A stretch of 64,000 nucleotides of DNA from Liolophura sinensis. Lineage: Eukaryota; Mollusca; Polyplacophora; Chitonida; Chitonidae. The DNA is taken from assembly GCF_032854445.1 (NCBI RefSeq), contig NC_088295.1, positions 21,129,385-21,193,384 on the forward strand, written 5' to 3'. Each line of letters starts with the position of its first letter. The stretch's first letter is position 1. Positions 1 to 64,000 of this stretch are shown in pieces. A program made the translations under genes and the position numbers. The notes below the pieces were generated by a model, which searched no databases, was not told the DNA's origin, and was given only the letters and a program-made list of their open reading frames with translations.

Positions 1-705
1 GTAATTAAATCAATTGTATAGTAAACTCAATGCGGGCCTTGGAAAACCAGTGTTTAAGTTGAAGGAAATAACCGTTGTAGCCAATAAATCGTTACAGATC
101 AATTCACAAATGTGTACCCATTCATCAAATATTAACCCTGTAGCTCCAAACCTCAAACTTGAGTTAAGTTACGAAAGTATATAGCACAGAATTAAGCATG
201 TATCTGCATTAGATTTTACTAAAATAAAATGACAACCTGATCACCATGACAGTTTGGACAGGTGGGCGTGTATCTCTTGCAGAGTCGTGCCTGTGTGTAT
301 ATATCTACAAAATGTTTAATCACCGGAGTTGCATACCAAACTACTACGAACACTGGAGAAACTGAAAGGTGAATAGCAATGTGGTTGCTATGGTAACGTC
401 CGATTATGACAGGTGTGGACACAAGCATGTGTATATAGTCTATCGCCTAAACTTGAAATTGGGTTAATATATCCGTAAGGTTATGTGATTATAAGTTGTA
501 ATTAATAGCTTGTATATCTCTTGCAAAACTGAGCAAACTTTGAATGGTTTCGTCAGCAGTGTTTTATGGCGTAGGTTGAAATCGCACTGTTCAAATGCAA
601 TCTAGCATATGCAGCTAGGCAAATATGTAGGCCTATACATCATAAGGCTTTTTGTCATAATATCACCCATAAATAGGAGTTTAACAATATGGAAATTTAA
701 GTCAT
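1..705. other. Intergenic, no feature seen
   Basis: AT-rich unique-looking sequence. The short open frames here have no recognisable domain and no exon-like splice context. Confidence 0.5.
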
Positions 706-1078
706 CTAAATTTTTATATTTACCAAAAAAAAAAAAAAAAACGAAAAGGGCCTAGAAATTGTGGTACAATCGACAATATGATTTTGTAAATATGTTCCAT
801 CTTGGTAAACAGTAGTGTCCTTATAATAAGAATTATCATATATTTCCTTCACTGTTTCGTTTATTTCGGGATTATGTACTGCCGGACGGTCGCCAGGTTT
901 ACTGAATGTAAAGGAGCAGGCTTTCTTAATTATTTGCAGCATCTTCTGTTTGTAATCGTATTCATATGTGAATAGATAAATGTCTACTAATATGCGAGCA
1001 AAAGTAGTACTCATTGGGATACCCTTATGTTATTGATGTATTGCTCTGTCGAATTTCATATAGATGTTATTAATCATA
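706..1078 (-). pseudogene. Degraded Penelope-like reverse-transcriptase fragment
   Basis: Read on the minus strand, about 120 codons resemble the reverse-transcriptase core of Penelope-like elements. In order they show LLDNIYMKF, an in-frame stop (about 1029), KGIPMSTTFARILVDIYLFTYEY and then KACSFTF. As I recall, the family has IGIPMGTNCAPLLADLFLYSYE followed by FNFTFRYIDD. The key Tyr-Ile-Asp-Asp motif is missing: the stretch after SFTF reads SKPGD. A shared IYxxxxxKDTT segment follows, and the fragment ends in a T-run (A-run on the plus strand, 725-740). The stop, the lost active site and the short length show a dead copy. No other part of the element is recognisable nearby. Another reverse transcriptase type is possible but fits less well. 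Confidence 0.5.
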
Positions 1079-1687
1079 AGTTCGAGTAGCCCTATAAACA
1101 ATGCAACCTGAAATGAAAAAATGCCTTGTAAGGTCTGATATATATGAAATGATGGCCTGAAACAACTGAACAATCAACTTACTACGGCGCTAGATTAAAT
1201 CTTGGTGAGGGATTGTATTATAGAAAGTTGAGAATTCCGACGTGCGTGGATACGGTCTATTAGTGCCTAGTTTATTGTGTCAAGTTACTGACCAAATTTT
1301 CCACGTGTAATATATGTTCATCCAGTCTGCTCAAACAGCCTTATGCATGAACAGTGAGAACAGATGAATCTATGACCAAATCACACTAAAACTGAGTTGA
1401 GTGTGCACGAGTCTTATGTTTATGAATAAGGATCTAGAACCAACCTAAATCCAATTAAAATTCGTTGGTCATGTCCTTTATAGTATTTCACCCGAAATTT
1501 GATATCTTAAAAAATATAAAGGCATATAAGGGCCTTAAAATATTACTTTGAATGTCAACATTTAAGTTTTTCTGATAAGAAAAGAACCAAAAACAACTCT
1601 TAAATAACCGTATATAAGGCGGATGAATCATTCAATCGAGCAAAATGTGTCATTTGAAAAATGCCAAACTTTATGTGAAACACAGAG
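1079..1687. other. Intergenic, no feature seen
   Basis: AT-rich sequence between the reverse-transcriptase remnant and the 37-bp array. I see no exon, RNA gene or clear repeat. Confidence 0.45.
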
Positions 1688-2068
1688 CTCGGTAATTGTC
1701 TGCTGCCAACAAATGCTACAAGTGATGGTCAATTGTCCCCTACCAACAAATGCTACCAGTGATGGTCAATTGTCCCCTGCCAACAAATGCTACAAGTGAT
1801 GGTCAATTGTCCGCTGCCAACAAATGCTACCAGTGATGGTCAATTGTCCGCTGCCAACAAATGCTACCAGTGATGGTCAATTGTCCCCTGCCAACAAGTG
1901 CTACAAGTGATGGTCTATTGTCCGCTGCCAACAAATGCTACCAGTGATGGTCAATTGTCCGCTGCCAACAAATGCTACAAGTGATGGTCAATTGTCCGCT
2001 GCCAACAAATGCTACCAGTGGTGGTCAATTGTCCGCTGCCAACAAACACTACAAGTGATGGCCAATTT
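1688..2068. repeat. 37-bp minisatellite, about 10 copies
   Basis: Units start at 1703, 1740, 1777, 1814, 1851, 1888, 1925, 1962, 1999 and 2036, exactly 37 bp apart, each beginning CTGCCAACAAATGCTAC with small changes. Two subtypes (CTACAAG and CTACCAG) nearly alternate: A B A B B A B A B A. The last unit decays after 2060. Since 37 is not a multiple of 3, the open frame across it (1935-2129) cycles through all phases and is not a gene. Confidence 0.93.
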
Positions 2069-2860
2069 TAAGACATGCACTGCGCAAAGGAAGAATGAAG
2101 TTCAAAACCGTCCCATGCAGAAAATATAGTTGAAAGCTTCATCGATAAAATCAGAGTTGATTTCCTTGTTAGAAGTCTTTTATGGATAACATATAACTAA
2201 TGCATGGCCAAAGTTGGATACAAGATCTTTTGGGTTGTTCGCCGCATTGGCCTAAAGTTAGCCAAATGTGCCTCCGGAGATTGAGGAGCATACTGGGTTT
2301 CGGGGGCCTAGGTGGTCCCTTCGTCTTTGATCTGCCAGGTCAAAACCCATTCCGCGGCCAATACAAACATAAGTGTACCATCTGGGCAGTCATGCTGTTA
2401 CTTTTAAATGTAGTGAAGAATATATTTCTTTCATACCCTTTGCATATACATTATTCAAAAAGCTGTAATTAATATCTACCGCCCGCATGGTAAACGAGAA
2501 GGAGTTTAATAAATTTAAATTCATTAACTTTTTTAATATGGTCACATTCACACGAGAACTGGCTCAGGTCTGTCAATGGTGAATACGATCTTTACCCATC
2601 CGATACTGACTCTTCACATTCCAAACGTGACTTCCCTGAATTACACATACATGTTATACTGATGAGAATTTCAAACAGCTCAATGAACAAGGGGAATCCC
2701 GTGATGTAGTGTCACGTCAACTTTTGTCTATGGCAAAATCAAGAATTTAATGCTAGATTCGCCTCTTCGTCTACATTATACAGGAGAAAGGTCCACAAGA
2801 TTTTTATTTATTCCTGAACATATACACGTGTACAAATAGTTATGAGACAATATACATTTT
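2069..2860. other. Intergenic, no recognised feature
   Basis: A somewhat GC-richer patch at 2200-2370 carries a 90-codon open frame without a recognisable domain. I do not call it a gene. Confidence 0.4.
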
Positions 2861-3061
2861 ATTACCGGTTTATTTGCTTATTTATTTAACTGATTGGTGT
2901 TTTACGCCGTACTCAAGAATATTTCACTTATACGACGGTGGCCAGCATTATGGTGGGAGGAAACCGGCAGAGCCCAGGGGTAACCCACGATCATACCCAG
3001 GTTGCTGCCAGGTCTTCCCACATACGGCCGGAGCGGTAGCTAGCATGAATTACCGGTTTAT
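2861..3061 (-). mobile_element. 5'-truncated MetaSINE-like SINE with 13-bp target-site duplication
   Basis: On the minus strand the copy ends in GTACGGCGTAAAACACCAATC plus an A/T-rich tail. ATTACCGGTTTAT is repeated exactly on both sides (2861-2873 and 3049-3061), the mark of LINE-driven target-primed insertion. The element itself is 2874-3048 and lacks the tRNA-like head. Confidence 0.85.
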
Positions 3062-3539
3062 ATGGTCCATAAAAGCCATCTTTCAACCCTGACTGCATTT
3101 CATTCAGTGAAAAAAAATCTAAAAAATATGTAAAGTTTTTTTCACTTACAGCTGTTAGCAATCTCTCTTCCCATGTTTACCTTATTTTTAGTGTTTATGC
3201 ATCCACTTTTTTGACTTTCTTTCAAAGTTCTATTCTGATTCGGCCAACTGTTGTCAGATCATAATTTTTGTCTGCTGTTCATGACTTGAGTAACAATGAA
3301 CGATTCACTTGTGATCAGTCGAATTAATACAGAATTAGTTTGTCTTCCATAAAGAAGTTAATGATCGATTGTCAAGTTGTCAAGTGCATAAAAGTCACTT
3401 CGCGGTGTTCCTCCTGCGTAGGTCATTATAAGATGCGCAATAACCATGGTTATGGGGAACATTTTTCTTGACCTCAAGACAGTAAAAAAAAAGCATGATA
3501 TGGACCTATCCAATGATTGATTAAGATCTTGAATATTTA
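3062..3539. other. Intergenic, no feature seen
   Basis: AT-rich sequence between two SINE fragments. No exon or RNA gene is visible. Confidence 0.45.
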
Positions 3540-3680
3540 TTTATTTGACTGGTGTTTTCGCCGTACTCAAGACTATTTCACTCATTCGGCCAGCATTATG
3601 GTGGAATGAAACCGGGCACAATCCGGGGGAAACCCACGACCATCCACAGACTGCTGACAGACCCTGTCGTGAATTCACCG
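3540..3680 (-). mobile_element. SINE fragment (MetaSINE-like), diverged
   Basis: The minus-strand copy matches the 3' domain (TTTATTTGACTGGTGTTTTCGCCGTACTC on plus, then CATTATGGTGGAA and CCACGACCATC). The 5' part is lost or diverged. No clear target-site duplication. Confidence 0.75.
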
Positions 3681-4184
3681 AATGCACTGGATTCACGGTA
3701 CATGTGAAATGTGCGCCAAATAGAGACAATAAGAAACACTCGGAAACTGTTCTCCGAGATCCCAAGTGTTATATTGCATGCGCCGTAGAAGTGCGGGGAA
3801 CGTAGGCCTTTCATCCTTACAGCTAGCGCTGTAAAAAGCTTTCAAAGGAACATATGCAAGCACATATTGAAGCATGCATGCACATTTTCTTTGAATTCAT
3901 ATCACAACTTTATGCTTGAAATACCGAATGACTAATTTCCTGCAGTTAATATGAAATATTGTACACAATATTCAGTGGTATCACCTAACTTTTATATAAG
4001 ACTTTGTTGAGTTATAATACGTATGATATTGCACAATCCTCCTTTACACTCGTTTTAATGTACGTTTCACATCACTTGAGTCTCCATCAACTAAAATCCT
4101 ATCACAAGGTTGTTTTCATGTATCAGAATTGTTTCTGTGCTATCATATTTATACGACCACGTAAATATAATGCTGAAGACAAGG

Positions 4185-6255
4185 GGCGTGGTACCCTAGG
4201 CAGACACATCCACATCAAACTTCCTACCAACTATCCAATGCCCTGAAGGCAAAAAATGTGGAACGCTGTCACATTCACAGTAAAGTTCCTGCCAATCAGT
4301 AAATGTCTCGAGGACAATGAGCGTGGCAACATAGGTAGTCACATTCACAGTAAAGTTCCTGCCAACCAGTAAATGTCTCGAGGACAATGAGCGTGGCAAC
4401 ACAGGCAGTCACATTCACAGTAAAGTTCCTGCCAACCAGTCAATGTCTCGAGGACAATGAGCGTGGCAACATAGGCAGTCACATTCACAGTAAAGTTCCT
4501 GCCAACCAGTAAATGTCTCGAGGACAATGAGCGTGGCAACATAGGCAGTCACATTCACAGTAAAGTTCCGGCCAACCAGTAAATGTCTCGAGGACAATGA
4601 GCGTGGCAACATAGGCAGTCACATAGTCACAAACTTCCTCCCAACCAGCCACTACCTTGAAGACAATGGGCTTTGAAACCCAAGGCAGTCACATTCACAC
4701 CACAGTAAACTTCCTCCCAACCAGCCAAATACCTTGAAGAAAATAGGCGTTGAAATCCTAGGCAGTCACATTCACGTCACAGTAAACTTCCCGCCAGTCA
4801 GTCGATGCCCTAACGACAATGGGAAATGAACCATAGGCAGTTGCCTTCCCACCACAGTAAACTTCCTCCCGATCACCCAGTACCCTGAAGACAATGCGGG
4901 TTGAATTCTAGGCAGTCACATTCACAGTAAATTTCCTGACAACCAGTCAATGCCCTCAAGACAGTGAACACCAGGCAGTCACACTCACAGTAAAGTTTTT
5001 GTCAACCAGTAATGTCCTGAAGACAATGGGAGTTGAACCCTGGAAGTTACACAGTAAACTTCCTGACGACCAATGAATCCACTGAAAACAATGAACCTCA
5101 GGTTGTCATATTCACAGTAAAGATCCTGCCAACCAGTGAATGCCCTGAAGACAATGAACCCCAGGCTGTCATATTCACAGCAAAGATCCTGCCAACCAGT
5201 AATGTCCTGAAGACAATGGGAGTTGAACCCTAGGCAGTTACATTCACATAAAACTTCTTGACGACCAGTCATTGCCCTAAGACAATCAGGTTGGGAGTTG
5301 AACCCTAGGCAGTTACATTCACAGAAAAGTTCCTGCAAATCAGACAATGTCCCGAGGACAATGAGCGTGGCAACATAGGTAGTTACATTCACAGTAAAGT
5401 TCCGGCCAACCAGTCAATACCTTGTAGACAATAGGAGTTGAACACTAGGCAGTCACATACACACCACAGTAAACTTCCTCCCAACCAGCCAAATACCTTG
5501 AAAACAATGGTCGTTGAAACCCTAGGCAGTCACATTCACGTCACAGTAAACTTCCCGCCAATCAGACAATGCCCTAATGACAATGGGAAATGAACCATAG
5601 GCAGTTGCCTTCCCACCACAGTAAACTTCCTCCCAATCACCCAATACCCTGATGACAATGGGGGTTGAATTCTAGACAGTCACATTCACAGTGAAGTTCC
5701 TGCCAACCAGTCAATGTCTCGAGGACAATGAGCAAGGCAACATAGGCAGTCACATTGACAGTAAAGTTCCTGCCAACCAATCAATGCTCTGAGGACAATG
5801 GGAGTTGAACCCTAGGCAGTCACATTAAGAGTAAAGTTCCTGCCAAGTCCTGAAGACAATGGGAAATGAACCACAGACGGTCCCCTTCCTATCACAGAAA
5901 ATTTCCTTCCAACCAATGGTCACAATGGGCGTGGCAACATAGGCAGTCATTCATCTCACAGTAAACTTCCTGCCAAGCAGTCAATATCTTAAAGACAATG
6001 TGTGTGGCACCCTAGACAGTCACATATCACACTAAACTTCCAGACTACCAGTCAATATCCTAAAGGCAATGGGCATGGTGCCCTAAGTAGTCACAAATCA
6101 CAGTAAATTTCTGGACTACCAGTCAATGCCCTGAAGACAATGGCCATCGCACTTTAGGCATTCACACTCTATAGTAAACTTCCTGCCTACCAGTCAATGA
6201 CATGAAGATGAGTGTGGTACCTAAGGCAGTTACATTCACACCACAAATAAACTGA
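4185..6255. repeat. Long tandem array of ~70-bp units
   Basis: About 28 units of 65-80 bp, built on GGCAGTCACATTCACAGTAA, then AGTTCCTGCCAACCAGT, then GAGGACAATGAGCGTGGCAA. Copies in the core (about 4265-4625) are nearly identical at an exact 70-bp spacing. Towards both edges they diverge and gain or lose bases such as an extra ACCACA. Open frames of up to 135 codons cross it on both strands, but they only reflect the repeat. Confidence 0.93.
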
Positions 6256-6936
6256 CAAACCTGCTGACTTATAGCTTCATAAAACCTCAGTTCAACAGGA
6301 ATTAAAACATACAATACCTTGAGTCATACAAGACAAACAGACATAAGCAAGCACAGGACCCAGACAGGTCAATACTGAAATCAATCATAAAATAGTTGAC
6401 AGATATTGGACAACAAAAAGAGGAGACAACCAAATAATAGTAATAATAGGTCATGTTTATTTATCTGGCAAATGGCATGGTTTACCAAGAAAATTTCACA
6501 AGCTGAAGTAGAGAGCTTGCCGATTCTGTTCAGTATGGTCTATATATGTACCATCAGGTCTTTGTAGGATTATGATACATTTTGTCTTTGCAAACTAATT
6601 TCATCGATGATCAGTTTAGATATAGGCCCTACTGCATTTTATACTGCAAGCTAGACTTGTTTCCTCAGGACTTCCAGCTTTCCAGGATAGAAGTGATGAT
6701 GGTGCATCACACATTTGCACTTTGCCCTCACTGTGCTAAGGGTGATGTCACAGTGGATTAACAGAGTTTGTGACCGGCCACTTGAATGCTCTCACAGCTT
6801 ACTGTTTCCTAAAGGGGCATTTAGTAAAAGCTGCAGAGCTTCCACTTAAAGACATCAAGTCAGAGATTGTAGCCAGTTAGCTGAATGGTAAGTGGAAATG
6901 GTCTCTTATATTGGAAAGACACTTCATATTTGTTCT
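6256..6936 (-). other. PRPF31: PRPF31 3' UTR and downstream flank
   Basis: No coding sequence. The stop codon of PRPF31 is at 6937-6939. A minus-strand AATAAA lies at 6461-6456, giving a 3' UTR of roughly 500 nt. Confidence 0.5.
6456..6461 (-). terminator. PRPF31: Probable PRPF31 polyadenylation signal AATAAA
   Basis: TTTATT on the plus strand reads AATAAA on the gene strand, about 480 nt past the PRPF31 stop. It is the first canonical hexamer I see there. Confidence 0.5.
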
Positions 6937-7041
6937 TCATTTCTGTTTTAACTTGAGAAAACTTGCTGTACTTGAGAAATATTTCTGGTTCGCTTCTTGC
7001 ACCCTTTTCTCAGCTGCTTGTGGATTGACAATCTCTAAACC
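6937..7041 (-). CDS. PRPF31: PRPF31 exon 13 (last) with stop
   Basis: 105 nt, coding GLEIVNPQAAEKRVQEANQK, YFSSTASFLKLKQK and TGA. Acceptor TGTTACAG. The match to the family C-terminus is clear. Confidence 0.95.
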   Translation of the reverse strand, partial: GLEIVNPQAAEKRVQEANQKYFSSTASFLKLKQK

Positions 7042-10000
7042 CTGTAACAAAATGATGAAAGTTAAGAAAGTGATAGACACATTTAAGGAAATGTACGGCC
7101 AACAGAAAAGGACAGACCAATGTCACCCAGCAAATGAATTTACCACAGGGTGTGTATAAAATGTGTGTATGCTTTGGATTTGACGTACTTAACAATTTTT
7201 TAATTATAATTAAGGGGCAAGGGGTCATTAGGTGTGTACGTTTACTGTCTCTTCTTGTGGCACTGCGAGTTCATGCTGCCAAAGTGCTGCGGCCAATGAA
7301 ATATCATGGTGAATACACCTGACATAACACCCAATCCTGTTTCCTTATTTGAGTGCCAAGTGGGGCAGCAACAAAGATCATTTTTGAAGTCTTTGGTATG
7401 ACCCGACCCAGGTTTGATCCTGGGTCCCCCAACTTCGAGGCGGACACTCTAACTATTAGGCCACAGAAGCAGTCCTTCACACTGTTTCCAACAATCCTGT
7501 AGCAAGATTCTATCAGTAATAATTGTAAAGGACATCGAAATATTTATTTCAAAAAACAGCTCTTCATGCTTAAATACATCAGTTATTTTAAGAAACCAAC
7601 TACATCTGTTTAATGAACAGCAGTTTTCATTACATTATCATTTTACAGACAAGAAAACTTTTCAAATTTCATATGCAAAACACGCAAAGGGAATCAAGGT
7701 TGAGCACAAATACATCTTTACATGTGTTTTTGTCAACGTAAGTAGCAAGAGGAGGTGTGTAGAAGTGTGTATCATCTGAACAAAGGCTCTCTAGTTTAGA
7801 TATGTTATTGATTAATAGTCCACAAGACATATGTTAGCTCTCACCTGTAGAGGTGTGAAGGCTACACTGGATGCTGTTCCTGCTATCTGCTTCTTCACTG
7901 TTGTACTTCCTCCCCATACATTGTTCTGCTTGGAGAGTTTTTGCTACAAGTAAAATGCAGGAAATGTCCATAATTAGACATGACAGATTACTATATGTTA
8001 CTGACTGCAAATAGCCATGATCCCACTGAATTATACAGTATAAACCTAGCATTCTGCAACCATGTCCAAATTAACAGGCAACTTTGGATACAACATAATC
8101 AAAGGAACAGAAGATTTTAAATCTTGACATCAGAAAAGATGTTGGTGAATAAATTTTAACCTTCAAGCTACTATGGGTAGGTTTACTTATGAAAAAGTCT
8201 TAAATGAGTAAAAATGACCTGCATATATAGGAATCAACATTGTTATAGCTGATTTATTTGATGCCTACACTCAGGGTAGGACTGGTGAGTTAAAAATGTT
8301 TATGTATCAAAGTGTATCATACAGAAAATGAGCTGCGTGTGTTACCTGTAAAGTTTTGGAGATCCTGGCCTTTGTTTTTGAGTCTACAGCTGGTCCTCGG
8401 ACTCTGCCTGAAGCGGTTTTTCCACCCAGTGTGCCCAATGAGAAGCCAAGGTCATCCTGGTAAGCATCCTCTTCAATCTGTAAACAAGAACACCTTCTCC
8501 ATCTCAAGTTTTTACACAGCTTTTTAGGTGTGTTTGTTTTCATTTAAACCGGCATTAATATACTCTACGTATAGGTTATCTCACACCTGTGCCAGCTGTC
8601 AGAACTGTACCAGAAAGTGAACATAATTGGACTAACACAGATGGAACCCACAGTAACTTATGAATGCAAAGATAAATTAAAATAAACGATGTCTCCTGGA
8701 ATTTATCTGATAAATTTAACAGGGTTTAAACACTGTAGCAAAGAATGTTTGACTTTTACGATAGCAATGAGGTCTGATGGTGAAGGAAACTAAACACAGC
8801 TTGAAGAAAATCATTACAGTAACTACTACTCAAAAGAACATGTGAAACTACCTGATTTAAAGCTCAGTAGAACCAGCGACAGCTGGGTTTGAGCACACAA
8901 ATATGAATCTGCCTGCCACTGTTAGATAGACTAATAAATGTCCACTGACCTCTGCAAAGTTCATTCTGTTTGCCTGCCTTCTCATTTCTGTAAGTCCAAG
9001 ACGTTCCTTCATCTTGCGAGCTCTGAAAACATTTATATTTTCATGCATATTCAATCACGTTTTAGACAAAATCCATCTGATATAAGAATGTAAGAATATT
9101 TTTTTGTCTTCAATATGCAGCTGAAGGACTATACAGAAACAAACACTAAAGCATCATTATAAATGTGAACATTTGCTGAATCATTACATCTTTGAAAGTT
9201 TTAAGTACTGCTGTGCTACAAGCTGCCTTGGGCCCTCTGGGGTTAAGGTGCGCGTCTGCGAGGTGCAATGACCCAGGAGCCTCTCATTAATGCAATCGAT
9301 GTGAGTTCAGCTCAGGCCGGCTTTCTCTCCTCTCCACCAGAAAGTCTGCCAGCAACCTGCTGATGGTCGTGGGTTTCCCTCGAACTGTGCTGGTTTCCAC
9401 CCACTATAATGCTGGTCGCTGTCATATAAGTGAACTACCCTTCAGAACAGCGTAAAAGCACCAATCAAATAATTAAATAAATACAAGCTGCCTTGAGTTT
9501 TGATCATTTATTTGACTGTTGTTTAACTCCCTTACTCAAGAATATTTCACTCATACAATTGTGTCCAGTTCATACAACTGTCAACCACCATCTTTCACCA
9601 GGTACTTGACAAACTTTCTGATCACACGCAAATGGATTTGTCAAGTGCTGATCAGGTGCTTGTCTGGAGTTTTCAATAAATATCAATTATTTTGTATCAA
9701 CTTTTATTATGACAAAGTCAAAATGATTGACCTTCTGCCCCCTCTCTTCTTGCGCTGAGAATCTATAGGCGGGGCAAGTGGTTTGACCTGTTTCACAGGT
9801 GGAGGTTCCTGTAACTTGTCCAGTTTCTGCATGATCTCTGCTTTTAGATTATCTCCCACTGTTCCATCCAGACTCTCATGAAAACTGTCCACTCTAGCAG
9901 CAAGGGTACACTTAGCAGCAACCAAACGGGCGGCCTTCTTCCTCAGATCCTGCACACACAAAGTTACTGCTTTCATACAAATGTATAATTTTAATCTATA

Positions 10001-13000
10001 ACTGCAAATGATTTAGGCTAATTAAAATAGTTCTATCAACACTGGAGAGCGATGCAAAATGACTCAGTCTACTTGCGTGGTCCAGTTCCAAGTTGATGCA
10101 TTTTTCTACAGTATATCTATACATGGATTTCAGATTTGGACACATAGCTGGTAGGCCACAACTGCTAGGCTCTTGCCTATCCTATAAGAGCTGATATTTT
10201 CCAGCCCCACCAGGTAGAGGATGATGAATACCTCATGTTGTGCTGCAGGATGTACAAATTAGACAGATAGAAGGTAGTCCTACAGGAGTTTTTTTGATCA
10301 AAATCAAAGAGATAATGCATTGTGTCATTTCATATCATGGAAAGGACGGTCAATCAGTGAAGGCATATATAATTTATAGCTCATAACATTTTAACTAGCC
10401 AGATTGGATAACATCTTTATAGCCGAACGATACCATGCAGTATATAGATCAGATGTGGTAACACAAACCTAACAAAGACGCTCATGCTTAATAGAATAGA
10501 ATAGAATATAACACTGCTATTTCCCCCTAAAACCTGTCTGCTGCTCCTTACCGCTGGTGTATCCTGAACTATTTCTGAGTGGAAGACGTAGCCTGTGTGA
10601 GGCTGGATAGCTGTGGAGGAGAATCCTGACAATGTTCTCTTCTGCGCACCTAATACCTGAATGTTACATGATGGCATCTTGGAGAGGTTAGTCAGGCCTC
10701 CAGCTGAACCTGGAATAAGTCAGTACAAAGCCGTTGGTAGTGTCAGATCATCATACAAAGGGCAAACAACCAAACAAACAAAAAAATTGGTAAAAACCGA
10801 GAGTTAGCTTCCTGTCTTTTTATGATCATTATTAAGAACTTACTTATAAGTATCATAACAGACTGCAGCTTGGAGAGTAAAACCAGAGCAAAAACAAACT
10901 CCCAAACTAAGTACTAGCAAGATGCATTATGGAAACTGGTGGGCATTTCACATCACACATTCATCTTCATACTACACATTCACACAACTGTACTGTGACC
11001 TGCACTTATGTTTGCTAGTGTGACATATTGAAATATCAAAAATAAATTTCCTTGAAGTCAAGTAAAGAATTAGACCTCCGCCTAGTAAAAAAGTAAAGAC
11101 TTAAGAGAGGCTTTAAATCTAGATCTAAACTGGGAATTTCCTAACATTACAAGAAAACTAGGAACTAGAGAAAGGCGGAAAAATACAAACAACTGAATAG
11201 TCTTGTCGGTTTAAGTGTCATAGTTATTTTGCAAAACTTGGAATTAGAAGTAAATGTCCAAGTCGTTAAAATACAACAGTCATATTCTTGGGAGAGAGAT
11301 CCAGAATTGCTGTAGGAAACAGTTACAGTTTTCCGCTATTCATGCTGTATGACTGGATTCTTCCTCTTCTTTTACTTTTTAAGGCAAAAACCTCTAAAAG
11401 TCGAATTCTACAACCCTCGGCCATACTGGTATTACATATAAAGAGGACGCTCAAAGACTATAAATCTCATGTCTTACTCCCTTGGTGCATGTGAAAAGGG
11501 ATGAGACAGAAAAAACAAGTCTATTATGAAATGGGATGTTGCTTTCGCTGACAATGGATGGATAGATATCACACACCAGAACAGAACAACGTTTTGGGAC
11601 ATATTTGTTTCCATCCTCTACGAAAGCCATTGTGACATCATGACAGAAAGGTTAAACATATGTAACCAGTATATGGCGGACAATCTGCAACTACGTCATA
11701 GAAAGATAGACCAAATACATGTTGTAACGTACTAATGTTACTTACCCATGAGTTTGGCAGCAATTGGTGCACCAACAATAATAGAGAGATTAGGGGCGAT
11801 AAAGGACATTCTGGATTCGACATACTCAAATATCTCTGACTTGTAATTATTCAAATCCACAGCCTGCAAAGTGAACAATTAGGTATTTAACATGTAGTGA
11901 AATTTTTCTTTTTACACGAAATCATGAACATCATTACATGCACATGCACTACCAGTTTTAAGTTATATCATCAAAACATATTTACTTGTGATGACAATCA
12001 ATCACACTGAAAAGTACCACAGAAATGAAGTCCATGTACCTACCATATCACAAGCTTCTATCACCAATGCCATATCTTCCTCTCCAAGTTCAGAACTACC
12101 AATGACAAGTGACAATAAAATATACTGCAAGTTTTCTGGAAGATTCCTTCCAGGGAGCTAAAGTAATTTACATTTTACTAACTGTTTTTACCGTGAAACA
12201 CGACAGACACAGGCCAAGTAAACATTATACAAGATGCTTGTTTATGATAAAGGTAAATTATACCTAAAATATGTGGTGATAATTTTTTTAAGTATTTTTT
12301 AAACTGAGAAATGAACAGCTAAATGTTCTTCTTATAAAGTGGGATTTATTGTCCACAACAAAAAAGTAGAGAAAACAACAACCATTGTATCAGACATAAA
12401 TCTTCTGACAGTACCACATTTCCCTGAGTAATTGATCTATGAAGATTGTCAGCACTAACCCTTGTGTGGTGGAGGCTGTAACACTAACCACCATGATGGT
12501 AGCTGGAGTCAGTATTTCCTGTAAAACTTCACTACTCTTGGAGTTCTCCAGGATATTGTTACCTAATTCCTGAAAACACAACCAAATATCACTACATGTG
12601 CCACAAAGAGGCCATATGCATACAAAACAATCATCAAATGAATACAATGCTGATATTTATGTAAGCCCTCACAATGTTACTCCACTGATAATTTTGGATA
12701 CCTGTCAAATCATTCTTCATGGCTCAAGGGGCCCATTAAAGATTGCTTTACAAACAAATTTCCTAGGGGAAGGACTGCAATAAAACACAAAAGTTAAATA
12801 TACTAGATGATGACAATTAGCATAACCATTTCAGTTAACTGTTGATTTGTCGTCTCCAGCCCCCTTTTCTCTCTAGTGGTCGGGTAAGAGAATTCTGAAA
12901 CATGGTTTTAAATGTCTTATATAGTGTTTGTCAAAAAAATCCTACCTTTACTGTCCTACAATAATCCATTGGAATTGGGACCAATGATTCCAGTTCAGGA

Positions 13001-16000
13001 AATCTCTTAGAATAAATATCTCTGGTGAATTTGTGGATAACATCTGAAATCAGACAAGGCAGCATGTGTCACATTTTCAGTAAACTCTGAATAATCTCTG
13101 AATACATGTAATTTAATAGAAAGGAAGGTTTTAACACATCTCTCCCTTCCAGTATTAGAATGGCGTATTGTACCATGCATTAAGTTTGAATTTAGTTAGT
13201 TTGGAAGAGGGTGGAAACAGGCCCAAACGGCTCTTCTGACATGTTTGGTAACACTCAACTTTTAATCTGGAATTCTTACAAGGCCATGGGATACACCAAG
13301 TTAAAGAAACAAGAAACATGTACCCTATGCATATATGGCTAAAGGCAAAACCTTGATGTCAGCAGAAACAGCTGCGCTCTTGGCGTATATACATAACTTG
13401 CATCTGACTGATTAAAATTGTAACATGGCGGTGGTTTTGATTTTCTCCATGTGCATGTTTTAGGCTTGCTCATTCCAACCATGGGATACCTTACTGATAC
13501 AAGGTTATAGTTTGCTACAATGTCCAAGTGGTGACAAATGAGGGGACAGACATACTCCAAAAGGTTAATATATTCTTATGTTCCTTGTCAAAATTAAAGA
13601 TGGTGAAGATCTTTCCCGGAGACTTGACTTTCTCTACACACTGGACAGCACTAGGCCACAAGTGGCCTCTACAGAGTTTAGTGGAACGGAAATATAAAAA
13701 TGCCGTCAACCATCATCAAACAGTCCAAATAACAAAACCATTACACAGAAAATAGAGACAAAAGGAAGGATGACTCTAAAAGCTACATAAAACTTAAGGT
13801 TTAAAGTTTAAATACTTACTGATCTCATTATCAATTTCAACTGTAAGGTTGTTGGCCTCCACTATAAGTAAATACTCTGGATCTGCTTCAACTGGTCCAG
13901 ACACTACAAACATAATCAGAAGGGGACTGAAAGTGCAAGTACTCTCACAACTGTAACAATGTTCTTAAGCTAAAGACTTTAATTTAGATAGAAATAACCC
14001 TGCATACCTAACTGTAAATGCATCTACCAACAGTTTGTCGTGTCAACTGTTGTATGTTATAATGTATATCACTGAAGTAAAAGAACAGTGTGTAAATTTT
14101 GCGATTTTCATTTTGTCACTGGACAAGGTGTTGGCTGAATTGACAAAAGATTTATTTTTTTGATTGTTGTTTTACGCCGTACTCAAGAATATTTCACTTA
14201 TACTACAGCGGCCAGCATTATGGTGGAAGGAAACCGGGCAGAGCCCGGGCGAAACCCATGACCATCTGCAGGTTGTTGATAGACCTTCCCACGTACGGTG
14301 AGAGAGGAAGCCAGCATGAGTCGGACTTAAGCGCACAGCGACCGCATTGGTGAGAGACACCTGGGTCATTACGCTGTGCTAGCCAATAACCAACTGAGCC
14401 ATGGAGGCCCCGAATTAACAAAAGAGGACGACCAATTCTATGAAAAGAATGGCGAAATTTTAATAAATTTCAAGGGATAACTACTGATTCACAATGACTT
14501 AGGATCATTAAAACAGATAAAGAGTGCCTAGCAATGACCACACAATTTAAGTATTTTTTTGATCGTTTTCTTTTTACACCGTTAAGAATATCTCACTTAT
14601 ATGATGACGGCCGGAGTTACGGTGGGAGGAAACCAATTATAACATAAATGTGAGACTTTGTGAATAGCCTGAATTTTCCAGAATTGCCTGTTATCAATCA
14701 CTATACGTACATGTACGGCTTCACCTGTGTTATCCCAGGCAATCAACATTGCAAGATTGGCTCAACAGTCCACTTGATTGGTCAGTTTACCAGCGCCTTG
14801 TACAAGTAGGTTGTAACTGCACATCCAGAAGTTTCAAATTTGATTTGGTATGATAAAGAGATGGCCATAAATGACACATAAGAAACATACACATGTAGAG
14901 CATCACTATGACACCCAGTATGAAGGGTGACTGACAACTCGACAAATGGTTGTAGCAGTCAATAGTCTCCATCAATGTCATCAATTTGGGATAAAATGGT
15001 AATACAAGAACAAATACGCATTGAGGCTTACCATCTCTTTTCTTTGTTCCACTCTGGTATTTGTGAATTTGAGACAAAATTTCTTTCAGCTGAAAAAAAT
15101 CATATATCAATCTCAGTAATACAGACAAAACCATACAAGGTACGATAATTAAGCGTAAGTAAATAAAAATATAGGAATTTTAACACCGTAACAAATTCCT
15201 CAATGGCATTCATTTATATGCTCAGGGTTAGGCTTTTGTGGAAAAGGAAACCATACAGAGCTAGGGAAACTAACCATTACTTTTCTCAGATACACCTGAT
15301 TTAACAATATACTGACGTATCAAGCAGGTCAGCTTCACTCTTACTGCACATGAAATCTACGGTGTTGGAAGCAAAGAAATTTGATTTCTGACAGAAAGCT
15401 TCGGAAATGCATTATTGTAAGCACTGACCTGGTGTATTTATATGTCGATGAGGAGATCAATCCTATCTGTGCATTTCTGCATCTTTATTTTGTTGGCTTC
15501 GGTCAATACATACAGTACATCCATGTGTTTTCACTCCTCGGGTCTTGATCTCGGGGAACAAAAGCCTTGTTTGTATTCCACATAACCCCACTATCTCCTA
15601 TAATGTGGCGTGACATGTTTTCACAAGTCTTCTCTGACCTTTGACACACATTCGTAGATGACAGAGCTTGTAAAGTTGTACTGCTGACATTTCTAACTGA
15701 GTTGCTTCATCTAAAAGTTATCATGTTAACCATTTTCTTCAAAACTGTTGGAGTTATCCACAAAAGCGTTCCCACGTGATAATGTATTATAATGATAATG
15801 TTCGTATTGATGGGAGAATATGTGTGAGTAACTACGTAAGCAACCTACTTATATATAGCCGGACAGCAGATGACATATCTCAAGGAAATTCCCAAGTCAT
15901 GTGGTGGCCAGAGCTGCTGCTTACTCTAGTCTCATTTGTACCAGAGTAGGGTGAGGCTACAAGATCATACCAGTTGAGCCACACACATGCAGGTAGATCC

Positions 16001-16635
16001 ACACACACATGCATTATCAATAGTGACATATACGTTGAATTTAATTTACCTCCCTTAATCCTTACCATTCTAAGCTGAAGTATAGTAAAACACAAAATAA
16101 GAAACACTCTTCCACAATGTATACAGTTCATTTATTTGTTACCTGACACCATACTCAAGTCTTTTTCACTTTCAACCAGTGTTATGGGTGGGGGAAACTG
16201 GTGTGCCTGGAATAAACCACCAACCTTGTCCAGATACTCACAAAATTGTGACACATAGAGTTTCATGCTATATTGGTAGGCAGACAAGAGTGACCAAGGT
16301 ACCGCAAGCAGTGAGAAAGAGGTAATTATCTACAAATTCCATGTCTCGCTCCTCATGTATCTCATGGTTAGAGTCGTGCATCTTACCATTTGAGCCACAT
16401 TCAACTTCTCAAAGCATAAAAGTACCAGTACCAGCAAAACCAATGACTTCTGTAATACCTGATCGCTGTCCCGCAATTTAGCAACAGATCGGACAGAGGT
16501 TCGCCCCTTTGACATATCGGTTTCCATGAGAACATCTTCAACTTCTGTTAGTTCATTAAGAGCTTCGCTGTCAGTTTCTCCTAAGGCATCACCTCCCTCT
16601 TCTAGATCTGCCAGTAACTCGTCTGCCAATGACAT
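6937..16635 (-). CDS. PRPF31: PRPF31, U4/U6 snRNP-associated pre-mRNA splicing factor (complete, 13 exons)
   Basis: PRPF31 binds the 15.5K-U4 snRNA complex and bridges to PRPF6, which is needed to assemble the U4/U6.U5 tri-snRNP in the nucleus. Thirteen GT-AG exons join in consistent phase to 493 codons (human protein 499). Codons 1-59 are acidic and begin MSLADELLADLEE, as in vertebrates. Codons 60-150 form the helical region (VEANNLTVEI, KRFPELESLVP). The Nop domain follows with ATIMVVSVTASTTQG, IAPNLSIIVGAP, AGGLTNLSKMPSCN and RKKAARLVAAKCTLAARVDS. A basic nuclear-localisation stretch RKKRGGRRARKMKERLG sits near codon 351, where the human signal lies. The C-terminus has GFSLGTLGG, TASSVAFTPLQ and GLEIVNPQAAEK, then TGA. 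The start has A at -3 of the ATG and matches the family N-terminus. It is divergent to CK1. I saw no frame break or missing exon. Confidence 0.97.
7332..7500 (-). mobile_element. tRNA-derived SINE fragment in PRPF31 intron 12
   Basis: On the minus strand a tRNA-like head reads TGGCCTAATAGTTAGAGTGT (A box), GCCTCGAAGTTGGGGGACC, then GGATCAAACCTGGG (B box). A non-tRNA body follows (TCATACCAAAGACTTC, TTGCTGCCCCACTTGGC). CAATCCTGT on both sides (7332-7340, 7492-7500) is the target-site duplication. It is a different family from the MetaSINE-like copies. Confidence 0.8.
7845..7943 (-). CDS. PRPF31: PRPF31 exon 12
   Basis: 99 nt, phase 0 to 0, containing VWGGSTTVKKQIAGTASSVA and FTPLQ. Acceptor CTTGTAG, donor CAG|GTGAGA. 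Confidence 0.94.
7944..8345. other. PRPF31 intron 11, no feature seen
   Basis: AT-rich intron, nothing further recognised. Confidence 0.6.
8346..8477 (-). CDS. PRPF31: PRPF31 exon 11
   Basis: 132 nt, phase 0 to 0, coding IEEDAYQDDLGFSLGTLGGK, SGRVRG and KARISKTLQ. Acceptor TTTACAG, donor CAG|GTAACA. Confidence 0.95.
8478..8949. other. PRPF31 intron 10, no feature seen
   Basis: AT-rich intron, nothing further recognised. Confidence 0.6.
8950..9022 (-). CDS. PRPF31: PRPF31 exon 10
   Basis: 73 nt, phase 2 to 0, coding ARKMKERLGLTEMRRQANRM and NFAE. Acceptor TTTTCAG, donor GAG|GTCAGT. The second AG two bases on would break frame. Confidence 0.94.
9217..9495 (+). mobile_element. Full-length MetaSINE-like SINE with 14-bp target-site duplication
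   Basis: The element (9231-9481, 251 bp) lies in PRPF31 intron 9, antisense to the gene. It has a tRNA-like head (TGACCCAGGAGCC, B-box-like GTGAGTTCAGCTC), a body (GATGGTCGTGGGTTTCCC, ATAATGCTGGTCG) and the tail CACCAATCAAATAATTAAATAAA-like. TACAAGCTGCCTTG is repeated exactly at 9217-9230 and 9482-9495. Confidence 0.92.
9507..9566 (-). mobile_element. SINE 3'-end fragment
   Basis: TTTATTTGACTGTTGTTTAACTCC, then ACTCAAGAATATTTCACTC: an inverted, truncated 3' end of the same SINE family, just after the full copy. Confidence 0.75.
9732..9949 (-). CDS. PRPF31: PRPF31 exon 9
   Basis: 218 nt, phase 0 to 2, containing KKAARLVAAKCTLAARVDSF, WQEPPP-like LQEPPPVKQVKPL and the basic RKKRGGR. Acceptor TGTGTGCAG, donor AG|GTCAAT. 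Confidence 0.95.
9950..10551. other. PRPF31 intron 8, no feature seen
   Basis: AT-rich intron, nothing further recognised. Confidence 0.55.
10552..10709 (-). CDS. PRPF31: PRPF31 exon 8
   Basis: 158 nt, phase 1 to 0, containing GGLTNLSKMPSCNIQVLGAQ and GFSSTAIQPHTGYVFHSEIV, the RNP-binding part of the Nop domain. Acceptor TTATTCCAG, donor GCG|GTAAGG. Confidence 0.95.
10710..11745. other. PRPF31 intron 7, no feature seen
   Basis: About 1 kb of AT-rich intron. Two plus-strand open frames of 68-69 codons have no recognisable content. Confidence 0.55.
11746..11863 (-). CDS. PRPF31: PRPF31 exon 7
   Basis: 118 nt, phase 0 to 1, containing FEYVESRMSFIAPNLSIIVG and AKLM. Acceptor TTTGCAG, donor G|GTAAGT. 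Confidence 0.94.
12044..12095 (-). CDS. PRPF31: PRPF31 exon 6
   Basis: Short 52-nt exon, phase 2 to 0, coding SELGEEDMALVIEACDM after the split Gly. Acceptor ATTGGTAG, donor ATG|GTAGGT. The phases and the family match (EEACDM) decide its limits. Confidence 0.88.
12460..12569 (-). CDS. PRPF31: PRPF31 exon 5
   Basis: 110 nt, phase 0 to 2, containing TPATIMVVSVTASTTQG, the start of the Nop domain. Acceptor GTTTTCAG, donor GG|GTTAGT. Confidence 0.93.
12946..13043 (-). CDS. PRPF31: PRPF31 exon 4
   Basis: 98 nt, phase 1 to 0, containing VIHKFTRDIYSKRFPELES. Acceptor GATTTCAG, donor AAG|GTAGGA. Confidence 0.93.
13044..13819. other. PRPF31 intron 3, no feature seen
   Basis: AT-rich intron. Overlapping open frames of 64-75 codons on both strands at 13339-13755 have no recognisable domain. 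Confidence 0.55.
13820..13903 (-). CDS. PRPF31: PRPF31 exon 3
   Basis: 84 nt, phase 1 to phase 1, coding SGPVEADPEYLLIVEANNL and the following helix. Acceptor TTTGTAG, donor A|GTAAGT. Confidence 0.92.
14137..14425 (-). mobile_element. Full-length MetaSINE-like SINE with near-perfect TSD
   Basis: The element (14151-14411, 261 bp) is in PRPF31 intron 2 in the gene's own orientation. From its 5' end it reads GGGGCCTCCATGGCTCAGTT, then TGACCCAGGTGTCTC, and finishes with GTACGGCGTAAAACAACAATC. GAATTGACAAAAGA (14137-14150) and GAATTAACAAAAGA (14412-14425) are the target-site duplication. Confidence 0.9.
14551..14634 (-). mobile_element. SINE 3'-end fragment
   Basis: Inverted 3' domain (GTTTTCTTTTTACACCGTTAAG on plus, then GGCCGGAGTTACGGTGGGAGG), truncated, in PRPF31 intron 2. 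Confidence 0.7.
15032..15089 (-). CDS. PRPF31: PRPF31 exon 2
   Basis: 58 nt, LKEILSQIHKYQSGTKKRD. Acceptor TTTTTTCAG, donor G|GTAAGC, ends in phase 1. Confidence 0.9.
16130..16225 (-). mobile_element. SINE 3'-end fragment, diverged
   Basis: TTTATTTGTTACCTGACACC, then ACTCAAGTCTTTTTCACTT and GTGTTATGGGTGGGGGAAAC match the inverted 3' domain of the MetaSINE-like family. It lies in PRPF31 intron 1. Confidence 0.6.
16459..16635 (-). CDS. PRPF31: PRPF31 exon 1 (coding part)
   Basis: Codons 1-59, acidic N-terminus ending KLRDSDQ. Donor CAG|GTATTA; ends in phase 0. A possible acceptor TTGCAG|AGAAG at about 16657 suggests an extra 5' UTR intron. Confidence 0.92.
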
Positions 16636-17461
16636 GGTTGGGGATCCTCTTTCTTCTCTGCAACACAATGTGGCTAATTTATTTATCTGTCTGGTCTTTA
16701 AAGGAAGGGAAAGCAAAACATGAAATATAAGGATCTCATCAACAAGATGTAATCTGTACATAATGTGTGTACTTTTTTCACACAGAAAAGAGCATAAAAA
16801 TGTTCAAATTATAACATCGACTTTTAAGTGCCATATTTGTGCGATTGTGTAAACGAATTGGACATTGTATCCTCATCAATGCCGGTAGGCCTATACGTAT
16901 CTCATTCTGAAAATTGTTCGGATACCAATAAATTACCTATCCAATCTCAATTTTACGTGAAACAGATTTCAAGAGAGCAGTTACTTTTAAATGCTTTTAA
17001 TTGCTTTCGCTGGTGAGTTCGCTGGAGTTTGAATGAAACCAGTTGGGGCGATAACTACATATCTTCACCCTACATCCACGCACGTTTTTCGTCAAGCACC
17101 GCTCATAAATGTGGCATCCGGGTTATTTCAAGTAGGAAGTAACGCTGTCGCGCTTGCGCGAATAGGTCAGCAACCAGTATTGAAAGAAGTAAATAATGGC
17201 GGAGATTTAGCGGACTGGATAGCTTTGCAATCTATATCATCACACGCAAGCCGTCTATAGTTGCTGCATATAATACATAGAAATCCAAAGACAGATTATC
17301 GATTTACTGATTTATGGGGGAATTGTGACGGTTATCAAACAGGTAAAGTGTCCAACTGTCTTTTTTGTCGAGATACCCTCCTTCGAAATTGTTTGTGTTT
17401 TCTTTCTATGTCAAACGATTTTGGGCAACTTAGATATTTCTTTTGATGTGTTTGAACAGGC
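16636..17461. promoter_or_regulatory. Head-to-head promoter region of PRPF31 and CK1
   Basis: 826 bp separate the two start codons, which point away from each other. A GC-richer island at about 17070-17210 contains a near-perfect dyad TCGCGC-TT-GCGCGA (17148-17161, NRF1-like), AGGAAGT (17134-17140, ETS-like) and AATGGCGG (17195-17202, YY1-like). These factor names are motif resemblances. I saw no TATA box at a convincing position. The layout is typical of housekeeping bidirectional promoters. Confidence 0.6.
17343..17459 (+). other. Possible 117-nt intron in the CK1 5' UTR
   Basis: Donor ACAG|GTAAAG at 17343 and acceptor TTTGAACAG at 17451-17459 fall just before the start codon, leaving GC-ATG at the start of the coding exon. 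It is splice-site evidence only. Confidence 0.45.
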
Positions 17462-17537
17462 ATGGAGTTGCGAGTTGGCAACAAATATCGTTTAGGTAGA
17501 AAGATCGGCAGTGGTTCGTTTGGAGATATTTACCTTG
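17462..17537 (+). CDS. CSNK1D/CSNK1E: CK1 exon 1
   Basis: Codons 1-25 plus one base: [20 protein letters not shown] and GDIYL. Donor G|GTGAGT, phase 1. Confidence 0.97.
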
Positions 17538-20500
17538 GTGAGTATGCATCGAAAAATGTACTCCATTATTTTTTTGACATTTATGTCACATCTTCAGCAT
17601 TCAAAGTCGACCTCGAATTAACTAATAAGGCTCAAAGACCAGTCTCAAATACACTTAGAAAAAAAAATATTGGAGATTTGGGCTTTGTATCCATACTTTT
17701 CTTCATCTACATGTTTGTATCAGAGAAGAAACTTTGTTGTTGAGAATGTCAAATTTCGCCGTGATGAGGAGCCTGATTTCCGTGAAATGAATCAGCAATG
17801 AATCTGATTAGGGTACTTTCCAAGTTCCTGTATTTTAGGTTTGTACCCTGTAGCTGTCAGTTTTGTGAAAAAGTATTACATATTTCATAAAGGGACTGTA
17901 CTATCATGTATGTGGAATTTTCGGGATCATTTAGTAAATATGATAGATCTTGACCTTGTCTTTGTTAGTATACCATGACTGACTAGAAAACCATTTACAC
18001 ATTTGTCTCTGTTCTACAGTTCCATTGCCATTTTCATAATGATAGAAGAGTGACTTTCCATAATCCTTAAACTGCTCATGGCTTTGGTTTCTAAATCACT
18101 TGTCACTTTGAAGGTGTCCTAAGCTGCACCATCACATATAATGATAAGTTAAATGTTCTGTGACTGTTCTAGACACAGGGCACTTTTCACACTTTTTTGC
18201 CAGACTTTCATTTTGGAAAGCCTGTTTATTTGAGAATTTATCTCCTGACTTTTAAAATACAGTCACATGTTACATTGTACAAAAATTCTGATTCTCCATT
18301 GACTAGACTGTTAGATGCCCACCAATAAGCCGTAATTGAGTTATGAGGAAATCATGCGACAACCACAGGATTTTGGAACTAAAAGATAACAGATTGAGGG
18401 AAGGCATGTCATTGTACACTGTTTTTGCAGGGACCTCTTCTGTTTATTTTATCCTTGTGACGAATGCACCCCAATGTAAAGAATTCATAGGCTTACTTTG
18501 TAGACATATAAGAAATCAGAAGGATGAGTTATTTTCCAATATACCTGCATCTGTTACCCATAGATTGCAAAATCCTGCATGGCTCTCACAATATTTCTGC
18601 AGAACTAGATTAGGGCTTATTAGAAATGATGAGGATGTGCATGCATGTTTTCGATCTGAAAACCACAGTGCTGGTTTAATTTTTATTTTTGATCAAAATG
18701 TGTGATTATTTTTGCAGAAGTGCACTACTCTTCCAAATTTTAGCAGAGGAGTACTATAAGTTACCCCATCCCTGTAAGTTTGACACAGCATTTTATCCTG
18801 CCTCCTGGCGAAAATGCCACAAGACTGCGAAACGGGGGTGTGGCATTAGTCAGGAAAGAGGATAAAGTTCAGTATCAAACAAGGGATTGGGCACTGAATT
18901 TATTTCTATAAGCAGCCTTACAATGAAAATAGCAAATATAACACTAAAGGTCTTGATTTCGAAAAAAAAATGGTTTAAATTTTTGAAATTTGCGTATAAT
19001 ATAACTGTATAACGCACAGAGTAGTGATATAACCATGAAACAGAATGGTATTTGAGACGGTGTTTCAGAATAACTGATTTCAAGCAGTAGGCTTACACAT
19101 ACACCGATGCATAAAATTCTCTGCAAGCCAGGGTGTGCACAGTCCTTGAAACTCCTGGAAAAATACAACTTCAATTTCAAGTACTTGAAAGTCCTTAAAA
19201 AAGACAAATACTCCTGGAAACTTCTTGAAAATGGGCGTTTGTCCCGAACTTAAATATTCTCTGCTGACTGCCGAGTCAGTATAATCGGGAGCTCGCTGAT
19301 AATTCTTGCATATTCAGGGCCTCTGGTGGCATTCGCCATTGTCGCAAATTTAGAACAATTTTCTGAAATGGCAATAAAATTTGAAAAAATGCGAATGTTT
19401 TTAGCAACAAATTTATTTACCTAAGAAAAAATTCAGACGTTGTACAAAATCTACAATGAGAGTTTTTTGAGGTTTTTAGCAGATTTTTGCAATATTTCTT
19501 ATGAAAATAATCCACCTACTTTTATTTCAAACAGCCTCATCTTGGCGAAAAAACAACACAGTTGTATGGCGATTACTTGACAGAAATCTACAAAGGGGGG
19601 TCAGCATTGTTGCAAGTTGACTTCATTTTTGTTAAATAACGAATGAAAATCATGGCATTTTGGGGGATGCCTTTCATCGCCAAATGTAAAAAAAAAAGAA
19701 AGACTATATGAAGTTACCTCCCATGAAAAATTTAAACCTTTCCACTTAATGAACTATTTTTTTGGGATCCAAAGTAAATTAAATGTTTCAGAATATGTAC
19801 GCCCTCTGGTTCTCTCCTGTCAGATTCTGTTACTCCAATGTACTGATCATAATGTTGCATTTAAATAAACTGAATTTACAAATTGATTTCGTAACAAATT
19901 TTTCAGATAGAGCAAATTAAATTTTACTAGGATCCTACAGATAGGTTGAAAAACGGATTGATTTTTTTTTTCAAAAAAGAAAAACATGCTGCAAAGCATT
20001 GGTACATTGTTTTGAGTGCAGCTCTAAATGTAACGTTCTAAATGTCAACTCCAGACATAGGGAGACCAAACTGATTCTAGCAGCTACACCAAGGCAGATA
20101 AAAACGAATTACAGGAGACCTACAAGAGTCATGGCCGCTAAAGAAGTATGGCTGAAGAAAAATAGTACTTACTACAAAATCTGATGAGTGACTAAAGTGA
20201 CTGGATAAAAAAAATACTGACCCAGAGGAAGCCCTGCATAAGGATATATGGCTTTCATTTTTTTAACTGAAGTAAGGCCTGGTGAAAGAATGTGTCGCAT
20301 TACAGAGGTGAAGGGCAGATATTTTTTGCAAAAGCAAGCCTACTTTTCAATATACATGTACATCCATGCAAATTAAAGCATCTATAATTCAGACTTAAAA
20401 TATAGTCTGTAATGCACACCATGGTATGTTTAAACTAGCCATGAAAATGACAAAAACTCTAGGAAAACTCCTTGAATTTCATTTTCATATACCTGTACGA

Positions 20501-23500
20501 ACCCTGTAAGCACTCAGCTTTCACAAGTAACCAAGTAGACTACTATATAACCAAGCAAAGAGTTATCCAAAGGAAATCCATGCTGATGTACTGAATCAAA
20601 AAATAAAGAATGAAATTGGGATACAGACTGCGGGAAATCAGGTCACAGTGTAATGTCAAATATAGGTCAACTGGAAGACAGACGTCGGAAAGTTCAACTT
20701 CTGTAAGATACAGATGTAAAATAGTAGTGTTCTATTTTAATAATAATTTTGTGGGAGTGGATGTTCAACTTAAAGTGAACAAAAAGTCTGCCACTATATA
20801 TACATAGAAGAAAGGATATGTAAAAAAATTCTATGAAGTTTTGAAAGCTGAGAAGATGAAGTTCAGCATTGGGAATATGGGACTGACGGACAATTCACTC
20901 TCCGAGTAGTCATTTTATACACGTCCTTATGAACTTGGCCAATCACGAGTGCTGAAAGTGTCATGTGATAATTGGCTGTCGCATCAAAAAACCTATTAGC
21001 TCTCGATTGTTGTTGTGGTTTCTTATTGTGGATAGACAAATATGGAAGCAATAAATTGGATTTTACCATTAAAGTGTCAAACTGATGCATTTTGAACCAC
21101 ACATTTATGAGCAGGGAACTGGGAATGGCTGCCCATTTCACAATGCATACATGTTGGGTAGGAGGCAGTAGTAACTTGTCAGGGTGAACTGGCAAGAAAA
21201 TCTCCTCTGAAGAGTCATTGAAGAAAAATATTGTGACTTTGCATTGCTTTTCCTCAGCATAGTCAGATTTATTACAAAACTATCTTAAACCAAAATCTGA
21301 ATGAAAGGGTGTGTCATCAATAAGAAGATCCTGCTGTGTTCTGTAATTTCCCTGATGTCGGTACAGCTGGCAAGGCCAAATGCTTACACCCTTGCTGGAA
21401 GAAGATGAGCAAGACACTATGCGTGTGTCCATGAACATTGACCTGACCAAGCGCCAAACCAGAAGGATCATCAGATTTTTAAACACAGGACAGAGCTGTT
21501 ACTCTTTGATTAGATATCAGGCGTTTTTGTTTGTAGTTTTTGATTGTGACATTGTTTAATGCTGATAAGGTACGAGAGAGCTCCTAGGTTTTGTGATGTC
21601 ACTCTAGATAGGTATAACATGGCAGAAGGCACTGATGATGGTTTGCTATTTATGTTGTTGATTACCGGTGTAGAATTTTTAAAAATATTTTTAGAACATT
21701 GCTGAAATACTACTTTATACTACTTTATTAATTCAGTTTTAGTGGCTGACTTTATGCGCACTTTAATGATGTTACATCCAGAGAATATCAGCAAATCTCA
21801 GCAACCATTTAAAATCACAAAAGAGGTTGTTTTGTCCACTTCCCTGCAGTCAATTTAGGCCAAGTGCAAAGTTGTTGTACTGTAGGCCTACATGTGAGTT
21901 GTAACTGGTGGATATCCGAGGCTGATAGATTTCTGTGGGATTTCTAGACTGGTCTGGCTTCTGATGAGGACGACATAGGTAATTCATATCACGGATGTTA
22001 CTGCAATGGATTCACAAAATCTCACTCCATTTATATGTACACTGAATGAGAAATTCAATTACCTGCACCATTTTGTCTTGCCCAAAACATCATCTGACAG
22101 AGACTGAAAAATTGTTGAGTACGACGTTAAACCCCAAGCACTCGCTCATCTGACAGACTTTTTTGTTGGTGACATTTGGTTTGCTCTTGTTGTGAGTGTG
22201 ATTTTTGCTTGTGGAGTACAACATCAACAAGACTTTTACCCCATTTTTGTTTAGGTCTTATCAAAATGAACAATACTTAATTGTATATAGGTAAGATCGG
22301 AATATGTAATATTAACAAGCTACACTGTTACTGAAACAAATATGTGAATGTAACTCCGGTTCAATATTTTTACACATTTTTAAAGTATTGGTAGAAATAT
22401 AAAGAGGGTTTTCATTTTTAGGGGTCAACGTAGGTTAACCTGCGAGACACCTATTTATTATTCCACCCATTTTGTGAAGCCTCTACAGCTTAGACGATTA
22501 GACTTGAAATTTTACACCAAAATTCCCTTATACTTGTTAATTTTATAGCATATGTGTTTATATTTGTTTTGATGAACCAGTGAACGAATTGGTTTAAAAT
22601 TCCTGGACTTTTTCTAGATATAGTATGTTCACTAAAATAAAAAATTCAAAAAAATTCACTTCCGGTAAAAACTGTGAAAGCTTGACTTCAGTTGAATTTA
22701 TGACCTCATATCTAATTTTGAACTTAACACTTCTCTTTTTGGTGATTCTGAATCCCTTGTCGTCTGTCTATCTTTTAACTTTTTGAGATGTAACCCAGAA
22801 ACTAAAATTCAGTTACGTAATTTCAGTGGCCAAAGTGAACCAAATTGTAGCCCAAGAGATGCCCTGTCTGTAAGGTGGAGACTGATGTGAGCTACGGTCA
22901 ATATATTTTTTTTCTTTCAGAAATATGTTTAAGCTGTTGCTTCAACATTGAGTTAGACAGCAGTGGGACAGATATGCGCTATTTTTGACTTGCTGTTTTT
23001 TTTCTGAACTGTCCTTTATTTCCCAAATGATTGTGCACTTAACTATGACTATGGTGTCTCTTATTTGATGGAGTACAATGGTAATTACGCTAACAAATGA
23101 TGTGGCCTTCAGCTGAATTGAATTTGGAAAGGAGAAGTTTCTAGACCCCAACTATCTGGAGAGAGAACATTTACTCATTGCAAGTATACGACATTTATCT
23201 GAAACATTTTCACAGGTTATTTAAGCAAGTGAACAACAGCTTTTGAAATAGTGGGTTGGAATATTAGATTTAAAAGAAAAAAAAATACACCTGTACCCGA
23301 CTTGAGTCGGGATAGTGGACTGGCAGTTTTTCAATCTTGGGTAAGTCAGTGTTATTCATTGTGCCTAATTGTTTTTTATTTTTTTTTTTTGTGGGGGGTG
23401 GGGGTGGGGGGAGAGGTATGTGTGGAAGGTAGGATGATGTAACAGCAACAGTATTATTCTGTGCCTTTTTTGTTTGCCTTTAAAAAGGCACTTTTTAGGG

Positions 23501-26500
23501 AAAAGTTATTGGAGCAAGTACATATTTATTGATGACGAACTTCTGTGCCAAGTGAATGCTTATACATCACCTTGTTTTATGCTTCTGCTGTGACACAGAA
23601 TTGTCACAGTCAAAGTGTAAAATAGTTTTGTCTTCAGTGTCTCCAAAATTGCATGTTGCTATATCATATGTAACTGTCAGGGCAACTTATGTGTATAGCA
23701 TGGGTTATCATTACAGCTGCGTTCACATAAGCTACTTGTACACTTTCGTTTTGTAAACTTGCCCCAGGGCAAAAATGTTACCTATCTTTGTGGATGGAGT
23801 ACATTGCTGTGCCGAAAGGCGTAATCTTACCCATATCAGCTTAAAGTGTAAAAAATGTCTATTTCATCCAGACCGTTAATGTTTTTTTTTTTTCAGGAAC
23901 TGATATTTCAAACGGAGAGGAAGTTGCAATTAAACTAGAATGTGTGAAAACAAAGCATCCCCAGCTGCATATAGAAAGCAAAATTTACAAAATGATGCAA
24001 GGTGGAGGTAAGAAACTGATGCAAATATACGTTGACACATACGTCTCAAACTGAGAATGTGTGATATTCGTTTTCTGTGATAAAACAGTACACCTGATGA
24101 CACTCTTCGTTACATCATGCGCTTTACTATAACACGTTTACAAATGTGTAAATTTTCACAAAGTTCTTCATGCAGACATACTTGTTTGCATATTTTCATA
24201 GTTTTTGGTGAAGAAAGCCTTCAGACTTAAATGGTTGCACTCAGAAGTTTGGTTATTGTGTAATTATGCAATAACAATCAAGATATTAGGCTGATTATTA
24301 GGCCTCTATGTTTGTATATCATGTATGTTACAAACTACAAGTAGCTGGCAAACTTCATATAACACACTTCACTTATAACACTGGACATACAATGTATTTG
24401 GCCCCCAAGAGCACAGTTGTATTGAGGGAAATTTGTATCTGTTTGGATGTATAAAAGCAGAAAAGCACCCTTTGAGTAAGCACATGATATTAATTGTCTG
24501 TCACATAGTGATATTTTTTTTAAAGGTATGTTTTGCCATAAGAAATTAAAATTTTTTTTAGTGGGTTCAGCTAAATACTAAAATGAATTGTGTTTGACTG
24601 GTAACTTGGGCCTATATTTCCCCAAAAAATTCATTTAAAAAAATTAAAAGGAGAAATCCGTCAGTTGTCTAAACTGTCTGCAAGATGAGATAACGTGCAA
24701 ATGATGCAGCACAAAGATTCACATTATGCAACTATAGTGTGTGGTTCGCACATTGCTGATTGAAAGGGAATCATAAGTCTGGTAAATGTGATCTTCCTTT
24801 TTATCGAGAATTCATTATAAAGCATTTATGATTCCCATTGATAATCACTGTAGAACTTAAAGGAGAAGAAAAGATAAAAATGATGCCAAAATCAGATGAA
24901 AGAGCGTCAAGACTAATTTGCAAATATGATCTTTGATATTTTTGGGGATTTTTTTTTTTTCCAAGAGAAAAAGAGGTACTTGAAAATCCTTCCAAGTAAG
25001 GATGTGATGCTTGTGTAATAAATTAATTTGAATGTAAATTTGTTGTTTATATCGAAACATATGCATTCAACCTAAATTACGATGTTATTTATGAATATGT
25101 TAAAAATGTAAATATGATCCGAATTGAGGTTTAATACATTTGCCAAAATATTTATTAAACCTGTATTACATCCTCATTTATGACATTGTTAAAGCCTAGA
25201 AATACCAAAAGGGGGACCCAAATATCCAACATACAAAAATTATTTTCAGGTGTCTTTTTCTCCGAAAGGAAATATTGGAAAAAATATTGAAGACCACATA
25301 TAGGAATAACTTTTTGCACTCTTTCATGTAAACTTTAGGTCATTTTTATGTTTTCTCAACCTTTAAGTTACATGGTAGGCTGGGGTTACAACACAATACC
25401 TTGTATAACATTTGAAGTTCACCAAACATCTCCAGTCATGTTCATTTTAAAGGGAGGTAACCCATTCAATATATTCATCTTTGGTGTTATTTTTAGATTT
25501 AGCAACTTCATTGAGTAAGTGGTAGAAGGGGAAACCCTGGTTAAAACTGAACATTGGATTGTCCACTCTATGTCAGAGACAGACTTTTTTTTTTCTTTTT
25601 CACAAACTATATCAATCAGCATCATGATTTCTTTAATTTCATTTAGTATAGGGGCCTCCATGGCCGAGATGTTAGCATGCTGGCGCAGCACAGTGACTCA
25701 CAAACCTCTTATCAATGCATCACTGAGTTTATGATCATGATCTCAGGCTGGCTTCTTCTTGGGTTTTACGTAGGTTTCCTCCCAGTGTAATTCTGGCTGC
25801 TGTTGTGTAAATGTAATTTTCTTTTGTATGGTGAAATAAATAAGTACATTAATGGATTATATTCCACTACTTTCTGTTCTGTGTTCAGTTTGCTGCCAGA
25901 AAATGTTGACAAGTTATGATTGCATTAAGGCTCATTTGACTTCACTTTACCTGGATATGCTTCTTGAAGATCTGCATATACATGTACTGTAAATATTTTA
26001 TGCGGAGGCTCTGTGGCCAAGGTGGTTAGCATTGTGCAATGAACAAGGAACCTGTCACTAATGGGTGTGGGTTTTCCCCAGGGTTTTGCCCGTTTTCCTC
26101 CCACCATAATGCTGGCCAATGCTGTATAAAGTGAAATGTTCTTAAGTATGGCGTATTACACCAATCAAATAAAATAAATCTTTTATTTTTCATATTTTCG
26201 TTAGTTGGAATTCCAACGATCAAATGGTGTGGGGCAGAAGGAGACTACAATGTGATGGTAATGGAACTACTGGGTCCAAGTTTAGAAGACCTTTTCAATT
26301 TCTGCTCAAGAAAATTCAGTCTCAAAACAGTACTTTTGTTGGCAGACCAGTTGGTAAGTCTGAAATTATATTTGCTTATCACTTTTGATTAAGTATTACT
26401 CAATAATAAAGGTTTAAAAACAGAGCACTTATAGCAATAAATTATTGTGATGTACTGGTGTCTTTTTAGGTGTATATGGCATGTTTTTGTTTTTTTGTGG

Positions 26501-29500
26501 GCCTTGTGGCCAGGGTTTAAGTATGGATATTTTCTTTGAAAATAAGAAAATACAGTGTGTAGCCTTGCTGTAGCACACTGGTATAGGGACATGTTTCCTG
26601 AGCGTGTCATAGGCTACCTCATGCTACAATAAAATAACCTTGGGATCCAGCGTATAGATCTCACAGGTCATGATTTTGACATGGAACTAAGTTTTATTGA
26701 TGCAAAATGTGTTTTATCATATGCTTACTTATGTGTATTGTTAGTTTACTATAAACGTGCAAGATTTTTGTTACCTAAGGATTCAACCAGTGTTCTACGG
26801 TTCACAAGTTTCCATGTACAGAACACACATATCTTGGCACCATGCTTAGAGTCACATCTCGTGGAGATAGCTTGCCTACCTGTGATCATGAGCCTGGGCT
26901 GATCTACTGAACACGGTGCATATTGAACATTTCCACAAGCTGAATGTATGCTTGTCCACTTGATTTTGAAATAAGAAAAGCGCATTTTGTATCTGCTTCG
27001 TCCACATCTGCTTGTATTAGAAGTAATTCACTGAACGTAAATGCCGCAAATTCACAATGGCAGACTGCATACGACTGTAAACCTGATCACGTTACCGCAT
27101 TATAGCTTAGTAATGTTAACCATTAATGGGTTATGCAAAATCAATGCATTAAATGATGGAAAGAAGAGTTCAACTAAACTTCGACTTGTCAACATGCCGG
27201 TAAACCAAGTCTCTCTCTCCCTGCACTTTCACACCTGGGTGTAGCCATTCAATAATTTGATTAAATGTCTGGAAATATTATTTATTCATAATTAGCTTCC
27301 CCTATATGTAATGTGGAATTAAGTGTAAAAGAAAAACATTGAAAAAGGGTACGTTAATCTGAGTAATATGACACTTTAAATCACTAGATGTTGAGGCTGC
27401 TTTTATGCATTTTTTCGACCAACACTCATTAGTCTCTGCTGAATTGTGTCATACAATTCCAACTTTTGCAAGCTGTCAGAACTTCGCCATTTAGTTCAGT
27501 GTTAAAAAGACACTACTCAAGTGACAACAAGCATATCAAATTTCTCCACAAAATGTTTTGTCGTCCTGCATAAGGTTGTAAAAACAGGCCATTGCAGTAC
27601 CGTGGACTTAGTTTTTTAAAATTTTCAGATGATTTTGCCTTTAGGAAGGTGTAGATTTTACAGAACAGTACGGAAGGATTTTGTACTTGCCTAAAATTGC
27701 CATATCTGCTCTCGTAGTATAGGCAGTATATCTGTTTTTGATGGCTTTAAAGTCATTATGTTTCTCAGAAGCCCTCCAGGTAACATACTGTTGAGATAAT
27801 TTATAATCTTTATAATGAGGACCAGTAGCTAAATCTGGAAACTCCTTGAAAATTATTGGCATTTACTGAAAGTGTACAAATATTAATTCCTTTTTAAGGT
27901 CTGCCTGTCACAGTGAGCAAAATGTGCTTTGTATTGCTGACGAGACCACACACATGCGGAAGTAATGCTGCAACAATTTGAGATCAAACTGGCAAGGAAA
28001 TGTAACCAATTATAACCTCTTCTATTATTCATAGAAAAATACTTTTCTTTCCATAAAATTAAAAATTTTAAACCTAAAATATGAAATATCACATGGGTCA
28101 CACACCAACAGTAGGAAATGAAGCAAATAATATCGTGCTGTTTAAGTGTATTTCTTGGTGAAAAATCCTTGTTCATTTGCAGTTATAGCTGCTGTCATTC
28201 GAAATCTAAGCCACCTGACATGAAAGTACACCACAGATTTTTGCGGGACATGATTTGGGTCCCATTATATCTGATTACACACTATATTATAACAAGCTAT
28301 ATTGAGGCGTATTAGAGCGAGGCTACGTAGAAGAGGTTGACTCTATATTACAAAAAGTCAGCTTAAGCCAAGTCATAATGAAACAGTCTTGATATTTAGG
28401 AAGGAAACCTAGCAGTATTTTATGTAAATTTAAAAGCATGCCATTGCATTTGTCGGCTGGAATACATGAAGTGTGTATTTGGAAGTGTTTCAGTTGATAT
28501 TAAACGTGTAGTCCTTAGTCCCAGCCATCTATAAATCTCCGGAGGTAGGTTTCCTCCGGGCTCTGTCAGTTCAGGTTAAAAATTCATGGGGTGGTTTCAC
28601 TGATGTTTTAATTAGATGTTTTTTTTTTGTTTCAGATAAGCAGAATTGAATATATACATTCAAAAAACTTTATCCATAGAGATGTGAAGCCTGACAATTT
28701 TCTCATGGGCCTTGGCAAGAAGGGCAACCTTGTGTATATAATAGACTTTGGTTTGGCGAAAAAGTATCGAGATGCAAGAACACACCAGCATATACCATAC
28801 AGGGAAAATAAGAATCTCACAGGGACGGCCAGATATGCCAGTATAAACACACATTTAGGAATAGGTATGTACATATATTTCTAGTCACTGCTCTATTAGC
28901 TCAAGCTTTACAGTATGGTTTACCATTCCAATTAGTAGTTACGAAGGTTTCCTGGATGTGTTTGAAGGGAACAACATCTTTACTGTTTACATGTACATGA
29001 GGTTGATCTTTGCTTTGTTCATGGATTTGTTGTGTGCGCTTTATTCTTAATCTCTGTGTTGTAAAATTGAATAATCGTAATAATAAGAAAAATGTAAATG
29101 AAGAGTCCAGAAATTTTAGTCTTTATCACAGCTGTACTAAATGCATAAATAGCTCCATAGCTCCAGAATTATTAGGGATCTACAAAACACCAACTGATTA
29201 TTTTATTAGATCAAATTCATGACTGTTATGAAAACGTTTCCTCTTGAACATAAATTACTGTAAGACCTACATTTAACATTAAGCTCCCAGCTTCATATGA
29301 TCCGACTCTTGACCAGTGAGATTGCATATTCAGATTCATCTCTCCTTGATTTGGTTATGACCTTCGTCCAGAGGTTTTCCATATGACTGGGGACGATATG
29401 TGGTTTACACTGATTTCCTCCACCAATAAATCTGACCTCCATCAGAAAAGTGAAAAGTTTTTCTGTATGACTGTGGCCATAAATAAATCAAATAAATAAA

Positions 29501-32500
29501 ACACTGATTAGGGCCGATAAAGACTCCCAGGGCTTGATGTCCATGTTACTGCCACCAACCTGCATTTAAGCGATGCCTTGCAGCTATCGTTTACCGTCTG
29601 CTTAGCTATCTCGTTATCAATGTTTTGTGACCATGGCCTTAGATTCAGTCCGCACTTTGAAGAGAGAAAAGTTAACAATTTATCAGATTCCCTTTGTCTT
29701 CAATCCAAACAAGAAGTCAGCATTAGTTTCGCTTTTAGCTGATGCAAAAATGAAAGAACATGCCACAATACGAGAGCACATGCACGCACAAGCAAAGGGA
29801 GATAATTTTGTAGCTCTCAGCACAGTTATCTCTTGTAACATCTCTCTCTGGTTTGCAATGGCCGCAAATGGTGTTTCTTACGTTTTCATTGAGTAATAAA
29901 TCTGTTGTATCTTTATCATGCCACCGTAAATTAGAAAGCAGAACTTATATCTGTCCATACATTGACATCTCATGCTTGGCCTGCGATTTTATTTGTTGAT
30001 TGCTTTTTTGGCAGGCTGGTTTTAAGTTGGCCTGCTAAGGCAAATTTTCGACCTGCTTTTCATCATTTGTAGGCCCCCATTTCGAACCCTGCCAAAGAGG
30101 TTTATCATCTTTTTGTCAAAGATATGTTTATTTCGCCAGTCTGAAGATTTCCCTGTCTATAAAAATGATAGAATCACCCTGTCTGTCTGACATGATTTTG
30201 TCCTGGCATATCCTCCCAAACAACCACGCTGATTTTGATGAAACTTACCATACATCTTTCCTATTATCTTAACTTGTGCATGCTTATGTTCAGTGGGTAA
30301 TTACCCCGTTGAGGACTTGGATTAATAGTGTTTTTCCATGTATTCTAAAGTACTGAACCTATTTCCATGAAACTTAGCGTATATCTTCCCTGTAATCTAA
30401 ACTTTTGTGGGCTCAAGTTTTATTACAGTCAGATAGTTATTTACATAATTAGTCTTGTTCAGGTCATTAGTGCAATGATGGATGTTCATGTATACAGATT
30501 TTGTCCGTGTAACTCCTGCTAAAGTATTGCACCAAAACAGTCTGATTATGAGGGGTTCAAGACTCATGGCTGGAAGCACTATTGTAATTGTTCGGGAGAC
30601 TGTTGTTCTCACTTAGATTATTTTTCTTCTCTAACCACTCTTTTTTTCGTTTTGCGAGGAAACTGCGTGTCACAGCTGTTAACTTTCAATGCATGTTCAA
30701 TACCAGATCACTTGGGCAACCTGCCGGAGTATAGAACTTTACCCACCTGTGACCTACTTTTTGGCCATATTGGAGCAGTATGGAAGTCTAAAAAAAACTA
30801 CTTCTCCAGAACCACAGAGCTGATTGCATTGAAAATTGATATGCATGTACAAGACTACTGGGGGTATTAGGATTGAAAATTGAAAGCTTGCCATTGGTCG
30901 TTTTAATCATGTGGATGAATTTGAAAAAACAAGGTATAGCAGTTAGATGTAGTTTGGCCTGTTGAATACAACGTTGGCTTTTTGTTTTTTTTTAACGATG
31001 TAGAGTTTTCCTTGAACTGCAATTTTAGCTCATTTCAGTGTCATTTTTCAAATGTCACTGTAATAGTTATGGAACTGAAAATTGGTCAGTAGATAGATCA
31101 AGTACAGATCTTCATTTTTGACTGCAGAGCTACGACTGATAGTTTTGCCATTAAAATGTGTTTAAAAAGTCAGCTCGTTTGAATATTTGCAATATCTCCA
31201 AAAAACCCACAGGTAGAAAAAACAAACCTGGTATTTTCAGTGACAAACATATGGAGCAGCTTTTGACATTTTGTGCTGTTTGGTCAGTCATGTGATTTTG
31301 CAGCCATTTTGAATTTTGTTGATAAGCTTAAACTATCTTTTTCGGTAAATTGGCTAATGATCTGGATGAAATTTCACTTGCAAGTGTTAGGTAAATTCTA
31401 GATGACATTTTTAAGTATACGCAATTGTTTAATATAAGAAAAAGATAACAACATTGATACCAGAACATCAATCTAGTAAAAATATACCTTTGCTATTTCC
31501 CTTCCCAAAAACTTACCATGCTGTTTTCCAGGTTGTGTTCTAGTATTTAAAGTCGATGGTTGTGTGGCGTTATTTACAAGGAAGCACACCACTACATTAG
31601 GCTTTATATTTGCAGAATTGTCTTGAATCTGCCGACCGCTTGTCTTCCTCTCCACTTGTGTGTTAGGCCCATACTAGAATGGAACATGGATGGTTGCTGT
31701 TTGATTATTGAAATAATAATGCTGCCTGGCATATGTGGATAAAACACCCATGACAATAAAGCATGTGTGTCGATTTGAAGGCAGACTTTCTATTTATTAC
31801 AGACCACTTGTCTACTGTGGCAGGAACATGACATAAATCTGACAGTTGAGTCTCAATGAGGAGGGGGAGGTGGGGAATGAGGCTACACTCTCTTTAGATT
31901 AATTTTTACAAAGATACTGTGTGACATGTTACCACAGGTATTTCAAGAAAAAGTTAGTGATATCTGTCATTAAATGTCATTAAAGTAGCTCAACCGTGCT
32001 TTAAATTTTACCATACAAATGCCTTCAAAGCCCACTGATGTACGTACCAAATGACCTTCAGAGAATATCAAGCTCTGAGGAGTACGTTTTACTATGAATG
32101 GCGTCGGTTATTTCACAGAAAATATAATGATGCAGCATCGTGCTTCCGGTTCCTTAACATGAAGTAGCTGATGGTCTCTTAAGAATACCTTATTAAAAAA
32201 AAAAAAAAAGATTTATAGAGTTGCCAAGTACATCAGAAGAAAAAAACGTCTTAGCAGTTAAATCTGTTTAATTCACTCCCTTTCCTAAATAACTTGGGGT
32301 ATATTATTTTTGTCTTTCCCTTTAATTTGTTTATGCCTTAAACCTGTAACATTCCTGGTTTTCATTGTAGAACAAAGTAGGAGAGATGACATGGAGTCTT
32401 TAGGTTATGTATTCATGTACTTTCTGAGGGGCAGTCTACCTTGGCAAGGTTTGAAGGCAGCTACAAAAAGACAGAAGTATGAGAGAATAAGTGAAAAAAA

Positions 32501-35500
32501 GATGTCAACACCAATTGAGGAGTTGTGTAAAGGATTTCCATGTGAGTATTTTTATCAGAAAAGGAAACTTTCACCTTCAAAGCTGGAAAGGCAATTGTGG
32601 CATGTATGTACAGACTTGCTGCGTTTGATTTTTAGGTCGCCTGTATAAGTATTGGTGTAGCTTATGCCATACCCTAATTGTCATTGTCTGGAATGGTAGC
32701 GGTTCTGACCGGCTACAGAAGACGATTAAAACGGGAAACATGTACATAACTAATGGGAAGATTGCAACATAGAGCTACGAAAAGGGGTGCATAAAGATAG
32801 TTTAGTAAAAATGGCAGGAATCGGGATGACTTCAAAAATTTTCTTGCAAATTTGATCTCATCTACTCTAGAGTTTTGGAGTGTCAAACCTCACAGTGATG
32901 TAGAAAATCCATTACAGATGGCTGAATGGTTTATATTTACTAATAGTAATGTGGCTTATGTGAGGATTACTGGCCCCACAGAATCTTATCAGATATTAAA
33001 GGTAGGATGTTAAACCCCAAGCACTCACTCACTCACCAATATTAAAGTTCACAGTGGCTTTTTTAATTGTAAACCTCTAGTACCAGAACTTTTTAAAAAA
33101 AACTTTTCATGTCATCGGTAACCAGTCTCAAGTAATTCTTTCAACAACATCAGGATTTCCTTGAATGATCAAAGGGATGTCTTGCTGACTAGAGTAAGAT
33201 ATCACTTGTGTTATTACGCACCCCATGCCATGACGTTAAAAACAAACACTTTGTTTTATGATGTTCCAATCCAAGCTTAGGAGTATGACGTCATAATACA
33301 AAGTCAGTCAAGTTTAACATTTCTTACATCACAGGATGAGACACGTCATACAAGACATCATGTGCAACGTCATGCTATATATACAAGTATTTGAAGGCCT
33401 GCAACTAAAAACATTTCTTAAACTTGCTCAAATATGCAAAATCACGATATTGTCAGAATATAAATAATAAATAGAACATTGCACAGTGAAGGTTGAATAT
33501 CATAAATACTTTTCTTCTGAGGGGTAACAATGATAACCCACCAGACATGAAGCATCAAGTGGGTTATCCTTTTCACCTACAGTGTTGGCTTGGTGTGGTG
33601 CTTTTTTCTATTATGAAGGGCTTTTAGAATTCATGTTTTATTTCTTTAATTGCAGCTGAATTTGCTACATACCTGAATTTTTGTCGGTCGTTGCGATTTG
33701 ATGACAAACCCGATTACTCCTACCTTCGGCAGTTATACCGAAACTTATTCCATCGACAGGGATTCACATATGACTACGTTTTTGATTGGAACATGTTAAA
33801 ATTTGTAAGTATCATTTTGATTCACCCATTTTCATCCAATACACTGGTTATTTTTCTGAGAGGGAGCCTTGGCTCAGTGGTTCATTTGGTGCGAGACTCC
33901 CAGCCATAGTCCACTCAAGGTGTGAGTTCAGTCCCCATTTTGTCATGAACAACAGTCCATCGATTCTCAATTTCATTTTTGGGCCATCTTTCACAGAGCA
34001 GTCTTACACAATGTTGATTGTAACTACCATTGCCACTTGCGTCTTTAACATGTTGTTTTCTGGTATTTCCATTCATGTTATGACCTCTGTCACTCTGGAG
34101 TTCTTGCCAACTGGGTTGGGCATCCATTTAGACTACTGTAGTTTGCTGACCTTTCCAGTATGCCAGACCATGAAATTTGACACTTTTGCGTAGAATGATC
34201 AAAACTTATAAACTTTGCCGCAGTGGTGTGTTAAGTGATTATTTTCTCACATCGACCAATGGCTAGACAAACATAGCAAGATGAAAGTAGTCTGCTGGGT
34301 ACAGGCCTGGGAACAACTTTATTTTTATTCATGAATTAAAATGAAGAAAGTCTCAAGCCACAGTTATTTACAAACCTGTGAATTCTGAAACTGTCTCAAA
34401 CTGGCAAGATAACGACTGCTTCTCCGGCTGTCAGCTACACTGCATCTGTGAATGCATAATACAGGAAACAGTATCATCTGTTCATGGTCCCATAAATAAA
34501 TGTAGCATATCAGCGTGCAGCGAAGACCTGACTGACAAACATCTATCCTTAAGCTTCCATAAAATACAGGGAGGAGTTTTCCAAGCCTCGCGCATTGGGT
34601 GTTTCGTCATCACATTTTAGAAGTGTTAGGCGAGAAGAATCTCCAGACATTCCCGATATCATAAAATGGTATCATGAACCCAACATGCTTAGATTGAACA
34701 TGTGTTCACAGATGTGAAAGTGGGTCCTCACTTATACTAGCTTAATATTGCAACAATTGTTAACATTGTTTTAATGAAAGGCTAAATGTATTCCTACTCA
34801 CATCTCCTGGGAACTCAGTCATGTGTGCGTAACTCTTACACATAACTGACAGCTTACAGAATTCAACATTGACCAATTAGATAAACATATTTTCATTGAA
34901 TATCCTTCAGAGGAAAAAGTCATCATGATTGTAAAATCTCCCGCAAAATCTAGATGAGTAGACTGAAAATTTTACAAGCTGTAGGTTGTAATGTGCCTAG
35001 TGAAGGGCCTTTGCATTTTAACTTGGTACTTTGGATTTGACTTTGTTACTGAACCATTTCAGTAAAACCATCAGAAAGTCATGTGCTGGTATATTGTCAC
35101 GTGTAATGTCGGAACTTCAAAGACCTTACCCAGAGCTGAGCAAAGTTGCGATTTGCATATCAATACAACTCCGCTCTTTATATTTGAATACACTTAGTTA
35201 ATTTTAGATCGACTCTTCCCCCAAGTTTCCACTCAAAGAATGCTATACCTAGAGTATACAGACGTATGTATGTTTTGATGGAAACAAAGTGGGGTTTTCT
35301 ATGAAGAAACATGTAATGCTGAGTCTAATTTCTGTAAGCCGGAGCATCATAGTGGCTAGTTTTTAACAATGTTGTGTTCAACCTAATGAAAGGACAAAAA
35401 ATACCAAAAAATTTTTAGACAAGTGCTCATTTTCTATATTGTCTATAGTTAAATGGGTGAGAACCATCAACCACCAGCTGTGTGCTATTCAACTTCTCTG

Positions 35501-38500
35501 ATTAGATTTCTTTACAGCCCCTGACCCTGTTTTGTGACAATTGTGAATTTACTTTCGAGCATTACGATCATGAGTGCTGCTCAGCTGGTTGAAAGGTCAA
35601 CGATTTATGGTAGCCATGTGACCAAACTGATCATTTTGTCCAGTCAGATTTTGCTCAACTTGTATGACTTTAGATTTGTTGTGAAGCATCTCTCTATGCT
35701 GTTCATATTACGCTTGTGAACTAGGTTATTGTGGATGGCATGCAAGAGTTGCTAAACTTTGAGAAGGACAGGTTGTCATAATTCACTTAGGTTTGTAATT
35801 CTTCTTCAAATTCTATATTGTAAACATAGGTAATGTTTTAGCACACTGTTTTGAACGGAAAATGTGTATTTATATTTGTGCTTTCCTGTGGAATGTTCTG
35901 TGTCGGTATTTGGTAATGTGCTTTTCACTTGAAGTAGTAAGAAGATGAAAGATGTACTGAGAGAGTGAGGTGAATTCTTGTTGCTGCTGCTGTAGGGTGG
36001 TCGTAGTAATGAAGACTCAGAAAGAGATAGAAGACACCAGCATATCCACAGCTCCTCCTCAAGGCCACACGGAACAGCAGCAGGTAGAGTCCGACAAGAA
36101 CAGGCAGGAATATCTGGTGGACCCCCAGCCTCAGGAGACTATGGCAGTAAGTCGGCTTACATTAATTATATTAACAGAATTTTTTATTTAGTGTAAATAT
36201 TTTTGTCTGCAATCTGCAAATAGAAACAAGGTAAAATTCTTAGATCTACCAATGGCATGTTGCATTTTCTGGGTGCATGCTACCTGTATTCAAGCAAGTT
36301 TTTTTCTAATTACACATAGATACTTGTTTTGGAAATATGAGCATTATTCATCCATTGCTATGAACTGTATTGAAGTATGATGTGCATATCTTGACTTCCA
36401 GATGAGTGTTTTCATGTTTTTTTTTGTTTAATTAGATGTTCCATTATTAAAAGATTTGGGTTGTTGCATCCCATTTCTACATCCTTATGAGTTCAGGATT
36501 CTTTCCACAGAACTGGTACTTGTGGCTTTTCTCCTTTTTGGTTTATCTTTGGAGTGTACCTTCTGGGTGTGTGGGTAAAGGGAAACATTTCACTCCAAAT
36601 CAAATTTGAATCCTTTCGTTTGCTTTTTAGTCCTTATTGCTTATTGTTTAGGGTTGATAAAATATTGCAAATTTTTCTCATTTACCCCCTAATGATAAAA
36701 TTTTGAAACCTGTGTACTTTGTGAACTGGACCATTATCAACACATCACTATTGTCGGAACAATTCCTTGAATACTAAACTGCTGCCTACTTCATTTGTGT
36801 TTTTCAACTTTAAACATAGCCTTACATCATATGAACTCTTCACTGCTCATTTTGTTAATGTAATTGCAAATTTGTGGTATTACTTAGATTTTGTGAAATC
36901 CAAGGATGTAGAAATCAGCTTTTGATTCAATTCTTGTGTAGTTTTACTTGTACTCCTCTAAACATGTATATATGCCATTGTGTGAATATATGTTATTTTC
37001 TGTCAACTGAAGGAAATGCATTGACATGAGCCCAGTTGTTACTGAAATTGATGTACCCTATTTCCCTAACCTTTTCGCATTCAAAATAGCAAGTTTCAGT
37101 GCAATTTATGCTTGGTTTTGAGGACAAAACTAGATAGGTTGGATTTTATCAGTAAACACAGAATAATGTCTTAAGAATATGCTTGAATAAACACCTTGCA
37201 AATATGCGAAAAGGTTGAAGAATTACAGTAGTCTTGCATTTCAAGTAGCACTTTAGTGGGATGTGTGTGTGTGTTTTTTTCATCAAATGCAGATGCAGAA
37301 TTTTTTTTGTTTTGGTAATGAATGTTGTCCTGCTGTATCCACCACTCCACATACAATGTACAGGTAACGAGTCATGGAATTGAATATTGTTCTATCAGAT
37401 AAACAAGGAGTCTGCCAAGCATATGATGCCTTAAGTCTGAAACAAGGATAATCCAGAAAAGCAAACTTATCTTTTGCCTGGTGGTTGTTTGACTTAAACA
37501 GCTGCCTTTTTCCAATGTGCCTTCTCTGAATTACCTCCCTTGTTACCTTATGATGTATTGAGAGATAAGTTTTTGAGGTCTGAAACTACAAGAAGTAGCA
37601 CCCCGCTTACTAAAACTTGCTGTATATAGGTAACAGAATGTAAAAAAACATGATGTCGCCTTTTGAAAATCACAGAAATGTTGAGAGATCTTGAATGAGG
37701 TCCATGTTTTTTGGCTTAAGAGTTTGCCAAAGCTGCGTGTTGTATATGTTAGGGCCAGTATTTTAAAATTATCTCCGAATGGATTTCATAAATACATAGC
37801 GTTCTTCCTGGGCCTTCCAAATAAATGTATAAAATTAAAATCTGCCTTAAAGCTAGGTCTTCAACTAGCTTATGCTGATTTAACTCCGAATCTTGCCATT
37901 AGCCATTTTCTGAGGTCTCGCCTAACCCCAGCTTACTCCTAAAAAGGCACCTTTTTAATGGGAGAGTGACCTGAATGGAGGTAATTCAGTGTCAGCCTAT
38001 TGGAATTTAGTTATTGAAAAACAGACATAAATCAAGTTGACATACAGGTCACTTGCAGTAATCCCTGAAGTAACTGTTTTTTACTCATTGCATTGACATG
38101 TTTCAGACAATTCTATCTTGTTTCTTCCAGATAAGGTTACTTTCATGTGTTTTTCAGATGAAACCATGTTGGCCATTGCGTGGTACATATTTCATTATGT
38201 AGGAACATTTCCTTTTAAGCTCATTCACGCTTGACATGTGTAGTCTATTGTGTATTCCTGCCTTCAGGAGGACATTTTGTGGGCAAACATAGTCATATTA
38301 ATCTTGCATTGCAAAAGAACACTTATATGTACATGTACAGTTAATTCCATTGTTTCTTGTGCGACACAAGTCTCCATTTTTACAAAGAATTTGATTTTGA
38401 AGTCTGCAGGCATTTTTTGTTTCACAAAAGGTGCTAATAAAATGGAGGTAGGCATTCTTGGCACACAACAAGTATTAATTGTAGATTCTAGCAGCACAGG

Positions 38501-41500
38501 GTTCTTGTTACACCCTGTCATGAAGAAATTAAAATCCTTCCACTGATTAGTTTTGGTTGACCCTCTGATTTATCTAAGCACCAAGGAGGTTTTTAGTCAC
38601 TGTACGAATAATCCGAAAAGTAGTCTAATCTCACATGTAGCTGACACTTTTTATGTCAGACTTTTGTACTGAACATATGTTTATCATTGTTGTTGCATAT
38701 TCGTACAAAACCCAACATTTGACAAATTAAAATGCCTGTGAGAAATAAAATGTGAACTCCTCTAAGGGACAATCAGTCATATAATCTGTGAGTGACTGGT
38801 AACATCCAGAGCAGTTACTGAATGTGTTTCATGTGTGGAGATAGCATGGAAAAAGCCAGCATGGCGGACTTATTGCTAGTTTTTGTTTTGCGATATCAGT
38901 GTTTTTCTTGGTCGACTTCCAACTGACGGCTTGAAGAAATGTAATATGTAGGTTTGAATTTTGAAACCATGCTACAAAGACCGGGACCAGCCTTACCACG
39001 TTTTTGTTCAGTAATAACATTTGATACTTTAGTTGTGTGACTTGTTAACAATTTATTTTGTGAAAAAAATTTGCTAACACCTCAATTTTTCTGAGGTTTT
39101 GGTCAGAAAAACAAAAAATGTTGAAAAGAGCTAAAATTTGGTTCTTGGAATCATATCAACCTAGTTGAAATTGGTCATCTTTCACCAGATCATTCCTAAA
39201 ACTTTACACACCATGCCATTTTTATCCTGATTTGGACTTCAAAATGGTTCATCATTCTGCATTAACATATTTTCAGCAGTATTCTGTTGACATGTTGTGA
39301 AAGCAATGCATTCAGAATGCTTTTACAATTGCCTTCTTCCCCTCCTCCCACCCTCTTGTCACCATTACAAAAGTCCAAAATGCATCATAGATTTAGTCAG
39401 TGACATGGTTTCAAAAGTATTAACGGACCTTGCATTTTGTCAAAATCCATTTGGATACTCATAGATGATCCACCAGCATCCATATTCTCCTTGTCACTAC
39501 TAGTTTTGTCAGCTCACCCTGATCACCTGACCATCGGTGGATCAATTAAACCATGTTGTATGCATATTGTCGGCTTAAATCAGATGGCATGTCAGGTATT
39601 TGATGTTCAAATTCCTATGAAAACTAATATTTTCTGTAACCAGTGTTACTACTCACTCTTCACAGAGGGTGCAAATGAAATACCAGAGCTAGAGTGCATT
39701 TGAATCCTCCCCCCTCCCCAGTTACCTACGCTACTTAGGTAGAATGATAATTTTACATGTTGGCGAGTACAGTGTGCTTTCTAGCACACTGTACTCGCAC
39801 ACTGTAGCTATGTTCATCTTAATTACAGGAAAATCTGTCTGACCATTATGCCAGTTTTAACAGAAAATGACAAACCATCAACGGTGGTAATTGACATGAA
39901 AATGACTGCTTGTATCAGTGAACTCAGACTACTATTTAATGTGACATGTGATTGGCTCAATGAAAATTACATGACCAATGAATTGTCTTGTTTCATAATA
40001 CCAAATAAAAACACATGTCCACATCTCTGAGGAGACACATGGTATGAAAAGTGACCTCAACAAAGGTGGAAACTGCTCATAAAAATGCTAACATATGGCC
40101 ATTGAAGTATAAGTTTATCAGTCTGATCACTGATAGCGATGGTTATATAACTAAACTGCAATGCAAAATATGTATGATGTATCTGTCTGCCGTGTACGGG
40201 CTGAAGCCTGTCGTGGAAATGCGAAAGGTGTTTCACTTGATGCGACAGTCAACTATTTATATGGTTGATGTATTAGATAAACAATGAATATCAAATGTAA
40301 TTTAGTGATTAATATTTTAATTAGCGCTGTTTCCAAGTTAAAATCAAACAAACAGTATTATTTAAAACAGTACATATATATGACAATTCTGTACGAGAGG
40401 GTACCCTCATACCTGTCTAACCTGTTTAGTGTGCCTGTTCAAAGTACAGGCCTAGCTTATGGCCTACCCTGAGCATTGGTGTCCAATAACAAGGAAAGCG
40501 ATGTTATACAAAATGTTATGGGTGCCATGATATCTCAAAAAGTACTGCATGTGTTGAGCTCATGGTTTGCGCACGTATACAGAGCTAAGGGGATATTCCA
40601 TTGTTGATTCAGTGTGGACATATTAAATATCATAAATTACTAACTTCCTGACTGAGTGTATTGTGTATTAAAACTAATGTTAAACAAAATGTTAGGCATG
40701 TTAGAGGTGGTGTCTCAAAAAAGTACACCATGTATTGACCTGAAGTTTTACATGCGTATAAATCACTTTGACAGACGGGGATGTCTCTTATGTATTAGAA
40801 TCAGTGTTAAGAATGGTATCTCCAAATATACTGCATGTGTTCAGCTCATGTTTTGTATATTTGTAAAGCATAATAACATGATCGGGATGTTACATTATTT
40901 TTACCCTGCATGTGTGATAATGGGGAACTCATAATCTCCTTCCTACCTTTTAAAAAAAAGGGTCCAAAGCTATTGTTCTTTCCTTTATTAAGTCACAATT
41001 ATTGGTGTATGTGTGATTATAAAACTCTTATGAAGTACACAGGCACTGACAGAAAAAAACATTTTACTAGGATTTGGACCTCTTCCTCAAGTCTCCCCAT
41101 TGGGAGTAAATTACAAAATTCATGGGTTCATGAACAAGACTATGTATTATGAGCAGTATTTCTGATCTCCATTACTGATATTTTGCATGATACAGACATT
41201 AAATAATTTCTGTAAGACTTTCGGTTTTCAGTTTATTCAGAAAAAAAATTCTTGCCTGATTAATGAACAGGACTTAATTTCTACTTCTTGTATCTATAGT
41301 ATATTCTGATAGTCAGTAGGCTACTCAATTTCCATGCTGTTTAAAGAGGCTTCGCTGGAGATTTTTGACAAATGATAATTTTTTTCCGTTTGCCAAGAAT
41401 AGCTGAAATTATTGCTTTTCGAAGAGTATCAGACTCGTATCTGCATTATTTGCAATGTGCACATGATTGTAAAGTTTAAAAAGTTATAATAAAGCAGGCT

Positions 41501-44500
41501 GCATAATAAATTTTTTGAACTTTATTACAGCTTTTGAACAGCAACATATGTACAGAGGTGGCTCATAATTTGTATAAGGTTATTTGGGCTATTCTAAAAT
41601 AATAGCAGAAAATCGACTGGATTTTCGCTGCTTGACTTTTTTGCCAAAAATCTTCAAAATAGCATCTTAAATGATGATCACATCTTAGTGGGTCACTGTC
41701 ATATAAGTGATAGGAGTATTATGTAAAACACCAATCAAATAAATCTTTGCAGTGGAAGCCTACATGTGTATGCAAAGGATGCATGTGCCCTGTCAAGCTA
41801 TATTGATAACACTGCAGTGAGACGTTAATTTGCCCAGTTGTCACAAGTCTGGCTTAGCATGTTTAAACCGTTCATGTCTTATCTTTTCTTAAGGGCACTC
41901 TTATCCAACCTCCTATCACCCATTTAGTTAAGTCCAGAAAGAAATGTTCCAGAGCCCCCAAACAATTTTGTGTATGCACGTTCCTCCTTTGTTTGGTGCA
42001 AAATAGAGGATGAACGATAGAACACTTCACCCATATCCCATATAATGATTCAGTGCTTGTGCATATATACATGTAGTCTGTAACTCTGCTTTGCATGCAA
42101 ATCCTCCAGAAGATAGAGGATGATATGACAGTACAAAACAAAGACTTATCGGTAGCTCGCATGTGTCAGTTATGAGACCTGCTATATATTCACTTCAGTT
42201 CAGGGGTTATATATGTACCTTGGGGTCAATTTCCCACTTAGCAACCTAGAAATAATTGGTTTACACCTCCGCCTGTCAATCCATCGCAAAACACTTTTCC
42301 AGAATTTTCGGTTGTACTACTAGTAAATTGAGTTTCACTTTATTCCGGCCATTTTCTTTTGTCAACTTTCATGTAGCTATTATTCTGATGGCACAAATGG
42401 GAGGGGTTATTCAATGCAAAAAGCAATGCTTCCAGAATTATGGCAGTTTTTATGCTGGTTTGGACTTTGATGATCTCTGAACTTCCTTCAAAATGGTTTA
42501 TTCTGAAATGAGTCTTGGCACGTACCTTCTATTTTCAAAAGTAATGGCTGCTGTTGATATGTTGTCAACATTTCGCTTAGCTACTATTCTGACAGCGCAA
42601 ATAGGGTACACAAGTATTGTGAAAGCAATCCTTGCAGAATTTATGTTTCTCCTCCATCGCAGACTTAGTCATTGACATTGTTCCGAAGTGAATAATTTGT
42701 TTCTTAAATACCGTGGGCAAACAGCCAAAACTAATTTGTGCCCAGTGATCATTAATGAAGTTTTTAATACATTTTATACATTTGCTTTTACTAATGCAAA
42801 AGCATCATTATTGTTAGACTGTATATATGGTACCTAAATGCTTGAAGCATGTCGTAATAAAGTTTTTATTCTGTGATCTGTTAGGGAAATAGTGATCAGG
42901 ATGTCCACCTTTATTACCAAGTCTTTGCTCTCTGCTAAGAGTTTTTGTGTGATTTGTGTGAACATTTTCACCACCACAGCATGTTGCTGTTGCACAGTGT
43001 TTTCAGAATTTTCACAGCTCAATTCAAACTACCCTAAGAAATCTTTGTCAGTGCAACTTGTTCATGATTTTTAGAACAATATTTCAGTGTGTTTTAGTGA
43101 ACATTATCACCACCACGTGGAGATGTGCATGTGACTTTGTTGCTGTCATGGCTTAAATCACTGTCCTTGCATGTTCAAGTAGCAAAGTGGTCTATTAAGA
43201 TAACCCAGAATCGTATCTTTTTTTGTCTAATTGTACTTAACACATATGCTGGTGCATTATGAAAGCTCAACATTATGTATGCTAAAACAACATGTTGAAA
43301 TTCTGCTGTGGCTGGTTATACACTTCAGTAAGGCAAAATAGTCACAAGTTTCTCAGATGACCAATTTTTCTTGCTTGTGAAATTACCTGTAGTGTGTGTT
43401 TGACATAACATGTCTTAGGCTTTGCTGCACAGTCTCCATGGGGAACTATTATTTTTGATCTGAACATTTACTTGTCATTCTTGATAGGTAAATAAATAAC
43501 TTGGGTGACAGTAAATAATTGTGACCGTCTACTTGTTATCCTCCTATTCTAGATGGGGGACGCTTGGGAAGCAGACACCTGTATACGTGGCTACGCAGTG
43601 AAGGCCTGTACAGTATGTTGTCCGTTGACATTTTTGGTCTGCTCTTTATGATGTTGATATAGTATGTGCATGCTTGGTTTTCAGTTTTGGAATAAGCATG
43701 CATAAATTTTGCAGATTTTTCCTTGCCTCCTGTGGTTGGTCGATAATCAGGGAGGGAGAGGGATGTAAAGCGTCGTCTTTCTTTGTCAATTATTGTTGCA
43801 TGTCTGATGAAAGTTGTGTGCTTATAAATTAGATATTGTGGATTTATACTACATTTATCTACAACATTTTACAAGGGAAAAAATGAGAGGGGCTTGTGGG
43901 GGGTGGGGGGGGGGGGTCAGGGTGTGGTTATGTAATATCTTAATTTACCTATACTAATCACTCAAATGGTCTGTGCACCCTCAAGTGTAAAGAAAACTAA
44001 CATTCATTGAGTGCATGCATCACTTATTTAGTGCACCCACTAAGGAAGTAGGTAATGTAAATGTAACAGTTTTTTTTTTTTTTTTGTTCTCTTTTTGTCA
44101 TAGAAAGCTACAGTAGACATGGGATTAAATTGATCTTGGCCTGGGTGGATTTGTTTTATGTTCACAGTAGCAATAGTGAATAAGTGATAGCAGTGTAAAG
44201 ATAGATGTTATTCTCAGATAATTTTATTTTGACGATGACAAGATAACGAACACTGTGGCATGGGACATTTTAATCCATGTTCTGCAGCAGTTTTTGCAAT
44301 GCAGCAGGATTTGTTTTTGTTCTAGTATGGGACAATTCACTTCTCTTAGCAGACATACTGCTGTCTGATATTTAGACACAACAGCATCTTGAATTATGTA
44401 GATTCTTTTTTTTTCTCCACACTCAAGCTATTAAATTTTGACATCTTTTATGCATTATGTTCTTATGGCCAGCATTATGTTCTTACACAAAATAGATGGA

Positions 44501-47500
44501 AGATATAATTTCATTACAGTGTCTTTTGTAGTCATTTGTAGGCAGATCAGTGTCAACAGAAAACAAAAATCATTCGTTACATGTATGTATATACATGAGG
44601 TAATAATTAAGTAGTACATAGAGATTTATTCAAAGATTACATTTTTATAAACTACACTGAACTTCAACCTTTGTGTCAACAACTTGTACAAAAACTGAAA
44701 CAATAAAATGAACAGGAATTTAACTTCTATGAACTGTTTTAGTTTGCGTCAGAAAAAATTTGCAGAAAAGTTTTGTTTATTACTGAATGTCATTGCACAA
44801 AGCTTAAAAGTTCAGACACATATATTTTTCAATACAAATGGACAACATACATGCATGCTTTAATTAACCTCTTGCAAGTTATTTTTGATTTTGATAATTT
44901 ATATTTCCTGTTGGTTTCAAGAAAGGTGTTATAAACTATTTTGACGAGTCTGATATCAGATGCACTTGTATATTACTACATGTGCCTTGTTTTTTATTAA
45001 TTTTCTATTTTTGTGTGTGTCTTCTGTAAGCATTTGCTTGTCTATGCTTTTGTTAGTATAGTCTCCATGACTGCTAAAACAGCTACATGCATACATAGAT
45101 ACATTTAATGCTCTTTTTCTGTGTGAACTATATGGCTTGTTCACTTATGTATTCACTTGGCACTTGTGTTCTAGAAATACAGTCCCGGAAGGAGAATGCC
45201 TGCATTCCACTGATTTTATATGAAGAAAAAGACATTCATTTTGAAAAAAACTGCTTTAAAGCTTCGAAGATGACAAGTATAGATCTTCTAAGAGAGCAAA
45301 TGTCAAACCAAGGAAATCATACTAATTCTTTCTTCACTAAACCTGCGTTTCTGTGCTACATGTTTCTCTTAATATTGGAGAATCATTCCACATATTCCTG
45401 TATCCTGATTACCCAATATTCAGTGGATTGTGCCTTAGCCCAGTGTTGCCAACTGCGCAAAGTTTCATCACTAATAGACAAAATAAACATGAGGAAAAAC
45501 ACACCCTGCTTAGCACAGGTAATAATAGCAAGAAGGCACACACTAAATTTAGAGCAGAAGAAATGAACTTCTAAGGGATGTTCAATCTTTTAGTTCTGTC
45601 CAATTTATCTGTTGGATAGTGTTTAGCTAAGCAAAATTTATTACGGAACAGTTGGTGGTTACTTTTTTTCTCAGGGGCTATAAATCAAACGAATCACCTG
45701 TTTATTCATATCTGGCCTTCCCTTTAAATATATTATCATCCTAACCATAGAAAACTAAACCTACAGCAACTGTCACTCAATTTTTAGCATTTATGATAGT
45801 GTATCTACAAAGTGTTACAAGGGCAACAGTACCAATTTCTCTTTCGGCTGCAAGGGACATACCGCAAACGTTAAAAAAGTTGTGGTGGTGTTGTAGACGT
45901 CGTCAACATAAAGTCGAGACTTCAAGGTATCTGCTGACACATGTCTGACTTTGTGTGAACAGTTGAATATTCAGTTTTATCCAGGGTTTCCCTTCGACCA
46001 TCAACTCACTCAAGTCACTGTACTAAGAAAGCCTGACTTTTTTTTAGTCAGTTACCTCCCCTTTTTGTCTAGATGCAGGGAGGTTGAGCAAACTTGAAAT
46101 GTCAGACACAGTATTGTGTTGTAATTATGCGGCCTAATGTGTAACTGTTCTGCTGTACAGATCATTGGGAATTATGAATACTTCGTATTTGGTTAAAATT
46201 GGACTTAAAATTTGCTTTTATTCTATTTTATTGTTTACATGTGTGATCCACGAGCGTAAGTTGTGTTGTGGGAATCTTCACTCTGCATCATTTGCATGTT
46301 ATCTCGCCAGGTGGACAGTTTAGAAAAGTGATGGATTTCTCCTTATAATTCTCTTAATTGACATTTTTTGGAAAATATTGGCCTAGGTGGTTTAGTTATG
46401 AGTCATATGCAACTCATATTTGTATTTAGCTGAACCAACTCAAAAATTCAGAATTTCTTTCGACGATATGTCCTTTTGAGTGCTGTAAGTGCTATCATTG
46501 TTATTTATTAGCATGTCTTGGCATGCTAGAGTCTGCTAATTTGTTGTTTGTAACATACAGGGCAAAGCTTATATGTAGCTTCACAGTTATTATTTATATC
46601 TAGATTTATGAATGATTAATTCATGTCTGAACTCACCTTTTGGAGGTTTATTCCAGCCCTGCCCCTTACCCTCCAACTTTTGTATATCTGCTTGTCTTGC
46701 TACTGTTATTATCACATGAAGACTTTCTTTTGATGGTGTTCTGTTTCCCATGACTGTGTCAGTAAAATCAGTGATGCAAAATTTCCTGTGGGTTATGTTG
46801 GTGATGGTGAAGTAAATTAGTCTGTAGTTCCTTGTGATGGGAATATTGACAAATCAATTTTCTACCCATTGTTTAACTCATGACCTTATCAACCCAAAAA
46901 GTTTTACTTTCGGTGAGTGGAAGTGTATTATATTTTTGTCTGGACACTTTCCTAGCATTCTCTGACACAAGGCGCATGCTTAGCAAAGATCACTATTGTC
47001 TGCTTGCTTAGTTTCCTGTGTGCACTTTGACCTGACCTGCACTCATTTACTTGTTTAGCATGAAAGGCTCTGGCATGGGGTATTACCAGGCAATTGCTAG
47101 CGTTTTCAAGTGGTCATTATTCAAGTGCTAATTTTTAAGCTGATAGGATTGTTTCACTTATTGCTTATGAATCTGTGACAATCCATGGTCAAATAGATTG
47201 TTTCTCCAGAATAGTTCTGAGCAAAAATTTACTGTTGGCTCTGGCTTGTTGGCTAAATTGAAGATGATCAGCCATCATACATGTAGTATAAAATAGTATG
47301 ACTAGTCCTGTTTTTGTCCAATAGATTTTCGGGGAATCCCCAGCCCGCGTTATAAGGACAGGCCTCCTACGAGACTTAATCTGACATCTCGTACAACAGA
47401 TATTCCGGAGGGAATGGCAGAAAGTCGAATGAGTGAGAGCCGATTGGCTACACCATCTTCAGGGGGCAGACTGAGCTTAAAGGGGTCATCTTTGCCAGTG

Positions 47501-49252
47501 CCTATTGGTGGTAGCCGAGAGAGTGGTAACGTACGCCGTGGCACAATGGACTCTAGGTCATCTGCCATGCAATGGAAAAATCGACCTTAATGTGTGTTCT
47601 TGCTTCTTCTACCAAAAGTTCTATAAGGGTGTTTGCCCTTGCAGTGATCTGTCCAGAGTGGATGGTTGAAGAACAGTTTTATTCATTTCAGAACATTCAG
47701 AGTACATAGATCTTGTTACAGTAACTATGTTACTACACAACTGCCAAGATTACAAAGCCCAAAAGACCCTCTGACTTTTGATGTACATACATTATATGTG
47801 TAAAACTTCAGTGGATAGTGGTATGAATGTGAAAGTAATATTTTCAGTGAGGGAGACGTTGGTTGCTCAGTTTGTTGTTTTTTCTTGTCTTAAGGAATTT
47901 TTTTTTTTATGCCATCCAGAAAAACATTTTAAGGTACACAATTATGAACAACTGGCATTAACACAGGTGATGCTATGTGATCCATTTATGCTTCACCAGT
48001 TAACCCCTGGTATTTTGTATTGCTAATTTGCTATAGTGGCTGATTGGATGTCTTTGCAATATTGTTTTTTGTGGCTATTGGTGCAGCATTGCGTGACAAG
48101 GTGAACAAAAGTGAAATGATTTATTTATTTTTGAACATGGTATAGTATCATGGACGCATTTCACATGTTACAAAAGGCAGGTAAAGTTCATAAAAACACC
48201 AACAAAAACATATATCCTCTTGTGCAATACCATTCTATTTCCTACACAATTTGTGTACTCTATGGGAGTATACAATATACACACCTGAAACAAAGGTTAC
48301 CCATGTATACTATGTTCTGTCAAAGAATATTATGGAATTTTTTTTTCTTTTCTTTTTTCAGTATGTACAGGTTTAGTCATACATGAACATGTAATGTCTA
48401 AGCAAATTTTGTCATTTTTATGTATTTCTGAATAGCATTTATCACTACTAAACAGTGATGTGAAGGCATACATACCTTTTGCTGCATTGCCCAAAGACCG
48501 CTGTTGTGTGAAATCCCGTTTTAGCAGTGGTAAAAATGAAGAAAAATTAATTAAGTATAAGGCAAAGAAGGCTACATTTTCTAGTTAAACTTATACAGTA
48601 GTAGGTCTGTTAATAGATTTCTGCTTATCCTCATTTTTACCGAACAGTTATTTGAACCTCTTCCCTTTCATTGGGACTTTCAGAGGACATCCAAATAATG
48701 CCTGAAGTCAGGTAGATTAAGTGAAAAAGGTTGGGTGTGGAAACCAAGGAGGAAACTTCTTACTATTGTTGGTTAATATATTGACATGAACTGGGCAGTG
48801 TGGATTTCATTTGTTTTATTTTTATTCAACTATATCAATAAATGTTTATAACAGGCCATGTCAATGCATATTAGTGTTTGGTTACATTGCTTTCAAACTT
48901 ACTCTATGAATCTCATGTACTTTGTCTGTTGTGTTTGCTACATGAACTACCTCACTGTTGTATGTGATTTTTTCCAAGCATTATTTGATGCCTTTTATTC
49001 ATGTTTACTGGAACAGCCACTTCGCCTCGGCCAGTATCTAGGGAACGTGAGCGCAGAACCAGTACTAGACTACATCGAGGTGTTCCAACAAGTTCAGAAC
49101 TGGCCCGAGATCCCACAAGAGTGCATGTATCAGCTGCCCTCATGCAGCAAGGGCTTATCAGTGGAATTAACTCTGGATTACGTAGAGGAAGCGCTTCAAA
49201 AGATGGTGAAATGATGGCAAGGGCAACATCTGCTAGACATTTAAAACATTGA
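17462..49252 (+). CDS. CSNK1D/CSNK1E: Casein kinase 1 delta/epsilon (doubletime-type), complete gene, 9-10 coding exons
   Basis: A Ser/Thr kinase that phosphorylates PERIOD, Dishevelled and other primed substrates in the nucleus, cytoplasm and at centrosomes. Exons 1-6 encode exactly 295 codons ending DWNMLKF, as in human CK1 delta and epsilon. The P-loop is [11 protein letters not shown] (16-26). The ATP lysine is K38 in EEVAIKLE. The catalytic loop is HRDVKPDNF with D128, and DFG starts at D149. A basic [13 protein letters not shown] follows the activation region. Exon 5 carries [10 protein letters not shown] where vertebrates have FNLGSLPWQG. Exon 7 begins the regulatory tail ([19 protein letters not shown]). 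The last exon gives [20 protein letters not shown], close to the human tail. Splicing exon 7 to the last exon gives 423 codons (human 415-416). Including the phase-1 exons at 43553 and 47325 lengthens the tail. G at -3 and +4 of the ATG supports the start. Confidence 0.97.
17538..19128. other. CK1 intron 1, 5' part, no feature seen
   Basis: AT-rich. A 120-codon open frame at 18343-18705 has no recognisable content. Confidence 0.5.
19129..20506. mobile_element. Possible non-autonomous hAT-like DNA transposon, 1.38 kb
   Basis: The left end CAGGGTGTGCACAG (19129-19142) faces an inverted right end CTGTACGAACCCTG (20493-20506), 11 of 14 matching. Subterminal CTTGAAACTCCTGG on the left is also echoed inverted on the right. 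No transposase frame remains. GCAAGC and GTAAGC flank the ends, a weak target duplication. It lies in CK1 intron 1. Confidence 0.5.
20507..23896. other. CK1 intron 1, 3' part
   Basis: AT-rich with a SINE tail at 22093-22140 and a G-run at 23391-23416. Open frames of up to 110 codons (20863-21195, minus) show no known domain. Confidence 0.5.
22093..22140 (+). mobile_element. 3' tail of a second SINE family
   Basis: AAAATTGTTGAGTACGACG, then TTAAACCCCAAGCACTCGCTC: the same tail as the SINE at 52975-53320. Only the 3' end is present. Confidence 0.7.
23897..24007 (+). CDS. CSNK1D/CSNK1E: CK1 exon 2
   Basis: 111 nt, phase 1 to 1: [19 protein letters not shown] (with the ATP-binding lysine) to KMMQGG. 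Acceptor a long T-run plus CAG, donor G|GTAAGA. Confidence 0.97.
24520..24745 (-). repeat. Dispersed repeat, minus-strand copy in CK1 intron 2
   Basis: The reverse complement shares GCATCATTTGCACGTTATCTC, CAGACAGTTTAGA, GATTTCTCCTTTTAATT and AGTATTTAGCTGAACC with the plus-strand stretch at 46258-46470. Identity is about 70 percent by eye. Confidence 0.7.
25651..25845 (+). mobile_element. MetaSINE-like SINE, diverged, in CK1 intron 2
   Basis: Begins GGGGCCTCCATGGCCGAGAT (tRNA-like head) and keeps GGTTTCCTCCCAGTGTAATTC and the tail GGTGAAATAAATAAG. No clear target-site duplication. Confidence 0.75.
25991..26186 (+). mobile_element. MetaSINE-like SINE abutting the exon 3 acceptor
   Basis: The element (26002-26175) begins GGAGGCTCTGTGGCCAAGGT and ends CACCAATCAAATAAAATAAA-like. 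AAATATTTTAT (25991-26001) and AAATCTTTTAT (26176-26186) flank it. The second copy is part of the pyrimidine tract of the exon 3 acceptor (AG at 26203-26204). Confidence 0.85.
26205..26353 (+). CDS. CSNK1D/CSNK1E: CK1 exon 3
   Basis: 149 nt, phase 1 to 0: [20 protein letters not shown] to LLLADQL. Acceptor TATTTTCGTTAG, donor TTG|GTAAGT. A SINE ends 29 nt upstream. Confidence 0.97.
26354..28635. other. CK1 intron 3, no feature seen
   Basis: AT-rich intron with short open frames only. Confidence 0.5.
28636..28864 (+). CDS. CSNK1D/CSNK1E: CK1 exon 4
   Basis: 229 nt, phase 0 to 1: [46 protein letters not shown]. It holds both catalytic aspartates (D128, D149). Donor G|GTATGT. Confidence 0.98.
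28865..29284. other. CK1 intron 4, 5' part, no feature seen
   Basis: AT-rich, nothing recognised. Confidence 0.5.
29285..29501 (+). mobile_element. Old MetaSINE-like SINE copy
   Basis: GATTTCCTCCACCAATAAATC, then GACCTCCATCAGAAAAGTGAA and a (AAAT)n-like tail match the family's 3' domain with many changes. In CK1 intron 4. Confidence 0.55.
29502..32370. other. CK1 intron 4, 3' part
   Basis: AT-rich. An internally duplicated segment lies at 30215-30425. Open frames up to 89 codons without recognisable content. Confidence 0.45.
32371..32541 (+). CDS. CSNK1D/CSNK1E: CK1 exon 5
   Basis: 171 nt, phase 1 to 1: [51 protein letters not shown]. Acceptor CATTGTAG, donor T|GTGAGT. Confidence 0.97.
32542..33655. 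other. CK1 intron 5
   Basis: Contains a short SINE tail (GTTAAACCCCAAGCACTCAC) at 33000-33041. Nothing else recognised. Confidence 0.5.
33000..33041 (+). mobile_element. 3' tail of the second SINE family
   Basis: GGATGTTAAACCCCAAGCAC followed by TCACTCACTCAC, as at 22093 and 53290. Confidence 0.65.
33656..33804 (+). CDS. CSNK1D/CSNK1E: CK1 exon 6
   Basis: 149 nt, phase 1 to 0: [20 protein letters not shown] to [12 protein letters not shown], the end of the kinase domain at codon 295. Acceptor AATTGCAG, donor TTT|GTAAGT. Confidence 0.98.
33862..33945 (+). mobile_element. tRNA-like SINE head in CK1 intron 6
   Basis: GGAGCCTTGGCTCAGTGGTTC (A-box-like) and GTGAGTTCAGTCCCC (B-box-like) about 50 bases apart give a tRNA-like outline without a proper acceptor stem, 58 bp past exon 6. 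The 135-codon open frame crossing it (33786-34193) is not a gene. Confidence 0.5.
33946..35995. other. CK1 intron 6, remainder
   Basis: AT-rich, nothing recognised. Confidence 0.45.
35996..36146 (+). CDS. CSNK1D/CSNK1E: CK1 exon 7, start of the regulatory tail
   Basis: 151 nt, phase 0 to 1: [20 protein letters not shown] to [11 protein letters not shown]. Equivalent in position and charge to the human [20 protein letters not shown] segment. Acceptor TGCTGTAG, donor A|GTAAGT. Its 5' end follows a GCTGCT run. Confidence 0.9.
39763..39798. repeat. Perfect 16-bp inverted repeat with 4-nt loop
   Basis: GCGAGTACAGTGTGCT, loop TTCT, then AGCACACTGTACTCGC. All 16 pairs match. Confidence 0.95.
41690..41746 (+). 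mobile_element. SINE 3'-end fragment
   Basis: GTCATATAAGTGATAGGAG, then AAAACACCAATCAAATAAATC, the 3' end of the MetaSINE-like family. Confidence 0.75.
43553..43612 (+). CDS. CSNK1D/CSNK1E: Possible 60-nt cassette exon of CK1 (exon 8)
   Basis: Exactly 60 nt between a good acceptor (CCTCCTATTCTAG) and a good donor (ACA|GTATGT), phase 1 to 1 and open. It would add about 20 residues, [19 protein letters not shown]. The tail family is too variable to confirm it by similarity, so it rests on splice sites, phase and openness. Confidence 0.5.
43613..47324. other. CK1 intron 8
   Basis: Contains a G-run at 43888-43917, a T-run at 44070-44085 and a dispersed repeat at 46258-46470. A 152-codon open frame at 45108-45566 is discussed under rejected items. 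Confidence 0.5.
46258..46470 (+). repeat. Dispersed repeat, plus-strand copy in CK1 intron 8
   Basis: Shares TGCATCATTTGCATGTTATC, GACAGTTTAGAAAAGTGATGG and TATTTAGCTGAACCAACTC with the inverted copy at 24520-24745. Confidence 0.7.
47325..47590 (+). CDS. CSNK1D/CSNK1E: CK1 exon 9: 201-nt cassette or alternative last exon
   Basis: After acceptor TCCAATAG and in the incoming phase 1 it reads [37 protein letters not shown] and [12 protein letters not shown], ending MQWKNRP and TAA at 47588-47590. A donor G|GTAACG at 47526 lies inside it. Using that donor makes a 201-nt phase 1-1 exon that joins in frame to the exon at 49017. Read-through instead gives a terminal exon (433 codons in total without exon 8). 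The Ser/Arg/Pro-rich content fits a CK1 tail. Confidence 0.75.
47591..49016 (+). other. CSNK1D/CSNK1E: 3' UTR of the short CK1 form, or intron 9
   Basis: Non-coding in both readings. If exon 9 is terminal this is its 3' UTR, closed by AATAAA at 48837-48842. If the donor at 47526 is used it is intron. Confidence 0.55.
48837..48842 (+). terminator. CSNK1D/CSNK1E: Possible polyadenylation signal of the short CK1 form
   Basis: AATAAA about 1.25 kb past the TAA at 47590, upstream of the conserved last exon. Confidence 0.4.
49017..49252 (+). CDS. CSNK1D/CSNK1E: CK1 last exon (conserved tail)
   Basis: 236 nt entering in phase 1 after [30 protein letters not shown], then [12 protein letters not shown] and an Arg/Ser-rich end SARHLKH, TGA. 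The first 20 residues closely match the vertebrate CK1 delta/epsilon tail as I recall it. Confidence 0.93.
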
Positions 49253-51290
49253 TGAGGTAGAGACCCGTCAGACATGGCCAAAATGAAAAAGAAGAAACTC
49301 ACAAAAAGAATTCCCATGAAGTACAGGCATCAGAAGTGACAGTAAATTTGGCAGAAATAGTTTTGGCAGAGGATGATGTTGACCATGCATGTAACAAATG
49401 AGGTATGACGTGCATATTATTCCTGGCAGTTTTGCAAGATGTATATGATAAAGAAACTCAATTGATCCTAAAATGATTCTCTTGAGTTTTGTACCCTAGA
49501 TTGTTTGTATCCATTTGATGTTAGCCGATGAAGGCTACATTGAAATTGGTGCTACTATGCGAAGTCAAAACCAATGTGAATGAAAAGTGAAAGCCTGACA
49601 GTTTCTCGACATGGTTTTACATGCCCAGAAAAGCTATCCAAAGATGAACACCAGATCAAGTGAAGAGGTTGCTGCAGCGAGAGATTTTTTGCACACCTAA
49701 GGAATGAACAGGTCATTTTGTTTATGAGAGAGGATGAGACCGAAGGATAAGTCTTAGTTTTACAACAATCTAATCTAGTACCATCTTTGAACAAGATGGA
49801 TCTAACTAAATGTTGTTGTGCAAACAAGAGCTGGGTTTTGGGAAATATGTTACATTGTGCATGGTTTTTACAAAGGTAAGTCAACAGGTAAGCTTTTAGC
49901 TTAGAGACTACATGTAAAACACTTCATGTATTGGACACTGAAGATTTTTAAGCATGTAAAATGAATGGTTCATAACCTAGATTTATAGAATTGACTGTTG
50001 GCCACATGATTATCACATGGAAATAGACTGCACCTGACACTGTTTACCCAAGACACCATGGTTGGGCCTCAGGTAAGTCACTCCAAAGTCACAGCTATTT
50101 AGTTCTTTTCCATTCTTAAGTACATCCTTTTAAATACAGTGACCTGAATTGGTTAGAAAACCTTAATTAATTTATGAAAAGTAAAAAAGATAATAATGAT
50201 TGGTTTACTTCCATCATTGTTGTCATAGTTAGCACTGTTCATCTTGTTCATAAAAAATTGTAGTGAACTTGATAAAAGCATTGTGCGCTTCATCAGATCA
50301 CGAATTGTTTAAATCAGTCTAGTCTTGTACCACCTGCAGCATAGGTATTAGCATGATGTTGCTAAGTATCCTCTGTAGTTTAGTTACTGGAGATTTGGTT
50401 TCTGGTCAAATCTTGATCGGGCTGATGTACAACTGTTATGTGTGCCTACTGGTTTTAGTTCGTGATTGTTAGTAAAACTTTGTGATATCAGATGCTAGTG
50501 ATGAATGTCTTTACCTGTTCACTGTATTATCAGCTTGTGATAGCTGCCTTTATTCACCCTGGACATGGCAGTAAAAAATGTACATCAAATACATTGAAGA
50601 TGTGGCTTTTGTCCTGTCATTTTCTGGTAATTATCCGATGTAAGGGAGCCCATTGTTTTTCTAATTAATGTTCTGCAACCTCGCCCAGTTCGTAAGAAAC
50701 ACACTTCAGCCACTGAAGAACTCGATAATTCACTAAGTTCATTTGTTTCATTTTTTTTTTAGGATACATGCATCTGGGATTAATCTGTTAAAATCACATA
50801 AATGCATGAAGGATGTACATGTATTTTGTTGATCCATGGATATAATGATCAGTGTAATAGGTTATTAACTTGCCCAGTAATGTGCAGGTGAAATGAAAAG
50901 TGACTGGGATATAGGTATGTTTTGTCAATGACCTGTAAATATTTTGAACAATATTGTCAGCTGGTCGTGGCTACTGCTGTCCATTGCCATGACACCAGTG
51001 GGCTTTTATTTGTATATTGATCAAATCATTGTGCATACAAGTACTCCCTCAAAATTTGTAAAGTGTGTTGCCTTTCTGTGTATTTTATCTCTTGTCGATT
51101 ATTTCTGTTTTCTTGATTTGAGTTTTGTGTACAATGTATACCCCTAGTGTGAGTGTGAGAGACAATTGTACGATTGTGTGACTGAAATGCAATAGACCTT
51201 GTCTCTTATATAAGGTAATTATTACTGTATACATGTACAACAGTTGTAACAATATGACTGATGCAAATAAACTCCACTGTTAAAGACATT
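49253..51290 (+). other. CSNK1D/CSNK1E: CK1 3' UTR
   Basis: About 2 kb of AT-rich sequence without a gene, ending at AATAAA (51266-51271) with a T/G-rich stretch after it. Confidence 0.55.
51266..51271 (+). terminator. CSNK1D/CSNK1E: Probable CK1 polyadenylation signal AATAAA
   Basis: GCAAATAAACTCC context, followed 20-30 nt later by TTGCACTTGTTC. Confidence 0.5.
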
Positions 51291-52887
51291 GCACTTGTTC
51301 CCATCCATTTTTAAAGACTCCCTAATTCTTAAAGGACAAAGCAGCACCTGGCTAAAACATATTTCAGTCAAAAGCCGGATAGCCAAGCTTTTTAAAAAGT
51401 ATCATACTTTATTATTTTAATGAGATTTTACCGAATAACATGTAGAACAAAGTGACAATTCTGCACAAATGGTTGGTGTGAATCGAGGCTGCCATCTTGA
51501 GAATTTTGTACAATCAAACACGTTGCTATCAGATTGTGCGGCCTAAGCTGTGAGGTAGTCTGTATCATATACAGACGTAAAATCAGTTGATTTACAAGAT
51601 ATGTTATAATCAGTGACGGTATCACAAATTATGTCAGGCAGCAGCAAACTGTCTCCATCTGCCCATGAAACCTGAGGCGTACTTACACACGCAGTTCAAA
51701 ATAAATAAATAAATAAATAAAATTTTTCGCCCTTCATATTACCATTTAGTCAGAATGCAGTTGCTAAATAACAAATGTCAGTGAAAAATTCATTAGGGAT
51801 GCCGAAGGTTTATGGGAGTGAGAAGACAGCATCTCATCAGACAATACTTAAAATTAATTAAATCTTATGATATAATATTTTTCTCTAAATTTATTAGAAC
51901 TGAAGAATTTAAATTTTGCCCTTTGTCTTTCTCGCATACAAGGGGTGTTTTTTCTGTTTTGCTGTGTAAAATACAGTGAACTTATTGAAACGCCATGTAG
52001 TTCTTTCTCCCATGTCCGCGATAACTACATGTAGGTGAACACTACTCTCAACTTAAAAGCCACCACTTCAAAATGGAAGCATAAAATCCAGCTGCAGTCG
52101 AATGCCTAGATCAGCCCCAGTGTTGCTTAGGTTTATTTCCATTTGCATCAGAATTGAGCATAAACCCAATTGATAATAGTCCTATTGTAATTTTGTCAAC
52201 ATTTAATAGGGGTCAGAATTACTGGTGCCAGCACATCCCATCCGGAGGCTATGACCTAAAAAAGGAATACCCGGCCGTTCAGTCTAATGTAAACATTTGC
52301 TCACGGGCATACATAAGCCAGTTAAATTTTTGTTAAATCAGGGGGAACTACTCTCTCTGTCACTAAAATAAGGGGACAATACTTTGGTTAGTTTAACGAA
52401 GAATGTAACGTAAAGCCATTTATAGTGTGGTTTGGGTTATGGGATTCATTTTTATTGTTTCTTGACAGCTTTAAACCATACATCAGAGATTCGAGGCAGC
52501 GCTGATGGCAGTCGTTGATCGCTCTACAATAAAGACTTGTGGACGTCACTCGTTTTGGATGCGTTGTATTTTACTGACTTGGGCCATTCGACGGTTAGCT
52601 AACTGCTATTCCTCCATGGAAGATGCAGAACAGCATCTGTGGTGCTTTTCTCCTCAGCAAAATGTTGCCTCAAGTGGTCGTACTTTATGGGTCTGATCAT
52701 TTGGGACAGGAAGTTGTGCTCATGGATAGTAATTCTAACACTACTTATGAGAATATACTTAGTAAATGATCTAGAGCCATGCGAATGGCTGACTGAAACC
52801 AGTCTGTCTGTCTGTAATATGTACGATTTTGTCCACGCCAGTGCGAAGCATGTCGCAGCAATTACATGTATTAGGCATAAGATTCTC
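51291..52887. other. Intergenic between CK1 and the AprA-like gene
   Basis: AT-rich. (AAAT)n microsatellite at about 51700-51722. Otherwise nothing recognised. Confidence 0.5.
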
Positions 52888-53438
52888 ACTCACACTATGG
52901 GGCCTCCGTTGTCAAGTGGGGTTAGAATATCAGCGCTGCGCCGTGGCTTGTGCTGGCTTTCTCTCCGGTCGAACCGGCCCCAATAGCGCAGTTGGTAGAG
53001 CGTCCGCTTCGGGAGACGGTAGATCCAGGGTCGGATCACACATAAGACCTTAAGAGAGGAAGTTATACTTTCCTCGCATGTTAAACATGAAGGGGATAGT
53101 GCAACGACCAGTTGACCCATATCAATATAACGGCTCGGGCGGGGCAGCTTGCTTGCCTTCGGTAAGTCGTCTCGGTGAAGCGGCTCTAGAGTAAAGAGGG
53201 GTGGAAATCCATCATGCATCAAGGAGGCATATTACATGCACTCAAAAAAACTCCTTTGTCCGTCATATGACTGAAAAAATTAAATACGACGCTAAACCCC
53301 AAGCAGTCACTCACTCTCACGTTGTACGTGGGAAGGTCTGTGTGCAACCTGCTGGCCGTCGTAGTATTGAAATATGAAATATTTTGGAGTACAGCATAAA
53401 ACACCAATCAGTTAAATAAATAAATGAAACTCGCATTA
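52888..53438 (+). mobile_element. MetaSINE-like SINE split by a nested SINE
   Basis: The left part (52898-52974) runs from GGGGCCTCCGTTGTCAAGTG to CTTTCTCTCCGGTCG. The right part (53321-53428) resumes at GTTGTACGTGGGAAGGTCTG and ends in ACACCAATCAGTTAAATAAA-like. Outer target duplication ACTCACACTA / ACTCGCATTA (52888-52897, 53429-53438). Confidence 0.85.
52975..53320 (+). mobile_element. Second-family tRNA-derived SINE, nested
   Basis: 346 bp. The tRNA-like head has CAATAGCGCAGTTGGTAGAG (A box) and a B-box-like GGGTCGGATCAC, and the tail is GACGCTAAACCCCAAGCAGT then CACTCACTCTCAC. GTCGAAC (52968-52974) and GTTGTAC (53321-53327) are a diverged target duplication inside the host SINE. Confidence 0.85.
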
Positions 53439-54424
53439 AGTGTGCAAAATGACCTGGAACTGTGCGCCGATAGGTTATTTTGTTCACATTTCAATCTGTT
53501 TTAGGAGTCTGCCCTTGTGCATATTTTTCCGGCCATTGAGTAGCAAATTTGTGAAGGACATATATTGGCTATTATATGGGACATAACTCTGGCATCATAT
53601 GTTTCTTAAATTCTCACAAATTGTGCCAGATAACCTGAAGTGGTGCATTGTCAGATTGTTTTTTCACAAATTGATTTTTTCAGTAGTTTTCTGGACTTGC
53701 TCTTCCTACAAAAAAATAGGAAGGGCAAGTGATAAAATTAATAATGTTGACTTTATTGCACCGGAATTCGGATCTTAAAATTTTTCCCCTTTTCAAATGT
53801 AAGACTCGGGTATGATATGGCATGCATTGTACATGTAGGAATCTCAAACTCACACAGGACTCTCTGTAACCGAGTGATCTTTTCCGACGATTGCTGCAGC
53901 TTTCCACCAATGAGGTCAAGGCTGGAATCTGTGTTCTCCCAGGCTTAAGTGAGTAAACCTGTGTCTGTGAAGCCCTCCTCCATGCTCTGTCGACTGACAC
54001 ATTTATGGGCTTAAGTGGAATATATGGTGTCCAAGTTTAACGTGAAAGATTCTTGAATTCACACCTACTGAGGAAAATGATCATGATCTGAAGTGATGAA
54101 CGTGTATCAGTTATGGTATCTTAATTAAAGAACAACTCATGCTGAGGGGAAGGGGGACATACATCTTTGCAATCTCTGATTGCTTTCTTGTTTGATTTGT
54201 GTTTTACACTGTACCGAAGAATACTTCATTTGAGCTCCTGACCGACCTTCCCACTGAATTCTGTGGTGGCTTCGTAAACGAAACGCTTTAAATTGATACA
54301 ATAACGCGTTGTAAATCTGGTCTCGATTTTAAGACAGAGTCTCCTAGTATTCCGACATTTTTGTGATGTCAAGAAATGCGGATATATTTAGTAAATCGAT
54401 TAGTAATAAAACATTGGTCATCTA
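53439..54424. other. Intergenic
   Basis: Contains a 13-bp inverted repeat (53696-53729), a 45-bp segment repeated at 55235 (53741-53785) and a diverged inverted SINE 3' end (about 54185-54262). No gene seen. Confidence 0.45.
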
Positions 54425-54430
54425 TTTAAT
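54425..54430 (-). terminator. Possible polyadenylation signal ATTAAA of the AprA-like gene
   Basis: TTTAAT on plus reads ATTAAA on the gene strand, about 80 nt past the stop. It is a common variant hexamer; weak evidence. Confidence 0.3.
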
Positions 54431-54510
54431 TACTATGTATATACAACATTTTTCAAATGAAAGTAAGCACTGGAACAGTTATGAAAGATATCCCAGAAGA
54501 ATGGCGCGGT

Positions 54511-54630
54511 CTAGACAAGAGTTCCGCGGCAGGAATCCCCATGACATTCTGGGAACGGGAAGGTGTCTGGTATGATTTGTGCCTCTGTTGTCATTTCTAG
54601 TGCCGTGCCATCTGCACCAGGGAACGTCAT
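54511..54630 (-). CDS. AprA-like last exon with stop
   Basis: 120 nt after CTGTTGCAG, 39 residues and TAG: MTFPGADGTALEMTTEAQII, PDTFPFPECHGDSCRGTLV. It enters in phase 0. Intact; GC-richer than its surroundings. Confidence 0.78.
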   Translation of the reverse strand: MTFPGADGTALEMTTEAQIIPDTFPFPECHGDSCRGTLV

Positions 54631-54977
54631 CTGCAACAGATCACATATAGGTGCAAAATAATAGGGGACAAAAATATTGTTCATCCAAAAAGATCTTCCA
54701 CACAACATGAAAACATTTTGAAAACATGTCAAAACAGGTACACACAGGAAACCACCGTTCTTCGATGTCCCGACAACAGGCTGGTGAGCTCGCGCTGGTT
54801 ATGGTCAACAGCGTGTGAAGAATTGACAAGACTTTTATATCGTTTGATTTTGTTGATCAAACTCTTAGCCTACAAACTGCAGGCACTTAAAGTTGAGGGT
54901 TGCAGCATATATTATTTTGTGAAATATACCTAAAAAAACCCTTTAAATTCTAACATATTATATGTTACATGGTAGGC

Positions 54978-55167
54978 ATATATTACATAAACTCTCCGGC
55001 CGTTAGTGGGAAGGTCAGCCACCAACCTGCGGATGGTCGTGGGTTTCCCCCGGGCTCTGCCTGGTTTCCTCCCACCATGATGCTGACCGCCGTCGCATAA
55101 CTGAAATATTCTTGAGTACGGCGTAAAACACCAATCAAATAAACAGATTAAATATATTACATAAACT
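54978..55167 (+). mobile_element. 5'-truncated MetaSINE-like SINE with 16-bp perfect TSD
   Basis: The element (54994-55151) keeps TGCGGATGGTCGTGGGTTTC, GGTTTCCTCCCACCATGATG and the full tail. ATATATTACATAAACT is repeated exactly at 54978-54993 and 55152-55167. In the last intron of the AprA-like gene, antisense to it. Confidence 0.93.
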
Positions 55168-55230
55168 GCCGTCGTAAATAGGTGAAACTGTCTTGGGTAC
55201 GGCGTAAAACATCAATCGAATAAATATATT
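55168..55230 (+). mobile_element. Older SINE 3'-end fragment
   Basis: GCCGTCGTAAATAGGTGAAAC, then GGTACGGCGTAAAACATCAATC: directly beyond the younger copy's target duplication. Confidence 0.75.
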
Positions 55231-57042
55231 ACTTATAATGTTGATTTTATCGCATCGGAATTCGGATCTTAAAAATTTTAGTTCGGTGGGGCCGTACCCC
55301 GGCAATTTCAAAAGTCGGTGAGGCCAGCTAAAGTTCTGGCGCCCCCCGCCCCCTCTTTCGACCCAACCATTAAAAAATACACCACAGTGAATGTTCATTG
55401 TTTTCATTGAATCGTTTTTTGTAATTTCCAAAGTGGGCAATGTAACTCAAACGGAGTGAAAACTCACGTCTATTAATTTTGGAAGGCCTTTTATCCTCAA
55501 GCACTCAGCAAAACTCAATGCAGCAATTGTCTTATTTTCTGGAATATTTTCAACAAGGCGATAATACTCAAAAACAATTCTCATGTTTTATGAAGCAATA
55601 CCTGCATGTTTTCTATCACAAAGAACACATGGATATAGATATCGAGTTTAGCCTACTTAAGGTTTTATCATAATTTTGGATAGGAATTTCCTTGTGCAAT
55701 TTTGTGGATGCCTCTAGCTCCCCCGTTCAAATGATTTTGCATAGATTTTCAAGTTAAAGGCTCCATACATCTGCTTGTATTTACTTTAATTATAGAAAAG
55801 GCATTCAGAACATGTCTCCGGACGTCTGGAATATCGGAGCTTCCGGGGCCTCGAGGGCCACTGGAGCCTCGCCTATATTGACTGGGATAGTTGTTCCGCT
55901 TGCCTGTGTACGACCCCACCATCTCCCCACCTCGCTGTTTGCAGGCCTCATTACTCTGGTCAATGTATAAATAAATATTGTTCAGTTTATCCGCATGCGC
56001 TATTATACAATAGGCCTAAATATTTCAAAACTCACACAGCGAGTAGCGGTGTTCCAATGGATCCGGTAACTAAATTTGTGCCAGAATGTGCATTATAGGC
56101 CTTCTTTGTCACAAGCTTGAGGATGGATACTTTTTTCTCTCAACACACGCTGAAACGCACATAATACGGCTATAGAGCACTATAGGGTGCAAGAGTTTCC
56201 GGGGCCTTGGCCTCCCCTCATTGGTTGGGATAATGCACTCCCCACTTTACATTTGCTTCCTACGCCTCTGTATAATATATGAGATTTAACATTCCGGTAA
56301 ACAATTCTAGATTAAGTCGAAACTTCGCTTCACAACGCGCCATTTCTGTAAATCTCGCTCTTTGGATTAAATTGCGCTTATCTCCTAAGAATGTTGCCTT
56401 GTTTTCGGAATCTCGTCCTAATTTCGCTCTGTCGCCCGAATGTCACTCTTCCCAAGTCGAGCTGCAAAGCTCAGCTTTGAGAGTCAGATCAGTAATTTCG
56501 AGAGTGCCGCAACATTTTGACGAGATCAAGAATATAGGCGACATTAGAGCCAATGCAGTGTGCGAGACTCGAAATTCAGACGAGATTTAGACCAGATTTG
56601 ACCAAAAAAAAATGAACGAGCAGGCGAAATTGGAATGAGAGCACGAGGTTCAGTCATCAAAGCGAGATTCAGACTCAGGCGCGCTATTCACACAAGATTC
56701 TTGACCGAATATCATTGAAATCTCGTTGGAATCTCGACAAAATGTTGCGTTGTCGTTCTAATCTCGAAGGAATGTCGACTAAATCGTGTACGGCCGATCT
56801 AACATCGCTGTTCCTGGCTTGGGGCAAACATATACGATAGAGCCTGGACGCTTCCATGTATTTGACTCATTGACGTTCGATGCAAACCAGGATTCAAGTC
56901 CCTGTGCAGTAGATGGGATCGTGATCGTGGGTTGATCAATTCTATTCTTTAGTTGATAGAGGATTGTTATCACCATACCCAATAGAGTTAGGCCTATGAT
57001 GTACAGCAGATCGCCCTATCCTACTGACATGCATGCCCTTAC
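55231..57042. other. Last intron of the AprA-like gene, remainder
   Basis: Contains the repeated 45-bp segment (55235-55279) and the TCTCG/CGAGA stretch (56290-56785). A 103-codon open frame at 56279-56590 is a by-product of that stretch. Confidence 0.5.
56290..56785. repeat. Strand-switching TCTCG/CGAGA-rich segment
   Basis: Two TCTCG at 56330-56420, five CGAGA at 56495-56670, three TCTCG at 56715-56770, plus related TTCGCT and GCGAAA words. The motif switches strand twice, giving imperfect fold-back potential. Confidence 0.6.
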
Positions 57043-57109
57043 CTGAATAAAAAAAAGCGGCCCAGCCTTCCGCTGGATTGTCGAACTCCACCTGGTACAT
57101 GTTATTGCC
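57043..57109 (-). CDS. AprA-like exon n-1, one base too long
   Basis: 67 nt after TATCAAACAG, donor CAG|GTAAGG. It reads GNNMYQVEFDNPAEGWAAFF. The 8-T run then shifts frame, and FFIQ appears in the next frame. 66 nt would fit the phases and the family. Confidence 0.7.
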
Positions 57110-57606
57110 CTGTTTGATAAACGATTAGGGTATACAGTTATATATGTAAGTATACAGATATTCATTAAAAGATTTGAAAGATTCATGTGCGAAAAATAAG
57201 GCTTCTTCGAACGCTCTGTGTTTGTATTCACTGCAGGTATTTCACAATGACATAGTAATCCTACATATTTTCCAACCATTTAGTTTTGTACATAAAATAA
57301 AAGATAACCCCCGCCCCCCATCCACAACAAACAATTTTCGGTAACATTAAATTTTAAATTAGTTGAAGAGGGCTGCGCTGTTTTCGTGACGAATGTACAT
57401 AGAAAGATGTAAAATATGTATACAGAGTAATACGAAATACTTTTGTGAGGGTCACAGAATCAAACAGGGAGGAAGATCTGCGTAAGAATGTCTGATAAGT
57501 GCTTTTAATGTATGTCTCTTATAGCGGGGAATCTTTCTGACATCGCCTTTTGGATCGCTTTGTGCGCACTCCTTTGTTCTAACACTGGTACATTATAGTA
57601 GCTTAC

Positions 57607-57699
57607 CACTTCCTGTACGTCAAATGTCAGCCATGGAACGGGGTGTGGAAAGGGTTTCGTAGGGTTGCCAGGTGTTCCCACTAAAGGCGGAAATCCCTC
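57607..57699 (-). CDS. AprA-like exon n-2, one base short
   Basis: 93 nt after TTCTTTTCAG, donor GTG|GTAAGC. Entering in phase 2 it reads RRDFRL and then TAG. The rest (VGTPGNPTKPFPHPVPWLTF, DVQEV) is open in the next frame. A 94-nt length would fit both splice phases. Confidence 0.7.
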
Positions 57700-57833
57700 C
57701 TGAAAAGAACGCATGGTTAAAATACGTTAACGATAGTAATGATAAGAGAAAAAAATCAGTGCCACACAGATATCGCTAACCCCGAGTTTGTGTTTTACAA
57801 TGTGGTTGTACATGGGTATTTGGGTGAAAATCT

Positions 57834-57990
57834 TCAGATGACAAAAGAAGGTCAGCCAGCAACCTACGGATTGTCGTGGGTTTCCCCCGGGCTCTGCCCG
57901 GTTTCTCCTCCTCCATAATGCTGGCCGCCATCGTAAAAGTGAAGTTTTCTTGAGTACGGCGAAAAACACCCAATCAGACAGATCAGATGA
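57834..57990 (+). mobile_element. 5'-truncated MetaSINE-like SINE with 8-bp TSD
   Basis: The element (57842-57982) keeps GTCGTGGGTTTCCCCCGGGC, ATAATGCTGGCCGCCATCG and GAGTACGGCGAAAAACACC. TCAGATGA lies on both sides. In an intron of the AprA-like gene. Confidence 0.85.
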
Positions 57991-58919
57991 TATAAACACT
58001 AATTTGTGCCCTACTACATTCATTCAAGTCATTAAAATTAGTCCGATTGTTCTTTGGACGAGATGATAGAACGCTTTTCCTACAGATTATATATACAAAG
58101 ATTTGAAACGTTGAGTAATGCTGAATATAGAACGGAATCTTTCTAGTCATAGAATGCAACAGGGAGGAAGATATGTGAATGTACACTGAACAAAAAAAGA
58201 AATTTCACGTACTCGTTTATGTTCCAAACATAGGCACTACCTATATGGAACAAAGTGTGTGGAAAGGAAAAAATCTAGTGTGTGAACGTAATGAGCGCAT
58301 ACTAAAATAGATCAGGCATTACATGCATTTGTCAGTAAATGTGCAAATCTGTATTATGACTGTATCCTTGCCCATATTTTTACACAGCACAACAACCAAC
58401 GATCAAAATAATCTCCAGAACTCATAGACTATACAGGCCATATCAAGACTACACACTAATTAAATCCTTTCTAATTATATGGCATTATGTTGTAAGACAA
58501 TGAAATTGGCAAGAGCATGCAGAACTTTATAAATTTTAATCTTAATGACTCAGACTATGACACAAAACAAAGCCAATTGTATATTCCCTCTGGGACACCA
58601 ACCGACTTTTTGGGAAATTTCTGGCATAAAGAGTATCAAATTAATCATCCAAAGTTCATTTCTTCAGCTGTTTAGTAATATAAAATATGGTATTTTCAAA
58701 AAAACATAGGTGGGGTGCTCTACATTACCACCTGAGAGTTGTTTTACATGGCAGTTTACACACATATCTGAGAAATGCTAGAATATTGTTTTTGAACATA
58801 ATTAGATTAATCTTAATTGCTGGAGGAGTTTATATAGGTTGTATATATTCAATGCTTAATGACGATTATTGTGAGTTTTCATTGTTGAGCTATGTCTGTG
58901 ACAAATTTGTAAACATCTG
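57991..58919. other. Intron of the AprA-like gene
   Basis: AT-rich. TGTACACTGAACAAAAAAAG at 58180-58199 resembles a terminal sequence of Tc1-like elements, but no partner was found. Confidence 0.35.
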
Positions 58920-58959
58920 ACACGAGGACGCCGTTGGTAGACCCTCCACAGTCAACAGT

Positions 58960-59520
58960 AGCATGATGGTGGCGCTTTTTGATTTCACAGGGACTAGCCA
59001 CCTGTATATTCAGTACTGCTTCCTCTCGCATTAACAACAGCAAGGCAACGTTGTCTCACTGATTGCCTAACACCCCTGAATTTGGCATTGGCAACCTGCG
59101 CCACTGCCATACCAACATGGCACCCAGCTCTTGTGTTGGAATGTTGGAGGCCTAGGTCACGAACAGGCATGGAGCGGTACCAGCTCCGGGTCAAGGACCT
59201 GGTCACGATATCCCGCTGCATTGAGGTACCCACCAATTAAGTCAGCAAATCGCAGTGTAAAACTCTGGTTCAAGAGCAGGTGAAACTGGACACCGTGCAG
59301 ACGTTCATTACGGTTTACCTGTGTCAGAACTGGCCCAACATCATGACTTCGGGCACGAAGATGGCCAGCGCAGCTACGCGACCCCTAAGCTTTGCGTTTA
59401 CACGCAAATGACGTAGCCGAATTTGATTGTGCTCGGCGTGTGTCGTCATACGGGGGCGTCTTGACCTGAGGCGATCAGATGTCCTTCCCGTTTGATGCAC
59501 ACGTGCCCTGAGGTTGTCTG
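58960..59520 (-). pseudogene. Fossil Tc1-like transposase, internally deleted
   Basis: On the minus strand, in several frames, there are TSDRLRSRRPRMTTHAEHNQ and LRHLRVN (N-terminal helix-turn-helix region), YRDQVLDPELVPLHA (before the DDE core) and VRQRCLAVVNARGSSTEY (C-terminal end). The catalytic middle is missing and stops occur throughout. GC-richer than its surroundings. Names of the regions rest on family memory. Confidence 0.6.
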
Positions 59521-60200
59521 CTGTATTTCATGGTAAATAAGCAAAGTAACTCCGAAGAAATTCATCTGGACGATCTCAAGATTTTTCTGATGTGGCCAGG
59601 ATAAATAGGTATAAAAGCAAGATTCTTCTCATGTGCTGGCTCACTTGGCACAACTGAAGAAGAAAACTTCTCCCTGTGTGTCTTCCCAAATAAGTATATA
59701 TATGTTAAAAGTTTGATAAATACGATGAAATTCCTGGTTTATCGCCGGTGGATCTAATTCTGTAGTCATGAAATATCGTAAGACTGAAAATTGGTGCAAT
59801 ACGCAAGTGACCATGCAGCCGATAATGGTATTCTTGGAAATGATGAACTTCTCAAGAGTCGTGCAAAGGGTCAAGCAGAAAACTCGGACGAACGGATGTC
59901 AGTTATCTCAACAAAAAACTTGTTGAGAGCACTGAAAGGAACCGACGATCGCTTTTCGCAACGATAAGATCTGAGGCTGCAGGGGATTTCCAGTGTGATG
60001 CCGAACCGAAACACATCGTTAAATTTAAATTTAGACACAGGTTATATACCATACCACTTATGTATAATATATTATTCTAAGATTTGCCACTACACCAAAT
60101 CTATAATAATGCAATTGTCGATGCAGTGTTCCACTGTTAAATGCTACTGACAGCGACGTGCAAATTACAACAAAGATTAATGACAAGATATTCAAATTAC
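59521..60200. other. Intron of the AprA-like gene, no clear feature
   Basis: The stretch has a repeat-like look (AACTGAAGAAGAAAACTTCTC at 59650-59670), but I cannot assign it. Confidence 0.35.
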
Positions 60201-60289
60201 CTTAGACCGTCAAGTGTTTTGGCTTTGTATGCATGGATTGTCATGGGTGTAGTATCTGTCATCACAGTTATACGACCACCACTTGAAAG
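60201..60289 (-). CDS. AprA-like exon n-3
   Basis: 89 nt, phase 0 to 2, coding LSSGGRITVMTDTTPMTIHA and YKAKTLDGLR. Acceptor TTTTTCTTCCAG, donor AG|GTAATT. Intact. Confidence 0.75.
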
Positions 60290-61419
60290 CTGGAAGAAAA
60301 AGTACTTTGGTTAATCATATATCGAGATTACATTGAGAAGTCGATCTTTTCTGCCTTTAAATTCTCAAGTAGATGGTATATGGTACTGAGATATTGTATC
60401 ATTGTACAACTATAAAGAACTATACCCTCCATATTTGCTTCAGTGGTAAAAGTGCTATTCTACGGCGTGAAATTAACGTTTGTTGTTTAAATTTCTATTT
60501 CACGACAGGTTATACTGGCCTTTAAACCATATACCTTTGTCACCGCGCATTGCGGACAATTCAGATGGGATAGAATGGATTTTTGTAAGGTTATAACATA
60601 ATGTGACCTAGAGGTAAGAAAGTGAGTGTGATCGTCATGCAATGGTTTAGATGCACGCAGATGTTGGAGCCAGTGAAGGTAATAAGTATAGATGGAATTA
60701 CAAAATATTGATATTGGGTGAAAAGCTCTGTCGATCTGTCATATCGATTCGACAAGTGGGATGACTAAAGCACAAGCCGATTTCATAAGCCGTGTTCAGA
60801 CGATAGGATTTGTCTTATCCTGTAATCGAATGGAATAACGCATGCTGTTGTTGTATTTTCAATGAATTATTCGAATCCGATGGGTCGGCTTCACAATCAC
60901 ACGATGTGAACGCGACTTTATGCTTACAACTTAAAAATACATTCCTTTCAAGTGAAGGCGAATTGCAACTATTCGTCAAAGGTTGATAATCAAACACTTC
61001 TTTCATTGATAATGTTATGAAAAAGGTAAATGCCATAAATGAAAACTATTAGATATTCGGGTAACAGTATCAGTACTGTGAACTCCACGTGTGTTTGCAA
61101 AATCCACATGTGCAAGCATTGTAAGGAAATGGATATAACAAGTGTATTGAGACAGATGTAAAAAGAATTGTCAGGAAATGAGTGTAACAACTGTACACAC
61201 ATTCACATGGATATGTTTGCCTACACAACATGTAACTACCGTCGCAGTGCTGTTGTATATACTTCTTAGAAGAAAATGTACATAACTATAGACTGAATAC
61301 CAAAATTACCACTCTCGGGAAAAGTGGCAAAGACCAACTTTGTTTTAAAAGTTTGAATACCAAAATAACTGTTGAAAATGATAATGAAAACAACTTGTCA
61401 CTTCAAGTCAGGTGGGTTA
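60290..61419. other. Upstream of the last recognised AprA-like exon, no feature seen
   Basis: No further exon of the gene found on the minus strand. Short open frames only. Confidence 0.4.
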
Positions 61420-61560
61420 TTTATTTGATCATTTATTTGATTTGTTTTACGTCGTACTCAAAGAACATGTCACTTAAACGACGCCGGTCAGTATTGTGGA
61501 AGTACGGTGGGAAGAAAGAGGGCCAGCACTGGGAAAACCCACGATCATTCGGAAGTTTCT
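61420..61560 (-). mobile_element. SINE fragment, diverged
   Basis: ATTTATTTGATTTGTTTTACG, then CGTACTCAAAGAACATGTCAC and CCACGATCATTCGG match the inverted 3' domain of the MetaSINE-like family. Confidence 0.7.
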
Positions 61561-61584
61561 AATAGGCTTTTTACCACGTATTTA

Positions 61585-61690
61585 TTTATTTTTTTGTCTG
61601 GTGATTTATGCCTGATGATTTATGCCGTACCAAAAAATACTTCATGTAAAAATAGTACCACGAAGGCACCGCGTTCCCACGTATACGAAG
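61585..61690 (-). mobile_element. SINE 3'-end fragment, strongly diverged
   Basis: GATTTATGCCGTACCAAAAAA and ATACTTCATG resemble the inverted tail. Weak. Confidence 0.4.
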
Positions 61691-61904
61691 GATGTGGCTT
61701 GTGTTTTCCGTAATAACCAACTTGTTGCCTCGGGACTTGTCTTTTACCTTTACTTTAATGTGCGATATTCTCTAATTAACCAACAGAGCTACATTAGTAT
61801 AACGGGCATATTTTGAGCTATCATGCAAGTGTAGCATATGTAGGCTGTATATTCTATCTGTGCTACACACACAGTATATACGCCTAATATATATAACTAA
61901 ATAA

Positions 61905-62270
61905 TGTAAAGCAATTGTGTTGAAATCTAACACAACGACATGTGCTATTTTTCTTTCAACACGGAAATGTGTTACCCTATGGACACAAAGATGTGTCAAA
62001 TAAACGTGAAGTACACGTTTGTGTTACAAAATAATAAAACACAAACTTGTGTTGAACCAGAATGACTTAATTATGCAATACAACAAAAACTTACGTATAT
62101 AACATTTAACACATCTTATAGTCAATTCTTTCAACACGACCCTGTGATGTTAATTCAATACAAGAAAGAGTTGTTCAAATATGACACAAACATTCTGTTT
62201 CGAAAGATTGTGTCATAAAACAAATGCATTTGTGCTATATAAACAGTATAATATACATCTACATATGATT
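61905..62270. repeat. Cluster of TGTGTT / AACACA words, MITE-like
   Basis: TTGTGTTGAAATCTAACACAA (61916-61936), then AACACGGAAATGTGTTACC, CACGTTTGTGTTAC, ACACAAACTTGTGTTG, AACACATC, CAACACGACC, GACACAAAC and TTGTGTCATAA follow one another, many as short facing pairs. Confidence 0.55.
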
Positions 62271-62764
62271 ACTATGTGTGCAATAAAGCACAATATAAAA
62301 TTTAAAACCACCTGAGCTTGGTATTAGTATATCTCACACTCACCGTTTCTCGTTTCCAAGAAACCTTGGGAATGTCCACCCCTAAAATTTTCAATGAAGA
62401 AGAATAAGTTTAAGCATAAATTCCAATTGTTTATGCCTTGGAAATCACCAATATACACCACCAATAGAATGCAAAATTACAGTTAAAAAAAAAAGGTATG
62501 AAATTCGATGGCATATGTCAAAATTGTAAACCTGTATCAGCAAGCACTTCTCTTTGTACAGTAATTTTTGTAGATCTACCTCGTTGACATTATAAGGGAT
62601 TTACAGCATTTTTCTCAGTTTGAAAATCCACCAAAACAGTGTTTACACGTGCAGAAATCACATACAGTGTATGCCCACGATCATTCTGTTCTTTCCAGAT
62701 ACTAAACTGCTTTTCATTAATTTAAATTTGGGCTAAAATTTAGGGTAAAATATGGACAAATTCT
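62271..62764. other. No feature seen
   Basis: AT-rich sequence with no recognisable exon or repeat. Confidence 0.4.
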
Positions 62765-62870
62765 TAAGTTATTTATTTATGTATTTGTATATTTATTCGA
62801 ATTGTCTTACGCCTTTCTTTGGAATAATTCACTTATATCCTGATGGTAACTTTATAGAAGGAGAAAACTG
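62765..62870 (-). mobile_element. SINE 3'-end fragment, diverged
   Basis: TATTTATTCGAATTGTCTTACG, then TTCACTTATATCCTGATGG and GAAGGAGAAAACTG resemble the inverted 3' domain. Confidence 0.5.
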
Positions 62871-63264
62871 TACAGTCCAAGGAAAGCAACGCATGCAGCT
62901 TAATTATCAGAGGCCAGAGAAATCTCAGTTAACGGACTAGAGGAGGCGGGCTGTATGATATATACCAGCACGCGATATACATGCAGTATACAGTGTCTTT
63001 TTGAACATTTTAATCACCGGGGTTTTCATTTCTTGATTGAAAGGCTTTTGTTAGGCCCTGAACTTTAAAAATCTCAGATTCCGTCCTCCCTTTCAAAATT
63101 CTGTTACCTTCACAATGGATAAGTAAAAAGCCCTCAGAGTAAAAAAGAGACTGATCTCGTGTCCGGCACAGGAATGTTCTGCATTGGGAAGAATTCTGTG
63201 GAAATATCAGAGAACCTGGCTTTAAGTGTTATAGGAAGCAGATACATGTAGTTCAGGATCTTTT
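62871..63264. other. No feature seen
   Basis: Nothing recognised. Confidence 0.4.
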
Positions 63265-63590
63265 CATTCAGTTTGTTTATTTAGTTTATTTGATCGTTGA
63301 ATAACGCCATGCTGAAGAATTTTTCAGTCAGCTTTGTAGGTGATGGAAACTGGAATACCAGGCGTAAACCACCGACCTTTGGTAAGTCTTTTCATGGACA
63401 TCATATTGGTGGAAGACGAGTGGCCCTCAGCAAAAGACATACTGTGCAAACAATCACACGGGAGTCGTCGACCGTTTATTCTCACCAAGTTCCCAATGAT
63501 GTAGTGAGAGCGAGAGGAATGTACAAATTCCCTGGCCAATGCCGGCTTTGAACCCGCACCTCGTGTGTCACAGCTTTTCATTCAACCTAC
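63265..63590 (-). mobile_element. tRNA-derived SINE, other subfamily
   Basis: On the minus strand it starts near GCTGTGACACACGAGGTGCG with the B-box-like GGTTCAAAGCC and ends in AACGATCAAATAAACTAAAT. The body differs from the MetaSINE-like copies. Open frames of 84-85 codons on both strands are incidental. Confidence 0.55.
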
Positions 63591-63716
63591 AGGATAATAT
63601 ATGCAGAGACTGACTGCATACAGTCAGTTTTCCACGTCAGATACTTCACGGGCAATAGAGTGGGCACATTGTGATTTATGCTCGGCTTTAGTCACTTCTT
63701 TATTTTGTATTATTTT

Positions 63717-63975
63717 TTAGGGCCTGTAAGGGGGCCTCAGTGGGCTAGCGCGCTAGCGAAGTGTAATGACCCAGGAGCCTCCTACCAATGCGGTAGCTGT
63801 GAGTTCAAGTACAGCTCATGCTGGCTTCCTCTCCGGCCGTACGTGGGAAGGTCTGCCAATAACCTGCGGATGGTCGTGCGTTTCTTCCCATCATAATGCT
63901 GGCCGCCGTCGCATAAGTGAAATATTAGCACGGCGTAAAACACCAATCAAATAAATGAATAAATTAGAGCCTGCA
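63717..63975 (+). mobile_element. Nearly full-length MetaSINE-like SINE
   Basis: The element (63729-63963) runs from GGGGGCCTCAGTGGGCTAGC through TGACCCAGGAGCCTCC, GTGAGTTCAAGTACAGC and GCGGATGGTCGTGCG to AACACCAATCAAATAAATG. TTAGGGCCTGTA and TTAGAGCCTGCA flank it. A small deletion replaces the usual TTCTTGAGT before the tail. Confidence 0.9.
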
Positions 63976-64000
63976 CTGGAACATATAAATGGGTACAGTT

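What the first reader, a model, noticed from the sequence alone, without database searches (positions are those of the whole stretch)
35996..49252. Modular CK1 delta/epsilon tail: every splice junction after exon 7 is phase 1
Exon 7 ends in phase 1. The 60-nt exon (43553-43612) and the 201-nt version of exon 9 (47325-47525) are both phase 1-1, and the conserved last exon (49017) enters in phase 1. All combinations are therefore in frame, giving predicted proteins of 423, 443, 490 and 510 codons. In vertebrates the tail is the autoinhibitory, autophosphorylated part that tunes activity on PERIOD, so inserting 20 or 67 residues could alter kinase regulation.
Basis: partly seen in the sequence, partly recalled or inferred. 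Interest (0 to 1): 0.75.

Follow-up and report, generated by a model that had tools for sequence, protein, structure and literature searches.

The report
Splice-variable tail of chiton CK1 kinase
A chiton's gene for the clock-related kinase CK1 delta/epsilon has one fairly well-supported and one merely plausible optional tail exon that keep the reading frame, so it could make several versions of its regulatory tail, much as insects, vertebrates and worms are already known to do.

Summary
The window holds a complete CK1 delta/epsilon gene; exon 7 ends in phase 1, the 60-nt (e8) and 201-nt (e9) candidates are phase 1-1, the last exon (e10) enters in phase 1, and the four combinations give 423, 443, 490 and 510 residues. 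Reading through e9 to its own stop adds 433 and 453. The genome matches the chiton assembly published as Liolophura japonica (corrected to L. sinensis). Human CK1 delta aligns co-linearly with the e7-e10 form and lacks both extra exons. e9 beats chance as an exon (0.01 expected per intron in simulations, about 0.1 by the window's other sequence). e8's splice sites are at chance level (1.2-1.9 expected), but it is GC-rich and coding-like: plausible, not shown. "All phase 1" holds for any frame-keeping exon in a phase-1 intron, so it is weak evidence. The architecture is published for insect dbt (Pyrrhocoris: two skippable tail exons, four isoforms); vertebrate CK1 delta and C. elegans kin-20 also vary there. 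A new member of a known kind; RNA evidence is missing.

The parts
17462..17537 (+). coding exon 1 (ATG at 17462), ends phase 1; an acceptor-like AG just before it (17458-17459) suggests an upstream 5'UTR exon
23897..24007 (+). exon 2, kinase domain, ends phase 1
26205..26353 (+). exon 3, kinase domain, ends phase 0
28636..28864 (+). exon 4, kinase domain, ends phase 1
32371..32541 (+). exon 5, kinase domain, ends phase 1
33656..33804 (+). exon 6, end of kinase domain, ends phase 0
35996..36146 (+). exon 7, first tail exon, ends phase 1
43553..43612 (+). candidate cassette e8, 60 nt, phase 1-1, 20 residues [20 protein letters not shown]; plausible, unproven
47325..47525 (+). exon e9 in cassette form, 201 nt, phase 1-1, 67 residues; weak donor GTG|GTAACG
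47526..47591 (+). in-frame read-through of e9 to its own stop (47589-47591): alternative C-terminus [21 protein letters not shown]
48837..48842 (+). AATAAA, the only AATAAA/ATTAAA listed between e9 and e10; possible poly(A) signal for the e9 read-through form
49017..49252 (+). conserved last exon e10, enters phase 1, ends TGA; contains the human-like [18 protein letters not shown] motif

Best explanation
This is the chiton CK1 delta/epsilon (Doubletime) orthologue with a tail whose length is set by alternative splicing inside one 12.9-kb phase-1 intron. The ancestral-type product joins e7 to e10 (423 residues). e9 is a real extra tail exon, used either as a 67-residue cassette through its weak donor or as an alternative last exon with its own stop. 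e8 is probably a second, 20-residue cassette. Shown: gene, frame and homology of the base tail. Inferred: that the modules are used, and that they tune activity by changing which tail residues are autophosphorylated and dock back on the kinase (e9 adds 17 Ser/Thr; e8 adds 3 and a W/Y/L-rich stretch).
For: The 423-residue model matches human CK1 delta 6pxn at E 1.3e-211, co-linear (with small gaps) across the e7-e10 junction to residue 375, with neither cassette in the human protein; the tail alone still matches it (E 2.7e-5), and e10 against the human tail piece is reached by 0 of 2000 shuffles. e9: open frame, acceptor score 3.5, 1 of 100 simulated introns has an equal, codon score reached by 7 of 348 null segments and GC by 8 of 348, one match in the genome, itself. 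e8: GC 34/60, reached by 30 of 12365 intronic 60-nt windows, and codon score reached by 7 of 733 null segments. Donors of e8 (0.0) and e9 (1.1) are weak, and the acceptor of e10 (0.0) is the weakest of the nine acceptors scored, which fits optional use. Precedent: two tail exons of Pyrrhocoris dbt, skipped singly or together, give four isoforms (PMC9794997, section 18).
Against: No transcript data were available here. By splice sites alone e8 is at chance level, and 18 candidates lie in this intron at slightly lower cut-offs. One non-exonic stretch of the window is as good as e9 on splice sites and length. Weak donors are not proof of optional use: exon 6, in the kinase domain, scores 0.1. The splice matrices are recalled generic metazoan values. 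The codon score barely separates the gene's own exons (-0.08 to 0.15) from null segments (mean about -0.13), so it reads mostly GC content. e9 does not resemble the human tail (223 of 2000 shuffles), nor does e8 (1726 of 2000). No relative of the e9-e10 tail was found in the prokaryote and viral collections, where none is expected. e8's hydrophobic fraction (0.35 against 0.08-0.21 in the other tail modules) is unlike the rest of the tail.
Confidence: 0.6

Rival explanations
1. e9 is only an alternative last exon: it ends at its own stop (433 residues) and is polyadenylated downstream, comparable to the variable 3' ends of vertebrate CK1 delta and C. elegans kin-20. The 47525 donor is not used, so the 490 and 510 forms do not exist.
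For: Frame stays open to 47591; AATAAA at 48837; the 47525 donor lacks G at +5 (GTG|GTAACG, score 1.1). kin-20 has distinct last exons (PMC6071595, passages).
Against: 47525 keeps the frame into e10, and it is the only donor scoring above 0 inside e9 before the stop. A kinase-domain exon of this gene (e6) has a lower donor score (0.1).
Confidence: 0.3
2. e8 is a pseudo-exon: a chance open stretch with splice-like ends in a 12.9-kb intron.
For: 1.2-1.9 such candidates expected per intron by splice sites and frame alone; weak donor (0.0); unusual amino-acid content.
Against: GC and codon scores are outliers; no simulated intron of 300 gave an equal on all criteria, though the cut-offs were fitted to e8.
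Confidence: 0.35
3. There is no alternative splicing: e9 (and perhaps e8) is always included, so the tail is simply longer than in vertebrates.
For: Nothing in the sequence forces skipping; tail lengths vary widely in insects (PMC9794997, passages).
Against: The e7-e10 form is co-linear with human CK1 delta, and donors of both extra exons are weak.
Confidence: 0.12

Closest known systems
Insect doubletime, Pyrrhocoris apterus (PMC9794997: outline, passages and section 18 with the Figure 6 legend read)
   Same: Two tail exons skipped singly or together give four isoforms of the same kinase
   Different: The insect exon 9 is 159 nt, and its sequence could not be compared here; there use is shown by nanopore reads, here it is only predicted; the parts read describe no read-through stop
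Vertebrate CK1 delta splice forms (delta1/delta2), as described in passages of PMC9794997 and PMC9205208
   Same: Splicing changes the C-terminal tail and, in vertebrates, activity towards PER2 sites
   Different: Those forms differ at the extreme C-terminus; here the inserts lie between e7 and the conserved e10, apart from the e9 read-through end
C. elegans kin-20 (PMC6071595, passages read)
   Same: Doubletime homologue whose isoforms differ at the 3' end through unique last exons
   Different: No cassettes described in the passages read

Membership tests
CK1 delta/epsilon (Doubletime) | Kinase domain closest to CK1 delta/epsilon rather than alpha or gamma | tested here: met
   phmmer: delta 706 bits (6pxn, full length) and about 654 for domain-only chains, epsilon 648 (4hni), a plant CK1-like 558, alpha 535, gamma 397 at best
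CK1 delta/epsilon (Doubletime) | C-terminal tail related to vertebrate delta/epsilon tails | tested here: met
   Base tail (e7+e10) matches 6pxn, E 2.7e-5; e10 against the human tail piece 0 of 2000 shuffles. The extra exons e8 and e9 do not match it
CK1 with alternatively spliced tail | Optional exons keep the frame | tested here: met
   Four combinations and two read-through forms open
CK1 with alternatively spliced tail | Junctions seen in RNA | not testable with these tools
   No read data held; RNA-seq of five tissues of this species is described in PMC11068029
CK1 with alternatively spliced tail | Isoforms differ in kinase activity or substrate choice | not testable with these tools
   Needs bench assay

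The most novel reading that the evidence does not exclude
The chiton gene makes six tails from two choices (e8 in or out; e9 absent, passed through, or ended), and e9 descends from a duplicated copy of the conserved last exon e10, so a former alternative end has become an internal module. This would show that modular CK1 tails also exist in Lophotrochozoa.
Probability: 0.1. Interest if true: 0.5.

Novelty: new member of a known kind. Interest (0 to 1): 0.3.

Why it matters
If the exons are used, chitons join insects, vertebrates and nematodes in splicing the tail of their clock kinase, which would suggest that tail choice is an old or repeatedly evolved control over CK1 substrate preference. 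The survey read here (PMC9794997) covers insects and deuterostomes. Among the papers listed by my searches (20 of 31, 15 of 36, 2 of 2, 7 of 7, 10 of 76; titles and abstract openings) I saw no report on lophotrochozoan CK1 tails; subscription journals are mostly not held.

Tried and rejected
e9 as a duplicate of e10: local similarity beats most shuffles (5 of 2000 reach it, one of five module pairs tried; 21 or 77 of 5000 by gap cost; BLASTP E 0.002 over 21 residues), but the global alignment is ordinary (z 0.4) and the DNA comparison gives 90 of 1000. Kept only as the bold case.

e9 or e8 as transposon pieces: each has one match in the genome search, itself (e9 as protein; e8 with flanks as DNA; the tool scores only the best candidates), and no tandem repeats were reported at 36100-49300.

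A nested or antisense gene: the 110-residue antisense ORF over e8 and the 155-residue sense ORF at 45099 have no Pfam match at E 0.001; e9 has none at 0.05. In all, 20 stretches of the window were put to Pfam, so the surroundings were only sampled. e9 has no meaningful match in the PDB (best E 2.3, a flagellar protein).

CK1-type site enrichment in e9: 5 S/T-x-x-S/T pairs against 3.9 expected (P 0.34), not enriched; e10 has none against 3.8 expected (P 0.006, not predicted beforehand).

A first codon training was spoilt because minus-strand loci were not turned: 8 of 25 loci were used. It was redone with 25 of 25 and 5884 codons. Of the 30 loci fetched, five with internal stops (L008, L011, L030, L031, L035) were left out of both trainings.

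Five peptide fragments of the tail, searched in the papers, gave 0 papers. I did not run structure prediction: without an alignment a low-confidence tail would prove nothing.

Full report
Gene and species. The + strand of the window carries a whole CK1 delta/epsilon coding region: exons 17462-17537, 23897-24007, 26205-26353, 28636-28864, 32371-32541, 33656-33804, 35996-36146 and 49017-49252, joined by GT/AG introns, give 423 residues. The best PDB match is full-length human CK1 delta, 6pxn, E 1.3e-211. The genome has 609,464,459 bases in 632 contigs. A chiton assembly published as Liolophura japonica has 609,495,693 bases in 632 scaffolds with 13 pseudomolecules (PMC11068029, passages), and a correction names the species L. 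sinensis (PMC12441733, whole text); the 31-kb difference in length I cannot explain. The mitochondrial genes, named by eye from the translations, run cox3-nad3-nad2-cox1-cox2-atp8-atp6 on one strand and nad5-nad4-nad4L-cytb-nad6-nad1 on the other, which from recall is the chiton-type order.

Observation. The numbers in the finding are right: e7 ends in phase 1, e8 is 60 nt, e9 201 nt, e10 enters in phase 1, and the proteins are 423, 443, 490 and 510 residues. Two more are possible, 433 and 453, if e9 reads on to its stop at 47589-47591. "All phase 1" has less weight than it seems: e7 and e10 fix the phase of the intron, and any exon that can be added or left out there must be phase 1-1.

Are the extra exons real? 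I scored splice sites with generic matrices (recalled, not trained here). At e8's own cut-offs the last intron holds two phase-1-1 open candidates of 36-300 nt, e8 and e9; with both cut-offs lowered by 2 it holds 18. Simulated introns hold 1.19 (100 first-order) or 1.78 (300 second-order) candidates as good as e8 on average, and the other sequence of the window about 1.9 per equal length (17 in about 113 kb), so e8 is ordinary on this count. Candidates as good as e9 (150-600 nt) occur in 1 of 100 simulations and once in those 113 kb, i.e. 0.01-0.11 per intron. e8 is GC-rich (34 of 60; 30 of 12365 intronic windows reach that) and its codon score is reached by 7 of 733 null segments; for e9 the codon figure is 7 of 348. 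Jointly with its splice scores, 0 of 300 simulations and 0 of 17 non-exonic candidates reach e8, with cut-offs chosen after seeing e8. The codon score separates even true exons of this gene poorly. I put e8 at about 0.65 and e9 at about 0.85 for being exons; the figure for e9 was 0.9 before I counted the control candidate in the window. Each has one match in the genome, itself.

Which form is basal? Human CK1 delta aligns through the e7-e10 join with small gaps, ending in the shared [18 protein letters not shown] stretch, so the 423-residue form is most likely the ancestral type and e8 and e9 are additions or optional. Neither e8 nor e9 resembles the human tail piece (1726 and 223 of 2000 shuffles reach the score). 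e9's acceptor (3.5) beats e10's (0.0), its donor is weak (1.1), and an AATAAA lies at 48837. So e9 may compete with e10 and serve as cassette, as last exon, or both.

Mechanism. In human CK1 epsilon and fission yeast Hhp1 the autophosphorylated tail binds the kinase domain and competes with substrate, shaping specificity (PMC11086627, abstract and passages). A CK1 delta splice variant at the extreme C-terminus changes activity on PER2 sites (PMC9205208, passages). By analogy, e9 adds 17 Ser/Thr and +5 charge, while e8 adds 3 Ser/Thr and a hydrophobic stretch. CK1-type S/T-x-x-S/T spacing is not enriched in e9. That either module changes kinase activity in the chiton is inference.

Known kind. 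PMC9794997 (outline, passages and section 18 read) reports tail splicing of dbt in many insects and of vertebrate CK1 delta (its results say all vertebrates analysed; its discussion says all tetrapods and one variant for each Danio paralogue). In Pyrrhocoris the skipping of exons 9 and/or 10 gives four isoforms, three of which make up 99% of dbt transcripts in a brain transcriptome. C. elegans kin-20 has three kinds of 3' end (PMC6071595, passages). The chiton gene is therefore a new member of a known kind. The listed results of five literature searches showed no lophotrochozoan case; the oyster kinome paper mentions four CK1 proteins and, in the passages read, no tail splicing (PMC4883820). 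No animal sequence collection was on hand, so conservation of the cassettes remains untested.

Noticed in passing
window 9710-10012, strand -: An open stretch with a Nop domain (E 1.6e-11) and a sub-threshold match to the start of a Prp31 C-terminal domain (E 7.7e-4): the upstream neighbour looks like the splicing factor gene PRPF31, on the other strand.
   Followed up: partly
L005 5999-7015 (contig C362): An intronless CK1 open frame of 339 codons, 75% identical to the CK1 delta/epsilon kinase domain and by recall CK1 alpha-like: a likely retrocopy or intronless gene.
   Followed up: partly
window 14221-14469, strand -; similar words at 63675-63893, strand +, by eye: A 56-residue translation of this stretch has 37,776 first-look candidates in the genome, of which 150 were scored and 150 matched: a very abundant dispersed repeat.
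   Followed up: partly
G000 contig C99 (108,685 bases): Seven cox1 matches about 15.5 kb apart on one strand: the mitochondrial genome appears to be assembled as a tandem concatemer.
   Followed up: no
window 49017-49252: The last exon's peptide has no S/T-x-x-S/T pair although about 3.8 are expected from its composition (P 0.006).
   Followed up: no
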